The notes under the pieces are model-generated. The model made no database searches. It saw nothing but the letters and a program-made list of their open reading frames with translations, and had not been told where the DNA came from. 64,000 nucleotides of DNA, from contig CP126207.1 of the NCBI GenBank assembly GCA_030272155.1, forward strand, positions 2,294,001 to 2,358,000, in the 5' to 3' direction. Positions 1 to 64,000 of the stretch are shown here, piece by piece; the stretch's first letter is position 1; each line of letters starts with the position of its first letter. This DNA comes from Tetradesmus obliquus (Eukaryota; Chlorophyta; Chlorophyceae; Sphaeropleales; Scenedesmaceae). The position numbers and the translations under genes are program-made.

Positions 1-367
1 CGCCGGAGACGCCAGCGGCTGTGATGATGTCACGCACCACGGGGTTGGTTGTCATGAGCGCGTGTACCGACTCGTACGGCCGCGGCCTGCCTGCTGCATA
101 CCAGTTGAGGCATTCAGCATAGCATGTGTGCGTCTGAGCATCAGTCAGTTTTGGCGGACGGCCGCTGCCTGACTCAGGGACGACAATGTTGCCGTCAACA
201 TCCATGCGCGGGCCCCAAATCCGCATGTATTGCAGTGGATTAGAGGGCACAGGCAGGCCTGCGTCCTCTAGCATGGTGCGCATGGCCGCTGTGGCTGCAT
301 TGACATTGCCCCTGTTGGCCCTGTATGCAAGGCCAGCGGCAGCCTCCAGGCCGACTGTCAAGGTCAT
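1..367 (-). CDS. Tc1/mariner-like transposase, 5' part cut by window edge
   Basis: This is the N-terminal part of the transposase described at 2122-4034, starting at the ATG complementary to 365-367. It holds the first 122 codons, including the helix-turn-helix region and the GRPP linker. It is incomplete only because the window starts here. Confidence 0.85.
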   Translation of the reverse strand, partial: MTLTVGLEAAAGLAYRANRGNVNAATAAMRTMLEDAGLPVPSNPLQYMRIWGPRMDVDGNIVVPESGSGRPPKLTDAQTHTCYAECLNWYAAGRPRPYESVHALMTTNPVVRDIITAAGVSG

Positions 368-555
368 GTTCTGCAGTTACAGTACAAACCCTAGTCAGTG
401 GTGAACCTTGGACATGAGCAGTAGTGACGCCGGCGGTGCTTGGTTGAGGGTGCGGCTTGGCTGTGCAGACGGCATTAGCATGCTATGTCATTGTGTAGCA
501 CTGTATTGTGAATGCAGTATTGTCTGTTGAGTAATCATGAATATTTAATTGAAGT

Positions 556-1270
556 CACTGGGTCTCATAAAGATTCTCGCCTCGTACATGCAGGTACATA
601 GTCAAGATCCGTATGCATCTATTGGTGTGCTCAGATTGTGCGCAGCCTGCGTGCATGTCCAGAAAACCGAGTTTACGTATGTCCCTGGGCGCCCTAAGAA
701 ACTGCGGGGATTTGCGTGTTTTGGCCCTGCTGTGCTGCTTCGAGTGAAACATAAAAAGTATGCTTGCATCTGACAGCAGCAGCAGGGCTGACCATGCACT
801 GTGGGCTTGTGTGTGCTTCTGTGATGGCATTACATTGCTGGTGTGCACTCGTGATGTTCGCCCTGCCTGGCTTTGCTACTTGCAAATAACGCGTTTTGTG
901 CATCTCGATAATTTGGGTGTGACACAGTGATGCAGCGCGCTGCAGCAGCAGCCCAGCTGGCCCACCTGCTGCCTGCAACCAGCTCCTGGCCCCTTGCTGT
1001 GCTGATGTGTGCTGTTGGCAGCCTTGCCCCAAGTACCGTTTTCGTTGCTGTTCTGTGCGGAAGTTACATGTGCTGAAAAGCAGTACTTCTGGGGGGTCGA
1101 CAGCAGCAGCAGCACGCAGCACAGCAGGAGTGCATGCATTCAGCCTCTTCAGCCCTGCATTGTGTGCCTGTGGTAACCGTCCTTACACGTACGAGTTTGC
1201 GATTGATACTGTTGCAACTCAGATACTTGGCAGGCAAAAGGCCCTGTGAGAATGAATATGAGACCCAGTG
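556..1270. mobile_element. Non-autonomous CACTA (En/Spm-like) element, copy 1
   Basis: The 715-bp element starts CACTGGGTCTCATA and ends with its exact inverted complement. The terminal inverted repeat extends imperfectly to about 25 bp (21 of 25 match). A subterminal inverted motif CTCGTACATG / CACGTACGAG follows. It is flanked by a 3-bp direct repeat AGT (553-555 and 1271-1273). CACTA/CACTG ends with a 3-bp target duplication are diagnostic of the CACTA superfamily. The interior has only short incidental reading frames and no recognisable transposase, so it must be mobilised in trans. It sits about 190 bp upstream of the truncated transposase start at 367. The TIR and TSD are read directly; the superfamily call follows from them. 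Confidence 0.88.
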
Positions 1271-2121
1271 AGTATCGAGCCCCTGCATGGCATGGGTTTA
1301 GGGCTGTTGACGTGTGTTGCGAACCAGCAGCTCAGCCGCTGGTAATATTTGCAGTGATACAGCATCGAAGTTCGCAGTTTCTGACTACTATCACCGGATG
1401 TAAGCATCGCTGCACGCATAGCTTTGCCGTTGCCAAGTTTGACTCGGCATGATCTTACCACCTTGCTTGCTGTAGCGCGACAGGAATCCCTGATCACAAC
1501 CGCGGAAATATACTATATGGCTTCAAATGTCGGATAGGAGCACGGCAGGAGCAGGAGGTCGGGCGAGGACGAGCAGGCATCACGCAATCGTGCAGCAGGT
1601 GAGGAGCAACAACCTGGCCAGACATCGATGTATTGCAACACGCATCCGCAGTTCAGAAGTGATATTTCAGTAGAACACACAGCGTGCTACCTAGCATGAG
1701 CATTGCAGCTGTGCAGCATGCTGGCCAGAGCAGCAGCTGCGCCCTCCTGGCAGAACTGGTCTGCTGCATTTCAGCAGCAGCCAGGCTCTACACGATTTAC
1801 TTATCAGCACCAGAACCTCCGCCAGTAACATACCATCTCTACTGTGCCATTGCCTCCTGCAGGCACATGTCAGGCATGGAGCATTGCTGCCAGGCACTCG
1901 GCAGCAGCAGCAGCGCGAGTGCCGCCAGCAGCTGTGGGTGCCAACACACCATGCCCATCAACAACCAAGACAATCACGTTGCAGCAGGTATGAAATGCAT
2001 CCAGCATATGCAGTGCTGTCACTACACCACATCAGCTGTTGCAACAGCTTGCAGCAACCAAGTTGAACAGCAGCAGGCAACCCATCTGCATGAGTTGCGC
2101 AAGCAGTGCATGCACCAACCT
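1271..2121. other. Unit spacer downstream of transposase, no gene recognised
   Basis: This 851-bp stretch lies between the CACTA element and the transposase stop codon and recurs in every unit. It contains CAG-rich sequence that opens a Cys/His/Gln-rich plus-strand frame (from 1684) with no domain. I could not find terminal inverted repeats or a TA duplication for the Tc1/mariner-like element here or in the 185 bp upstream of the transposase start (4035-4219). Confidence 0.6.
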
Positions 2122-4034
2122 CTACCTCAGGCCTGGTGGGGCATACAGCCCACCACTGTTAATGATTGCCTGGTAGGTTGCTGGGAGGCTATCAATATCA
2201 GCCTGGACAGAAGCAGCTGGGTAGGCAAAGAACAATTCCACCAACTTGGCTATGCACTCCTTGTCATTGGGCTTGTTGTTCCAGCGCGCATAACGCCAGG
2301 CTGTCATTGCCTGGGTCAGGTATGCATGCACATGCTCCACTACCTTGTGCATGTCAGGACTCAGGGCTGGCAAACTCAAAAGCCTGCCTGCAGGCCAGAT
2401 GCCTAGCGACGCAAGCTCAGCCTTGGTGTGGGCTGTGCTGTTGTCCTGTGACAGCAGCCAGGGCGCGTGGCGCTGCAAACCCAGGCGTTCTGAGATGGTG
2501 TCCAGGTTGAGGTTGAGGTCCCAGATGCAATCCTCATACTCATCAGCTGTCATGCCTGTTGCCTCCTCATTTGTGGTGGTCTGCAGGTACCAGCAGCAGT
2601 GCAGGCAGCAGCACAGCAGCAGCGGCACGCGGCGGCAGGCCCAGGGGGAAGTTTAGCAAGGAGGCTGAACAGCTGTATAAGCCAGAATTAAACTACATGC
2701 TGCTGAAGGACCAAGCAGCATACAGCACCCTCAAGCTTGTGTTCAAGTGCAAGTGCTGCAACAGGAAGCACACAAGGCTGCTGGCACTGCAAACAGCATC
2801 CCGTGGCCAGCAGCCATTCGCATGCCACGTGTGCACGCGCAGGGGCAGCAAGCATGAGAGGTTGCTGTATCAATTGCTGGACCAGTCTGCAGCTGTTGAC
2901 TGCTATGCTGTTGAGGCAGTTGCTATTAGCAAGAAGATACAGCTGCAGGTAGCTGGCAGCAGCAAGGGGCTGTGGCTGAACCGGCACAAGTGGGATGCCA
3001 TGCTGCTGAAGCCACACAGCTTGCTGATTGAGGTTCAAGGGGAGCAACACATAGATACAGAGGATGGCAGGCGCAACAACCGGGGTGACACGCTGGCAAT
3101 CAGGCAAGCCAAGGATGAGGCACTGGCAACAGCAGCACTGGCCTTTGGGTTCAGTGTGCTGTGGCTTCACGCGGGTGCTGCTGATGACCCGTGCGGCCGC
3201 GCCGTGCGCTGGGCAGCAGCTCTGCAGCAGGCGGTGCAGCACGTTACTGCTGGCAGGCCCCCCAAGCTGTTCATGGCATGAACTCACCCGGTAAGCACAG
3301 CCCTCCCTGTCCCATGGCATGCCAGTTGTGCCTGTGAAGAACTTGATCCACACAGGCCCCAGCTGGTAGTTGACGCCAATGATGTACTTCAGCTTGATCG
3401 TCTTGCGGTTGCGCGTGAGCCGTGGCATGCTCCAGGCAAAGTCCTCTGCATCGCTGCTATACCAGCCCCTGGTGCAGCATTGGCTGAGGCACATCACCTT
3501 TTCATCCACATACACCACCCAAGGCTTCTGCTCCTCAAACACCTGCAGCTTCTCACCACACGATGTCACCCTGTCCCGCTTGTGCTGCGCGTCCAGGTAG
3601 GGCCGGTTGCGCACCTTGCCATACTGGAAGTGCGGGTCAATCTGCCTCATGTGCCTGGTCAGGGTCTCGCCGGAGACGCCAGCGGCTGTGATGATGTCAC
3701 GCACCACGGGGTTGGTTGTCATGAGCGCGTGTACCGACTCGTACGGCCGCGGCCTGCCTGCTGCATACCAGTTGAGGCATTCAGCATAGCATGTGTGCGT
3801 CTGAGCATCAGTCAGTTTTGGCGGACGGCCGCTGCCTGACTCAGGGACGACAATGTTGCCGTCAACATCCATGCGCGGGCCCCAAATCCGCATGTATTGC
3901 AGTGGATTAGAGGGCACAGGCAGGCCTGCGTCCTCTAGCATGGTGCGCATGGCCGCTGTGGCTGCATTGACATTGCCCCTGTTGGCCCTGTATGCAAGGC
4001 CAGCGGCAGCCTCCAGGCCGACTGTCAAGGTCAT
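2122..4034 (-). CDS. Tc1/mariner-like DDE transposase, one intron (unit 1)
   Basis: Predicted to cut and paste DNA as a DDE/D transposase. Exon 1 is 3288-4034 (249 codons) and exon 2 is 2122-2580 (152 codons plus stop). The phase-0 intron 2581-3287 has donor GTGAGT and acceptor CTGCAG, giving 401 residues, a normal size for the family. The N-terminus shows a bipartite helix-turn-helix region around a GRPP linker (residues 69-72), comparable to the GRPR motif of Tc1 proteins. Catalytic residues are D177 in WVVYVDEK, D295 in WLLSQDN and E331 in SPDMHKVVEHV, with 35 residues between the last two (DD35E). The C-terminus LYAPPGLR follows a typical helical tail. An in-frame stop lies upstream of the ATG, and a CTGCAG just before it leaves a further 5' exon possible. 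All copies keep the frame open. Confidence 0.85.
2581..3287 (-). other. Transposase intron hosting an antisense nuclease ORF
   Basis: The donor GTGAGT is complementary to 3282-3287 and the acceptor CTGCAG is complementary to 2581-2586. Removing the 707 bp joins YR (residues 248-249) to TTTNEEATG in frame and restores normal DDE spacing. Almost the whole intron is taken up by the oppositely oriented nuclease frame (2697-3281), whose stop codon overlaps the edge of the donor. The same arrangement is present in all six complete units. Confidence 0.78.
2697..3281 (+). CDS. Zinc-ribbon PD-(D/E)XK-like nuclease, nested antisense (unit 1)
   Basis: The first ATG in frame is at 2697, giving 194 residues. 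The frame is open without an ATG back to 2517, and that upstream part encodes an AT-hook-like GGRPRGK, so a spliced or non-ATG start is possible. Numbering the open frame from 2559, Cys64/Cys67 and Cys89/Cys92 form a CxxC...CxxC zinc ribbon. A conserved helix (SKHERLLYQLL) follows, then W145-D146, the strand LLIEVQGEQH (E158, Q160, H164), then D177, R182, K185 and D186, then the hydrophobic strand GFSVLWLH. This order (helix, D...E-x-Q, basic helix, strand) is that of PD-(D/E)XK or Vsr-like nucleases, including intron homing enzymes. The fold call is by motif only. It is probably a selfish nuclease riding in the transposase intron; its function is not shown. Confidence 0.6.
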   Translation: MLLKDQAAYSTLKLVFKCKCCNRKHTRLLALQTASRGQQPFACHVCTRRGSKHERLLYQLLDQSAAVDCYAVEAVAISKKIQLQVAGSSKGLWLNRHKWDAMLLKPHSLLIEVQGEQHIDTEDGRRNNRGDTLAIRQAKDEALATAALAFGFSVLWLHAGAADDPCGRAVRWAAALQQAVQHVTAGRPPKLFMA

Positions 4035-4219
4035 GTTCTGCAGTTACAGTACAAACCCTAGTCAGTGGTGAACCTTGGACATGAGCAGTAGTGACGCCGG
4101 CGGTGCTTGGTTGAGGGTGCGGCTTGGCTGTGCAGACGGCATTAGCATGCTATGTCATTGTGTAGCACTGTATTGTGAATGCAGTATTGTCTGTTGAGTA
4201 ATCATGAATATTTAATTGA

Positions 4220-4228
4220 AGTCTGAGT
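4220..4228. other. CACTA excision footprint (AGT-CTG-AGT)
   Basis: Where other units carry the 715-bp CACTA element between two AGT copies, unit 2 has only AGT, CTG, AGT. A never-occupied site would have a single AGT. The retained duplication plus 3 filler bases is the signature of excision by a cut-and-paste transposase followed by end joining. Confidence 0.85.
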
Positions 4229-5076
4229 ATCGAGCCCCTGCATGGCATGGGTTTAGGGCTGTTGACGTGTGTTGCGAACCAGCAGCTCAGCCGCTGGTAA
4301 TATTTGCAGTGATACAGCATCGAAGTTCGCAGTTTCTGACTACTATCACCGGATGTAAGCATCGCTGCACGCATAGCTTTGCCGTTGCCAAGTTTGACTC
4401 GGCATGATCTTACCACCTTGCTTGCTGTAGCGCGACAGGAATCCCTGATCACAACCGCGGAAATATACTATATGGCTTCAAATGTCGGATAGGAGCACGG
4501 CAGGAGCAGGAGGTCGGGCGAGGACGAGCAGGCATCACGCAATCGTGCAGCAGGTGAGGAGCAACAACCTGGCCAGACATCGATGTATTGCAACACGCAT
4601 CCGCAGTTCAGAAGTGATATTTCAGTAGAACACACAGCGTGCTACCTAGCATGAGCATTGCAGCTGTGCAGCATGCTGGCCAGAGCAGCAGCTGCGCCCT
4701 CCTGGCAGAACTGGTCTGCTGCATTTCAGCAGCAGCCAGGCTCTACACGATTTACTTATCAGCACCAGAACCTCCGCCAGTAACATACCATCTCTACTGT
4801 GCCATTGCCTCCTGCAGGCACATGTCAGGCATGGAGCATTGCTGCCAGGCACTCGGCAGCAGCAGCAGCGCGAGTGCCGCCAGCAGCTGTGGGTGCCAAC
4901 ACACCATGCCCATCAACAACCAAGACAATCACGTTGCAGCAGGTATGAAATGCATCCAGCATATGCAGTGCTGTCACTACACCACATCAGCTGTTGCAAC
5001 AGCTTGCAGCAACCAAGTTGAACAGCAGCAGGCAACCCATCTGCATGAGTTGCGCAAGCAGTGCATGCACCAACCT

Positions 5077-6989
5077 CTACCTCAGGCCTGGTGGGGCATA
5101 CAGCCCACCACTGTTAATGATTGCCTGGTAGGTTGCTGGGAGGCTATCAATATCAGCCTGGACAGAAGCAGCTGGGTAGGCAAAGAACAATTCCACCAAC
5201 TTGGCTATGCACTCCTTGTCATTGGGCTTGTTGTTCCAGCGCGCATAACGCCAGGCTGTCATTGCCTGGGTCAGGTATGCATGCACATGCTCCACTACCT
5301 TGTGCATGTCAGGACTCAGGGCTGGCAAACTCAAAAGCCTGCCTGCAGGCCAGATGCCTAGCGACGCAAGCTCAGCCTTGGTGTGGGCTGTGCTGTTGTC
5401 CTGTGACAGCAGCCAGGGCGCGTGGCGCTGCAAACCCAGGCGTTCTGAGATGGTGTCCAGGTTGAGGTTGAGGTCCCAGATGCAATCCTCATACTCATCA
5501 GCTGTCATGCCTGTTGCCTCCTCATTTGTGGTGGTCTGCAGGTACCAGCAGCAGTGCAGGCAGCAGCACAGCAGCAGCGGCACGCGGCGGCAGGCCCAGG
5601 GGGAAGTTTAGCAAGGAGGCTGAACAGCTGTATAAGCCAGAATTAAACTACATGCTGCTGAAGGACCAAGCAGCATACAGCACCCTCAAGCTTGTGTTCA
5701 AGTGCAAGTGCTGCAACAGGAAGCACACAAGGCTGCTGGCACTGCAAACAGCATCCCGTGGCCAGCAGCCATTCGCATGCCACGTGTGCACGCGCAGGGG
5801 CAGCAAGCATGAGAGGTTGCTGTATCAATTGCTGGACCAGTCTGCAGCTGTTGACTGCTATGCTGTTGAGGCAGTTGCTATTAGCAAGAAGATACAGCTG
5901 CAGGTAGCTGGCAGCAGCAAGGGGCTGTGGCTGAACCGGCACAAGTGGGATGCCATGCTGCTGAAGCCACACAGCTTGCTGATTGAGGTTCAAGGGGAGC
6001 AACACATAGATACAGAGGATGGCAGGCGCAACAACCGGGGTGACACGCTGGCAATCAGGCAAGCCAAGGATGAGGCACTGGCAACAGCAGCACTGGCCTT
6101 TGGGTTCAGTGTGCTGTGGCTTCACGCGGGTGCTGCTGATGACCCGTGCGGCCGCGCCGTGCGCTGGGCAGCAGCTCTGCAGCAGGCGGTGCAGCACGTT
6201 ACTGCTGGCAGGCCCCCCAAGCTGTTCATGGCATGAACTCACCCGGTAAGCACAGCCCTCCCTGTCCCATGGCATGCCAGTTGTGCCTGTGAAGAACTTG
6301 ATCCACACAGGCCCCAGCTGGTAGTTGACGCCAATGATGTACTTCAGCTTGATCGTCTTGCGGTTGCGCGTGAGCCGTGGCATGCTCCAGGCAAAGTCCT
6401 CTGCATCGCTGCTATACCAGCCCCTGGTGCAGCATTGGCTGAGGCACATCACCTTTTCATCCACATACACCACCCAAGGCTTCTGCTCCTCAAACACCTG
6501 CAGCTTCTCACCACACGATGTCACCCTGTCCCGCTTGTGCTGCGCGTCCAGGTAGGGCCGGTTGCGCACCTTGCCATACTGGAAGTGCGGGTCAATCTGC
6601 CTCATGTGCCTGGTCAGGGTCTCGCCGGAGACGCCAGCGGCTGTGATGATGTCACGCACCACGGGGTTGGTTGTCATGAGCGCGTGTACCGACTCGTACG
6701 GCCGCGGCCTGCCTGCTGCATACCAGTTGAGGCATTCAGCATAGCATGTGTGCGTCTGAGCATCAGTCAGTTTTGGCGGACGGCCGCTGCCTGACTCAGG
6801 GACGACAATGTTGCCGTCAACATCCATGCGCGGGCCCCAAATCCGCATGTATTGCAGTGGATTAGAGGGCACAGGCAGGCCTGCGTCCTCTAGCATGGTG
6901 CGCATGGCCGCTGTGGCTGCATTGACATTGCCCCTGTTGGCCCTGTATGCAAGGCCAGCGGCAGCCTCCAGGCCGACTGTCAAGGTCAT
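5077..6989 (-). CDS. Tc1/mariner-like transposase (unit 2)
   Basis: Identical in predicted protein to the copy at 2122-4034. Exons are 6243-6989 and 5077-5535, with the intron at 5536-6242. This is one of the two copies belonging to the short unit region: the CACTA element upstream of the preceding copy (at 4223) has been lost, but the transposase itself is unchanged. Confidence 0.83.
5652..6236 (+). CDS. Zinc-ribbon nuclease nested in intron (unit 2)
   Basis: Same 194-residue protein as at 2697-3281, with all zinc-ribbon Cys and the D/E-x-Q residues kept. It lies wholly inside the transposase intron 5536-6242. Confidence 0.58.
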   Translation: MLLKDQAAYSTLKLVFKCKCCNRKHTRLLALQTASRGQQPFACHVCTRRGSKHERLLYQLLDQSAAVDCYAVEAVAISKKIQLQVAGSSKGLWLNRHKWDAMLLKPHSLLIEVQGEQHIDTEDGRRNNRGDTLAIRQAKDEALATAALAFGFSVLWLHAGAADDPCGRAVRWAAALQQAVQHVTAGRPPKLFMA

Positions 6990-7177
6990 GTTCTGCAGTT
7001 ACAGTACAAACCCTAGTCAGTGGTGAACCTTGGACATGAGCAGTAGTGACGCCGGCGGTGCTTGGTTGAGGGTGCGGCTTGGCTGTGCAGACGGCATTAG
7101 CATGCTATGTCATTGTGTAGCACTGTATTGTGAATGCAGTATTGTCTGTTGAGTAATCATGAATATTTAATTGAAGT

Positions 7178-7892
7178 CACTGGGTCTCATAAAGATTCTC
7201 GCCTCGTACATGCAGGTACATAGTCAAGATCCGTATGCATCTATTGGTGTGCTCAGATTGTGCGCAGCCTGCGTGCATGTCCAGAAAACCGAGTTTACGT
7301 ATGTCCCTGGGCGCCCTAAGAAACTGCGGGGATTTGCGTGTTTTGGCCCTGCTGTGCTGCTTCGAGTGAAACATAAAAAGTATGCTTGCATCTGACAGCA
7401 GCAGCAGGGCTGACCATGCACTGTGGGCTTGTGTGTGCTTCTGTGATGGCATTACATTGCTGGTGTGCACTCGTGATGTTCGCCCTGCCTGGCTTTGCTA
7501 CTTGCAAATAACGCGTTTTGTGCATCTCGATAATTTGGGTGTGACACAGTGATGCAGCGCGCTGCAGCAGCAGCCCAGCTGGCCCACCTGCTGCCTGCAA
7601 CCAGCTCCTGGCCCCTTGCTGTGCTGATGTGTGCTGTTGGCAGCCTTGCCCCAAGTACCGTTTTCGTTGCTGTTCTGTGCGGAAGTTACATGTGCTGAAA
7701 AGCAGTACTTCTGGGGGGTCGACAGCAGCAGCAGCACGCAGCACAGCAGGAGTGCATGCATTCAGCCTCTTCAGCCCTGCATTGTGTGCCTGTGGTAACC
7801 GTCCTTACACGTACGAGTTTGCGATTGATACTGTTGCAACTCAGATACTTGGCAGGCAAAAGGCCCTGTGAGAATGAATATGAGACCCAGTG
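7178..7892. mobile_element. Non-autonomous CACTA element, copy 2
   Basis: 715 bp with the same CACTG termini and AGT flanks as the copy at 556-1270. It is the first element to the right of the excised site. Confidence 0.87.
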
Positions 7893-8743
7893 AGTATCGA
7901 GCCCCTGCATGGCATGGGTTTAGGGCTGTTGACGTGTGTTGCGAACCAGCAGCTCAGCCGCTGGTAATATTTGCAGTGATACAGCATCGAAGTTCGCAGT
8001 TTCTGACTACTATCACCGGATGTAAGCATCGCTGCACGCATAGCTTTGCCGTTGCCAAGTTTGACTCGGCATGATCTTACCACCTTGCTTGCTGTAGCGC
8101 GACAGGAATCCCTGATCACAACCGCGGAAATATACTATATGGCTTCAAATGTCGGATAGGAGCACGGCAGGAGCAGGAGGTCGGGCGAGGACGAGCAGGC
8201 ATCACGCAATCGTGCAGCAGGTGAGGAGCAACAACCTGGCCAGACATCGATGTATTGCAACACGCATCCGCAGTTCAGAAGTGATATTTCAGTAGAACAC
8301 ACAGCGTGCTACCTAGCATGAGCATTGCAGCTGTGCAGCATGCTGGCCAGAGCAGCAGCTGCGCCCTCCTGGCAGAACTGGTCTGCTGCATTTCAGCAGC
8401 AGCCAGGCTCTACACGATTTACTTATCAGCACCAGAACCTCCGCCAGTAACATACCATCTCTACTGTGCCATTGCCTCCTGCAGGCACATGTCAGGCATG
8501 GAGCATTGCTGCCAGGCACTCGGCAGCAGCAGCAGCGCGAGTGCCGCCAGCAGCTGTGGGTGCCAACACACCATGCCCATCAACAACCAAGACAATCACG
8601 TTGCAGCAGGTATGAAATGCATCCAGCATATGCAGTGCTGTCACTACACCACATCAGCTGTTGCAACAGCTTGCAGCAACCAAGTTGAACAGCAGCAGGC
8701 AACCCATCTGCATGAGTTGCGCAAGCAGTGCATGCACCAACCT

Positions 8744-10656
8744 CTACCTCAGGCCTGGTGGGGCATACAGCCCACCACTGTTAATGATTGCCTGGTAGGT
8801 TGCTGGGAGGCTATCAATATCAGCCTGGACAGAAGCAGCTGGGTAGGCAAAGAACAATTCCACCAACTTGGCTATGCACTCCTTGTCATTGGGCTTGTTG
8901 TTCCAGCGCGCATAACGCCAGGCTGTCATTGCCTGGGTCAGGTATGCATGCACATGCTCCACTACCTTGTGCATGTCAGGACTCAGGGCTGGCAAACTCA
9001 AAAGCCTGCCTGCAGGCCAGATGCCTAGCGACGCAAGCTCAGCCTTGGTGTGGGCTGTGCTGTTGTCCTGTGACAGCAGCCAGGGCGCGTGGCGCTGCAA
9101 ACCCAGGCGTTCTGAGATGGTGTCCAGGTTGAGGTTGAGGTCCCAGATGCAATCCTCATACTCATCAGCTGTCATGCCTGTTGCCTCCTCATTTGTGGTG
9201 GTCTGCAGGTACCAGCAGCAGTGCAGGCAGCAGCACAGCAGCAGCGGCACGCGGCGGCAGGCCCAGGGGGAAGTTTAGCAAGGAGGCTGAACAGCTGTAT
9301 AAGCCAGAATTAAACTACATGCTGCTGAAGGACCAAGCAGCATACAGCACCCTCAAGCTTGTGTTCAAGTGCAAGTGCTGCAACAGGAAGCACACAAGGC
9401 TGCTGGCACTGCAAACAGCATCCCGTGGCCAGCAGCCATTCGCATGCCACGTGTGCACGCGCAGGGGCAGCAAGCATGAGAGGTTGCTGTATCAATTGCT
9501 GGACCAGTCTGCAGCTGTTGACTGCTATGCTGTTGAGGCAGTTGCTATTAGCAAGAAGATACAGCTGCAGGTAGCTGGCAGCAGCAAGGGGCTGTGGCTG
9601 AACCGGCACAAGTGGGATGCCATGCTGCTGAAGCCACACAGCTTGCTGATTGAGGTTCAAGGGGAGCAACACATAGATACAGAGGATGGCAGGCGCAACA
9701 ACCGGGGTGACACGCTGGCAATCAGGCAAGCCAAGGATGAGGCACTGGCAACAGCAGCACTGGCCTTTGGGTTCAGTGTGCTGTGGCTTCACGCGGGTGC
9801 TGCTGATGACCCGTGCGGCCGCGCCGTGCGCTGGGCAGCAGCTCTGCAGCAGGCGGTGCAGCACGTTACTGCTGGCAGGCCCCCCAAGCTGTTCATGGCA
9901 TGAACTCACCCGGTAAGCACAGCCCTCCCTGTCCCATGGCATGCCAGTTGTGCCTGTGAAGAACTTGATCCACACAGGCCCCAGCTGGTAGTTGACGCCA
10001 ATGATGTACTTCAGCTTGATCGTCTTGCGGTTGCGCGTGAGCCGTGGCATGCTCCAGGCAAAGTCCTCTGCATCGCTGCTATACCAGCCCCTGGTGCAGC
10101 ATTGGCTGAGGCACATCACCTTTTCATCCACATACACCACCCAAGGCTTCTGCTCCTCAAACACCTGCAGCTTCTCACCACACGATGTCACCCTGTCCCG
10201 CTTGTGCTGCGCGTCCAGGTAGGGCCGGTTGCGCACCTTGCCATACTGGAAGTGCGGGTCAATCTGCCTCATGTGCCTGGTCAGGGTCTCGCCGGAGACG
10301 CCAGCGGCTGTGATGATGTCACGCACCACGGGGTTGGTTGTCATGAGCGCGTGTACCGACTCGTACGGCCGCGGCCTGCCTGCTGCATACCAGTTGAGGC
10401 ATTCAGCATAGCATGTGTGCGTCTGAGCATCAGTCAGTTTTGGCGGACGGCCGCTGCCTGACTCAGGGACGACAATGTTGCCGTCAACATCCATGCGCGG
10501 GCCCCAAATCCGCATGTATTGCAGTGGATTAGAGGGCACAGGCAGGCCTGCGTCCTCTAGCATGGTGCGCATGGCCGCTGTGGCTGCATTGACATTGCCC
10601 CTGTTGGCCCTGTATGCAAGGCCAGCGGCAGCCTCCAGGCCGACTGTCAAGGTCAT
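8744..10656 (-). CDS. Tc1/mariner-like transposase (unit 3)
   Basis: Same two-exon model: 9910-10656 and 8744-9202, intron 9203-9909. The protein is identical to unit 1, with the DD35E triad intact. Confidence 0.83.
9319..9903 (+). CDS. Zinc-ribbon nuclease nested in intron (unit 3)
   Basis: Identical frame to the unit 1 nuclease, antisense within the intron of the unit 3 transposase. Confidence 0.58.
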   Translation: MLLKDQAAYSTLKLVFKCKCCNRKHTRLLALQTASRGQQPFACHVCTRRGSKHERLLYQLLDQSAAVDCYAVEAVAISKKIQLQVAGSSKGLWLNRHKWDAMLLKPHSLLIEVQGEQHIDTEDGRRNNRGDTLAIRQAKDEALATAALAFGFSVLWLHAGAADDPCGRAVRWAAALQQAVQHVTAGRPPKLFMA

Positions 10657-10844
10657 GTTCTGCAGTTACAGTACAAACCCTAGTCAGTGGTGAACCTTGG
10701 ACATGAGCAGTAGTGACGCCGGCGGTGCTTGGTTGAGGGTGCGGCTTGGCTGTGCAGACGGCATTAGCATGCTATGTCATTGTGTAGCACTGTATTGTGA
10801 ATGCAGTATTGTCTGTTGAGTAATCATGAATATTTAATTGAAGT

Positions 10845-11559
10845 CACTGGGTCTCATAAAGATTCTCGCCTCGTACATGCAGGTACATAGTCAAGATCCG
10901 TATGCATCTATTGGTGTGCTCAGATTGTGCGCAGCCTGCGTGCATGTCCAGAAAACCGAGTTTACGTATGTCCCTGGGCGCCCTAAGAAACTGCGGGGAT
11001 TTGCGTGTTTTGGCCCTGCTGTGCTGCTTCGAGTGAAACATAAAAAGTATGCTTGCATCTGACAGCAGCAGCAGGGCTGACCATGCACTGTGGGCTTGTG
11101 TGTGCTTCTGTGATGGCATTACATTGCTGGTGTGCACTCGTGATGTTCGCCCTGCCTGGCTTTGCTACTTGCAAATAACGCGTTTTGTGCATCTCGATAA
11201 TTTGGGTGTGACACAGTGATGCAGCGCGCTGCAGCAGCAGCCCAGCTGGCCCACCTGCTGCCTGCAACCAGCTCCTGGCCCCTTGCTGTGCTGATGTGTG
11301 CTGTTGGCAGCCTTGCCCCAAGTACCGTTTTCGTTGCTGTTCTGTGCGGAAGTTACATGTGCTGAAAAGCAGTACTTCTGGGGGGTCGACAGCAGCAGCA
11401 GCACGCAGCACAGCAGGAGTGCATGCATTCAGCCTCTTCAGCCCTGCATTGTGTGCCTGTGGTAACCGTCCTTACACGTACGAGTTTGCGATTGATACTG
11501 TTGCAACTCAGATACTTGGCAGGCAAAAGGCCCTGTGAGAATGAATATGAGACCCAGTG
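10845..11559. mobile_element. Non-autonomous CACTA element, copy 3
   Basis: 715 bp, CACTG termini, AGT on both sides. Same insertion point as the other copies, so it was present before the unit was amplified. Confidence 0.87.
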
Positions 11560-12410
11560 AGTATCGAGCCCCTGCATGGCATGGGTTTAGGGCTGTTGAC
11601 GTGTGTTGCGAACCAGCAGCTCAGCCGCTGGTAATATTTGCAGTGATACAGCATCGAAGTTCGCAGTTTCTGACTACTATCACCGGATGTAAGCATCGCT
11701 GCACGCATAGCTTTGCCGTTGCCAAGTTTGACTCGGCATGATCTTACCACCTTGCTTGCTGTAGCGCGACAGGAATCCCTGATCACAACCGCGGAAATAT
11801 ACTATATGGCTTCAAATGTCGGATAGGAGCACGGCAGGAGCAGGAGGTCGGGCGAGGACGAGCAGGCATCACGCAATCGTGCAGCAGGTGAGGAGCAACA
11901 ACCTGGCCAGACATCGATGTATTGCAACACGCATCCGCAGTTCAGAAGTGATATTTCAGTAGAACACACAGCGTGCTACCTAGCATGAGCATTGCAGCTG
12001 TGCAGCATGCTGGCCAGAGCAGCAGCTGCGCCCTCCTGGCAGAACTGGTCTGCTGCATTTCAGCAGCAGCCAGGCTCTACACGATTTACTTATCAGCACC
12101 AGAACCTCCGCCAGTAACATACCATCTCTACTGTGCCATTGCCTCCTGCAGGCACATGTCAGGCATGGAGCATTGCTGCCAGGCACTCGGCAGCAGCAGC
12201 AGCGCGAGTGCCGCCAGCAGCTGTGGGTGCCAACACACCATGCCCATCAACAACCAAGACAATCACGTTGCAGCAGGTATGAAATGCATCCAGCATATGC
12301 AGTGCTGTCACTACACCACATCAGCTGTTGCAACAGCTTGCAGCAACCAAGTTGAACAGCAGCAGGCAACCCATCTGCATGAGTTGCGCAAGCAGTGCAT
12401 GCACCAACCT

Positions 12411-14323
12411 CTACCTCAGGCCTGGTGGGGCATACAGCCCACCACTGTTAATGATTGCCTGGTAGGTTGCTGGGAGGCTATCAATATCAGCCTGGACAGA
12501 AGCAGCTGGGTAGGCAAAGAACAATTCCACCAACTTGGCTATGCACTCCTTGTCATTGGGCTTGTTGTTCCAGCGCGCATAACGCCAGGCTGTCATTGCC
12601 TGGGTCAGGTATGCATGCACATGCTCCACTACCTTGTGCATGTCAGGACTCAGGGCTGGCAAACTCAAAAGCCTGCCTGCAGGCCAGATGCCTAGCGACG
12701 CAAGCTCAGCCTTGGTGTGGGCTGTGCTGTTGTCCTGTGACAGCAGCCAGGGCGCGTGGCGCTGCAAACCCAGGCGTTCTGAGATGGTGTCCAGGTTGAG
12801 GTTGAGGTCCCAGATGCAATCCTCATACTCATCAGCTGTCATGCCTGTTGCCTCCTCATTTGTGGTGGTCTGCAGGTACCAGCAGCAGTGCAGGCAGCAG
12901 CACAGCAGCAGCGGCACGCGGCGGCAGGCCCAGGGGGAAGTTTAGCAAGGAGGCTGAACAGCTGTATAAGCCAGAATTAAACTACATGCTGCTGAAGGAC
13001 CAAGCAGCATACAGCACCCTCAAGCTTGTGTTCAAGTGCAAGTGCTGCAACAGGAAGCACACAAGGCTGCTGGCACTGCAAACAGCATCCCGTGGCCAGC
13101 AGCCATTCGCATGCCACGTGTGCACGCGCAGGGGCAGCAAGCATGAGAGGTTGCTGTATCAATTGCTGGACCAGTCTGCAGCTGTTGACTGCTATGCTGT
13201 TGAGGCAGTTGCTATTAGCAAGAAGATACAGCTGCAGGTAGCTGGCAGCAGCAAGGGGCTGTGGCTGAACCGGCACAAGTGGGATGCCATGCTGCTGAAG
13301 CCACACAGCTTGCTGATTGAGGTTCAAGGGGAGCAACACATAGATACAGAGGATGGCAGGCGCAACAACCGGGGTGACACGCTGGCAATCAGGCAAGCCA
13401 AGGATGAGGCACTGGCAACAGCAGCACTGGCCTTTGGGTTCAGTGTGCTGTGGCTTCACGCGGGTGCTGCTGATGACCCGTGCGGCCGCGCCGTGCGCTG
13501 GGCAGCAGCTCTGCAGCAGGCGGTGCAGCACGTTACTGCTGGCAGGCCCCCCAAGCTGTTCATGGCATGAACTCACCCGGTAAGCACAGCCCTCCCTGTC
13601 CCATGGCATGCCAGTTGTGCCTGTGAAGAACTTGATCCACACAGGCCCCAGCTGGTAGTTGACGCCAATGATGTACTTCAGCTTGATCGTCTTGCGGTTG
13701 CGCGTGAGCCGTGGCATGCTCCAGGCAAAGTCCTCTGCATCGCTGCTATACCAGCCCCTGGTGCAGCATTGGCTGAGGCACATCACCTTTTCATCCACAT
13801 ACACCACCCAAGGCTTCTGCTCCTCAAACACCTGCAGCTTCTCACCACACGATGTCACCCTGTCCCGCTTGTGCTGCGCGTCCAGGTAGGGCCGGTTGCG
13901 CACCTTGCCATACTGGAAGTGCGGGTCAATCTGCCTCATGTGCCTGGTCAGGGTCTCGCCGGAGACGCCAGCGGCTGTGATGATGTCACGCACCACGGGG
14001 TTGGTTGTCATGAGCGCGTGTACCGACTCGTACGGCCGCGGCCTGCCTGCTGCATACCAGTTGAGGCATTCAGCATAGCATGTGTGCGTCTGAGCATCAG
14101 TCAGTTTTGGCGGACGGCCGCTGCCTGACTCAGGGACGACAATGTTGCCGTCAACATCCATGCGCGGGCCCCAAATCCGCATGTATTGCAGTGGATTAGA
14201 GGGCACAGGCAGGCCTGCGTCCTCTAGCATGGTGCGCATGGCCGCTGTGGCTGCATTGACATTGCCCCTGTTGGCCCTGTATGCAAGGCCAGCGGCAGCC
14301 TCCAGGCCGACTGTCAAGGTCAT
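12411..14323 (-). CDS. Tc1/mariner-like transposase (unit 4)
   Basis: Exons 13577-14323 and 12411-12869, intron 12870-13576. The predicted protein is unchanged from unit 1. Confidence 0.83.
12986..13570 (+). CDS. Zinc-ribbon nuclease nested in intron (unit 4)
   Basis: Intact copy of the intron-borne nuclease frame, ending 6 bases from the start of the transposase intron on the other strand. Confidence 0.58.
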   Translation: MLLKDQAAYSTLKLVFKCKCCNRKHTRLLALQTASRGQQPFACHVCTRRGSKHERLLYQLLDQSAAVDCYAVEAVAISKKIQLQVAGSSKGLWLNRHKWDAMLLKPHSLLIEVQGEQHIDTEDGRRNNRGDTLAIRQAKDEALATAALAFGFSVLWLHAGAADDPCGRAVRWAAALQQAVQHVTAGRPPKLFMA

Positions 14324-14511
14324 GTTCTGCAGTTACAGTACAAACCCTAGTCAGTGGTGAACCTTGGACATGAGCAGTAGTGACGCCGGCGGTGCTTGGT
14401 TGAGGGTGCGGCTTGGCTGTGCAGACGGCATTAGCATGCTATGTCATTGTGTAGCACTGTATTGTGAATGCAGTATTGTCTGTTGAGTAATCATGAATAT
14501 TTAATTGAAGT

Positions 14512-15226
14512 CACTGGGTCTCATAAAGATTCTCGCCTCGTACATGCAGGTACATAGTCAAGATCCGTATGCATCTATTGGTGTGCTCAGATTGTGCGCA
14601 GCCTGCGTGCATGTCCAGAAAACCGAGTTTACGTATGTCCCTGGGCGCCCTAAGAAACTGCGGGGATTTGCGTGTTTTGGCCCTGCTGTGCTGCTTCGAG
14701 TGAAACATAAAAAGTATGCTTGCATCTGACAGCAGCAGCAGGGCTGACCATGCACTGTGGGCTTGTGTGTGCTTCTGTGATGGCATTACATTGCTGGTGT
14801 GCACTCGTGATGTTCGCCCTGCCTGACTTTGCTACTTGCAAATAACGCGTTTTGTGCATCTCGATAATTTGGGTGTGACACAGTGATGCAGCGCGCTGCA
14901 GCAGCAGCCCAGCTGGCCCACCTGCTGCCTGCAACCAGCTCCTGGCCCCTTGCTGTGCTGATGTGTGCTGTTGGCAGCCTTGCCCCAAGTACCGTTTTCG
15001 TTGCTGTTCTGTGCGGAAGTTACATGTGCTGAAAAGCAGTACTTCTGGGGGGTCGACAGCAGCAGCAGCACGCAGCACAGCAGGAGTGCATGCATTCAGC
15101 CTCTTCAGCCCTGCATTGTGTGCCTGTGGTAACCGTCCTTACACGTACGAGTTTGCGATTGATACTGTTGCAACTCAGATACTTGGCAGGCAAAAGGCCC
15201 TGTGAGAATGAATATGAGACCCAGTG
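14512..15226. mobile_element. Non-autonomous CACTA element, copy 4
   Basis: 715 bp with AGT flanks. This copy carries the single substitution I noticed in the array, G to A at 14826. Confidence 0.87.
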
Positions 15227-16077
15227 AGTATCGAGCCCCTGCATGGCATGGGTTTAGGGCTGTTGACGTGTGTTGCGAACCAGCAGCTCAGCCGCTGGTA
15301 ATATTTGCAGTGATACAGCATCGAAGTTCGCAGTTTCTGACTACTATCACCGGATGTAAGCATCGCTGCACGCATAGCTTTGCCGTTGCCAAGTTTGACT
15401 CGGCATGATCTTACCACCTTGCTTGCTGTAGCGCGACAGGAATCCCTGATCACAACCGCGGAAATATACTATATGGCTTCAAATGTCGGATAGGAGCACG
15501 GCAGGAGCAGGAGGTCGGGCGAGGACGAGCAGGCATCACGCAATCGTGCAGCAGGTGAGGAGCAACAACCTGGCCAGACATCGATGTATTGCAACACGCA
15601 TCCGCAGTTCAGAAGTGATATTTCAGTAGAACACACAGCGTGCTACCTAGCATGAGCATTGCAGCTGTGCAGCATGCTGGCCAGAGCAGCAGCTGCGCCC
15701 TCCTGGCAGAACTGGTCTGCTGCATTTCAGCAGCAGCCAGGCTCTACACGATTTACTTATCAGCACCAGAACCTCCGCCAGTAACATACCATCTCTACTG
15801 TGCCATTGCCTCCTGCAGGCACATGTCAGGCATGGAGCATTGCTGCCAGGCACTCGGCAGCAGCAGCAGCGCGAGTGCCGCCAGCAGCTGTGGGTGCCAA
15901 CACACCATGCCCATCAACAACCAAGACAATCACGTTGCAGCAGGTATGAAATGCATCCAGCATATGCAGTGCTGTCACTACACCACATCAGCTGTTGCAA
16001 CAGCTTGCAGCAACCAAGTTGAACAGCAGCAGGCAACCCATCTGCATGAGTTGCGCAAGCAGTGCATGCACCAACCT

Positions 16078-17990
16078 CTACCTCAGGCCTGGTGGGGCAT
16101 ACAGCCCACCACTGTTAATGATTGCCTGGTAGGTTGCTGGGAGGCTATCAATATCAGCCTGGACAGAAGCAGCTGGGTAGGCAAAGAACAATTCCACCAA
16201 CTTGGCTATGCACTCCTTGTCATTGGGCTTGTTGTTCCAGCGCGCATAACGCCAGGCTGTCATTGCCTGGGTCAGGTATGCATGCACATGCTCCACTACC
16301 TTGTGCATGTCAGGACTCAGGGCTGGCAAACTCAAAAGCCTGCCTGCAGGCCAGATGCCTAGCGACGCAAGCTCAGCCTTGGTGTGGGCTGTGCTGTTGT
16401 CCTGTGACAGCAGCCAGGGCGCGTGGCGCTGCAAACCCAGGCGTTCTGAGATGGTGTCCAGGTTGAGGTTGAGGTCCCAGATGCAATCCTCATACTCATC
16501 AGCTGTCATGCCTGTTGCCTCCTCATTTGTGGTGGTCTGCAGGTACCAGCAGCAGTGCAGGCAGCAGCACAGCAGCAGCGGCACGCGGCGGCAGGCCCAG
16601 GGGGAAGTTTAGCAAGGAGGCTGAACAGCTGTATAAGCCAGAATTAAACTACATGCTGCTGAAGGACCAAGCAGCATACAGCACCCTCAAGCTTGTGTTC
16701 AAGTGCAAGTGCTGCAACAGGAAGCACACAAGGCTGCTGGCACTGCAAACAGCATCCCGTGGCCAGCAGCCATTCGCATGCCACGTGTGCACGCGCAGGG
16801 GCAGCAAGCATGAGAGGTTGCTGTATCAATTGCTGGACCAGTCTGCAGCTGTTGACTGCTATGCTGTTGAGGCAGTTGCTATTAGCAAGAAGATACAGCT
16901 GCAGGTAGCTGGCAGCAGCAAGGGGCTGTGGCTGAACCGGCACAAGTGGGATGCCATGCTGCTGAAGCCACACAGCTTGCTGATTGAGGTTCAAGGGGAG
17001 CAACACATAGATACAGAGGATGGCAGGCGCAACAACCGGGGTGACACGCTGGCAATCAGGCAAGCCAAGGATGAGGCACTGGCAACAGCAGCACTGGCCT
17101 TTGGGTTCAGTGTGCTGTGGCTTCACGCGGGTGCTGCTGATGACCCGTGCGGCCGCGCCGTGCGCTGGGCAGCAGCTCTGCAGCAGGCGGTGCAGCACGT
17201 TACTGCTGGCAGGCCCCCCAAGCTGTTCATGGCATGAACTCACCCGGTAAGCACAGCCCTCCCTGTCCCATGGCATGCCAGTTGTGCCTGTGAAGAACTT
17301 GATCCACACAGGCCCCAGCTGGTAGTTGACGCCAATGATGTACTTCAGCTTGATCGTCTTGCGGTTGCGCGTGAGCCGTGGCATGCTCCAGGCAAAGTCC
17401 TCTGCATCGCTGCTATACCAGCCCCTGGTGCAGCATTGGCTGAGGCACATCACCTTTTCATCCACATACACCACCCAAGGCTTCTGCTCCTCAAACACCT
17501 GCAGCTTCTCACCACACGATGTCACCCTGTCCCGCTTGTGCTGCGCGTCCAGGTAGGGCCGGTTGCGCACCTTGCCATACTGGAAGTGCGGGTCAATCTG
17601 CCTCATGTGCCTGGTCAGGGTCTCGCCGGAGACGCCAGCGGCTGTGATGATGTCACGCACCACGGGGTTGGTTGTCATGAGCGCGTGTACCGACTCGTAC
17701 GGCCGCGGCCTGCCTGCTGCATACCAGTTGAGGCATTCAGCATAGCATGTGTGCGTCTGAGCATCAGTCAGTTTTGGCGGACGGCCGCTGCCTGACTCAG
17801 GGACGACAATGTTGCCGTCAACATCCATGCGCGGGCCCCAAATCCGCATGTATTGCAGTGGATTAGAGGGCACAGGCAGGCCTGCGTCCTCTAGCATGGT
17901 GCGCATGGCCGCTGTGGCTGCATTGACATTGCCCCTGTTGGCCCTGTATGCAAGGCCAGCGGCAGCCTCCAGGCCGACTGTCAAGGTCAT
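16078..17990 (-). CDS. Tc1/mariner-like transposase (unit 5)
   Basis: Exons 17244-17990 and 16078-16536, intron 16537-17243. Same protein as unit 1. Confidence 0.83.
16653..17237 (+). CDS. Zinc-ribbon nuclease nested in intron (unit 5)
   Basis: Intact nuclease frame, antisense in the unit 5 transposase intron, with all motif residues unchanged. Confidence 0.58.
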   Translation: MLLKDQAAYSTLKLVFKCKCCNRKHTRLLALQTASRGQQPFACHVCTRRGSKHERLLYQLLDQSAAVDCYAVEAVAISKKIQLQVAGSSKGLWLNRHKWDAMLLKPHSLLIEVQGEQHIDTEDGRRNNRGDTLAIRQAKDEALATAALAFGFSVLWLHAGAADDPCGRAVRWAAALQQAVQHVTAGRPPKLFMA

Positions 17991-18178
17991 GTTCTGCAGT
18001 TACAGTACAAACCCTAGTCAGTGGTGAACCTTGGACATGAGCAGTAGTGACGCCGGCGGTGCTTGGTTGAGGGTGCGGCTTGGCTGTGCAGACGGCATTA
18101 GCATGCTATGTCATTGTGTAGCACTGTATTGTGAATGCAGTATTGTCTGTTGAGTAATCATGAATATTTAATTGAAGT

Positions 18179-18893
18179 CACTGGGTCTCATAAAGATTCT
18201 CGCCTCGTACATGCAGGTACATAGTCAAGATCCGTATGCATCTATTGGTGTGCTCAGATTGTGCGCAGCCTGCGTGCATGTCCAGAAAACCGAGTTTACG
18301 TATGTCCCTGGGCGCCCTAAGAAACTGCGGGGATTTGCGTGTTTTGGCCCTGCTGTGCTGCTTCGAGTGAAACATAAAAAGTATGCTTGCATCTGACAGC
18401 AGCAGCAGGGCTGACCATGCACTGTGGGCTTGTGTGTGCTTCTGTGATGGCATTACATTGCTGGTGTGCACTCGTGATGTTCGCCCTGCCTGGCTTTGCT
18501 ACTTGCAAATAACGCGTTTTGTGCATCTCGATAATTTGGGTGTGACACAGTGATGCAGCGCGCTGCAGCAGCAGCCCAGCTGGCCCACCTGCTGCCTGCA
18601 ACCAGCTCCTGGCCCCTTGCTGTGCTGATGTGTGCTGTTGGCAGCCTTGCCCCAAGTACCGTTTTCGTTGCTGTTCTGTGCGGAAGTTACATGTGCTGAA
18701 AAGCAGTACTTCTGGGGGGTCGACAGCAGCAGCAGCACGCAGCACAGCAGGAGTGCATGCATTCAGCCTCTTCAGCCCTGCATTGTGTGCCTGTGGTAAC
18801 CGTCCTTACACGTACGAGTTTGCGATTGATACTGTTGCAACTCAGATACTTGGCAGGCAAAAGGCCCTGTGAGAATGAATATGAGACCCAGTG
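18179..18893. mobile_element. Non-autonomous CACTA element, copy 5
   Basis: 715 bp, CACTG termini and AGT flanks, identical placement to copies 1-4. Confidence 0.87.
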
Positions 18894-19744
18894 AGTATCG
18901 AGCCCCTGCATGGCATGGGTTTAGGGCTGTTGACGTGTGTTGCGAACCAGCAGCTCAGCCGCTGGTAATATTTGCAGTGATACAGCATCGAAGTTCGCAG
19001 TTTCTGACTACTATCACCGGATGTAAGCATCGCTGCACGCATAGCTTTGCCGTTGCCAAGTTTGACTCGGCATGATCTTACCACCTTGCTTGCTGTAGCG
19101 CGACAGGAATCCCTGATCACAACCGCGGAAATATACTATATGGCTTCAAATGTCGGATAGGAGCACGGCAGGAGCAGGAGGTCGGGCGAGGACGAGCAGG
19201 CATCACGCAATCGTGCAGCAGGTGAGGAGCAACAACCTGGCCAGACATCGATGTATTGCAACACGCATCCGCAGTTCAGAAGTGATATTTCAGTAGAACA
19301 CACAGCGTGCTACCTAGCATGAGCATTGCAGCTGTGCAGCATGCTGGCCAGAGCAGCAGCTGCGCCCTCCTGGCAGAACTGGTCTGCTGCATTTCAGCAG
19401 CAGCCAGGCTCTACACGATTTACTTATCAGCACCAGAACCTCCGCCAGTAACATACCATCTCTACTGTGCCATTGCCTCCTGCAGGCACATGTCAGGCAT
19501 GGAGCATTGCTGCCAGGCACTCGGCAGCAGCAGCAGCGCGAGTGCCGCCAGCAGCTGTGGGTGCCAACACACCATGCCCATCAACAACCAAGACAATCAC
19601 GTTGCAGCAGGTATGAAATGCATCCAGCATATGCAGTGCTGTCACTACACCACATCAGCTGTTGCAACAGCTTGCAGCAACCAAGTTGAACAGCAGCAGG
19701 CAACCCATCTGCATGAGTTGCGCAAGCAGTGCATGCACCAACCT

Positions 19745-21657
19745 CTACCTCAGGCCTGGTGGGGCATACAGCCCACCACTGTTAATGATTGCCTGGTAGG
19801 TTGCTGGGAGGCTATCAATATCAGCCTGGACAGAAGCAGCTGGGTAGGCAAAGAACAATTCCACCAACTTGGCTATGCACTCCTTGTCATTGGGCTTGTT
19901 GTTCCAGCGCGCATAACGCCAGGCTGTCATTGCCTGGGTCAGGTATGCATGCACATGCTCCACTACCTTGTGCATGTCAGGACTCAGGGCTGGCAAACTC
20001 AAAAGCCTGCCTGCAGGCCAGATGCCTAGCGACGCAAGCTCAGCCTTGGTGTGGGCTGTGCTGTTGTCCTGTGACAGCAGCCAGGGCGCGTGGCGCTGCA
20101 AACCCAGGCGTTCTGAGATGGTGTCCAGGTTGAGGTTGAGGTCCCAGATGCAATCCTCATACTCATCAGCTGTCATGCCTGTTGCCTCCTCATTTGTGGT
20201 GGTCTGCAGGTACCAGCAGCAGTGCAGGCAGCAGCACAGCAGCAGCGGCACGCGGCGGCAGGCCCAGGGGGAAGTTTAGCAAGGAGGCTGAACAGCTGTA
20301 TAAGCCAGAATTAAACTACATGCTGCTGAAGGACCAAGCAGCATACAGCACCCTCAAGCTTGTGTTCAAGTGCAAGTGCTGCAACAGGAAGCACACAAGG
20401 CTGCTGGCACTGCAAACAGCATCCCGTGGCCAGCAGCCATTCGCATGCCACGTGTGCACGCGCAGGGGCAGCAAGCATGAGAGGTTGCTGTATCAATTGC
20501 TGGACCAGTCTGCAGCTGTTGACTGCTATGCTGTTGAGGCAGTTGCTATTAGCAAGAAGATACAGCTGCAGGTAGCTGGCAGCAGCAAGGGGCTGTGGCT
20601 GAACCGGCACAAGTGGGATGCCATGCTGCTGAAGCCACACAGCTTGCTGATTGAGGTTCAAGGGGAGCAACACATAGATACAGAGGATGGCAGGCGCAAC
20701 AACCGGGGTGACACGCTGGCAATCAGGCAAGCCAAGGATGAGGCACTGGCAACAGCAGCACTGGCCTTTGGGTTCAGTGTGCTGTGGCTTCACGCGGGTG
20801 CTGCTGATGACCCGTGCGGCCGCGCCGTGCGCTGGGCAGCAGCTCTGCAGCAGGCGGTGCAGCACGTTACTGCTGGCAGGCCCCCCAAGCTGTTCATGGC
20901 ATGAACTCACCCGGTAAGCACAGCCCTCCCTGTCCCATGGCATGCCAGTTGTGCCTGTGAAGAACTTGATCCACACAGGCCCCAGCTGGTAGTTGACGCC
21001 AATGATGTACTTCAGCTTGATCGTCTTGCGGTTGCGCGTGAGCCGTGGCATGCTCCAGGCAAAGTCCTCTGCATCGCTGCTATACCAGCCCCTGGTGCAG
21101 CATTGGCTGAGGCACATCACCTTTTCATCCACATACACCACCCAAGGCTTCTGCTCCTCAAACACCTGCAGCTTCTCACCACACGATGTCACCCTGTCCC
21201 GCTTGTGCTGCGCGTCCAGGTAGGGCCGGTTGCGCACCTTGCCATACTGGAAGTGCGGGTCAATCTGCCTCATGTGCCTGGTCAGGGTCTCGCCGGAGAC
21301 GCCAGCGGCTGTGATGATGTCACGCACCACGGGGTTGGTTGTCATGAGCGCGTGTACCGACTCGTACGGCCGCGGCCTGCCTGCTGCATACCAGTTGAGG
21401 CATTCAGCATAGCATGTGTGCGTCTGAGCATCAGTCAGTTTTGGCGGACGGCCGCTGCCTGACTCAGGGACGACAATGTTGCCGTCAACATCCATGCGCG
21501 GGCCCCAAATCCGCATGTATTGCAGTGGATTAGAGGGCACAGGCAGGCCTGCGTCCTCTAGCATGGTGCGCATGGCCGCTGTGGCTGCATTGACATTGCC
21601 CCTGTTGGCCCTGTATGCAAGGCCAGCGGCAGCCTCCAGGCCGACTGTCAAGGTCAT
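19745..21657 (-). CDS. Tc1/mariner-like transposase (unit 6, last full copy)
   Basis: Exons 20911-21657 and 19745-20203, intron 20204-20910. It is the last complete copy. To its right come only the short upstream spacer and the terminal CACTA element. Confidence 0.83.
20320..20904 (+). CDS. Zinc-ribbon nuclease nested in intron (unit 6)
   Basis: Intact nuclease frame, antisense in the intron of the last transposase copy. Confidence 0.58.
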   Translation: MLLKDQAAYSTLKLVFKCKCCNRKHTRLLALQTASRGQQPFACHVCTRRGSKHERLLYQLLDQSAAVDCYAVEAVAISKKIQLQVAGSSKGLWLNRHKWDAMLLKPHSLLIEVQGEQHIDTEDGRRNNRGDTLAIRQAKDEALATAALAFGFSVLWLHAGAADDPCGRAVRWAAALQQAVQHVTAGRPPKLFMA

Positions 21658-21845
21658 GTTCTGCAGTTACAGTACAAACCCTAGTCAGTGGTGAACCTTG
21701 GACATGAGCAGTAGTGACGCCGGCGGTGCTTGGTTGAGGGTGCGGCTTGGCTGTGCAGACGGCATTAGCATGCTATGTCATTGTGTAGCACTGTATTGTG
21801 AATGCAGTATTGTCTGTTGAGTAATCATGAATATTTAATTGAAGT

Positions 21846-22560
21846 CACTGGGTCTCATAAAGATTCTCGCCTCGTACATGCAGGTACATAGTCAAGATCC
21901 GTATGCATCTATTGGTGTGCTCAGATTGTGCGCAGCCTGCGTGCATGTCCAGAAAACCGAGTTTACGTATGTCCCTGGGCGCCCTAAGAAACTGCGGGGA
22001 TTTGCGTGTTTTGGCCCTGCTGTGCTGCTTCGAGTGAAACATAAAAAGTATGCTTGCATCTGACAGCAGCAGCAGGGCTGACCATGCACTGTGGGCTTGT
22101 GTGTGCTTCTGTGATGGCATTACATTGCTGGTGTGCACTCGTGATGTTCGCCCTGCCTGGCTTTGCTACTTGCAAATAACGCGTTTTGTGCATCTCGATA
22201 ATTTGGGTGTGACACAGTGATGCAGCGCGCTGCAGCAGCAGCCCAGCTGGCCCACCTGCTGCCTGCAACCAGCTCCTGGCCCCTTGCTGTGCTGATGTGT
22301 GCTGTTGGCAGCCTTGCCCCAAGTACCGTTTTCGTTGCTGTTCTGTGCGGAAGTTACATGTGCTGAAAAGCAGTACTTCTGGGGGGTCGACAGCAGCAGC
22401 AGCACGCAGCACAGCAGGAGTGCATGCATTCAGCCTCTTCAGCCCTGCATTGTGTGCCTGTGGTAACCGTCCTTACACGTACGAGTTTGCGATTGATACT
22501 GTTGCAACTCAGATACTTGGCAGGCAAAAGGCCCTGTGAGAATGAATATGAGACCCAGTG
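21846..22560. mobile_element. CACTA element at the right border of the array
   Basis: Full 715-bp copy with AGT on its left. Its right flank is not AGTATCG as in other copies but unrelated sequence starting CAGGCTACAGG. The array therefore stops at the last base of this element, which points to recombination through a CACTA copy that lay at a different site. Confidence 0.86.
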
Positions 22561-23039
22561 CAGGCTACAGGTGCGAGGCAATCACATGCAGCGAGTACTG
22601 GCAAGCAGCAAGAAAAGCACAGCAAAGCCGTGTTGAGTTGCAGCGTGGTAGTGAGGCAGCAGCTGCTACTGCTGCTGCTGCTGCTGGTGCTGGCGCTATT
22701 CCCTTGACACATCCCGCTCACCAAATGCTAGCCAGGCGCAGCGTGTAATGCTGGCCAGGCGCGGCTGCTGCTGCTGCGCTGCCGCCACTGCTGCTGATAT
22801 GCACGCTGCTATCCTCCCCCTCCACTCACCAGGCGCAGCGTGTCATTCAGGTCACACGATGTCCACGAATCACAGCAGGACAGTGCAGCACGTGCTACTG
22901 CTGCTGCTGCCTCCGCCGCTGCCGCCGTCGCTGCTGCAGCTGATGTGCATTGCTGAGTGGCTGCAACTGACACCTCACCAAATGCTGGCCGGGCGCAGCA
23001 TTGGGCCAAACAATGCCCACTAGTTGCATTGTGGTAGTG

Positions 23040-23075
<36 letters not shown>

Positions 23076-23168
23076 ATGCTGCTGCTGCTGCTGCTGAAGT
23101 TCATTAAATTTCACACATCTCGCTCACCAGATGCCACCCAGGCGCAGCGTGCCATGCTGGCCAGGCGG

Positions 23169-23201
<33 letters not shown>

Positions 23202-23600
23202 GGCTGCTGCTGCTGCGCTGCCGCCACTGCTGCTGATGTGCACGCACCTATCCTCCCCCTCCGCTCACCATATGCTGGCCAGGCGCAGCGTGTCATTCAG
23301 GTCACACGATGTCCACGAACCTCAGCAGGCCAGTGCAGCATGTGTTGCTGCTGCTGCTGCTGCTGCTGTGTATATAGCACAAGTAGTAATCTCCTGCTCA
23401 CCAGATGCTGGCCAGGCACAGCGTGTAACTACTGTCCAATGATGCCCACAAAATCACAGCATGACAGTGCAGCATGTGTTGCTGCTGCTGCTGCTGCTGC
23501 TGCCGCTGCTGCTGCTATGTATATAGCACAAGTGATTTGCCCCCGCTCACCAGATGCTGGCCAGGCGCAGCGTGTCTTCCTACGTTCACAATCAATGTTG
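22561..23600. repeat. Diverged 110-150-bp tandem repeat with CTG runs
   Basis: A motif like CTCACCAGATGCTGGCCAGG followed by CGCAGCGTG recurs at about 22717, 22825, 22974, 23123, 23264, 23397 and 23546, separated by (CTG)n runs. On the minus strand each copy reads ACGCTGCGCCTGGCCAGC... then GGTGAG, which looks like an exon end with a splice donor. These are probably duplicated exon-intron fragments of the minus-strand Cys-rich gene to the right. No continuous coding frame is supported. Confidence 0.6.
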
Positions 23601-23624
23601 ATCCACATGGTGAACTATTGATCA

Positions 23625-23757
23625 AAGTCACCGGTGCAAAGTCAAAGTCACTGGTGCACCACGATCAAAGTCACTGGTGCACCACGATCAAAGTCACTGG
23701 TGCACCACGACGGTACAACTGCCGGCGTGCAGGTCAGACTCGTACTTGAAAAGGAGA
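23625..23757. repeat. 23-bp minisatellite derived from an exon-donor junction
   Basis: CACTGGTGCACCACGATCAA is repeated three to four times. On the minus strand it reads ATCGTGGTGCACCAGTGAC, which closely matches the 3' end of the real exon at 23850 (ATTGTGGTGGACCGGTGAGT). Sequence just right of it (to 23757) is a degenerate copy of that whole exon, reading KYESDLHAGSCTVVV against KYECDLKAGNCTIVV, with a Cys changed to Ser. Confidence 0.65.
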
Positions 23758-23849
23758 GTCAGAATCAATGAAATACATGTTTTGAATTACATTGATTACA
23801 TGAATTATATGAATCACATATAATACATGTTTTGAATTATGTCACTCAC

Positions 23850-24032
23850 CGGTCCACCACAATGGTGCAATTGCCGGCCTTCAGGTCGCACTCGTACTTC
23901 TTGCAGAGATCTGTCATGGCAACAGCAGCAACACAGAACAAGGGGTTGAGCTGTTGTGTCAGGGGGCGGACTGCGGGGAAAGGCTGGCCAGTTGCGTCAC
24001 AATGCGGCAGCTGCTGTTGCTAGCATGCGGCA

Positions 24033-24069
<37 letters not shown>

Positions 24070-24636
24070 GTTCCATGTTCCAGAAGCGGGTCTCGGACAA
24101 GGTGCGTCTCAGATCAGCACAGATCAGCTGTCACCTACACAAAAATGGCTGTACATAACACAGCCAACACACTGTTTTTCCAGGTGTTTGGTTGGTTGGG
24201 ACTACGACAGCCGTTGAAAAGGCTCACCAGGGTGATCAGGGCACTTGGTGGGGCACTTGACTGCAGGAAGGCAAATGCCATTCTGGCAGGCTCCTCCAGG
24301 GCCTGCAGGGTACAACAACGACAACAACACGTGAAACGTGACATGTAACATAACACATGACAAACAAGAAGGTTGACGTCCAACTTCACGCATTCTTTTT
24401 TGCATGAGCGGGATGGTCAGCTGTTGCTGATATGGAGAGGAGCCAGCAGCGTATACACACAACCCACGATTGCAGGATTACATAGAAATTCAATGAATCC
24501 GCAGTGTGTGCTGCCTGCTGCAGTCAAGCCAGCCTGAAGCATGAGGGCTGTGCAGCTGCTGATGCATTCAGTTTGATCAAGTTGTAAGCTTGCCACTTAC
24601 ATGGGGTGTCGTCAGGCCTGCACAGCACACACACAG

Positions 24637-24688
<52 letters not shown>

Positions 24689-25250
24689 GGGTTGCGTGTC
24701 AGTTGCACAGAGGTCCGCTTGTGCAGGTCGGCCAGTTATAGATCAGGAGCTGCTGCCAGGCAGATGCAGTCAGTTCCTGCATAGTGTTGGCAAAGCTAGG
24801 CAATGCAGGTTGCTGCACAAGCGGCTAAGGTATGAATTGGCTGCAGCATGCAAGCAATTTGAATGATGCAGGGCCCCAGCATGCAAGGCCCCAGCATGCA
24901 AGGCCCCAGCATGCACCCATGCAGGGCCCCAGCATGCTCCTGTGCATACTAAACGCTGACATTGGCGTCACACCTTCCGGAGGCTGTGCCCCACTGGTAG
25001 GACTCGCAGGCAGCGATCAGAGAAATGCAATGTCACACGTTTTATGTCACAGTCTGAGCCACTCACTTGTTCACCACAATGTCACACTTGCCGGTGGCTG
25101 GGTTACACTTGTTCAACAAGCAGGTGTTGTTGTTGGGAGGGCAGGGCATGGGGCCGCAGATGATAGGAGGAATGCAGTTTCCCGCCTGGCAGGTGCTCTG
25201 TGCAGCTGGTGCGTGCATGCAGTGGGTGCCCGGCACCAGCAGGCTGCAGG
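23850..25250 (-). CDS. Exons of a Cys-rich repeat protein, probably extracellular
   Basis: Three exons are readable. The exon ending at 25067 encodes TCQAGNCIPPIICGPMPC then a stretch with NTCLLNKCNPATGKCDIVV. Exon 24228-24302 (acceptor CTGCAG, donor GTGAGC) encodes ACQNGICLPAVKCPTKCPDHP. Exon 23850-23910 (donor GTGAGT) encodes DLCKKYECDLKAGNCTIVVD. The last two join in phase, and the product aligns residue for residue with the first: C-x-G-x-C-x-P-x3-C ... CP ... C-x4-C-x4-G-x-C. The regular Cys spacing resembles secreted Cys-rich repeat proteins (for example CTDC-type repeats of slime moulds); I do not recognise a named family. A region at about 24958-25015 could be another unit (ESYQWGTASGRCDANVS). 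The 5' start, full exon chain and stop are not resolved, and the 3' side has decayed into repeats. It may be a pseudogene at its 3' end. Confidence 0.5.
24638..24688. repeat. (CAG)n microsatellite, about 17 units
   Basis: Uninterrupted CAG run in what appears to be an intron or spacer of the Cys-rich gene. It opens long Ser/Ala/Gln frames that are not genes. Confidence 0.9.
24868..24940. repeat. Short tandem repeat of GGCCCCAGCATGCAA
   Basis: Four imperfect copies of a 15-20-bp motif. No coding signal. Confidence 0.8.
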
Positions 25251-25384
25251 TGCTTCGAGGGAACAGACGGCTGCTTGCCTGAGAGCAAGCAGTCTCTGCC
25301 CAGTGGCCGCTGATTTCAAGATTGCGAAGCTTCGGAAGTTGGCAGCCGTACATATGATATGCGCAGTTACGCATCCAATGTAAT

Positions 25385-25444
25385 GCTCCTGACTGGGGTT
25401 TCCCACTCCTCGTTGAGTGGAGCATGTAATGTAATGTAATGTAG
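25385..25444 (+). mobile_element. Retroelement-like 3' tail: hairpin plus (TGTAA)n, copy 1
   Basis: GCTCCTGACTGGGGTT is followed by a hairpin (CCACTC, loop CTCGTT, GAGTGG) and then TGTAA repeats. The same string occurs at 25956. A conserved hairpin followed by a short variable microsatellite is typical of the 3' end of some non-LTR elements and SINEs. The body of the element is not recognised. Confidence 0.5.
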
Positions 25445-25955
25445 TCCTCAGGACTTCGTGGGGTTCTATATATTTTCTTGTACATATATATGGCCATACA
25501 TATGGCTGCTTGGTATCACACGGGTCTTCGTTGCGCCTGAGAGGCGCCCTCAGTGTGTGATCATGAAGTTGATGAACACATGTGATCATGACCTGCACTG
25601 ACCGACAGTGTGCTCGCCAGCCTCTCAAGGTTAAACTGCTGTGTCTCATCGTTATCATATGCATATCATGGATAGGCCGCGGATGTGATGATTCCATTCA
25701 AACAGCCCCACGGCCTCACCTGATCATCCAGACCGTCAATGACATGCTCGACTAGACAGCATAGCTGCGACTCATGTCAGAACACTGACAAATATTGGTT
25801 CTATAAATTAGGCAGCCTCTGCGAGTCACAGATATACGCATGTATTGTTTGTCATTACGAAGTTTTCATAGTGGCGTGCTGTCCTCAGCGACCAGGCTTG
25901 GGTTCACTGCTAGTGCATCACTTGTGCATCGAATCCCCCTATGAGCCTCTCGTTG

Positions 25956-26041
25956 GCTCCTGACTGGGGTTCCCACTCCTCGTTGAGTGGAGCGTGTAAT
26001 GTAATGTAATGTAATGTAATGTAATGTAATGTAATGTAATG
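25956..26041 (+). mobile_element. Retroelement-like 3' tail: hairpin plus (TGTAA)n, copy 2
   Basis: Same hairpin segment as 25385-25444 with one base difference before the tail. The tail is longer here, about nine TGTAA units. Two insertions of one family within 600 bp, with different tail lengths, fit independent retroposition or a local duplication. Confidence 0.5.
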
Positions 26042-27047
26042 AATCGGCACATAGGAAGTTGCTACTTGTAGCCTTTGCGAGAACTTCAACCAATGTTAAC
26101 ACTAACGTTAGTGCACGGTCGTTGCTTGTCAGTACTCTCCATCGGCAGCTGCGCAGCTCTATTCAGCTGCCGGCCGCACCTTTGTCATGTACCTGCATGC
26201 ACTTGCCTGATTCCGAATCATGGCATGGCATCCTTTCTTGTGTCGGGCTGTTCTGAGCTGTTCTCCATCAGCTATGCCCTGCAGTGTTCAGTGCACATTC
26301 CTTGCACAAGTGTGCTGAGGTTCTTTCCTTTGTACTTGTTGAGCACCTGATGTGCTTCCACGGCACTCATCATCCCGATGATGGAGTTGGCAGGCGTTGG
26401 CATTGATGCATCCCCACTTCCTGAGTAGTTATGCTGATGCATATGCATCAAAATTGCACTTGGTGCCAGGGCACGCTGAGTGAGACGGAACCACAACAGC
26501 ATTTGCTTGCACGCAGGCATTCAGCCAAGCCGGGGACACGGCCCTGCTTTCTGCTGAGAAAGCAGCAATCATTCTAGCTGTGCTGCAAGCTCTGCACAGT
26601 ACAGTGGACAAACAGAAAGCACATCATTGTGCTGCTTTGGGGCTATGCAGCCCCAATCAATTTGAACTAGTCAAACTGCATCACTTGGCATCTTTTAGTA
26701 CTGAGATTCCTTTCTTTAGAGGTTGAAGTACTGATGAACACATCAACACAGTTGGTACAGCAATGCAGATGTGCTGCTGCGCTGTGTGTGCTTGCAGTAC
26801 AGCAGTGTGTAGCATGTTTTTGGGACAAGGGTGCCAGGTGGTGCTGCATGCCTCACTGTCTGTTGCCATGTGTGCATCACACGGCATGCCATGGTTTGTT
26901 TCGAATGGTCTTTCATGCAGACACACCATTGCTGTTTAGCAATATAGGGACCAAGACCCTGAGAGGGTGTGTGCCACACTGTTTGGTGTGGTCTATACGT
27001 TGAAGGTCTCGGACAACAGTCATTCATCTGCCGGATTGAATGGTTGG

Positions 27048-27110
<63 letters not shown>

Positions 27111-28055
27111 GAAGAAGAATGGTGTGGTTGGTGTATGACCACGTTGACTGTCTATGACTGCTAGGCGAGGTGCCACCCCCCAGTGGTCAGTGTGTGAGCC
27201 AGGATCGAGCAGCGCTGGTTGGCTGTCATGCTGCTCCATCATGCTGACTCATCGTGCTGATGGCAGGGGCTGATGGCGACATTGCTAAAGCTTATCTGGT
27301 AACATGGTTATCCCTATTCCAGAGTACAGGGACAGGGGGGAGCACATTCCTGCTGACCAGATTTTTCTTTTATCTGCAGGTAATACTAAAACAGGTTGAC
27401 GCAGGAGCCTCCTGCGAGATGGCGCCCCCCAAAGCACCATGGATGAACCTCTGATAGTCATATCTGCGGCTGAGCCATGTGAGTACGCATTATGTTGCAT
27501 TATGCTTCTCTTCAATGTCTTTTACTGCAACTCATAATACTGCTGACTCGTCATGCTGATGGCAAGCCACTCAACAGCTGGAGCGCTGCGGGCTAGCCGT
27601 TGCAGCTGCTGCCACATCACACTGGGTGTTCAGTGATGCCAACCACTCCCATGTAACAAACATGTGTTGGTGCGTATACATCTTCTGAGTGGGGCATGTT
27701 CTAGGCCGCTGCAGCTGCATGATGGCCTGGCTTCTGCTGCTGCTGCTGCTGCTGATCAGCATCAGCTGCTCATGAGCAAGCTGCTGCATCGATCAAGTGT
27801 CTCCGGATGCCTCCGGGGCGCTGTGTACCACCTCACTGTGTTGAACCCCCTTTTAGCTGTCGTTACTCACAAGCTGCTTAGGCTTTGTAGCCAGTGGCGT
27901 AGCTGTGGGCGGGTGTAACCCTCGAGCATGTGTACCTGCACGCACATGTAACACTGCGTCACAACTCGCTCGGCTACATGCCCCGCAAAACTGCAGAAAG
28001 ACTCTTAGTTGAACTTTATGTACATGAAATCATCTTTATCGTCATTTTGATCAGC
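26042..28055. other. Intergenic, with a (GAT)n microsatellite
   Basis: I see no supported gene. A (GAT)n run of about 19 units followed by GAA repeats lies at 27051-27116, and a short CTG run at about 27736. Reading frames here are short and lack domains. Confidence 0.6.
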
Positions 28056-31000
28056 ATGAGGGGAGTACTGCGAATCGTAATGGCTCTGCTGCTTGCTGCG
28101 GCAGTAGCAGCTCATCCTCATCACCACCGTCGCAATCTTGCGCAAGTACAGGATCAGGACAACGTAAACGGCAAGGGCAATGGAAACGGCAATAACAACG
28201 GGAACGGTGGTGGCAACGGCAATGGCAATGGCAACAAAGGGAACAGCACCGGGAAGGGTCCCCGGTTCAATTTCCCCAGGGGCACCGCGAAAGGCTTCCT
28301 CGATAAGCTAAAGGCAGACAAGGTTAAGCATATACTTGACAACTTTAACTTGGATGACACATCAGCTTTGGCTCAAGTGCTCGAGGATGACCCGGATTTG
28401 GTGAGTAGGGTGTCACCCGCCCCGCACTTGTCACGGCGTCCGCATGCAGGGTCCGATGGTCACTACCAGCTTTCGAAGCTGGTTTTAGTGCTTGATCAAA
28501 TGGTTTATGAGGCTTTTGAGCGACGCACAGTGGCGCAGCAGCTGCTAGATCTAAGCTGTCAGGCCTTGGCTGGACAACAGCAGCAGATGCAGCGTGTGGA
28601 CGCAAGACCCTGGATGATGGTTCAAAGCACGGCGAAGTACACCTTTATGTTATGATAGGCCAGCATTTCCTGATGTATGAACAGCAGCATCAGTTCTAAA
28701 GTTGCTGGCGGCACCGCACTGCCTCTACGGGTCTGTGTTGTGGCAGTGCTGCTGCTCCGTCATCCCTAGTCATGACAATGACCATAACCACGCGTTGACA
28801 CAGAATTTCTGTCCAAAACACTTCTTTACACACATTTGCAGGGTGTCGACAGCTCAACCGACGAGCCTCAGCTGATCTACGCCTGTGCCAGCCTGGCAGT
28901 GCCAGATGGCACAGCACCACCCAGCACACAGGACCCAAACAACCCAGCCACCGATCAAGCAGGCACACCAGCTGCATTCGATGCCATCACTATCGCACAG
29001 GCCGGCGCAGGCACGCCAACTGTGGTGTCGCCCGGCTCGATGCGTATCACCGCTGGCGAGAACCTCAACTTGGTCAGCCCTGTTACTTTGGACCCCGCGG
29101 TGACACCAGCCAGTGTATGGGCGCTGTCATCTCGTAGGCTGGCTCCCCTGAAGATTTGGTGAGCAGATATGTGCTGTGATTGTGACTTGCAGCAGCAGCG
29201 ACGGCGGCGGCAAGAGCAGCAGCAGCTGCAGCAGCAGACATGTGCTCACACAACCACAGCTTATGAGCTGCAGCCAGCATCAACGAGTGAGATCGCCAGC
29301 TGTGTTGCAATCCTGGCACATGCTGTCGCTGGTGTTGATCCTGCTGCAGCTACCAAATCAACAAACAACGACCAGTGCAAGAGCAGTGGCCCGTGCATGC
29401 TGCTGTTTGACGATAAGAATCCCAGCAGCGAGCAAGGCCCCTGGAGTACTGTCACAACTGCCTGGTGCGGCTTCATGCCTGGGCGCAACAGGACATTTAG
29501 ACGCAACATTGGCTTCCTTGTTGTCCAATGTTTTGTGAACATATCGCACTAACTTGCTGAGTGTTCTCACCTGCGGGTTTGTGCACTTCTGCAGGTCCCA
29601 GGGACTGCTGCTCAGCCTGGCAAGTATGCTGCAGCCGTGCAGCGCACTGCAGCAACGATTAAAGCTAGGTTACATCACTGAGCCATGTGACTGGCCATGC
29701 TGCTGCTGCTGCCACTGCCGCTGCTGCTGCTGCTGCTACTGCCGCTGCTGCTGCTGCTGCTGCTGCAGGCTGAACTTCAGAGGCTGCAGGGTCACAGGCA
29801 GCGCATGGAACAGCGCCTACAACCGCACCGTCATCCAGACCCCACCCTACAGTGCAGATGCAGACGTCAACAACGTCACCCCGCAGGAGCTAGCCAACAT
29901 TGCAGCGATCTGGCGTGCTGTGTCCGAGGATTACTCACCCTTCAACGTAGATGTGACAACAGTAAACCAGGAGGCACTCGGCATATCTCCTGCGCTATAC
30001 ATCCAAGTGTGCATCGGCGGCGACGCTATGGAGGCCCTGGGCAACTTGGCTGGTGGTTATGCGTTTGTGGGCATATTCGGGCGCAGCAACACGTATTATC
30101 AGCCAGCCTGGATCTTCCCTGCGCAGCTGGGCCAAGGCTGGCCTAAGTGAATGCCAGCAAGCGTCAGCAACAGCAGCAATTCACGATAGCTGTTACAGCA
30201 GATCCTTGCCGATTGGTTGTAGCGGACCTGGTCGCTGCTGTGTGGGGCGGTTGGCGCCTGATAGCTTAGTTCCAAGCAGTTCCCTGGGCCAAGGCACCGC
30301 AATCATGTGGTTGCTTGCCAGCACTTCCAGTGTTACATCTTCTGCTTGATGAACCATGTGCCGATTCTCGTTGCAGCTGGGCTGGGGCTGGCCCAAGTTA
30401 GCGGCAGCACGCTTCAGCAGCAGCAGCAGCAGTCCACGAATTATTTGCCAGTCATGCTTGTCAAGTTCCAGCGATCCTTGTGTCTTCTGGATGTGCCGGG
30501 CAGGCCTTTGCTGCGTTTGGGCTATGACTGTCTACTGCTGCTCCCACTTCTGCTGCGCCGCACAGGTATGTCTGGGAGGCTGTGTCTCACGAGGTTGGGC
30601 ACACCATGGGCTTGCTGCATGATGGGCGCAGAGCAACAGACGGCAGCAGCACGGCGTATTATGAGGTGCGGGGCGCCACCATAACTCTGGATCCTGCATC
30701 TACTACATCTACTTGAAATCCTGCATCTACTTGAAAATCCTGCATCTACTTGAAAATCCTGCATCTACTTGAAAATCCTGCAACTACTTGATAATCCTGC
30801 ATCTACTTGAAAATCCTGCTTCTACTTGAAAATCCTGCATCTACTTGAAAATCCTGCATCTACTTGAAAATCCTGCATCTACTTGAAAATCCTGCATCTA
30901 CTACATCTACTTGAAAATGACACCAGCCGTCAGAAACTTGCAAGCAACAGCAGCAAGCAAATAGCGCCGCTGCGCAGTTGCGACAGCACTGGCTGAGTCC

Positions 31001-32052
31001 TGCAGGTCCGGCGTGTAAATTTGGGTACCATCGATGAGCGTTGCTCCGAAAGAGTTGAGCCCTGCTTTTCACAGCAGATGCAGTGCAGTTTGCAAGCTAG
31101 CAACGTCATCAGTATTGTCAGCGCTGGTAGCCGGCTGCAACACAAACATCGGCAGCTTATGAACCTGCTGCTGCCGCTGCTGCAGGGCGTCAACGGCTGG
31201 GCGCCTATCATGGGGGTGGGCTACTACCAGCCCCTCACGCAGTGGTCCAAGGGGAACACAGGCGCAGACAACCTGCAAGATGATGTAGCCATCATAGCTG
31301 GCAAGCTTCGCTACTCGTGGTCGGGCAACGGCAACACAACCACAAACGCAATAAACCTCAGACCCACGGTGCTGTCAAATGGGGTTGCAAATGTCAGTGC
31401 GCTGGGTATTGTGCAGCAACCTGGGGCGCTGGACATGTTTAAAGTGACGGCTGGTGCCGGGCTGCTGTCTTTTTCAGTGGCAGGGGTTAATGCATTTGGG
31501 GGCGACCAGCGCTCCAACTTGAAGGTGGCAGTGCGGGTGCTGAATGCGGCTGGTGCTGAGATTGCCAGCAGCCAGAATACGGCTGGGCTGGGAGTGACAG
31601 GGACAGCATTCCTGCCAATAGCAGGTGAGCAGTATGTGCACAGCTCCAAGTGTAGAGCGCAAGCAGTGCCTGTCAGTCTGGATAGAGGCATGTGTGTCCT
31701 GCCGCGTACCCACGTCAAGCTAAATCACTAATCTACCACTGAGGTACGCAAGTGCCGCGATTGCATGCAAATGCAACCACAGGCGCCAACTTCAACCAGG
31801 TCATAGGCGCCAGCCTCAACAATCCCCTCACCACACACCACAACGCAACAATCCCCTCACCACACATGTCTGCAACCTCACACAGACACCCAACATTTTA
31901 TACAATTCATTCCAACTGCAGGTGACTGTTTCATCGAGGTCAGGGGCGCCAGCCTCAATGATGCCCTCACCACTGGCTCGGCAGCTTACGGCAGCCTGGG
32001 CCAGTTCCAGCTCAGCGCCACCTTCACAGCGTCCACCAGGCGCATCGGGTGA
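28056..32052 (+). CDS. Secreted zinc metallopeptidase, multi-exon
   Basis: Exon 1 (28056-28400) starts at an ATG giving a signal peptide (MRGVLRIVMALLLAAAVAA), then a Gly-Asn repeat segment, and ends at GTGAGT. Exon 2 begins at 28842 (GVDSSTDEPQLIYACASL) and runs to about 29113. Exon 29769-30146 encodes LNFRGCRVTGSAWN ... FPAQLGQGWPK. It joins in phase to exon 30566-30665 with YVWEAVSHEVGHTMGLLHDG, which carries the zinc site HEVGH with a third ligand His. Exon 31186-31624 (GVNGWAPIMGVGYYQP ... QWSKG) and exon 31922-32052 (C-terminal beta domain, GSLGQFQLS, stop TGA) complete it. The WAPIMG...QWSKG segment downstream of HExxHxxGLxHDG is typical of a metzincin-like secreted peptidase family found in algae and bacteria. 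A linking exon between about 29113 and 29769 is expected but was not found by eye. Substrate unknown; extracellular matrix proteins are plausible. Confidence 0.75.
30373..30432 (+). repeat. Partial duplicate of an exon-donor segment inside an intron
   Basis: AGCTGGGCTGGGGCTGGCCC repeats, in diverged form, the end of the metallopeptidase exon at 30125-30180, including the splice boundary (AAGTTAGC against AAGTGAAT). It is a local tandem duplication within the intron. Confidence 0.6.
30690..30917. repeat. 19-bp intronic minisatellite
   Basis: About eleven copies of CTGCATCTACTTGAAAATC lie inside the metallopeptidase intron 30666-31185. One variant copy has CTGCAACTAC. Confidence 0.9.
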
Positions 32053-32084
32053 CACTAGTGTCACCGGGTGACACATGGAGCGTG

Positions 32085-32180
32085 GTGACGGGACGCAGCT
32101 TACGACAACCTGGGCCAGTTCCAGGTCAGCTCCACCTTCACAGCCTTCACTAGGCGCATCGAGTGACGCTAGTGTCACCG
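32085..32180 (+). pseudogene. Degenerate duplicate of the last metallopeptidase exon
   Basis: GCAGCTTACGACAACCTGGG, then CCAGTTCCAG and the sequence up to CGCATCGAGTGA, repeats the end of the exon 31922-32052. A second fragment (31790-31830, GGCGCCAGCCTCAACAATCC) duplicates its start, upstream. The repeats show local exon shuffling at the 3' end of the gene. Confidence 0.6.
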
Positions 32181-33891
32181 GGTGACACTATTGTCGCCGG
32201 GTGGCACTTTGGAGCATGGTGGCTGGACGCATCCAGCTGCTTCGTGCTGAGGTTGGTGCTGCTGCTGCGCGGTTTGGGCGCCTGAGCACTGCTCGTGTTT
32301 TATTTTGTTTCGCTACTTTTCAAGATGTGTGGTGTAAGTGCAATCTGCTGCTGCAGCGCCAGCCGTGTGGGCTGCACTTGAACAGCTGCGTTTGCCAAGA
32401 TGTGAGAACATGGGGTAACACGGATCATAGTTATTTTACACTGGGGCCTTGTGTGCATGAGCAGGTGGCGCAAGCTGCAGCTGTTGACTTGTCAACTGCA
32501 GCCTGTTTGGGAGCTCCGGCACAACATTGTGAGCTGCAGATACTGGGCATGAGGTTGGCGTGCAGGAAGTGTCATGTTGCCTGTTGTTGGTACATCACAG
32601 GCAGGCAGCACCTGCCTTTTGCTGTTGGGCGCTTGGTTGGCTGACAATGCTGGAGTTGAATTGCATCTGCTGTGCCCGCAATCATGAGCACCACACACCT
32701 CATCCTTTTGGCAACCCTGACATGCCCTTTTTAAGATGGCGGGCTTGCTTCAGATGACAGTTTAACGGCATGGCACATTACATTTGTGGTGCATTGAGCA
32801 ATAGGGTGGGGAAGCGCACGATGGTTGGCTGGCAGCAAACGCTTGAGGCAGATGGTTTTGCTTTGTGTTGTATTGTGATAGTGACGTCGCTTGGTTGGCC
32901 AAGGAGTCTGCTAGACCCATGCATGTCAGGCATCAACACCATGACACGATGCTAGCTGCATAGCACATGCTTGTACAGAGTCCTGCCATGCATGTACATG
33001 AATACATACGTTGGGCTGTATCTCCTGTACTCTTGAATGTACATGCTCACAAACATGCTTGCATAGCCTGCATTGCATGTACGTGACTACATATGTTGGG
33101 TTGCATCTGCGCCACAAAGGTTCGCGTTTCTTTCTGGGATTGTTACAGGCGTACAGCCATTACACACTGCCCCATTTCTGGTTCCGTCTCTTTGTTTCTT
33201 TGTCAAGATGCATGTTGACGTCACTCATTAGCATCACCTGTGCACCTGTGTTTCCTGCATGTCTCCTGCATGGCGCCTGCATTATAACATAACCTATGCC
33301 AGCCAGGTGGGGTTGATAACAGCAGCGCTGCTGCAGTGCCTGTTGGTGTGCGTGTTAGGCAGGCAATCTTAAACAGTGGGTGCTATTGCTTCTGCTGCTC
33401 TGCACAGTGCATGCAAGCAGACTGCCTGAAACAGTGAGCGCTGCTCGTTCTGCTGCTTTGTCTGCATGATTGCCTGCATGTCATGTGATGTACTCGCAGT
33501 TAGCGCTCGGCCGAGCGGCTGCGTTTCTTCTGCACAGTGTGCATGTCTGCACGCAGTGAGTAGCGTTGCTGACACACCTACTACAGAAGCCCCTTCCCTT
33601 GTATACTGTGAAGATTGGCACACGCTGTGCATGCGGCAGTTGCTGCTGCTGTTGATGAGCCTGCCCAGGATCCTGCTGCTAGGCATTCATAGAAACTTTC
33701 TAGGCGTGGTGCTACAGCTGCAGCTCTGCACAGGATGGCATCTGTGACGGGCTGATGCTAGTGCACGACTTGCCAGGCTGACAGATACGATCTTTTGCTG
33801 CTGTTCGTGCTTAAATGGTTGAGGACTTGGCGATGGCGGTGGCTGCACTGCCGCTGCTGCTTCATCCACTGCCAGGCTGACAGATACGATC
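32181..33891. other. Intergenic, no gene recognised
   Basis: No frame with a recognisable domain. A 22-bp direct repeat (TGCCAGGCTGACAGATACGA + TC) occurs at about 33772 and 33871, the second copy ending where the inverted-repeat element at 33892 begins. Confidence 0.55.
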
Positions 33892-34373
33892 AAAATTCAC
33901 TACATCAAGCCTTAGAAGTCTCTGACGTTACCAATCTGTTATCCACGCAGCAAACCCCGTCAGCCCCACACTCCAGGAACTGCCAGTTCATCCATCCGGG
34001 ATGGATGCTTGCTTGGGGCTGCTGTCACTCTGTCTGGGGCCGCTATGCCTGCTGCCTGAGTGGCCGCACTCATCTCGTGTGCAAGAAGTAGGATGCCGCT
34101 GCAACTGCTCAACCAGTCACTGCCAGCCAGCTTTGCCACGATGTTGTGCACTCAGCCCAAAAGCCACACAAACAAACTTGATGATGGAGTACCAGGCCAT
34201 CAGAGAGTTTTTGCTCTGAAGTTGCTCTCAAAACTTCAGATGCAAAAGCCAACTACCGCTCCATCCGGGATGGATGAACTGGCAGTTCCTGGAGTGTGGG
34301 GCTGACGGGGTTTGCTGCGTGGATAACAGATTGGTAGCGTCAGAGGTTTCTAAGGCTTGATGTAGTGAATTTT
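33892..34373. mobile_element. Inverted-repeat (foldback/MITE-like) element, 482 bp
   Basis: The left arm starts AAAATTCACTACATCAAGCC and runs to about 34008. Its inverted copy occupies about 34258-34373. The arms are about 115 bp with a handful of mismatches, and the 250-bp centre is unique and non-coding. Long terminal inverted repeats with no coding capacity suggest a non-autonomous DNA transposon. I could not define a clear target-site duplication. Confidence 0.7.
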
Positions 34374-34948
34374 CGACGGGGCTGTCAATTGTGGTTGAAC
34401 CTGTTTAAACACAAATTTGTGCGCAGCCGCGCTGCATGACAGCAGCTATCCTGCAGCAGCATAACTGCGGCTGCCTCAGCTGCCGCATTCAGAGCGCGGC
34501 ATCCTGCGCGTGGTTCACGTGCTTAATTTGCAGCTCACACCAATGCAGCGTGCAGCAGGCACACACACGAGCAGAGGTTCGGTCTGCCACTACGCCTTGC
34601 TGGCCAGCCTCGCTGGTCTGTAGCACTCATACTTGCACAACTGCCACTGGCAGGCTGGCAGGCTGGCAGGTGTGCAGAGCATGGTGCGTAGTAGCTGTAC
34701 GGCTTTCAAACACTCAGCCACATCCCACTGTTGTTAAGTAATCAGTAATAATTATAGTGCTGCTGCATATCAGAGCGCTCCATTGGCTTCGCTGCACATG
34801 CCAACACGCAGCCTGCAGGCTGCTCGTGAAAGCACCAGCAGCCGCTGCACATCAAAAAACATCACAAGGCAGACACACAGCAAATCAAGCACACGCAAAG
34901 CAGCTCCACGTTGGTGGCGACATCAAGCATAGCTGATACAGCAAGGTG
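34374..34948. other. Intergenic, no gene recognised
   Basis: Nothing identifiable between the inverted-repeat element and the CTG repeat block. Confidence 0.5.
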
Positions 34949-34985
<37 letters not shown>

Positions 34986-34994
34986 GCCGCCGCG

Positions 34995-35028
<34 letters not shown>

Positions 35029-35066
35029 GCCGCCGCGTGCTGCTGCTGCTGCTGCTGTTGCTGCTG
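34949..35066. repeat. Duplicated compound repeat (CTG)n(CCG)n
   Basis: Two successive blocks of about ten CTG, then CCGCCGCCGCGTG, followed by a third CTG run. It lies downstream of the Gln-rich gene on the minus strand. Confidence 0.85.
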
Positions 35067-35095
35067 TGTACATTTTGCTGCTGTCACTAACTCCC

Positions 35096-35243
35096 TCACT
35101 CAGCCATCACAATCTGTTCGAGCACCTGCAGCTGCTGCAGCAGTGCTGCAGCCTGCTGGCCTGTGAACTGGCTGCACACACCACAAGCACCACCGCCACA
35201 TACAGCAGGCGGCTGTGCTGCAAGCGGCAGCCCATCATTCTGC

Positions 35244-35286
<43 letters not shown>

Positions 35287-35551
35287 CTAGCCGTTGCTCT
35301 AGCCTCGCTAGCAGCTGCAGGCAGCGCTGCCTGTGTTCCAGAAGGTGTTCCTCCATTACATCCATGCGCAAGAGCTCTGTCTCAACCTCCTGCCACTGCT
35401 GCTGCTGCTCCTGCAGGGGCGCAGCTGCTCCTGCTGCGGCCGCTAGTGCTGCTGCCGCTGTTGCTGCTGCTGCTGCTGGGCTGCGCTGGGAACCTGCGGC
35501 TGGTGCTGCTGCGGGTGCTGCTGGCCTTGGGTCCTTTTGTGGGCTTGCCAT
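35096..35551 (-). CDS. Gln/Ala-rich coiled-coil protein with a small Cys motif
   Basis: A 151-residue frame in good Kozak context (AAAATGGC). An Ala/Pro-rich N-terminus is followed by a charged helical segment (VETELLRMDVMEEHLLEHRQ), a run of 12 Gln, then AVCGGGACGVCSQFTG and a Leu/Gln helix. The Cys motif and the Gln-rich helix before it match the tail of the SBP-box protein at 45311-48472 (VCAGGTCGACSECVG). The frame could splice onward (GTGAGG overlaps its stop) or upstream (CACAG before the ATG). Function unknown; a transcriptional co-factor or a truncated relative of that regulator are options. Confidence 0.5.
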
Positions 35552-36312
35552 TTTGAGAGGATCTGTGGAGCAAGACAGAAGGAGAGGACCTCACAGGTGT
35601 TTTGGCGGGGATCTCAGCCGGGAGCGATTCGAGCTGCAAGGTGTTATGCTGTTTGAACGCCTGATTGAGTCAGCTTCAAATTATGGTACTGTAATGAACG
35701 GCAGCATGTTGTGTCGTGGACAGCAACTGCAACTGGTGAGAGCACACCAGCGAGCAAACTCTGTCTGCGGTGACCATCTTGCATGCTGCTACTGAAAATA
35801 ACACATGCATTCTGATATTAAACAATTCAACGGCGAAAGAATTTCATTGCAGGGTCATTTGGATGCCACGTTGAATCGTATCACAGGACGATACTGCATT
35901 GCTCAGCTTCAGCCCATTCAGAGGTCTGCCACACCTGTCGAAGTTTTAAGGCGTGATTCAACCAAGCTTTCTTTGATCGGGAAGCACCCGAGCCAGGACG
36001 CTGAACAGCCAATGCTACTTGAGGGCGATAGCCGCGTGTCGATGCTTTGCAGCTCTTTAAATGGTTTATCGGAGCACAATGTGTGACATGAGTCACCCTT
36101 CAAGGCAGAAGCGTCGCTAAGCGAGTTGTGATGTATCGTATCCCGCAGTACAGCGGCGACATGCTGACACCCGCATTTCCTGCATACGAATTACGCCACG
36201 TACCTGGTGCAGTCTGTAAGCGTCACACTGCAACTAAAACATATGCTGAAGCTTAAAAATCCCGGACAGCTGCTGCGCATGCGGAGGTGATTCCGCACTC
36301 ATTAGGTCCGTC
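35552..36312. other. Intergenic, no gene recognised
   Basis: Short frames only, with no domain or clear splice pattern. Confidence 0.5.
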
Positions 36313-37027
36313 ATGCCTGGTGACCATCTCAACCGGATTATGTCGCAGCGCTGGCGTCGCTTCCATCTTGTGACCCCATTTTATTATCGTAAGTATACTT
36401 TAAGCCTAATGCAATGCGAAGTGGGTTGGGCGGATGCAGCCAGAAGAAGAGAGGCATTGGCCAAGGACACCACTGCACTTACACAGGACGCATAAAATGA
36501 CGATATTATACTGCTCCTAGACTTCAAAGAGCCAAGTTTCATATATAGCTTCGCACCTGCAGTTCAGTTCAGAGGTGAGATACAGCTTCACGCAATGCTG
36601 GACTAGGAGAGCCGCGCCCATGCTCCCTGATGCTGCAATTGAGCTTGTTTTGCAGTCCCCGCTATTGCAGGCTGCAGTACATTGGGCTACAGTAGCACCT
36701 ACTCCTACCTCCTGCCAGCAAGATAATGCTAATCAACAACAGTACAACGCAACGAGGCTTTGTCCTACATCTCATCTGTGCCGCACACATGACATGTTTG
36801 TAGTGTAACGGCTAGGCGTGCAGTGAAACATCTCGCCTGGTGGTAGGGTGAAGGTGTCAGACGTTTTTTCCTCACAACTTCAACCGACAAACTTTTGCAG
36901 GATTTGTCAATTTAGAGGGCGGGTTATTTACCAAGGAAGGGTTTTGAGGGGAAGTTACATGGGGTCCTGGCACCATCTTCGACGGTATGAGCCAAGACAA
37001 GGTGAATGCATGGTCTGTGACCAAACG
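36313..37027 (+). CDS. Possible intron-split gene, unknown function
   Basis: A candidate first exon 36313-36388 (MPGDHLNRIMSQRWRRFHL..., donor GTAAGTAT) and a candidate internal exon 36901-37027 (acceptor CTTTTGCAG, donor GTAAGAG) are visible. The second encodes ICQFRGRVIYQGRVLRG then SYMGSWHHLRRYEPRQG and ECMVCDQT. Composition is normal and not CAG-driven, unlike surrounding frames. The phases of the two exons do not match directly, so a further exon would be needed between them. I do not recognise the protein. Confidence 0.3.
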
Positions 37028-37399
37028 GTAAGAGAGTCAACACCATAGAACACAGTGCACACTCTTGCTCTGCGCTTCAAGCTGCAGCACAACAAGCCAA
37101 AATGAACCTTCAAACTGCAGCACAACAAGCTGTGGCCAGCTGTGTGGTGTGGTCACAAACGACAGCAAGCAGCACAGAGCTGTGTCACACTCCAGCAATG
37201 CTTCGTTGATCTGGGGTCAACGGCAGCAAAACAGATATGAGGCCGCGCATGTGACACACATACGCGTGGAATGCATGCGTTGAAGCGGTGCAACGCAAGC
37301 GCTTTTCATAATCTGTTGTGACATGCAACATGTAACATTCTGCCACGCAAGAGCAAACTGTACATGAACTGACACACACCCAAGCCGCAGGCAAAGCAG

Positions 37400-37740
37400 C
37401 GCAGGGAAACATGAACCTGGCAGATGACAACAAGTGTGTGTGTTTTTCAGCCCCAACAGCCGGCAGCTCTCACACCTGGCAGATGAGAAACAAGTGTGCG
37501 CGCGGACACAGCACAATGCGGAGACGGACGCACTGCACCACACACCAGTGCAGTTGCATGTAGAATGGTTTCTGGCAGCATGGCATCAGCATGTGTTCAT
37601 GAGCATCAACGACTCGTAGCTCTCACACCTGGCAGATGACAACAAGTGCGCGCGCTGACACAGCACAATGCAAAGGCAGACGCACTGCATTACAAACCAG
37701 TGCAGTCGCATGTGTTTGTGAGCATCAACGGCTCGTAGCT
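37400..37740. repeat. Imperfect tandem repeat, about 120-165-bp period
   Basis: CTCACACCTGGCAGATGA, a GCGCGC stretch, GACACAGCACAATGC, CCAGTGCAGT and GAGCATCAACG occur in the same order from 37460 and again from 37620, with a partial copy at 37415. They lie in the 3' flank of the LINE remnant. Confidence 0.7.
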
Positions 37741-37996
37741 GTCACACCTAGTGCAGCTGCTGCTGTTGCATTGTGACAGCTTTTTCTGTGCACAGCGCAA
37801 CCGTGCGCAAGCATGCCCACCGAAACATTCCACACGGCGAGAATGTGCAAGCACACAGACATCAAGCGTGCACTTGACAGGCACAGCTTTGTCACGTGGC
37901 ATCAACCACCACACCCCTCTGTGAGGCATCACATGTGACAGGACGTAATTCAACAGTAAATCACATTCACGCACCGTCATGTATGTTCCAGCAGTG

Positions 37997-38985
37997 TCAA
38001 CTGCTGAAGCCCCGATAAAACATTCTGTACAAGGCACAGGACACTCGCTGTGCCACGCCAGTCAACCCGAAGAACCGCCCCCACTGCAAGCAGCGTACTA
38101 GACAGTCCTGCAGCAGCCGCTGTGCAAAAGTCCAATCCAACAAACTGTGCTCATGCATGCGTTCCACAACAGCAGCAGCATTTTCCCGGCAAGGCAGCTT
38201 AGGCCTGCTCAGAATCATAACCATTAAGATAGCATCAAACTCAAAGCCTTTTGAAACCATAGCACCACCGAGCCACGAATGAAGCTCATCAGCATCATCA
38301 ACAGCTTGAGCAATAGCCTGAGAGGACAGAAGGACCTCAGGATCAGTGTCCAAGTGACACCGCATCAGATAGCAGCAGTGCACAAAAGCAGCCACCAAAG
38401 CAGGTGCCTGCTTCATAAAAGTGATCATGTCATCGCCTGCTGGGTGGCAACCAACAATAGTAGCCCATGTTTGTGACGAGTCCCCGAAGGGTTCGAACAA
38501 CATAGCAAATCGCTCGCGGACTGGTGCATAGAAAGGGCACTCAAAGACCATATGAAACTCATCCTCAACAACCTCAGACTGGCAGCCAGGGCGTAGGCAC
38601 ACCCTGTCACTTCGCGGCACAGGTGGTCGCTGCCACCTGCCACTGCAGACACGTAAATCATGAGCACCCAAACGGAAACGGGTCAAGGACCCCAGATGCT
38701 CTCTGTTGATCCCAGCAGTTTGAGAGACAATTCTGGGCACCATAAAGCTGGGCTCACAGACAGCATGTCAGCAGAAGAGCATGCCGCAAACCACCGCTCA
38801 TAAGTACTGTAGACACCATGACCACTAGCAGCATCACGCGGGTTGACAGGGCACCCCTGCCACTGCTGATACAAGACGCCATCAAAAGCACGCGCTATGG
38901 TTTTCAGATCCAGAGACTGGAAGCTTTGCAGCCGTTGCACGGCATCTCCCAGCTGCTGTGAGTGGGCATGCACATATAGAAGCAC
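37997..38985 (-). mobile_element. 5'-truncated LINE (non-LTR retrotransposon), C-terminal region
   Basis: The frame 37997-38743 encodes LTRFRLGAHDLRVCSGRWQ then RVCLRPGCQSEVVEDEFH and MVFECPFYAPVRERF. This is the zinc-binding C-terminal region that follows the reverse transcriptase in many non-LTR elements. The upstream frame 38683-38985 (FQSLDLKTIARAFDGVLYQQ ... GVYSTYERWFA) continues the same domain in another frame, so there is a frameshift near 38745. No reverse transcriptase or endonuclease domain is seen further upstream, consistent with 5' truncation. Frame openness over 249 codons suggests it is not very old. Confidence 0.62.
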
Positions 38986-39350
38986 ATTGAAACTCAGCGC
39001 CCTGCGTCAATCGTGATGGACCATAGCATGCCATCATAGGCGCTGCATAGCCCAAAGTAAGGTGCACGGGTCCAGCTGCAGGGTGCAAATGTTGGGGTCT
39101 GAAGGCACTGCAAAACTCAGCTTGCTGCGGCAAGTGCTGTGCACGACGCCTGCCATCATAGACACAGGATAGCCCACACCTGCCACACGCAAGGATGGTG
39201 CACAGCACCAATGTAACAAACAGACCAGTTCATGCGTATCTTGGCAAGTCCAGCAGCTTCACAGGTCCACCTGCAGAGGTCTAAAAGCACTGTAAAGCCT
39301 CAGTGCGCTGCGCCAATCGTGATGCACCACACCGTGCCGTCATGGGCACT
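38986..39350. repeat. Three diverged repeats of about 75 bp
   Basis: AACTCAGC..CTGCG.CAA, a stretch around TGATG.ACCA and GCC.TCAT.GGC recur at about 38990, 39113 and 39298. They lie just upstream of the LINE remnant. Confidence 0.5.
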
Positions 39351-41194
39351 TTTGGTCTGATGATGCGGCAACACACATACACATGCCAGGATTGCTGAGG
39401 TCCACATGAGAAGTGCCAGAGTATGTAGTGGTGTTTATGCAGTACGTAATGTGTGGTGTGCAGTGCCGCAGCCCTGGTGATATAGTAGCTACAATGACAG
39501 CCAGTGATCAGGGAGGTTGTGCATTCCCCCTGAAATGATGCATACTGACACAGGTGCGATGAAGCAGCACACTGAGACAGGTGCCATGATGCAGCTGTAC
39601 AATGGTCTGACACATTTTGAAATTAGACATCTGACACACACCCGCCATGCGTTTAGTAGAACTAAAAATGCACCCAAACACAACATGCATGCCGGATGCG
39701 CAATGCATGACAGCACAACACACAGCAGGCGTTTGCGGAGTCCTCCCACACCCGTGCTGGCTTCCGGTTTGGTGTATGTTTAAGCAAAAAGGTGCAGCAC
39801 ATTCCCAGTACATGTTTAAGCAGCAAAAGCAGCATGTTATGTGAAGTATGGTGCTTTTGTGCAGCTTGTTGAGCTGTGCACAAATGCAGCAGTGTAGAGG
39901 CACACCTGCAACAAAGCCCCCATTGATTGGCACCCGCTGTTAATGATGCGGCAGGGCCCATCCTTGCTAATATAATATTATAAATATATAACTAGAATAT
40001 ACATCATAATCATGCTGATGATGCAGCAGGGCCCACCCTTGCTGACATTAATCCACCAGGCAGGTGCTGCTCTGTAAGGCCCATCCACACACCAATGCAA
40101 CCCCTGTGCCATTTCTTTGCACAGCCTGCCACATTGCATTTGCGCCACCTGCAACCTTCATTTTCTGTACTGTTTCCGGCGGCGGCATCGCTTCTGCAGT
40201 ACACAACAACCCACCTCCCTCGCAGCGTGGCAGTAGCAGGCAACGCCCCACAGAAACCCCACCAAGCCCAGACCGTGTGCATTTGTAAGGCACCAACAAA
40301 AGGGGTGCTTTATGATCTAAACCCAATCCAGACTTAACACAGCCCATGTTAGCATGCCAACAAGGCGACTGCGCTGTTTACTGTGGTGTCTATAAGCGCC
40401 GCTGCCGTTGATGAACATCTCATGGACACCCCACAGGAGCATATGTACAACACAGCCCACCCCAGCCCAGGAAAGTATGCATGCGTTTGTGCTGGCATCC
40501 TGAGCAGCAGCTGTGCGGCCAACATCACAGCGGTGCAGACGTATTTCAGGCACACACACGCACATGCACACACAAAACCAGTTACTGCCGTTAGGCAGCT
40601 GACGCCAGCCATTGCCGCCGCAAGGTTGTGACAAAGGTGTGTGAAGCAACCAGCACACACAAAGAGCTACGTGCCAGACAGGCACACCACGATTGCTAAT
40701 CAACCACATCTGGCACTTCACTGCACTCGACGGAGCCAATCGCGTGCGTCCTTCATTCTCCGTCCTGTATGTGAGCAGCACGCTACCATAATCCCATCAC
40801 CCCACGCCAGACTCCCCTACATAATGATAACCCGTACACCCCATCTACCATACATCTCGTTTATCATATTCGACGGATATATTCGACGGTATATCCTACG
40901 CGTGCATCACACTACCCATGCTCCCGTAGCACAAGCCAAAACAGCCACATCTATCTGGCCACATGTTATTCTGCGGGCGATGCATTGCCTATAAGACATG
41001 CCTCACTACCATGCAGCGCCGCACCCACCAACCCACTCATATCCATACACCACCAGTCCAATGTACAGCAGCTGCATCATGCTGCCAACCGGTATGAGTT
41101 TCCCACTGCCTTTGCTGCACCCCAGCTGCCATCTCAATAACATCGCTGCGTCCCTGCTTCTGGAGCCGCCGCACACAGCCACACCGCTGCCAGT
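39351..41194. other. Intergenic, no gene recognised
   Basis: Only short frames. It includes an AT-rich patch at about 39965-40010. Confidence 0.5.
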
Positions 41195-42090
41195 GGTAGC
41201 ACACAAAGGCAGCAAGCTGGCAGCGGTTCAAGGGTTTGATCTGGACCCAAAATCCCTGGACCCTGGCAGCACACACTGGCAGCGAGCTGGCAGCAGTTCA
41301 AGGGTTTGGCCTGAGACCAAAAACCCTGGACCCCGGCAGCACACACTGGCAGCGAGCTGGCACAACACTGTCAGTGGCAAACAGCTTCCCCATAAAAAGA
41401 AGCAACCGATTGCTGTGCACGCTGTCGGGACCTGCTGCATGTCCTTGCATAACCCCTTCCCGCATGCAGCAACCCATCAATGCGTGCTGCTCTCACCGAC
41501 CTGCTGCCAGCGGATTAAGGGTTTGATGATCTGGACCCCAAAACCCAGGACCCTGTAGCACACACTGGCATCCAGCTGGCAGCGAATCAGGGGTTTGGCC
41601 TGAGACCAAAAACCCTGGACCCTGGCAGCACACACTGGCATCCAGCTGGCACGTCACTGCCAGTGGCACATAGCTTTCCCATAAAAAAAGAAGAAACCAC
41701 ATACTGTGCACGCTGTCGGGAGCTGCTGTATGTCCTTGCATGCACCTCTCCTGCATGCAGCAACCCACCGATGCGTGCTATTCCTCCCGACCCGCTGCCA
41801 GTGGTTGAAGGGTTTGATCTGGAACCTGGTTCCCTGAAAACGCTAGACCCTGTAGCATACACTGGCAGCGGTTCAAGGGTTTGACCTGAGACCAAACGCC
41901 CTGGACCCTGGCAGCACACACTGGCAGCGAGCTGGCAGCCGTTCAAGGACTTGGCCTGAGACCAAAAACCCTGGACCCTGGCAGCACACACTGGCACATC
42001 ACTGCCAGTGGCAAAGAGCTTCCCCATAAAAAAGAAGCAACCACATGATGTGCACGTTGTCAGGACCTGCTGCATGTCCTTGGCGGTGCC
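41195..42090. repeat. Higher-order tandem repeat with 64-bp sub-units
   Basis: A sub-repeat (GGCAGCGAGCTGGCAGC, GTTCAAGGGTTTG, CCTGAGACCAAAAACCCTGG) is nested in larger blocks. The blocks are marked by GTGCACGCTGTCGGGACCTG at 41417, 41707 and 42049 (spacings 290 and 342 bp). Each block also holds TTCCCCATAAAAA. Frames through it are repeat-driven. Confidence 0.8.
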
Positions 42091-42110
42091 TGATTAAGAT
42101 TTGGAAGGCA

Positions 42111-42389
42111 GCCTGCATGTGCCACACAGCACAGAGGTGCCACACAGCATGTGTCACACAGCATGTGCCACACAGCATGTGCCACACAGCATGTGTCACA
42201 CAGCATGTGTCACACAGCATGTGCCACACAGCATGTGCCACACAGCATGTGCCACACAGCATGTGCCACACAGCATGTGTCACACAGCATGTGTCACACA
42301 GCATGTGCCACACAGCATGTGCCACATAGCATGTGCCACACAACACAGGGCAGCCTGCATGTGCCACACAGCATGTGCCACACAGCAGA
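42111..42389. repeat. 14-bp minisatellite GTGCCACACAGCAT, about 19 copies
   Basis: The unit alternates GTGCCACACAGCAT and GTGTCACACAGCAT. Because 14 is not a multiple of 3 and no unit contains a stop in any phase on the plus strand, all three plus-strand frames stay open and give the same 14-residue peptide repeat. This explains the apparent ORFs here. Confidence 0.92.
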
Positions 42390-43265
42390 GAGCTGCCAGA
42401 CTCTCACACACAAGGCCCGAATGGCCCACAAATCGCTGAAATGGCCCAGACAGACACACAAATGGTCCATCCTCCAAACTCAGGCATCCTAGCAGCACTG
42501 ATGTGTGTGAGCAGCGGTCTTCACTGGTGTGGAGGTGCCATGATGCAAGCTGAGCTGCCCGTATCGCGCATGCAATCGTCCACACACGCGAATGTCCAGG
42601 CAGGCAGGCATCTCCAACATGCGATGATGCAGCAGTTGTGGCGCTGCTGCTAGTCTGGCAAAAGCACCACGCTCAAATGCTCGGCTGCCCAATCATCAGT
42701 ACTTCTAATCACCATCAAGGATGCATAGCCGCACACATACATACAAGCAGACAGCCGCCACAACTAAAACCTCACTCTGAAACCTCAAGTCCTTGCAGTG
42801 CAAGCGGACAGCCGTCGCAACCGACACCTCACATTGAAACCTCAAGCGTTCGCTGCAGTGAAGGACGCGTCGACAGCCACCGCAGCGGATGGCCGTCGGT
42901 CAAACACACACATACAAGCTCTTACTATGCATTTCCAAGGAGCGTGCATTGCAAGCTGCCCCATATGTGTCTCATCAAGTACGCAGATGGCTGTTGACCA
43001 GCCTCTGTCAGTGCTTCATCCTGCTGCTGCTGCTGCTGCATCCTGCTGCTGCTGCTGCCTCAATGCTGTGCATTCTGCCACACCACATGCACACACATAA
43101 CATGGCACTCCATAAGCCCGCAGCAGACAGACACACGCAGCAGCAGGTAAAGCTGACAGGCTGCTGCGCAGCTGACCCCATCAGCATTGGCCCTGCTGCA
43201 AGTGCTGCTGCAAGTGCTGTTGGAACAGCCGCATCTCTTGCTGGCCACCAACTGCATATGTGCCT
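42390..43265. other. Intergenic, short CTG run, no gene recognised
   Basis: CTG runs at 43020-43062 open poly-Leu/Ala frames. Nothing else recognised. Confidence 0.5.
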
Positions 43266-43289
43266 ATTGTACTCAGCAGTGCTCTGCAT

Positions 43290-43590
43290 AAAGGTAAGCA
43301 GATGTGCCTGCAGCATGCTGCAGTGCGCTGCATGGAGCAAAGCAGACGTGCCTGCAGTACGCAGCGTGGAGCAAAGAAGACGTGCCTGCGGTACGCTGCA
43401 TGAAGATAAGCAGCTGTGCCTGCAGTACGCTGCAGTGCGCTGCATGAAGCAAAGCAGATGTGCCTGCAGTGCGCTGCAGTGCGCTGCATAAAGCAAAGCA
43501 GATGTGCCTGCAGTATGCTGCAGCACTCTGCATATAGCAAAGCAGCTGTGCCTGCAGTGCGCTGCAGTGCGCTGCATGGAGCAAAGCAGC
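43290..43590. repeat. Imperfect 42-60-bp tandem repeat (GCAAAGCAGATGTGCCTGCA)
   Basis: About six copies of a unit containing GCAAAGCAG.TGTGCCTGCA and GTGCGCTGCA. Confidence 0.8.
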
Positions 43591-43599
43591 ATCGCTGGC

Positions 43600-43830
43600 A
43601 GCCAATGCACCACTGTGCCAGCTGCCGCCGTGCCAATGCACTACTGTGCCAGCTGCCGCCGTGCCAATGCACTTCTGTGCCAGCTGCCGCCGTGCCAATG
43701 CCCTACTGTGTCAGCTGCCGCCGTGCCAATGCACCAATGTGCCAGCAGCAGCAGCAGCTGTGCTGCCGTGCCAGCAGCAGCAGCTGTGCCAGCAGCAGCA
43801 GCTGTGCTGCCGTGCCAGCAGGTCTGACAC
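43600..43830. repeat. 31-bp tandem repeat followed by GCAGCAGCTGTG repeats
   Basis: TGCCAGCTGCCGCCGTGCCA followed by ATGCACTACTG repeats about four times. It then grades into (GCA)n and GCTGTGCTGCCGTGCCAGCA units. Confidence 0.85.
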
Positions 43831-44089
43831 ATCTCTGACACATCACAAAACAAGTCTGACGCATACCGAACAGGCTGCCACGCGCCGGCAGACAAGCAAA
43901 CCGTTGTTTTTGTCCTGATTCTGATCAAGGCGACACATACATAGCGTTGTCTGCGCAACAAGCTACATACACAGTGTTTCTGGTCAACAAGATACATATC
44001 AGAGATCAGCAAAGGGCGGCTAGCCACCGCCACCCAAGCTGCCAAAGCACAACAGCGCGGCGCATAGCACACATCTGCACAGCTTAGCA

Positions 44090-45130
44090 TTGCATCCATT
44101 ACTTACTGCTGTCAGAATGAGTGCCTGGGCACTGCTTGCACCTTTGCACCATATTCAAACTTCACAACTGCACCCTTCACAGATCCTAAAAGCGCAAACC
44201 CCTATCCATCCCAGTTGCCAAACCTTGAACCCGCACCCATTCCAACCAAATCCTTGCACCTTTCCACAGGCAGGCACATGTTGAACTTTGCAGGCACCCT
44301 TGAAAAACGCAGCTCTGCTCAAACCCTAGAAACTAGCTCCGCCAAACCCAGACCCCCACGCTTGGAAGCCAGCCCTGCCCAAACCTTTGACCATATGTAA
44401 GAGCCAGGCATGCATGCCGCCAACATGCGGCCGGCCCAGCAACGCAAAACTGCACCTCAAGTCTTAGTTAGATGCACAAAGCATAGTCCGGCATGGTACA
44501 TGCCCAGCACAAACAGAGCGCCTGGGCACTGCTTGTAGCTTGTACATGTCCTCATAACCGCAGCTGCACCCATCCCAGACACATACACACATCACCCTTT
44601 CAGCCGGCAGGCGGCCCATGAACCCAACAGAAGCCTACACACTCCAATCCTTGGACCCTGAGTCGGGATTGCGATCACCCAGGCAGACCGTGCGGCTGTC
44701 ATGCAACATACACCAGATGCATCACGGGATGCATCATATGACATGACATGACATGCAAGTTTCACCAGATGCATCACGTGATGCATCATATGACATGACA
44801 TGACATGACATGACATGACATGCAACATTCCACCAGATGCATCACGTGATGCTGCAAGGGCACCGCACTGGGAACGACATGCGCTTGTGATGCTGCAAGG
44901 GCACCGCACTGGGAAACACATGCGCTTGTGCAAACACACATCGAACCACCATTGCAGCACTGCATTTTTTGAACCGCCACGTTCACCCTCACAACCCTTG
45001 GTTGCAACACTGTGTCACAAACTCCATGTGTATGCAGCCATTATACCGACACCTGTGTCAGCGTTAGCACACATGCAAGACCACTGCTGCAAAGTAGGGC
45101 TGCAGGAAAAAAAGTGCATCATCTTCACAT
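44090..45130. other. Intergenic with GACAT and palindromic repeats
   Basis: At 44705-44850, GACAT pentamer runs alternate with ATGCATCACGTGATGCATCA, a near-palindrome repeated three times. CTGCAAGGGCACCGCACTGG is duplicated at 44850 and 44892. No gene recognised. Confidence 0.6.
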
Positions 45131-45310
45131 CTGCAGGTGCTGCACAACACATCACAAGCAGATCGCAGACACATAACATCTGCATGCGCTGTGCATGCGC
45201 GTCGCATGCGCATCACATTCACATCACATGTACATCACAAGCACATCACATCTGCATGTGCTGCACAATCATCGCGTGCATGTTACGTTGGCTGTCGCAT
45301 CACAAGCACA

Positions 45311-47559
45311 TCACATCTGCATGTGCTGCACAATCATCGCGTGCATCTCTGCAAGCTGCCCAGCCATCTGCTGCAGCCTCCCCGGCAAATCAGCGGCCAC
45401 CGGCCCCGCCCCAAACCCTGCAAAACCCTGCGCGCCAGCCGCAAAACCCTGCGGCGCTGCAAAGCCCTGGGCAAACCCTGGTGCAAAGCCCTGCGCGGCA
45501 AAACCGCCAGGTGCGCCGGCCGCCAAACCCTGAGCGCCAGCACCATCAAACCCTGCTAAGCCCCATGCAGCCTCGCCAGCACCAGCAGCAGCAGCAAACG
45601 GCACGGCCTGCTGCAGCAGCTCGCTCTTCTGCTGCTGCACGCGCTGCTGCAGCCAGTTTTGGCGCAGCAGCAGCTGCTGCATCACCTGCTGCTGCTGCTG
45701 CAGGCGCTGCTGCTGCTCTGCCAGCCGTGAAGGTCGGCTGAGCTCGTCTTCAAGCATCTGCTGCAGCTGCTGCTCTGTGATGCTGCCGCTGCTGCTGATG
45801 TCGCTGCTGACGGGGCTTTCGAGTGGCTCCAAACCCTGCTGCTGCTGCTGCTGCAGGAGTGCAGCAGGTACGGCAAGCATTGCAGGGTGCTGCGGTGGCG
45901 GCATGATTAAAGGCTCCAGGTTGAGGCGCGCTGGCGGCATCAAAGGATGGCGTGCAGGCTCTACCGCTGCTGCTGCTGCTGGCAGTGGTGGCGGCATCAT
46001 AATCAAAGGATGGCCTGCAGGCTCTGCCGCTGCTGCTGGCGGTGGTGGCGGCATCAACATCACAGGCTCCAGGTTGAGGCGTCCTGCTGCTGCTGCTGCT
46101 GCTGCTGCTGACGCTGCTGCTGCTGCCGGCTGTGGTGGCTGCTGCAGGCCGCGGAGCTCAGGGAACTCGTTGGGGGGCCTCTGCTCATCATCTGCAAGAA
46201 TGGCCAGGATTGCTTCCCCGCAAGGACCCTGCATGCTGCTGTCCGAGCCTGACATGTGCTCAAACACCATGAGCGTCTGGTCAAAACCATTGATGGCTTC
46301 TCCCACACACTCGCTGCACGCACCGCAGGTGCCGCCGGCGCACACAGGCACAGCAGCAGCGCGCGGCACCTGCTCCTGCAGCAGCAGCTGCTGCTGCTGC
46401 ATGTGCTGCAGCTGGCGTGCATTCTCCAGGTGCTGCTGCTCACGCAGCTGCTGCTGCAGCACCAGGTGCTGGTGCTGCATGGCGGCATCGTTCTGCGGTG
46501 CTGCAGCAGGCCCTGCTGCTGCTGCTGCTGCTGGGTAAGGATCCACAGCGTGCTCTGGCTGAGCCTCCAATGGTAGACCAAGGTATGCATCCACCCCCAG
46601 CCCTGCTGCTTCTTCCTCCTCCTCTTGCAGCATTGCCTCCAGCCAGCCGTCTAGATCCTGCAGCTCCTGCTGCTGCTGCTGTAATGGCACCAGCCAGTTG
46701 TCGGCAGCAGGCAGCGCAGGCAGCGCGGCTGCCTCAGCTGCATTGTGCGGCAGCGCCAGCAGCAGCAGGCCCCTGGGGCCCTGCACTGCATCATCTGCAT
46801 CATCTGCAGCTTCTGCAGCATCTGCTGCTGGGACAGCATTCTCACCAGCAGAGGAAGCTGCAGGCGTCACTGCTGCTGCTGCTGCTGGCTCGTCATCACC
46901 CTGCTGCTGCTGCTGACCGCTGCTGGCGGGTTCTGGCTCTGCACCTGCAGCTGCAGCTGCAGCAGCAGCAGCGGCGGCAGCCCTGTTGCTGCGTGGCGCG
47001 CGGGTGCTGCTGCGGCTGGCTGGGTGCTGCACTGTGAAGGGGACATCTGCCAGGCCCTGGCACTTGAGCAAGCTGTGCCTGCAGCTCCTGCAAAAAAAAC
47101 CATGGTTTGTAACAACATTAGTGACATGCTGGTAACTAGCGGGCATCAGCCAGACCAGGCATTGGCGCTTGAGCAGCTGTGCATGCAGCTCCTGCAAACA
47201 AAACAAAAACGAGATACCAGGCACATGCAACCATGTTATGCTAGGTGCTGCAGCAGCAGGTTGTGGTTGGCGGCTGCGCTGTGGCTGCCAGTGGACTGCT
47301 TCACCTGGCACGGCGCCGCCAACAAGACACATTCCACCCAAACAGCAGCATGTGAGCACATCTCTGTGTCTCTGCACTTTTGTCAGACACGCCTTGTCCA
47401 CATCGCGCTGCTGCTGCTACTGCTGCTGCTGCCAAGGCCTCTCACCTCTTGGTGCTTTCAAAGGCAATCAGTGGCTCCAGCTTGGCGCACTGGAAGCAGT
47501 AGCGCAGCGGCTCCCTGCTGCCCTCCACTGTCACTGCTGGCGTCTGCAGCAGAGAAGAC

Positions 47560-47591
<32 letters not shown>

Positions 47592-48472
47592 GACAAGCAC
47601 ATCAGCTTTAAGTGCCTTGCTTGGACAGCATATTGCAAGCAGCAGTGCTGTGGCTGGCTAAGGTGGCCTGCTGGCTCTTTGAATTCCGCTCAAGTGCAAT
47701 GGGAAGCGGGTGATCGCAGACTGCACAGCGCTGTAGCTAACTGTATACGCGGGTGAAGGCTGCAACAGCAATCCACCCTCGCCAATGCAAACAAGGAAGA
47801 CGATTTTGATAGGCAGGCCTAGCACATAGCCTGCATGCAAGGGCAGAGCCAGCTAGGGCTAGGCTTCTGCTGCTGTTCGTCTTTGCTGCCCACGCACCTT
47901 CATGCAGTCCGAAAAGATGCCTTTGCGTAAGCAGTAGGGCTTGTTGAACTGGGAGAGCTCGATGCCGCAGTTCACGACCTGCAAACACGCAGAGAGGCAG
48001 GCACATTCCACTCGTCGGTGCAGGACTTCTTACTAGTCATCAGACCACCGCCAGCATGCCGGATATTCGCTTATTTGGTCATGAAAACATTGTTGCAGCT
48101 TATTTATGTGTCGGCCGCAGCTATAGCCGTCCAACACGCACCATGCATCGGCTGCTCTTGGCCCTTCTGCGTTTGTTCCTTTTGCGCTTGGGCGGTGATC
48201 GTGCCGGCGCCGCTTCACTTTGACCATTTGATTCCATTGAGGCATCATCTGCGGCCGCCTTAGTGCCTGCAGTGGAGGGTAAGGGCGCAAGCGAAATACG
48301 TGGAACAGGCGTGAAGGTTACATGGACTACCTTGCCAGCAAGCAGCATCGAAACATCTTTCTTTCAGAATGCGTCGTCTGTCAGACGAGGAGTGTCTACC
48401 AGGGAGGATGTGGTCACTACCAGCAGGCAGTAGGTTAAGGTACATTCCGCGCTTTGAGTCCGTCCGAAGCAT
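45311..48472 (-). CDS. SBP-box transcription factor with Gln/Ala-rich tail
   Basis: Five exons fit in phase: 48331-48472, 48142-48266, 47898-47978, 47446-47543 and 45311-47087, giving 740 residues. The SBP domain spans about residues 88-158: CMVVNCGIELSQFNKPYC, then VTVEGSREPLRYCFQCAKL, then KRSCRHSLLK, assembled across three introns. A basic nuclear signal PPKRKRNKRRRAK lies just before it. SBP proteins bind GTAC-core promoter sites through two zinc pockets. Here the usual Cys and His of pocket 1 (VCxxH) are Phe111 and Cys114, with Cys105 replacing a His. The pocket 2 His is Glu139. The 590-residue tail has poly-Ala, poly-Gln and acidic patches typical of activation regions, and the motif VCAGGTCGACSECVG. 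An open stretch ending at GTGAGTT (48519-48610) may be a further 5' exon, but its phase does not fit. Confidence 0.78.
47046..47205 (-). repeat. Duplicated splice acceptor and exon start in the SBP gene
   Basis: TTTTTTGCAG then GAGCTGCAGGCACAGCTTGC (the true acceptor, exon start 47087) is repeated about 104 bp upstream in the gene as TTTGCAG then GAGCTGCATGCACAGCTGCT (potential exon start 47191), with a 1-base length difference. Splicing to the outer copy would read about 13 codons after KR and hit a stop. Confidence 0.65.
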
Positions 48473-51060
48473 TAAAAGTCATCAGCTTTTGTTGTTAACT
48501 TTCTAAAAACAACTCACAGGTGCTTAATGGCCGGTCAGAGTCTCCAGCAGCGTCAACATCGGGCAAGATACGGTCCATGCCAACGCCTGCTCCGGTGCCT
48601 TTCTTCCTGCCAGTAGCAGCCACTGGAACGCTTATTTGTGAACGCTAGTATACCATCGACGAGAGTGTGACGCCTCCACGATGCCACACGCAGTTCGATA
48701 CAATTGCCAACTATCCAGGTACAGGTTTGGCTTATCTAATGAGTTCAAGACTAGTAAGTGAAAGCTTTTGTGAGCCTGTGTGCAGCTGATCCCGCATAGA
48801 TCAGCGAGTCATCCAGAAAGGCGAATGTGACAAAACACAGTGTCACCCAGAGGCATACGAAACTAGTGGCAACATTAGGAACGCAAAACACATTTAAATC
48901 TAATGTTACGCAATTATAAACCACAGCAGCGCTCAATGGCAGCGAGCAAGCGAGCACTGGGCTCAGCCTTGCTGGGCAACGCTGGTGCATTACCTGCTTG
49001 CGGTGTGCAGTGCGGTGTTTGCGCTACTGTGACACCGAATGACACAAACACCGCTTTGAGCAGTCAATAACGGTGCATCGACGTGCTGCCTGGCATTGCA
49101 TCGTGCTACTAGCTCAGCTTGCAATTGTACTCGGGTCCCTCCGAGACAGGGCCTGTGCTTTGCGCTCCGTTGAATCCGCTCCCTGAAAAGACAGCGTAGG
49201 CACGTTCAACTTTCAACCAAACTAGGGTACCGGACACTCAGTAGGCTACAAAGCGCTACACTTACATTGGGTAAAGAAGGAAGGAGCAAGCTTGCAATTG
49301 CTCTCTCTCCTCTACCTATTCTCCTGGATGAGGACAGTGATCTCAAGCATGAACTGAGCTACAAATCTGAGATACTGCTGTTCAGCCTTGAATCAACACC
49401 GTGTTGCACCCATGCGCACCATGCGAACCAACTTGGCAAGGTGCTGTTCAACACAAATGTACACACTTGTACACTGTACATGTTCCAACACACATGTAAA
49501 ATGACGAATTCTAGACAAAGCCAGGATACCGAAGTACGCTGGTTCATGCACAGCTGCGCACCTTCAAGCAATGCTGAGCCAGAAGACCCCCGCCAAAGTC
49601 TCCTGGCACTCCAAGTGGGGCTGTTCATGTAGGCACGGCTGCCCGGCACCATAGCATCATGCGAAGTTCTCACCTGTAGGCACAGAGAAGGTTACAGGGC
49701 AGGGTCGTTAGGGGTCCATGGGCGGGACCACCTGTGACCCTTGCCCCCGGCCTTCACGTAGTCCTGGGTAGACCGTGGTGTAGGTTCCAGTCATGACTGG
49801 AAGTGTGTCATGATCATGACACTCGCGGGGAGATCGCAATAGCAGCAAAAAACAAAGCATTAGGCATTGTGTATCACAGATATCACATAGCAGTGTTGTA
49901 TATGGTGTGCAAGGCATGCAGGCAGCAGTGGGGGGACACATGTACACAATTGTACACCACACTGTGCAGGCTGAGTGTGCAGTGCACACTCGTGCACTTG
50001 ATTGATGAACGCCACCAGGAACAGCTAGGTGGGATGATATCCAGGATGAAACCTGGTAGTGTTTTGTCAAGGCTGGGCAAAAAAAGCAACCGGAATTGGC
50101 GGACTGGTGCTGGAGGTTTCGATCGCCGAAACAACAAAGGAAAGACTAGGTACATCTACTATCACCCTCATGAGCGGAGTAGCGGCTGGCTGGGCTAGTG
50201 CTGAGGCAGGGTTCAGTCCTGAGATGTATTGTAATGCATTGTATTGTAACTCTCTGCCAACAGCATTACCCCTGCCGCGGCGTTGGCAACTGCAGTGCAG
50301 CTGCCGTCCTGATCGCCATACTTGCTCGCACTACAGCTGCTGAGTTGCAGGCAGCAGACCTGCCTGGTACATCCTAAATGCTTTATGCAGCATCTGGGTT
50401 ACTCCACCAGTGCCGTTGGTTGATAAGCTATGCATGTGATAGCATGGTGGGCCCTAACTGTCGCATAGAACAGCATTAATTCTGCTGTCTTGTTATGTTT
50501 TGGTACATATATACATTAGAACAGCTTTTGTCAGCCAACCAATGGGTTTTATGGGGCAGAATCAATGGACTGAATCCGGGCATGTATATATTCTAGGACA
50601 GCTAGACAGAAGTGCTGTACATCTGTTTTTGTTACCAGGGGGGGTGCTGTACACTGTACTGGTGATGATCAGATCACCATGGATGCATGCATTTCTCTTG
50701 ATGTGCGCAACTTGACCTGCAGACCCTTCTCTTTCAGTGCTACACAAGCAACTGAACCAGCCTGGTGCAAACGGTTTGCATACTCCAATGCAACGGCGGC
50801 ACAATGCTTTCCTGCTGCCGTCGGTAGTATTTTGCTTTTGCCCAGGCTCACGTTCGTGTTCTCACGTGTATGGACAGCTACGGCTGCCGGCGTTACAAGC
50901 TTTTGATGTGCTTCGTTTCAACATGTGCGTCAGTCAAGACGCAGGCACAGGCGCATAACATGCTGCAAGGCAGGTTGTGCCATTTGTTGCTCAATTGTAA
51001 GAATGCCTCATTTTATTCTCTCTAGGCTGCTAGATGCAGTCACCTCAGTATGCACCACTG
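48473..51060. other. Intergenic, no gene recognised
   Basis: A possible 5' exon of the SBP gene lies at 48519-48610. A perfect palindrome GTGTCATGATCATGACAC lies at about 49805-49822. The frame 49803-50198 ends in a basic segment but shows no domain. TGTATTGTAA-type repeats occur near 50225. Confidence 0.5.
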
Positions 51061-52593
51061 CAGCTGTGGGTATGATGCACACTGCTGCTTCACACACACT
51101 AAGCGCTTCAAACTACAGCGGTGTGTATGACGCACACTGCTGCTTCACACACACTAAGCGCTTCAAACCACAGCGGTGGGTATGACGCACACTGCTGCTT
51201 CACACACACTAAGTGCTTCGTGGCCCAATGAACTTTGAGCCCTGCAGCAGTTCGGGACTGAGCTGTCGCGCAACAGTTGCACAGTTGCCATGAGCCTGGG
51301 ACTTCAGTGCTTAATCATCTGCTGCTTGTGATTCTACGTGGGGGCTAAGGCGGCGGGATGTGGCCGTTCCTGACCACCAGGAATATGATTTTCCGTCCAA
51401 GCTTGCGTGCTTACTAACCACAGCAATGGGTATGTTGCAGACTGCTGCTGTTCACACACTAAACGCTTCTACCTACAGCTGTGTGTAGCACTGGATTTGT
51501 TACTTTGTGACATTCGACGGCCACATCGTCTGCACACGCTTGACAGCGTTGCAACATACTTCCTTTCTCTTCTTCACACCTGCCAACTCACGGCATTTCA
51601 TAACCTGTAGCTGTAACTGTTACGCTGACTCAGCATAACACTGTTATAACAGCTGACCCTAGAAGCGCAGTGCCTCAGGCTGACTCTTTTATCACAGCAG
51701 GCGTACACACAGAAGCTGCAACACCTTTCCATCCTTACTCTGGCTGTGGTATATCACAAAGCTTCAGTGAAGTCTATCAGTCAGCGCTGTGTGTAGCCTA
51801 CACCTTCACCCCCTCCCAAAAGAGAAGACTGAGGCACAAGCAAGCCATCACAAGCCAACACCAGCACCAAACAACCGACAGGCAATGCAAGCAAAGCGTG
51901 CCAACACAAACAATCCCGAAACAAGCACAGAGCCACACCAACCAGGGACATGCAGATGCAGCACAGCGGTGGCAACAATCCGCACTCACATGAGCCAGTA
52001 ACCAAGCACCACTCAAAACAGCAGAAACTCGAACAAACACCCAACAGTGTTTCACTGCGAGTGTGCTGGCTATAGGCAAGCACCGAGCATGGCATGTGTT
52101 ACTCAGGGTTCTGCAACCACAGAGCAGTGCACAGCAACAGCAGAGCGCTGCAAATCACAGACTACATGTGTGTCTGATACAGACTGCTGCTTCACACACA
52201 CCGTAGGCTAAGCGATTCTTGGCAAGGTATCTGCGCGATGCTTGTAACACGCCACACTGGCGCTCGTTACAAGATGTCTGGCCCTGCTGTAACTGAAGCA
52301 AAACACATGATGGAATTAGTTTGGCGCGTGTTGATGAGTGGGGTTCATCCATTATACCTTAGTGGTGCCCCTGCACCTCGCATGGACATCTGACATGGAT
52401 ATCAGTGACGGCAGTGTTTTTGGCGTTTGAGTGAGCTGGTCTGCCATGCACGGGCACCAGACGGCTGCGTGCCCGTGTCAGGCTTGTGGGTGACCATCTG
52501 ATGTAAGTGATGCACGTTTTTATCTTGCTGTTGGTCTTTCTCTACGAGTGTTACTGTCATGACCGGGACCTGCACCGTGGTCTACTAGACTAC
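49758..52593. repeat. Pair of 39-bp inverted repeats 2.8 kb apart
   Basis: The left copy 49758-49796 (GTAGTCCTGGGTAGACCGTG ... CAGTCATGAC) is matched in inverted orientation by 52556-52593 (GTCATGACCGGGACCTGCAC ... AGACTAC), with about 80 percent identity. They could be ends of one element or two dispersed repeat copies. No target duplication or coding core was seen. Confidence 0.4.
51074..51220. repeat. 55-bp minisatellite, about 2.7 copies
   Basis: CACACTGCTGCTTCACACAC followed by ACTAAGCGCTTC repeats at 51074, 51129 and 51184. Diverged single copies occur at about 51425 and 52170. Confidence 0.85.
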
Positions 52594-52595
52594 CC
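51221..52595. other. Intergenic, no gene recognised
   Basis: Contains scattered diverged copies of the 55-bp repeat. No domain seen in any frame. Confidence 0.5.
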
Positions 52596-52760
52596 AGCTG
52601 GGTGCAGGATTTGCAGGACTTGCTCCTGCAGCCACCTGCGGACTTGCAGGACTTGCAGGACTTGCAGGACTTGCTCCTGCAGCCACCTGCGGAGCCATCT
52701 GCGACCCCTGCACACGGCCTTCAGGCCCTGCAGGTCCTGCAGGACCATGTGCAGGGGTCG
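52596..52760. repeat. Short tandem repeat GACTTGCAG / CTCCTGCAGCCACCTGCGGA
   Basis: A 9-bp unit GACTTGCAG and a 29-bp unit containing TTGCTCCTGCAGCCACCTGC alternate, giving Gln/Leu/Asp-type frames with no gene support. Confidence 0.75.
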
Positions 52761-54105
52761 CATGTGGCTCCCCGACTTGGGTGTGCCATTTGTTGACCGC
52801 AACACTCCGCTCCACAATTGATCGCACGCCATCGAACAGCCCCGCTTGTACCCTACGGTGAAACGGGGCGGGTAGGGGGCGTGGAGTTCAGGGGCGCCGC
52901 CTTTGGTCACACACACCCTCTCCAGCCTTAGTACCAGGCGCTGCAAGTGGCCTGGGTAGCCAGTGGCTACTAGCCACGCTAGTAGTACTAGCCACGTGAG
53001 TGCACTCAGTCACTCACTTTGTTGACACCGCTGCCCTGCATCCCCTGAAAAACCTCATATGAATTCTGGCTGTCCGGAAGTGTCTGGAATGCGATGTCCG
53101 GACACGGCAGAAGCCTGTCCAGACAAGGCGCCGCTGAGCAGGACTTGATGTCCAATGATGTAAGGACAATGCACGAGCCACAAACAGCGCCTAAACGCAG
53201 CCAAAGCTGCTTCAAAAGATATCATAAGCAAGCTTTTGTCAGCAGGCACAGCATAAGGACGAACAGGGCTGCCGCAACTGCATTCAACCCTCAGGGTGAC
53301 AGTGTCACAACATGTGACACAACTCAAACCTATCGACAGCTTCGCCCATGCATGAACTCTGAGTTCCTGACAGGAACCGAGAAAACGTCGCTATGGTGTG
53401 AACTTGCTTTTGACATCTTCATGACAGAACGCCATTGCGTCGCAGCTGTTAGCGACCAGCCACAGGCTGCAGACCGTTCGCGGCCTGTATATGCTCGGCT
53501 GCAAGCCTGGAGGACAATTACCTTACAATAACTGACTACATGGTTTGCGTAGATCTACGTGGGAAGCAGCATGCACCTCGAGGGCGTGCTACCAGGTGCC
53601 GCCAATGAGCTGCCACTGCAGCAACTGCACCCACTCAGTGACTGGGCAGCGTGGCACGTTGTGCCTGCAGTGGCTGCACCCCTGCACTGCACCAGCACCC
53701 GAGAAGAAGCCTACTTGGTTGAATATAGCATCACGTGAGGCGCTATCAAACCCTGGCTGGTCTGTTGTAGCAATAGGGAGCACAAAGAGCTCAGCTCGAA
53801 TTTCGAACGGTTCGGGCACACCAACACCACTGCTGCAGCTGCAAGCAGTAGCTCCAACAAGCAGCACCTGGAATGCCAGCAGATCTACTACTTGTTGCAG
53901 TCACAGCAAATCTTACGTTCACATTCCGACAGCCTTGTGTGGTGCACGTCCTACAGCCCTTGCCATTGCTGCTTTCATGCTGGACAACAGTGTCACAAGT
54001 AGTGTGGGCATGCATGCATGCATCTGCCTGCCTGCTTGCGGATCTGTCATGTGTGCCGCGCCTATGCAGGTGATCAATTCACCGTGAACTTCCAGCCCAC
54101 TGCAG
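52761..54105. other. Intergenic, no gene recognised
   Basis: Frames at 53094-53531 (plus) and 53545-54087 (plus) are open, but I see no domain and no convincing splice pattern. Confidence 0.4.
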
Positions 54106-54211
54106 CTGTCGTGTCAACACGCTGCTGGTCATGCTGGTCAACCACAAGCCCTATAAGCAAGATGCCGCCCAGAAAGTTGACATCACGCACCTGGCGTATG
54201 TGAGGCACAAG
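54106..54211 (+). CDS. Possible internal exon, unknown protein
   Basis: Bounded by CCCACTGCAG and AAG-GTGGGG, it reads RVNTLLVMLVNHKPYKQ then DAAQKVDITHLAYVRHK. A second stretch with protein-like composition (DVYNYVTAHVGTWSNRRRWR) follows in frame from about 54417 to 54569. The join between them is unresolved. I do not recognise the protein. Confidence 0.3.
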
Positions 54212-54728
54212 GTGGGGTTGGCTGGTTGCCAGATGATGCTGTGCTGCTATTTGCAGGTTTGGTGTTGCATGCATGCATGGGATGTGGTCCAAACAGCAGC
54301 TGCACTAAACTGGCAGTTCAGGCAAGAGGCATAGTGTGAGGTTGTCCGCGGTTGGACAGCTGCAGTGCACATCTTGTACTACAGGTATGATTATCGCTTG
54401 CTGTTGTGCTGACGGACCGATGTGTACAACTACGTGACAGCCCACGTGGGCACTTGGAGCAACAGGAGACGTTGGCGGGATCTCCTGGTCCAGCATTGCA
54501 GGAAGGTGCACCGCTATGCATTTACGTCGTTTTCTGAATCCAGGAGCCGCAAAAATTCGTCTTGACATTCGCGCCACCTGCCACAGGTGGCATTCACAAG
54601 CCGCCGCAGCGGGCAAGACGCCACAGGGGGCAAGCTGGAAAGCGCTTCCTCTTAATTGCACGGCTATCAACAAGGCGTGTGGACGTGCTTTTACTGTGTA
54701 AATTCGTCTTTTTACACACAATACCTTG

Positions 54729-54780
54729 CAGGTGCGCAGTTGTGCATTCAACATGCGTAAAACTGTCAGTGCATACCTTC
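54729..54780 (+). repeat. Dispersed repeat GGTGCGCAGTTGTGCATT
   Basis: This segment, including ATGCGTAAAACTGTCAGTGC, has diverged relatives at 61849, 61930 and 62048. The family is unnamed. It may be an exon-like fragment, since AG precedes each GTGCGCAG. Confidence 0.45.
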
Positions 54781-57023
54781 TGCGCAAATTTTTTTAGGTG
54801 CTGGCTAGGCATGCAGGTGCTGGCTAGGCATGTACACCATGGGCAGTTTATGCCCGCAATCCGCGAGGTTAATGAATGTGCAGAGCGTGGTGTTGTGGTT
54901 ATAACATTTGAAATGTATGTCACAATGTATGTCACAACTTGTCACTTGCCTTTCGCATGTTGCCCCTGTTTTGGCGTAAAAACAGCCTGATCACTTGGCC
55001 TTTTTTCGATAATTCGGGGCTACATGCATGTTCTCCGGTCTTTTTTTCAGGTCCCATGAATCTTGCAGATTAGGTGTCCAGGATGTTACATCATGAATAA
55101 CGCTGTGCAGAAGATGTGTGCTGCAACCATATGAGTTGTTAGCGCAATGCAGCAAACAGCCTGAACAATCAGCCAGTGTTGTCCATCAAACGTAGCCAAC
55201 ACTTGAATATCCGCACTACAACACCAACTGCAGTACAACACCACCAGTCCCAAAGCACCGCTAAATCTGACCCAGACGACGTTGCTGCCCAACACAACCA
55301 GCACTGGTAGGGCATATCATGATGCAAGCAGCAGGACGCTGCTGCTAGGGCACAGACCATCCACAATCACGTTGTGGTGTCACAAGCAGCTTTGGTGACA
55401 TAAGAGGCGCAAATGATGCAGGCGCACCCAGAGCCTTGACATCCTTGGCTAAGGCGCAAGCAGCTGCTGCTGCTGCTGCAGCAGCAGCAGAGATCGCGCC
55501 TAGCCCAACTGGTGGAGTTTTTGATTGTTCCTACGAGGTACTGACACGATATGGGTGCAGCTGCTGTCCCGCAAAAGAAGCCCGATACCGAGAACAGCAT
55601 GCCATAGGATGACACAGAATGGCACAGACCAACGTCAACAGGTCAGGCTGCCAGTCAGGCAGATGTTTCTGGTCAAACTGTTGCCCCCGGTCAAACTGCG
55701 CAACGCGCAGATGTTCTGGTCAAACTGTGGCACATGCAGCCAGGCAGGCACTGTGCTCAAACCACAGCCACACCTGCACCAAGAGCACAAAACCCAATGC
55801 CTCAGAGGCGCTGCAGCCTTTGACCAGGTTGGTATGAGTCTCTACCGTCCCGATCACGGTGCACCTCGATCACACCGGCAAGGTACCCTGCCAATCACTC
55901 CCGGCATGCAGGCCCAGCGCTATATCAGCCTCCTACCACAGCCGCAACCACAGACTCGGCCCTTCACGTACGCACCAACAGCAATGTCGCCAGCAAAGGC
56001 AGCTCATAGCACTCCAGCCTGTTCTATGCCTGCGCAAGCCCCAAACTTCGCAGACCAACACAAGATGTGCAAGAGTCCCTGTGTATCAAGGTCCTCATGA
56101 TCATGCCTGCAGCCGAACCTGCTTTGGTGTTTGCTGCAGGCACGCGTGCGGCAGCGCCCAACTGTAGCACACCTATTAGCAGGCTGTGGGCTCTGACGCG
56201 GTTGCAGCCCTGTTCAGAGAGCCATCCAGGTCTGGGGCCGCACACACAGGTGCCCCAGTACACACACCAAAGCAGCACATGCATTCGTTGCTGCAGCATT
56301 GCGCTGGGGTGCTAGCAGCAGCGCGGGGCATTCAGCTGCAGGTGCAGCACCCCTGTGCTGAGTAGAAATACCAAATGCATGCGCAGCAATGTGTCAACAC
56401 AGCCGGTACATGCAAGAACTGAAGGGACCCAGGCTGTGCATGTCTGGAAGCACTATAATAAAGGCACAGCACCAAGTGCGAAAGCAATTGCATACAACAA
56501 CGAGCACATGTGCACAACTGCAGCTGCTGCCATGCACTGTTTCAACAGTGCGGCGCTGCACTGTTGAAGGCGTCACAGCGCCAGCAACAGCCATTGTGCA
56601 CATGACTTCCTTCCACAAGCGGTGCTGAGCAGCAGCTGATCCAAGTGCCCACTAAAGTGTGTGCAAGTTGCAGCTGCTGGCAAGACAGCACGAGCTGAGC
56701 ATCACACTCATCTCACACCGGCACACATCTGTGTTGCTGCAGCACAGCATCGCTGGTAGTCAAGGAGGTTTGCAACAGACAGCAGCCTCAGCTAACAGCA
56801 TCTCCCATGCACAATGACACTACACACTAACCTAGAGGAAGCACACATGCACCTACATCAGCCCCATGCACATCCATGCAATGCCGCCGGCAGCGCTCAG
56901 GCGCTGTTGTAAGGTGGCTGCCAACAGCAGGCCTCACACTTGCAGGTTTATCACTGCAGCGTTGAGCCTGAGCCAGCACACAGTCGCAGTGGCTGGCCAG
57001 CAGTCCACGTACATGAGTGGATA
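54781..57023. other. Intergenic, no gene recognised
   Basis: A (CTG)n/(CAG)n perfect palindrome at about 55463-55488 can fold into a hairpin. No supported gene. Confidence 0.5.
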
Positions 57024-57074
57024 AGGATTGGGGTTCCCATTCCTTGTTAAGTAACATAACACAATGTAACGTAT
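57024..57074 (+). mobile_element. Diverged copy of the hairpin-TGTAA tail
   Basis: GGGGTTCCCATTCCTTGTTA followed by AGTAACATAACACAATGTAAC resembles the tails at 25385 and 25956, with a degraded hairpin. An old member of the same family. Confidence 0.35.
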
Positions 57075-59589
57075 GGGATAACTAACAGCATTGATCACCA
57101 TGCCATGCATGGGTGGGCTGCTGAGAGTTCAGCAGTGGAAACAACAGACGATACATGATAGACACAGATGGAACATGATCCCACAGTGTGCTACATGCTT
57201 TTGCGCATGCATTCGCAACATTCATACGTTGAATTGTGCCTCAGATGTCTTGCGTAGGCTGCCAGTAGACCACGCCGCATACATGTACGTAACTCGTAAT
57301 GCCCCTTCGCCGCCTCATCAGACAGCCAAATCCTTCAGGGACACCGCACCAGCCTTTCTATCAATGAATCACTAACTGTGCATGCGTTGCATGCAAAGGG
57401 ACAACTAGAGCAGCGGCTGCATGCATTAGCCCTGGGTACGCCACATGGAGAAGCCAGTGAATGGCAGCATATGGTCGCAGGCAGCAGACAGATGACACCC
57501 AGAGGCGCAGCGCGGCAGCGGTCAACAAAATTAGCATAGCTCCTGGCAAGCGCTGCCAGCGCTCCAGCTACTGCATTGGCATACTAGTGCCCCTGTTGGC
57601 TATGCCAGTGGCGCCGCAAGCTGCCACAGTCTGCAGGCGCTTGCCATGCATGCAACCATCCAACTGGTTCAACCGGCAACAATTCCTCATCTACCAGGAA
57701 CATCAGGTGCCGCTGCAACCGCTGACACCACCACTGACACCCACAGGAGCATGCAGGCACTTCTGCAGTGCCAGTAGTCAGCTGTCTCCTGCTGCGTCAC
57801 ACACTAGCACTCCCAAGCACAGCAGCAGCAACAGCAGACCAAGCAGCGGCAAACGCAGCGCCCGCACTCGCAGGCAGGCCCATAGGCACGATAAAAACTG
57901 CGGTGCAAGGTCAGGTGGCTTGGTGCTGAACGGTGTCAAGAGCGCAGCAGGAGCAGCAGCACCGGGCGCAACGATGCAAAGCACAGCCTCATAAGTATGT
58001 TCTCAATACGTGTCTTCAACAGCCCCTGAACTTGTGTTGCAAGTTCAAACTAGCTTTGAAGTGCAGCGCATATGCAAGCGAGCTGCATCTGGCACCACAG
58101 CAGCAGCGGCCAGCGCACAAGCTGCAGCATTGCGCATTCTATCCAAGTCAGAAGCAACAAGTTCCACAAGCCAACAATCTGCTGCTGCAGCATGGTGCTT
58201 CTATTGGCACATCAGCGCAGCAATACTTCAGGCACAGAGGGCTGGCTGCCAGGTATGCTGTGGCAGCGTGCTTGCAGCAACACAATGGCAGCAGCACTGA
58301 CTAGGCCTCTTGAGTGCACGGCTTCACACGACAGCAACTGGTAAGTGCCTTGACACATGCAGGGCGGCATAATCGCGCTGTGATGTGCTGTTGCGTATGC
58401 TGTCACTCTGGAGCACGTGCGAGTGCGTCATGATACTTTTGCAGTCTGCGTGCACTATCAAACAAGGGCCCTTCTGTGCCACGTGCCAGGCGAACCACCA
58501 CACTGCGCCACACACAGCGCACCAGAAACCTGCCACATGTTTGTAGCAGTCAGCATGACCTGGCAAACAATTTATAGCCAGGGGGCCAGGAGCACCTCCC
58601 TGCAACCAGCAGTGCCACATGCTTCATTGCTTGCATGCCTGCCCTGCCAGAGGACAAGCGGCACCCGCGTGCGAGTACTAAAGACTGCCATGCTTGCCGG
58701 TGCTGTCCACAGCCCTGCCTGGTTGTGTCATCAAACCCTGACAAGGGCTCTTTTGTGACGGCACCCCAGGCTGTCGAATTCTCGGACTGTCATGCGGGTG
58801 CAGCACAACTGCACACGGCTTGGGCTTGGCAGGCCCTGGACAAGCGATATGGAGCGTAGCCTGCTGATCCGCGATTGGACTGTCTTCCAGTTGATATGCT
58901 GAATTGAAGTGTTCACTTGGTGCTGGTAAGCATGTGATGTCCAGCTGGCGCCTGTTTCGCCCCACGTGGGCGGGCTTGCTTCCTCCTGCCGAGTGCTACA
59001 CAGCAGGAGTAGCAGGAGGGGCAGAGGCGAGTGTGCACAGGAGCAGCAGACAGCGACAGGTGGGTAAGTGGGTGAGGGGAACCACAGGTGCACCACAGCA
59101 GGTGGCATGTTTGGCATGCGCGAGGGTGCAGGATGCCTCATAGCAGATAAATCCGTCCATTTTTACATGGCTACGCAGCGAGTACTGCAGCTATGCTGCA
59201 GGACAGCACCAGTCGCTGAGTGTGACCCGGCCTGCCATCATGTGCTAGGTGCACGACTGGCACTGCTCAAGAATCATCACATGTGGCACACACATGCGGC
59301 TTAAGGGTCGCTGCGGGACCTATCTGCGAGTTCTGGCGCCACACTGTGACAGGTGCTTACCTGTGCTCAGGCTGATGGACCTAGCGCAAGGTGTACAAAG
59401 CGACATCACACAGCGGTAACCTTGGCGCAGGAGGTATGCGCCTACCGCTGGATTGCAAGGCCAGCTGCAGCGGCAGCAGCGAGGGCAGGCCTGAGCTGCT
59501 GCCGCTGCACTGGTGCTGCTGTTGTTGACGAGAGCACCGCCGCGCAACGGCACCGTGGACCTGCGCGCAGTACCCGTGAAAAGATGTAA
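57075..59589. other. Intergenic, no gene recognised
   Basis: Several frames of 60-177 codons with Gln/Ala/Cys bias and no domain or splice support. Confidence 0.45.
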
Positions 59590-60216
59590 CTATGTGTTGA
59601 TAAAGAACGACAGCACATTGCGGACTGCACGGGCGCTGCATGACTTCAGGCGTTTGCAGAAGGTGTTGACGAACAACCCATTTTCACCAGGCAACTCGAC
59701 AAGCCACTGACACACATCGCTTGCAATTTGCATAGTATTGATCCAGTTCTGGTATGCTGTTTCAAGGGACTGATGTGCTTGAAGGTTCGCAAGGTTGGGC
59801 CTCACCTTGATACTAAACGGTTCGGAGCTGTAGATGGCAGGTTTAATTTTCAAGCACGGTTGCTGCTTACGGTAGCGCTGGTTGTCCGGGGCAGTGTGGA
59901 TAGGTGCGTCGAACCTGCGTCTGATTGTGTCTAGCCTGCCAGCGACGATGACGCTCAACTTTCCTGAAAAGCTGTGAGACGCGAATTGCATTGTTATTTC
60001 TTTTTTTTTCAAAATTATGTGGGCCTGCTGCGGCGAAGTGGCACTTCGGAAGTGCCCTTGCGTCAAAATTGTCACCTCCGCACTGATTACCAGGTATTCA
60101 TAGTTGCCAATTGAAGCGAAATGGCGGAGTGCAAGCAACGTTTGGTTCACGAAACAGGTTTTTTTTGCCTGTACTGCCCTTAACCGCAGCCTTTGCCTTT
60201 GGGAGGCAAAATTCAC
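59590..60216 (-). CDS. Hypothetical protein, 208 residues
   Basis: The longest frame in this part, with balanced composition and not repeat-driven. The second half (LSVIVAGRLDTIRRRFDAPI ... ETAYQNWINTMQIASDVCQW) looks protein-like, with alternating charged and hydrophobic residues. The first part crosses an A/T run. CTTTTCAG at about 59965 is a good acceptor, so the gene may begin with a spliced exon there. It lies 250 bp from two inverted-repeat elements and may be host or transposon-derived. I do not recognise the family. Confidence 0.35.
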   Translation of the reverse strand: MNFASQRQRLRLRAVQAKKTCFVNQTLLALRHFASIGNYEYLVISAEVTILTQGHFRSATSPQQAHIILKKKEITMQFASHSFSGKLSVIVAGRLDTIRRRFDAPIHTAPDNQRYRKQQPCLKIKPAIYSSEPFSIKVRPNLANLQAHQSLETAYQNWINTMQIASDVCQWLVELPGENGLFVNTFCKRLKSCSARAVRNVLSFFINT

Positions 60217-60468
60217 TCCAACTCATCGGCAGCACTGTGTAACCAAATTAATGCCAGCCGAATGAATTTGAGTATTTGCCTTTCCATCATTCAAAGGTGG
60301 ACGAAGTATCCCAGGATACAGCGTGACCATGCTCGCTGCAAACAACGTTGCAACCTTAGCAGCTTTAAAGCTGCTGTCAGTCAAAATTTTGATAATGATG
60401 TCAAAATTTTGACTTGCCATCAATACATGTACACCAGGATGACTGGTATTCTTCATTGGACACGAACT

Positions 60469-61075
60469 GCCCCTCTTTTACACTAGAGAGGGGGGATGTG
60501 GGTAAATCATGATTTACCAAATTGATCAATTGGCAAAGATGGACATCGTGACCAAGGGTACATTACCGTAAACGCACTAATTGTAAGCAGCGGTAATGTA
60601 CTTATAGCAACATTTGTGTATTTACTTTAGTGCGATCGCACAGGTTCGACAGCGGGGGATACCTATGTTTGCCGTGGAGGATACAGGCCCGGGCTATATG
60701 CTGGGGCCCGAGCATCACTGCTGCTGGCAGCAGCATGCAACAGCTGTGCTGAGGAAACTTCAGCGCATGCAGCAATGTCTTAAACCCTCATTCAGCGATC
60801 TTACGACTGAAAGCAGCAAAAAACGGTCTGTGACGGGCTGTGTCATACTTATCATTCTCGCGTTTGCAAGTTTCAGGCCGGTGACATACTTATATTTAGC
60901 GCTATGTGCAGTGCTAATTCGTGAGGATACTTAAATTACCGCTACTTATGATTAGTGCGATTACGGTACCCCCCTATTTCAAGACAGATGGTGCTGGGGC
61001 GGCGGCGGCTACACGATCTCCATCAGTGCCAATTGACCCACCCACATCCCCCCTCTCTAGTTTAGAAGAGGGGCA
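60469..61075. mobile_element. Inverted-repeat element A, about 607 bp
   Basis: The left end (TGCCCCTCTT, then ACTAGAGAGGGGGGATGTGG) is mirrored at 61030-61075. The arms continue inwards through CAATTGGCA, GATGGA.ATCGTG and GGGTAC...ACCGTAA.CGCACTAAT, making each about 120-140 bp with small indels. The left arm holds its own inner hairpin GTACATTACCG/CGGTAATGTAC. The centre (about 60610-60930) is unique, with no recognised gene. A non-autonomous foldback DNA element is likely. Confidence 0.65.
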
Positions 61076-61087
61076 AGAAAGTTTATT

Positions 61088-61560
61088 ACTAGAGAGGGGG
61101 AGGTGGGTGGGTCAATTGGCAAAGATGGGAGATGGCGTCCTCATCCATCGCCATTCAGGAATTTGGTGATCACCAATGGCATTCCAATACCCGAAAAACT
61201 GTACAGCTAAGGAACGGGTAATATTACCCGTTCACATCCGGGTAATGAAACCTACTATTTCTATATTATACTGGCTATTGAGCCTCGATCGCTGCAAACG
61301 ACACCATTGGATCGACCTGAACACTGCGAGTCCAAAGCCGTTGAAAGCGCGGCTGTCCGCCTTGTATTCGCAAAAAAATTGCCAAATTACCAACTCTACT
61401 ATATGGTAATGTTACCCGTTTTTGCTTAGCTGTGTCTGTACAGTTTGGTGCGGATTGGAATGCCATGTGTCATTGAATGATCATGACACGCCTTTGTCAC
61501 TGACTGCTAGTCACGATCTCGGTCTTCACCAGTTGAACCACCCACCTGACCCCTCTAGAG
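61088..61560. mobile_element. Inverted-repeat element B, about 473 bp
   Basis: It starts ACTAGAGAGGGGGAGGTGGG and ends with the inverted equivalent at 61532-61560. Inner matches include ATGGCATTCCAAT, AACTGTACAG, CTAAG and CGGGTAA.ATTACC, giving arms of about 170 bp. The terminal motif (CTAGAGAGGGGG, GTGGGT, CAATTGGCAAAGATGG) is shared with element A, 13 bp away, so both belong to one family. Confidence 0.62.
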
Positions 61561-62518
61561 CCTCTAGTAGAGATTGGATCTCTACTTTGGAAGAGGGACA
61601 ATCACAACGTTGCAACGGAGCCGGACATGCGGTCTCGAGAGCTCCGCGATTTAAGATGCTGCTGCTGCTGCTGCCAGGCCCTGACACCCCTGAGGGGTGC
61701 ACACGGATTGAGTACTCCAGCTAGTATAACAGCTGGCACTACTGATGTGCCACCTCCGAGGTGCTGGCAGCACCAGGTCACACCTTCTGCACAGTTGGAG
61801 CGCCAGGGGACCTTGGGCGGGGGGTCTCCTGCCAAGCAATGCTTGAAGGTGCGCAGCTTTGCATTTTTCATGGTAGACTGTCCTTTTTACACTGCCTGGG
61901 TCGCTGACAACCACTTGCTTGTTTACAAAAGGTGCGCAGTTATGCTTTTACAATGCTTACAATCGTCCTATTTACACTGGCATGCCTCAAAGCGCGGCAC
62001 GAATGGCGAGGCCCTTTTTAACAGGATCAGCGCACGCGTTGCACGCTCGTGCATTTATCATGCCTAAAACTGTCAATGTGCACGCAAAACTGCTGATAAG
62101 CGCTGTTATTCTTACGCACGAAACAAGCATCGAGCAGCCCTTGCCTCACGGCACATATCGCAATCGCCCGAATGAGGCTTGCAACCCTACGACAGCTGAC
62201 CGGGCCAGTGACAGTCACAGTCACCCCCCCCCCCCCCCTGCAGTTACCCCCAACCCATGCGCGCTCCTCCCGGAGCCCCATCCCACACAGCCCAAACCAC
62301 GGCACCAAACAGCCCGAAATAGGTTTTTTTTGTGGTTACCAAGGGGGGTTTTGCGCACAATTAGTTCTGTAAAGGTCCAAACCAACTGGCGCCAATGCAA
62401 GGTAACAGCTTTAAGTGCAACACATGCAGCATATTTCATGGGCATAAGGGCTCTGTAGCAAACATGATTTTATGATCGATTTGCTCCTCGACACGGCACA
62501 GTGTGATATTGTCTGTAT
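61561..62518. other. Intergenic with dispersed repeats and a poly-C run
   Basis: Holds copies of the GGTGCGCAG repeat (61849, 61930) and a C homopolymer of about 15 at 62223. No supported gene. Confidence 0.5.
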
Positions 62519-63674
62519 ACAGTGTGCATGGTGTTGGTTTTGTCTGGGCCGATGCTTCCCAACCCCACAAGCACAACGCCGAGCCTGTTTTGCTTCTGGT
62601 GATTTTCCATTTGTATGAGGTTCTCAAAGTCAGACCCATGGCAGTGAACAGCTGTTGCTTGAAAGTGTTCTCGCCATGCAACGCTGCACAGTGAGTCTGA
62701 GCTCAGTGACTGCTATACACTGCATTGGCAGCATGGCCTGCATGCAGCACTCCGGACATGGGATAGCGCCCAAATTCCATGTGAGATTTACGATTGTATT
62801 TCTAGTGTTGATCATTTACTGGTGGCCAGACTGACAGGACCGCACATGAGCCAAGATATGCTGCTGTGCAACTGTGGCAGCGCAAGTGGCAGTTGGTTGA
62901 AGTCAAGCACCCTGAGCAACTGCTGTCCAGGCAAGTCACACAACAACTTCATGCTGGTTGGTAGACGTATGGTGAATGCAATTAATATGTCTGGAAACCG
63001 TGAATACCATGGCAAACACAGGGGACCGTGCCAGGCCGAAAGAAGCTTCTTTCTTACTTAAGTAAGAAGCACAGGCGATGTAACAACCAGGTACACCTGC
63101 TGCTGAGGTGCCAGTCAAATCGAAAACACGCATTAAGTTTCGAGCTCATGCGTTTCGGCTGCGCGCACAACCAACATCGTGCTCCGTTCAAAACCTTCCA
63201 TCGTATGACGAGTTTGCGCACAGTCGATACGACCCAGGGAGAACTTGCAGGACGCAGTTTCGAAGGATTGTGCGCACTGAAACGTTGCAGAGCATCTCTT
63301 TGATCATTTTTTTCGCGCTTTCAAGTGCCTGCAGCCTCTTCTTGAATGGCTCGCAGTCGTATCAAGTGACATGCCCTATGTTATACGGGTACCGACGGCA
63401 GCTCAGGCCAGTTTATGGATGATTTCAGGTGGCATTCACATTCACTCCGCCTATCATACCGTTTCCTCACCCCCTATCCACAGCTGGAGCCTATTCACGC
63501 AGGTTGCCAGCGTATTCTGGTTTCACGCCTTCAACGAGTGATGACAATGAAGTGTATGAGAGAGCAGTGAAGTATGAAGGCGCAGCAGCTTGGCCAGAGG
63601 TTGAGGGTGTGTTTGACAGTTCAGATGAAACTGAGTTCAATCCTTACATTGACAGTGAGCATGAAGAGCTATGA
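62519..63674 (+). CDS. Intron-split gene of unknown function, 3' end
   Basis: A chain of plausible exons is visible. One starts after TATACAG (about 62522) and encodes VHGVGFVWADASQPHKHNAE ... KVFSPCNAA, ending at GTGAGT (about 62691). A short exon encodes HMACMQHSGHGIAPKFH, ending at GTGAGA (about 62782). A stretch at about 62832-62930 encodes YAAVQLWQRKWQLVEVKHPE, ending at AG-GCAAGT, a possible GC-AG intron. The exon from 63092 after CAACCAG encodes KSKTRIKFRAHAFRLRAQPT ... SRYDPGRTCRTQFRRIV. The last exon after ATTTCAG (63429) ends in an acidic tail, DSEHEEL, with stop TGA... read as GAGCTATGA at 63674. Exact joins are uncertain and the 5' end is not found. I recognise no domain. It could be a host gene or part of an unknown transposon. 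Confidence 0.4.
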
Positions 63675-64000
63675 AGTTACATGATTTGTTCACCATTGAA
63701 GTCACATGATGTGGCCCCTTGACGGCTAGTGGTGTAGACTAATGATGATGTGCTTTGCCATGCGCATTTCCTCGAGCACAAATTAGGGTGTGTACCACTT
63801 GCGCCAGCAATCATTTCGGATGGCTGGTTCTCCTTACTACGCAGCCATGATTAGACTGCTTTATTGGAGCAGCTGACTGAGCGAGTGCGGTTCCCTGGAG
63901 TTGGTGCGGCGTTTTCCCTGTCCAAGATAATGCGGATATAGACTCCTTTATTTGGGCGGCTGGCATTGAGTGTCGGTCGGGTGTGTGCGGTATGCAATTG
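63675..64000. other. Downstream region, no gene recognised
   Basis: 3' flank of the preceding gene; no feature identified. Confidence 0.5.

Follow-up and report, generated by a model that had tools for sequence, protein, structure and literature searches.

Composite-like DNA transposons of the KolobokP kind, described from animals by Kojima and Bao in 2022 (PMC9587614), have the form LTDR-INT-LTDR, in which direct repeats (LTDRs) flank an internal core (INT). In the parts of that paper on which we draw throughout, they also form multimers, (LTDR-INT)n-LTDR, within target duplications, as well as INT-INT junctions and solo LTDRs (PMC9587614). The INT carries a DDE transposase and, on the complementary strand, a homing-type nuclease, and the authors propose that transposition is combined with nuclease-induced unequal crossover (PMC9587614). 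The same parts of the paper bring in IS26-type bacterial translocatable units, which have direct flanking copies and form tandem arrays that share them (PMC9587614).

Two further systems bear on the locus described here. For IS630-Tc1-mariner transposons, the source portions used state TA target duplication for the whole group (PMC8533490), and Zator is named there as a superfamily related to IS630 (PMC8533490, PMC7386202). In mirusviruses, according to the portions of the report cited here, spliceosomal introns carry homing endonucleases ('shintrons'), VSR-like and PD-(D/E)XK kinds included (PMC12768974).

We analyzed a 64,000-nucleotide stretch of the Tetradesmus obliquus genome (CP126207.1, positions 2,294,001 to 2,358,000; hereafter the window) and searched 17 chromosome-size contigs, among which C17 is the window's chromosome. 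A first-pass annotation had noted a transposase gene with an antisense nuclease in its intron and had called this, to its author's knowledge, not a described arrangement. That wording was too strong: the claim of novelty is narrowed by KolobokP and by the mirusvirus introns, because shintrons, in the portions of the report used, show nucleases in viral spliceosomal introns (PMC9587614, PMC12768974). Among the entries listed in our literature search, none described a transposon whose transposase intron holds a nuclease.

Paired repeats, cores and arrays

The element is larger than the gene pair first seen. Its repeats and predicted genes mark it as a composite-like DNA transposon, autonomous and built as LTDR-INT-LTDR, and the window contains the following parts of it:

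1..22560: right end of the 222-kb C17 array, which spans chromosome positions 2,095,005-2,316,560
556..1270: LTDR (direct repeat, 715 bp); its inverted termini are CACTGGGTCTCAT...ATGAGACCCAGTG, and here it lies between AGT and AGT
1271..4222: INT core, 2952 bp, with both genes
4220..4228: INT-INT junction AGT-CTG-AGT, read as the excision footprint of an internal LTDR, with CTG at 4223-4225
5077..21657: five more copies of the genes, all identical, in which transposase exon 2 ends at 5077, 8744, 12411, 16078 and 19745
7178, 10845, 14512 (1 mismatch), 18179 and 21846: starts of further LTDRs
22561..22563: right 3-bp target duplication CAG, with its left copy just before C17:2095005

The repeat period in the window is 3667 bp and sometimes 2955 bp, the short units being those without the 715-bp LTDR. 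Related cores elsewhere in the genome fall into four families: F1 (window, C17, C3, C8), F2 (C10, C2, C6, C16), F3 (C16, at 799k and 1376k) and F4 (C15). Every family has at least one copy whose core is bounded by a pair of LTDRs with inverted termini. The copy on C8 is a monomer of 715-2952-715 bp (4382 bp) between CTA and CTA. Arrays are located inside chromosomes and hold 61 (C17), 16 (C3), 16 (C10), 18 (C2) and 4 (C6) cores, unit counts that depend on the assembly given how nearly identical the repeats are. They end exactly with an LTDR between CAG/CAG (C17), GAT/GAT (C3) or TTG/TTG (C10); the arrays on C2 and C6 are truncated on the left, which left no duplication to read there. For C17 the length is accounted for exactly (61 x 2952 + 58 x 715 + 4 x 3 + 2 = 221,556 bp); its LTDR number, 58, was derived from the total of the TIR pattern described below and equals the prediction from the spacings.

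The F4 element on C15, with two cores, lies between CTTT and CTTT, and the F3 copy at C16:799k between AGAG and AGAG. Wherever both sides were readable, target duplications measured 3 bp in F1 and F2 and 4 bp in F3 and F4. The nine readable cases comprise three arrays, three elements of one or more units and three solo LTDRs, and none of the duplications is TA (CAG, GAT, CTA, TTG, GAG, CAC, CCT, CTTT, AGAG). A TIR pattern for F1 and F2, exact for these two families and with diverged or other-family solo LTDRs outside its reach, gave 114 hits and 0 in the reversed control. Among the matches listed (100 of 114), three lay outside known elements; all were solo LTDRs, 96-99.7% identical to the F2 repeat, and each had a 3-bp duplication (GAG, CAC and CCT).

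This organization resembles KolobokP, as portrayed in the parts of its description used here, in the LTDR with its own inverted termini, the multimers, the LTDR-less INT-INT junctions, the solo LTDRs (here of F2 type), the target duplications, and an INT that encodes both a DDE transposase and, antisense to it, a homing-type nuclease (here a putative one). With IS26-type units, as sketched in the same parts, it shares direct flanking copies that are held in common in tandem arrays; it differs in being eukaryotic and in having its transposase in the core and not in the flanking repeat.

An independent MITE inserted by chance in a satellite was also considered and rejected, all four families carrying the repeat pair at the core's ends in one copy or more.

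The transposase and the antisense nuclease-like gene

The two genes of the window's first core are laid out as follows:

1951..1987, plus strand: predicted nuclease exon 1 (37 nt, opening with ATG; donor GTATGA)
1988..2586, plus strand: proposed nuclease intron, containing transposase exon 2; acceptor CTGCAG at 2581-2586
2122..2580, minus strand: transposase exon 2, with D295 and E331; stop at 2122-2124
2581..3287, minus strand: transposase intron, 707 nt, GTGAGT...CTGCAG
2587..3281, plus strand: nuclease exon 2, with a zinc ribbon and an EVQGEQH nuclease-like domain; its stop, TGA at 3279-3281, adjoins the transposase donor
3288..4034, minus strand: transposase exon 1 (N-terminal part), which includes D177 and the GRPR-like stretch GRPPK

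Predicted splicing of 2581-3287 leaves an intact 401-aa transposase frame running from 4034 to 2122 on the minus strand, and the earlier coordinates for this in-phase product with D177, D295 and E331 were correct. Unspliced, exon 1 is a 448-aa frame that extends into the intron, and exon 2 lies in a different frame. The intron's position, its donor GTGAGT and its acceptor TGCAG are identical across all four families. D177, D295 and E331 are invariant in all three families with an alignable transposase (F1, F2, F3), the last two being spaced by 35 residues; identity to F1 is 50% in F2 and 31% in F3. The IS630 profile NF033545 (NCBIfam) matches residues 64-347, spanning the splice junction, at E 8.8e-6 and 25 bits, which is under its curated cut-off of 100 bits; two of three family members match it. 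The best PDB match was Sleeping Beauty, weak at E 0.1, and a Pfam search with the transposase returned no DDE family. Just after the second D stand DSAH (F2), DKIH (F3) and STAH (F1); the short DxxH motif is by itself a weak discriminator.

On this evidence the core encodes a predicted IS630-like transposase. The profile match across the splice junction, the weak match to Sleeping Beauty and the 35-residue spacing from D295 to E331 liken the element to IS630-Tc1-mariner transposons, as, we presume, do the GRPR-like stretch and the 3-nt footprints. The 3- or 4-bp non-TA duplications, the paired LTDRs and the second gene set it apart from that group, and it is not a canonical IS630-Tc1-mariner element because all nine readable duplications differ from TA.

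On the plus strand, no stop interrupts the nuclease frame between 2559 and its own stop codon at 3279-3281. The antisense zinc-ribbon, nuclease-like frame that had been seen to fill the intron is confirmed: it alone, among six frames, is open to its own stop in all four families, which also keep its CxxC and EVQGEQH motifs. Identity to F1 is 63% in F2, 34% in F3 and 36% in F4, and the zinc ribbon (C69, H74, C92, C95) is invariant across the four, as are E103, D149, E161, Q163, H167 and D189.

Could the frame be a by-product of base composition and no gene at all? A single open frame that long could arise by chance: of 20,000 introns simulated at first order, 94 contained a plus frame open over the same length. 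The intron in the window has, in addition, an open minus frame of 199 codons, and the F1 and F2 non-coding flanks are 71-73% identical, so that their contrast with the coding sequence is modest and coding constraint not dramatic. Conservation is the stronger argument. Besides the frame's being uniquely open in four families, its cysteines and EVQGEQH are conserved at 34-36% identity, and between F1 and F2 it differs by 0.34 at third positions as against 0.24 and 0.22 at the others. NG86 estimates for the same pair were dN 0.27 and dS 0.60 for the nuclease and dN 0.43-0.46 and dS 0.86-1.00 for the transposase (dS high). We regard a by-product as very improbable.

As to the identity of the product, PHROG 9084, a phage family named 'homing endonuclease', matches all four nucleases, weakly (best E 4.5e-4; the window's own, 0.0079). 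PHROG 4538, of function unknown, also matches all four (best E 2.6e-7), and PHROG 559, named HNH endonuclease, is a weak match in two of four (best E 2.1e-4). In individual members, unrelated families reach comparable scores: a PHROG 'head closure' profile (0.0049, two of four) and an NCBIfam sigma factor profile (E 3.5e-4, one of four), with none convincing in NCBIfam. No Pfam family scored above cut-off, with no His-Me or I-PpoI-type match, and PDB gave no significant match. Searches for relatives among viral contigs (nuclease and transposase alignments) and genome contigs (nuclease) gave none, and a phage tblastn search with the F2 nuclease returned nine records at E 2 to 8, judged to be chance. 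Presumably, D149, E161 and Q163 could fit a PD-(D/E)XK-type site; more broadly, we take it that the zinc ribbon and invariant residues could fit either a Vsr-like EDxHD arrangement or PD-(D/E)XK with Q for K. We infer that the antisense gene encodes a putative homing-type nuclease of uncertain class.

In these respects the element departs from KolobokP as characterized in the parts of the description used (PMC9587614). Its termini are CACTG...CAGTG and its transposase carries the IS630 profile, whereas KolobokP has a C/DxxH signature, zinc fingers and 5'-RR...YY-3' termini. Its nuclease is of a zinc-ribbon EVQGEQH type without an I-PpoI-type match and lies inside the transposase intron; that of KolobokP is a His-Me finger enzyme (I-PpoI-like) and lies downstream, although PHROG 559, among the weak matches here, carries an HNH endonuclease name. 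Excision here adds 3 nt, and in KolobokP it takes 1-5 flanking bp. The element thus falls outside KolobokP: its predicted transposase belongs to a different kind, and so, it appears, does its nuclease.

A first nuclease exon probably lies upstream, at 1951-1987, and with it the two genes would interlock. Inside the intron, the first in-frame ATG corresponds to model residue 50 in F1 and F2; however, the F3 and F4 nucleases have no Met there, and G29, R30, P31, A39, P45, L47 and N48 are invariant in the four families. Because these residues precede residue 50 and F3 and F4 lack the Met, nuclease coding would begin further upstream. A short stretch of the form ATG...GT occurs in each family beyond transposase exon 2 (37, 37, 43 and 37 nt); it joins in phase to the CAG acceptor heading the nuclease frame and, in three of four families, the window's F1 being the exception, encodes a TRS/TRR peptide. 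These stretches were picked by eye, which makes their agreement across four families only suggestive. If the exon is genuine, the nuclease intron would hold transposase exon 2 and the transposase intron nuclease exon 2. The two acceptors fall in one shared palindrome, CTGCAG, in F1 and F2; in F3 and F4 the overlap between the introns is 17 and 16 nt. Such interlocking would hold the pair together and may allow only one of the two to be expressed at a time.

Gene order across families and the search for empty sites

Exon 1, antisense nuclease and exon 2 follow in this order in all four families. Among the matches listed, the nuclease stands between the transposase exons at 121 of 121 loci that have both, down to about 30% identity (C17 61, C3 16, C8 1, C10 16, C2 18, C6 4, C16 3, C15 2). 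Nuclease searches scored 135 of 135 candidates and, with the F3 nuclease, 136 of 136; exon searches scored the best 150 of 395 and the best 150 of 350, and the F3 transposase search the best 103 of 524, so a diverged empty copy could escape. Within these matches from one genome (exon 1, exon 2, nuclease and F3 queries), no intron-less transposase appeared. Left out of the 121 were exon 1 pieces at C2:4545657, C6:2326222 and C16:1403586, an exon 1 fragment at C6:5464313, exon 2 with a 3' part of the intron at C6:6208113-6208557, and two loci, C16:1398921-1400230 and C16:1480527-1481847, with exon 1 and a frameshifted nuclease, exon 2 being absent among the matches listed.

The first-pass annotation had offered two ideas, a two-enzyme transposon and a homing-type intron that targets transposase genes. 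The first is well supported. The second is not supported: the nuclease is present at the same splice position in every one of the 121 loci listed. That annotation had also named, as something that would refute it, homologous transposases in which the nuclease region is never absent and never spliced; at the loci listed the region is never absent, and by the sequence it is predicted to be spliced, because intact transposase frames need the splice. At these loci the nuclease is a resident second gene and not an intron that comes and goes.

A mirusvirus-like variant of the homing idea, in which a spliceosomal intron spreads into transposase genes, accounts for a nuclease-like gene in a spliceosomal-type intron at one fixed site, and VSR-like and PD-(D/E)XK kinds do occur in the mirusvirus set, as given in the portions of that report used here (PMC12768974). 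The endonuclease-like gene inside a GT-AG intron is a genuine likeness to shintrons, with splicing here predicted and the endonuclease nature based on weak matches. As far as those portions go, the present case differs in its transposase host gene, its nuclear genome, its antisense orientation and a nuclease that probably reaches beyond the intron. With an exon probably outside, the intron would not be a self-contained mobile unit; moreover, none of the 121 loci listed from this one genome lacks the nuclease, and nuclease and transposase diverge in parallel across families. We consider this variant improbable.

The constant partnership could instead mean that the nuclease is a second transposition enzyme, helping to cut the element ends and taking no part in array growth. 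Tn7 offers a precedent, its TnsA acting beside TnsB, and the residues that presumably fit a PD-(D/E)XK-type site (D149, E161, Q163) would suit such a role. However, IS630-type transposases are not, to our knowledge, known to depend on a second nuclease; the best named profile is one of homing endonucleases; and at C16:1376k a copy whose nuclease is frameshifted still has its transposase frame intact. We think a second transposition enzyme unlikely, though less so than a spreading intron. At C16:799k it is the transposase that is broken and the nuclease intact, and these two loci together indicate that single copies persist without one partner. In F4, transposase exon 1 is spread over two frames and one exon 2 copy has a stop.

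F1 copies are nearly identical. The window has six gene copies, the other five showing 0 mismatches in 1913 bp. Besides these five, the 30 units compared out of the 78 of F1, and the C8 stretch, all show 0 differences in the 1913 positions of the gene region. All 78 nuclease copies are 100% identical, as is transposase exon 1 in 77 of 78. Because the copies are so alike, amplification or homogenization of F1 is recent.

Some copies depart from the regular pattern. One of the 61 C17 units (C17:2268645-2272314) is 2 bases longer, with transposase exon 1 split over two frames. The C6:5464313 fragment is 64% identical to F3 and edged by AG and GT, and it may have turned into another gene's exon. 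At C16:1397801-1404500, an F2 core without LTDRs lies between inverted partial cores, a layout suggesting that loss of LTDRs can strand a core.

LTDR excision and the growth of arrays

By spacing, LTDR-less junctions number 4 of 60 on C17, 5 of 17 on C2, 2 of 3 on C6 and 1 of 1 on C15, with 0 of 15 on both C3 and C10. Footprint sequence was read at 3 of the 12, giving CTG in F1 and F2 and CAG in F4. Internal LTDRs have AGT/AGT flanks in F1 and non-matching flanks in F2 and F4. Excision of Mos1 mariner leaves 3-nt overhangs whose mismatches are resolved either way; CTG and CAG are the products expected if a CAC 3-nt overhang meets the other end's matching overhang and mismatches are likewise resolved either way. 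By these footprints, the LTDR looks as if it is cut by a transposase whose stagger is 3 nt, the simplest candidate being the one that the core encodes.

The reading we favor, with somewhat better than even confidence, is of a composite-like lineage convergent with KolobokP, in which the transposase moves the element and the homing-type nuclease, in a role that we infer, drives tandem amplification. The transposase would cut LTDR termini with a 3-nt stagger, moving the whole element or a lone LTDR, and the nuclease would cut in or beside the element. Repair of such breaks from a misaligned repeat on the sister chromatid would add LTDR-INT units and restore lost LTDRs, and near-identical arrays would result. 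Several observations sit awkwardly with this reading: the C3 and C10 arrays show no LTDR loss, the flanks of internal LTDRs in F2 and F4 lack matching triplets, unequal crossing-over alone could build arrays, single copies at C16:1376k and C16:799k persist with one gene of the pair broken, and the nuclease call rests on weak profile matches.

Passive unequal crossing-over between long identical repeats is the reading in which the nuclease has no part in arrays, doing something else, such as acting against rival elements, or nothing at all. Long direct repeats are enough for exchange of this kind, and other repeat arrays grow without a nuclease. Against it, every family includes at least one copy with an open nuclease frame, the nuclease has a dN below that of the transposase, and KolobokP, in the parts of its description used, pairs the same paired repeats with a homing-type nuclease (PMC9587614). 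We judge passive growth about as unlikely as a second transposition enzyme, if not slightly more so.

Returning to nuclease-driven amplification, a bolder form of that reading, which we put forward tentatively and hold to be rather less probable than not, makes the element a second, independent origin of self-amplifying composite-like transposons. In it, an IS630-type transposase would jump and a homing-type nuclease would grow arrays, their antisense genes being interlocked via introns (with the shared CTGCAG acceptor in F1 and F2), and transcription interference would switch the element between moving and array-building.

Were the favored reading to hold, different enzymes would have converged on one selfish design of paired repeats, DDE transposase, homing-type nuclease and arrays, and such convergence would argue for a functional link between the nuclease and tandem growth. 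The 'induced unequal crossover' put forward for KolobokP would become testable in a compact genome with recently-grown-looking arrays, and a route from transposon to macrosatellite would be at hand. The layout, two antisense genes with each intron holding the other's exon, would itself be unusual.

Elsewhere in the window, a minus-strand frame at 37997-38743 resembles by eye the C-terminal zinc-binding part of LINE reverse transcriptases and gave no Pfam match at E 0.01; a Pfam search of six window frames gave a glycine-rich match only. TTTAGGG repeats stand at contig ends, C1, C2 and C3 among the matches listed, and these plant-type telomeres of the host are another point of difference from KolobokP as covered in the parts of its description used. 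C1:1-4753 begins with a TTTAGGG-type telomere, behind which short blocks of the telomere motif recur at intervals of 889 bp (1170, 2059, 2948, 3837, 4726), and it looks like a subtelomeric repeat with embedded telomere units.
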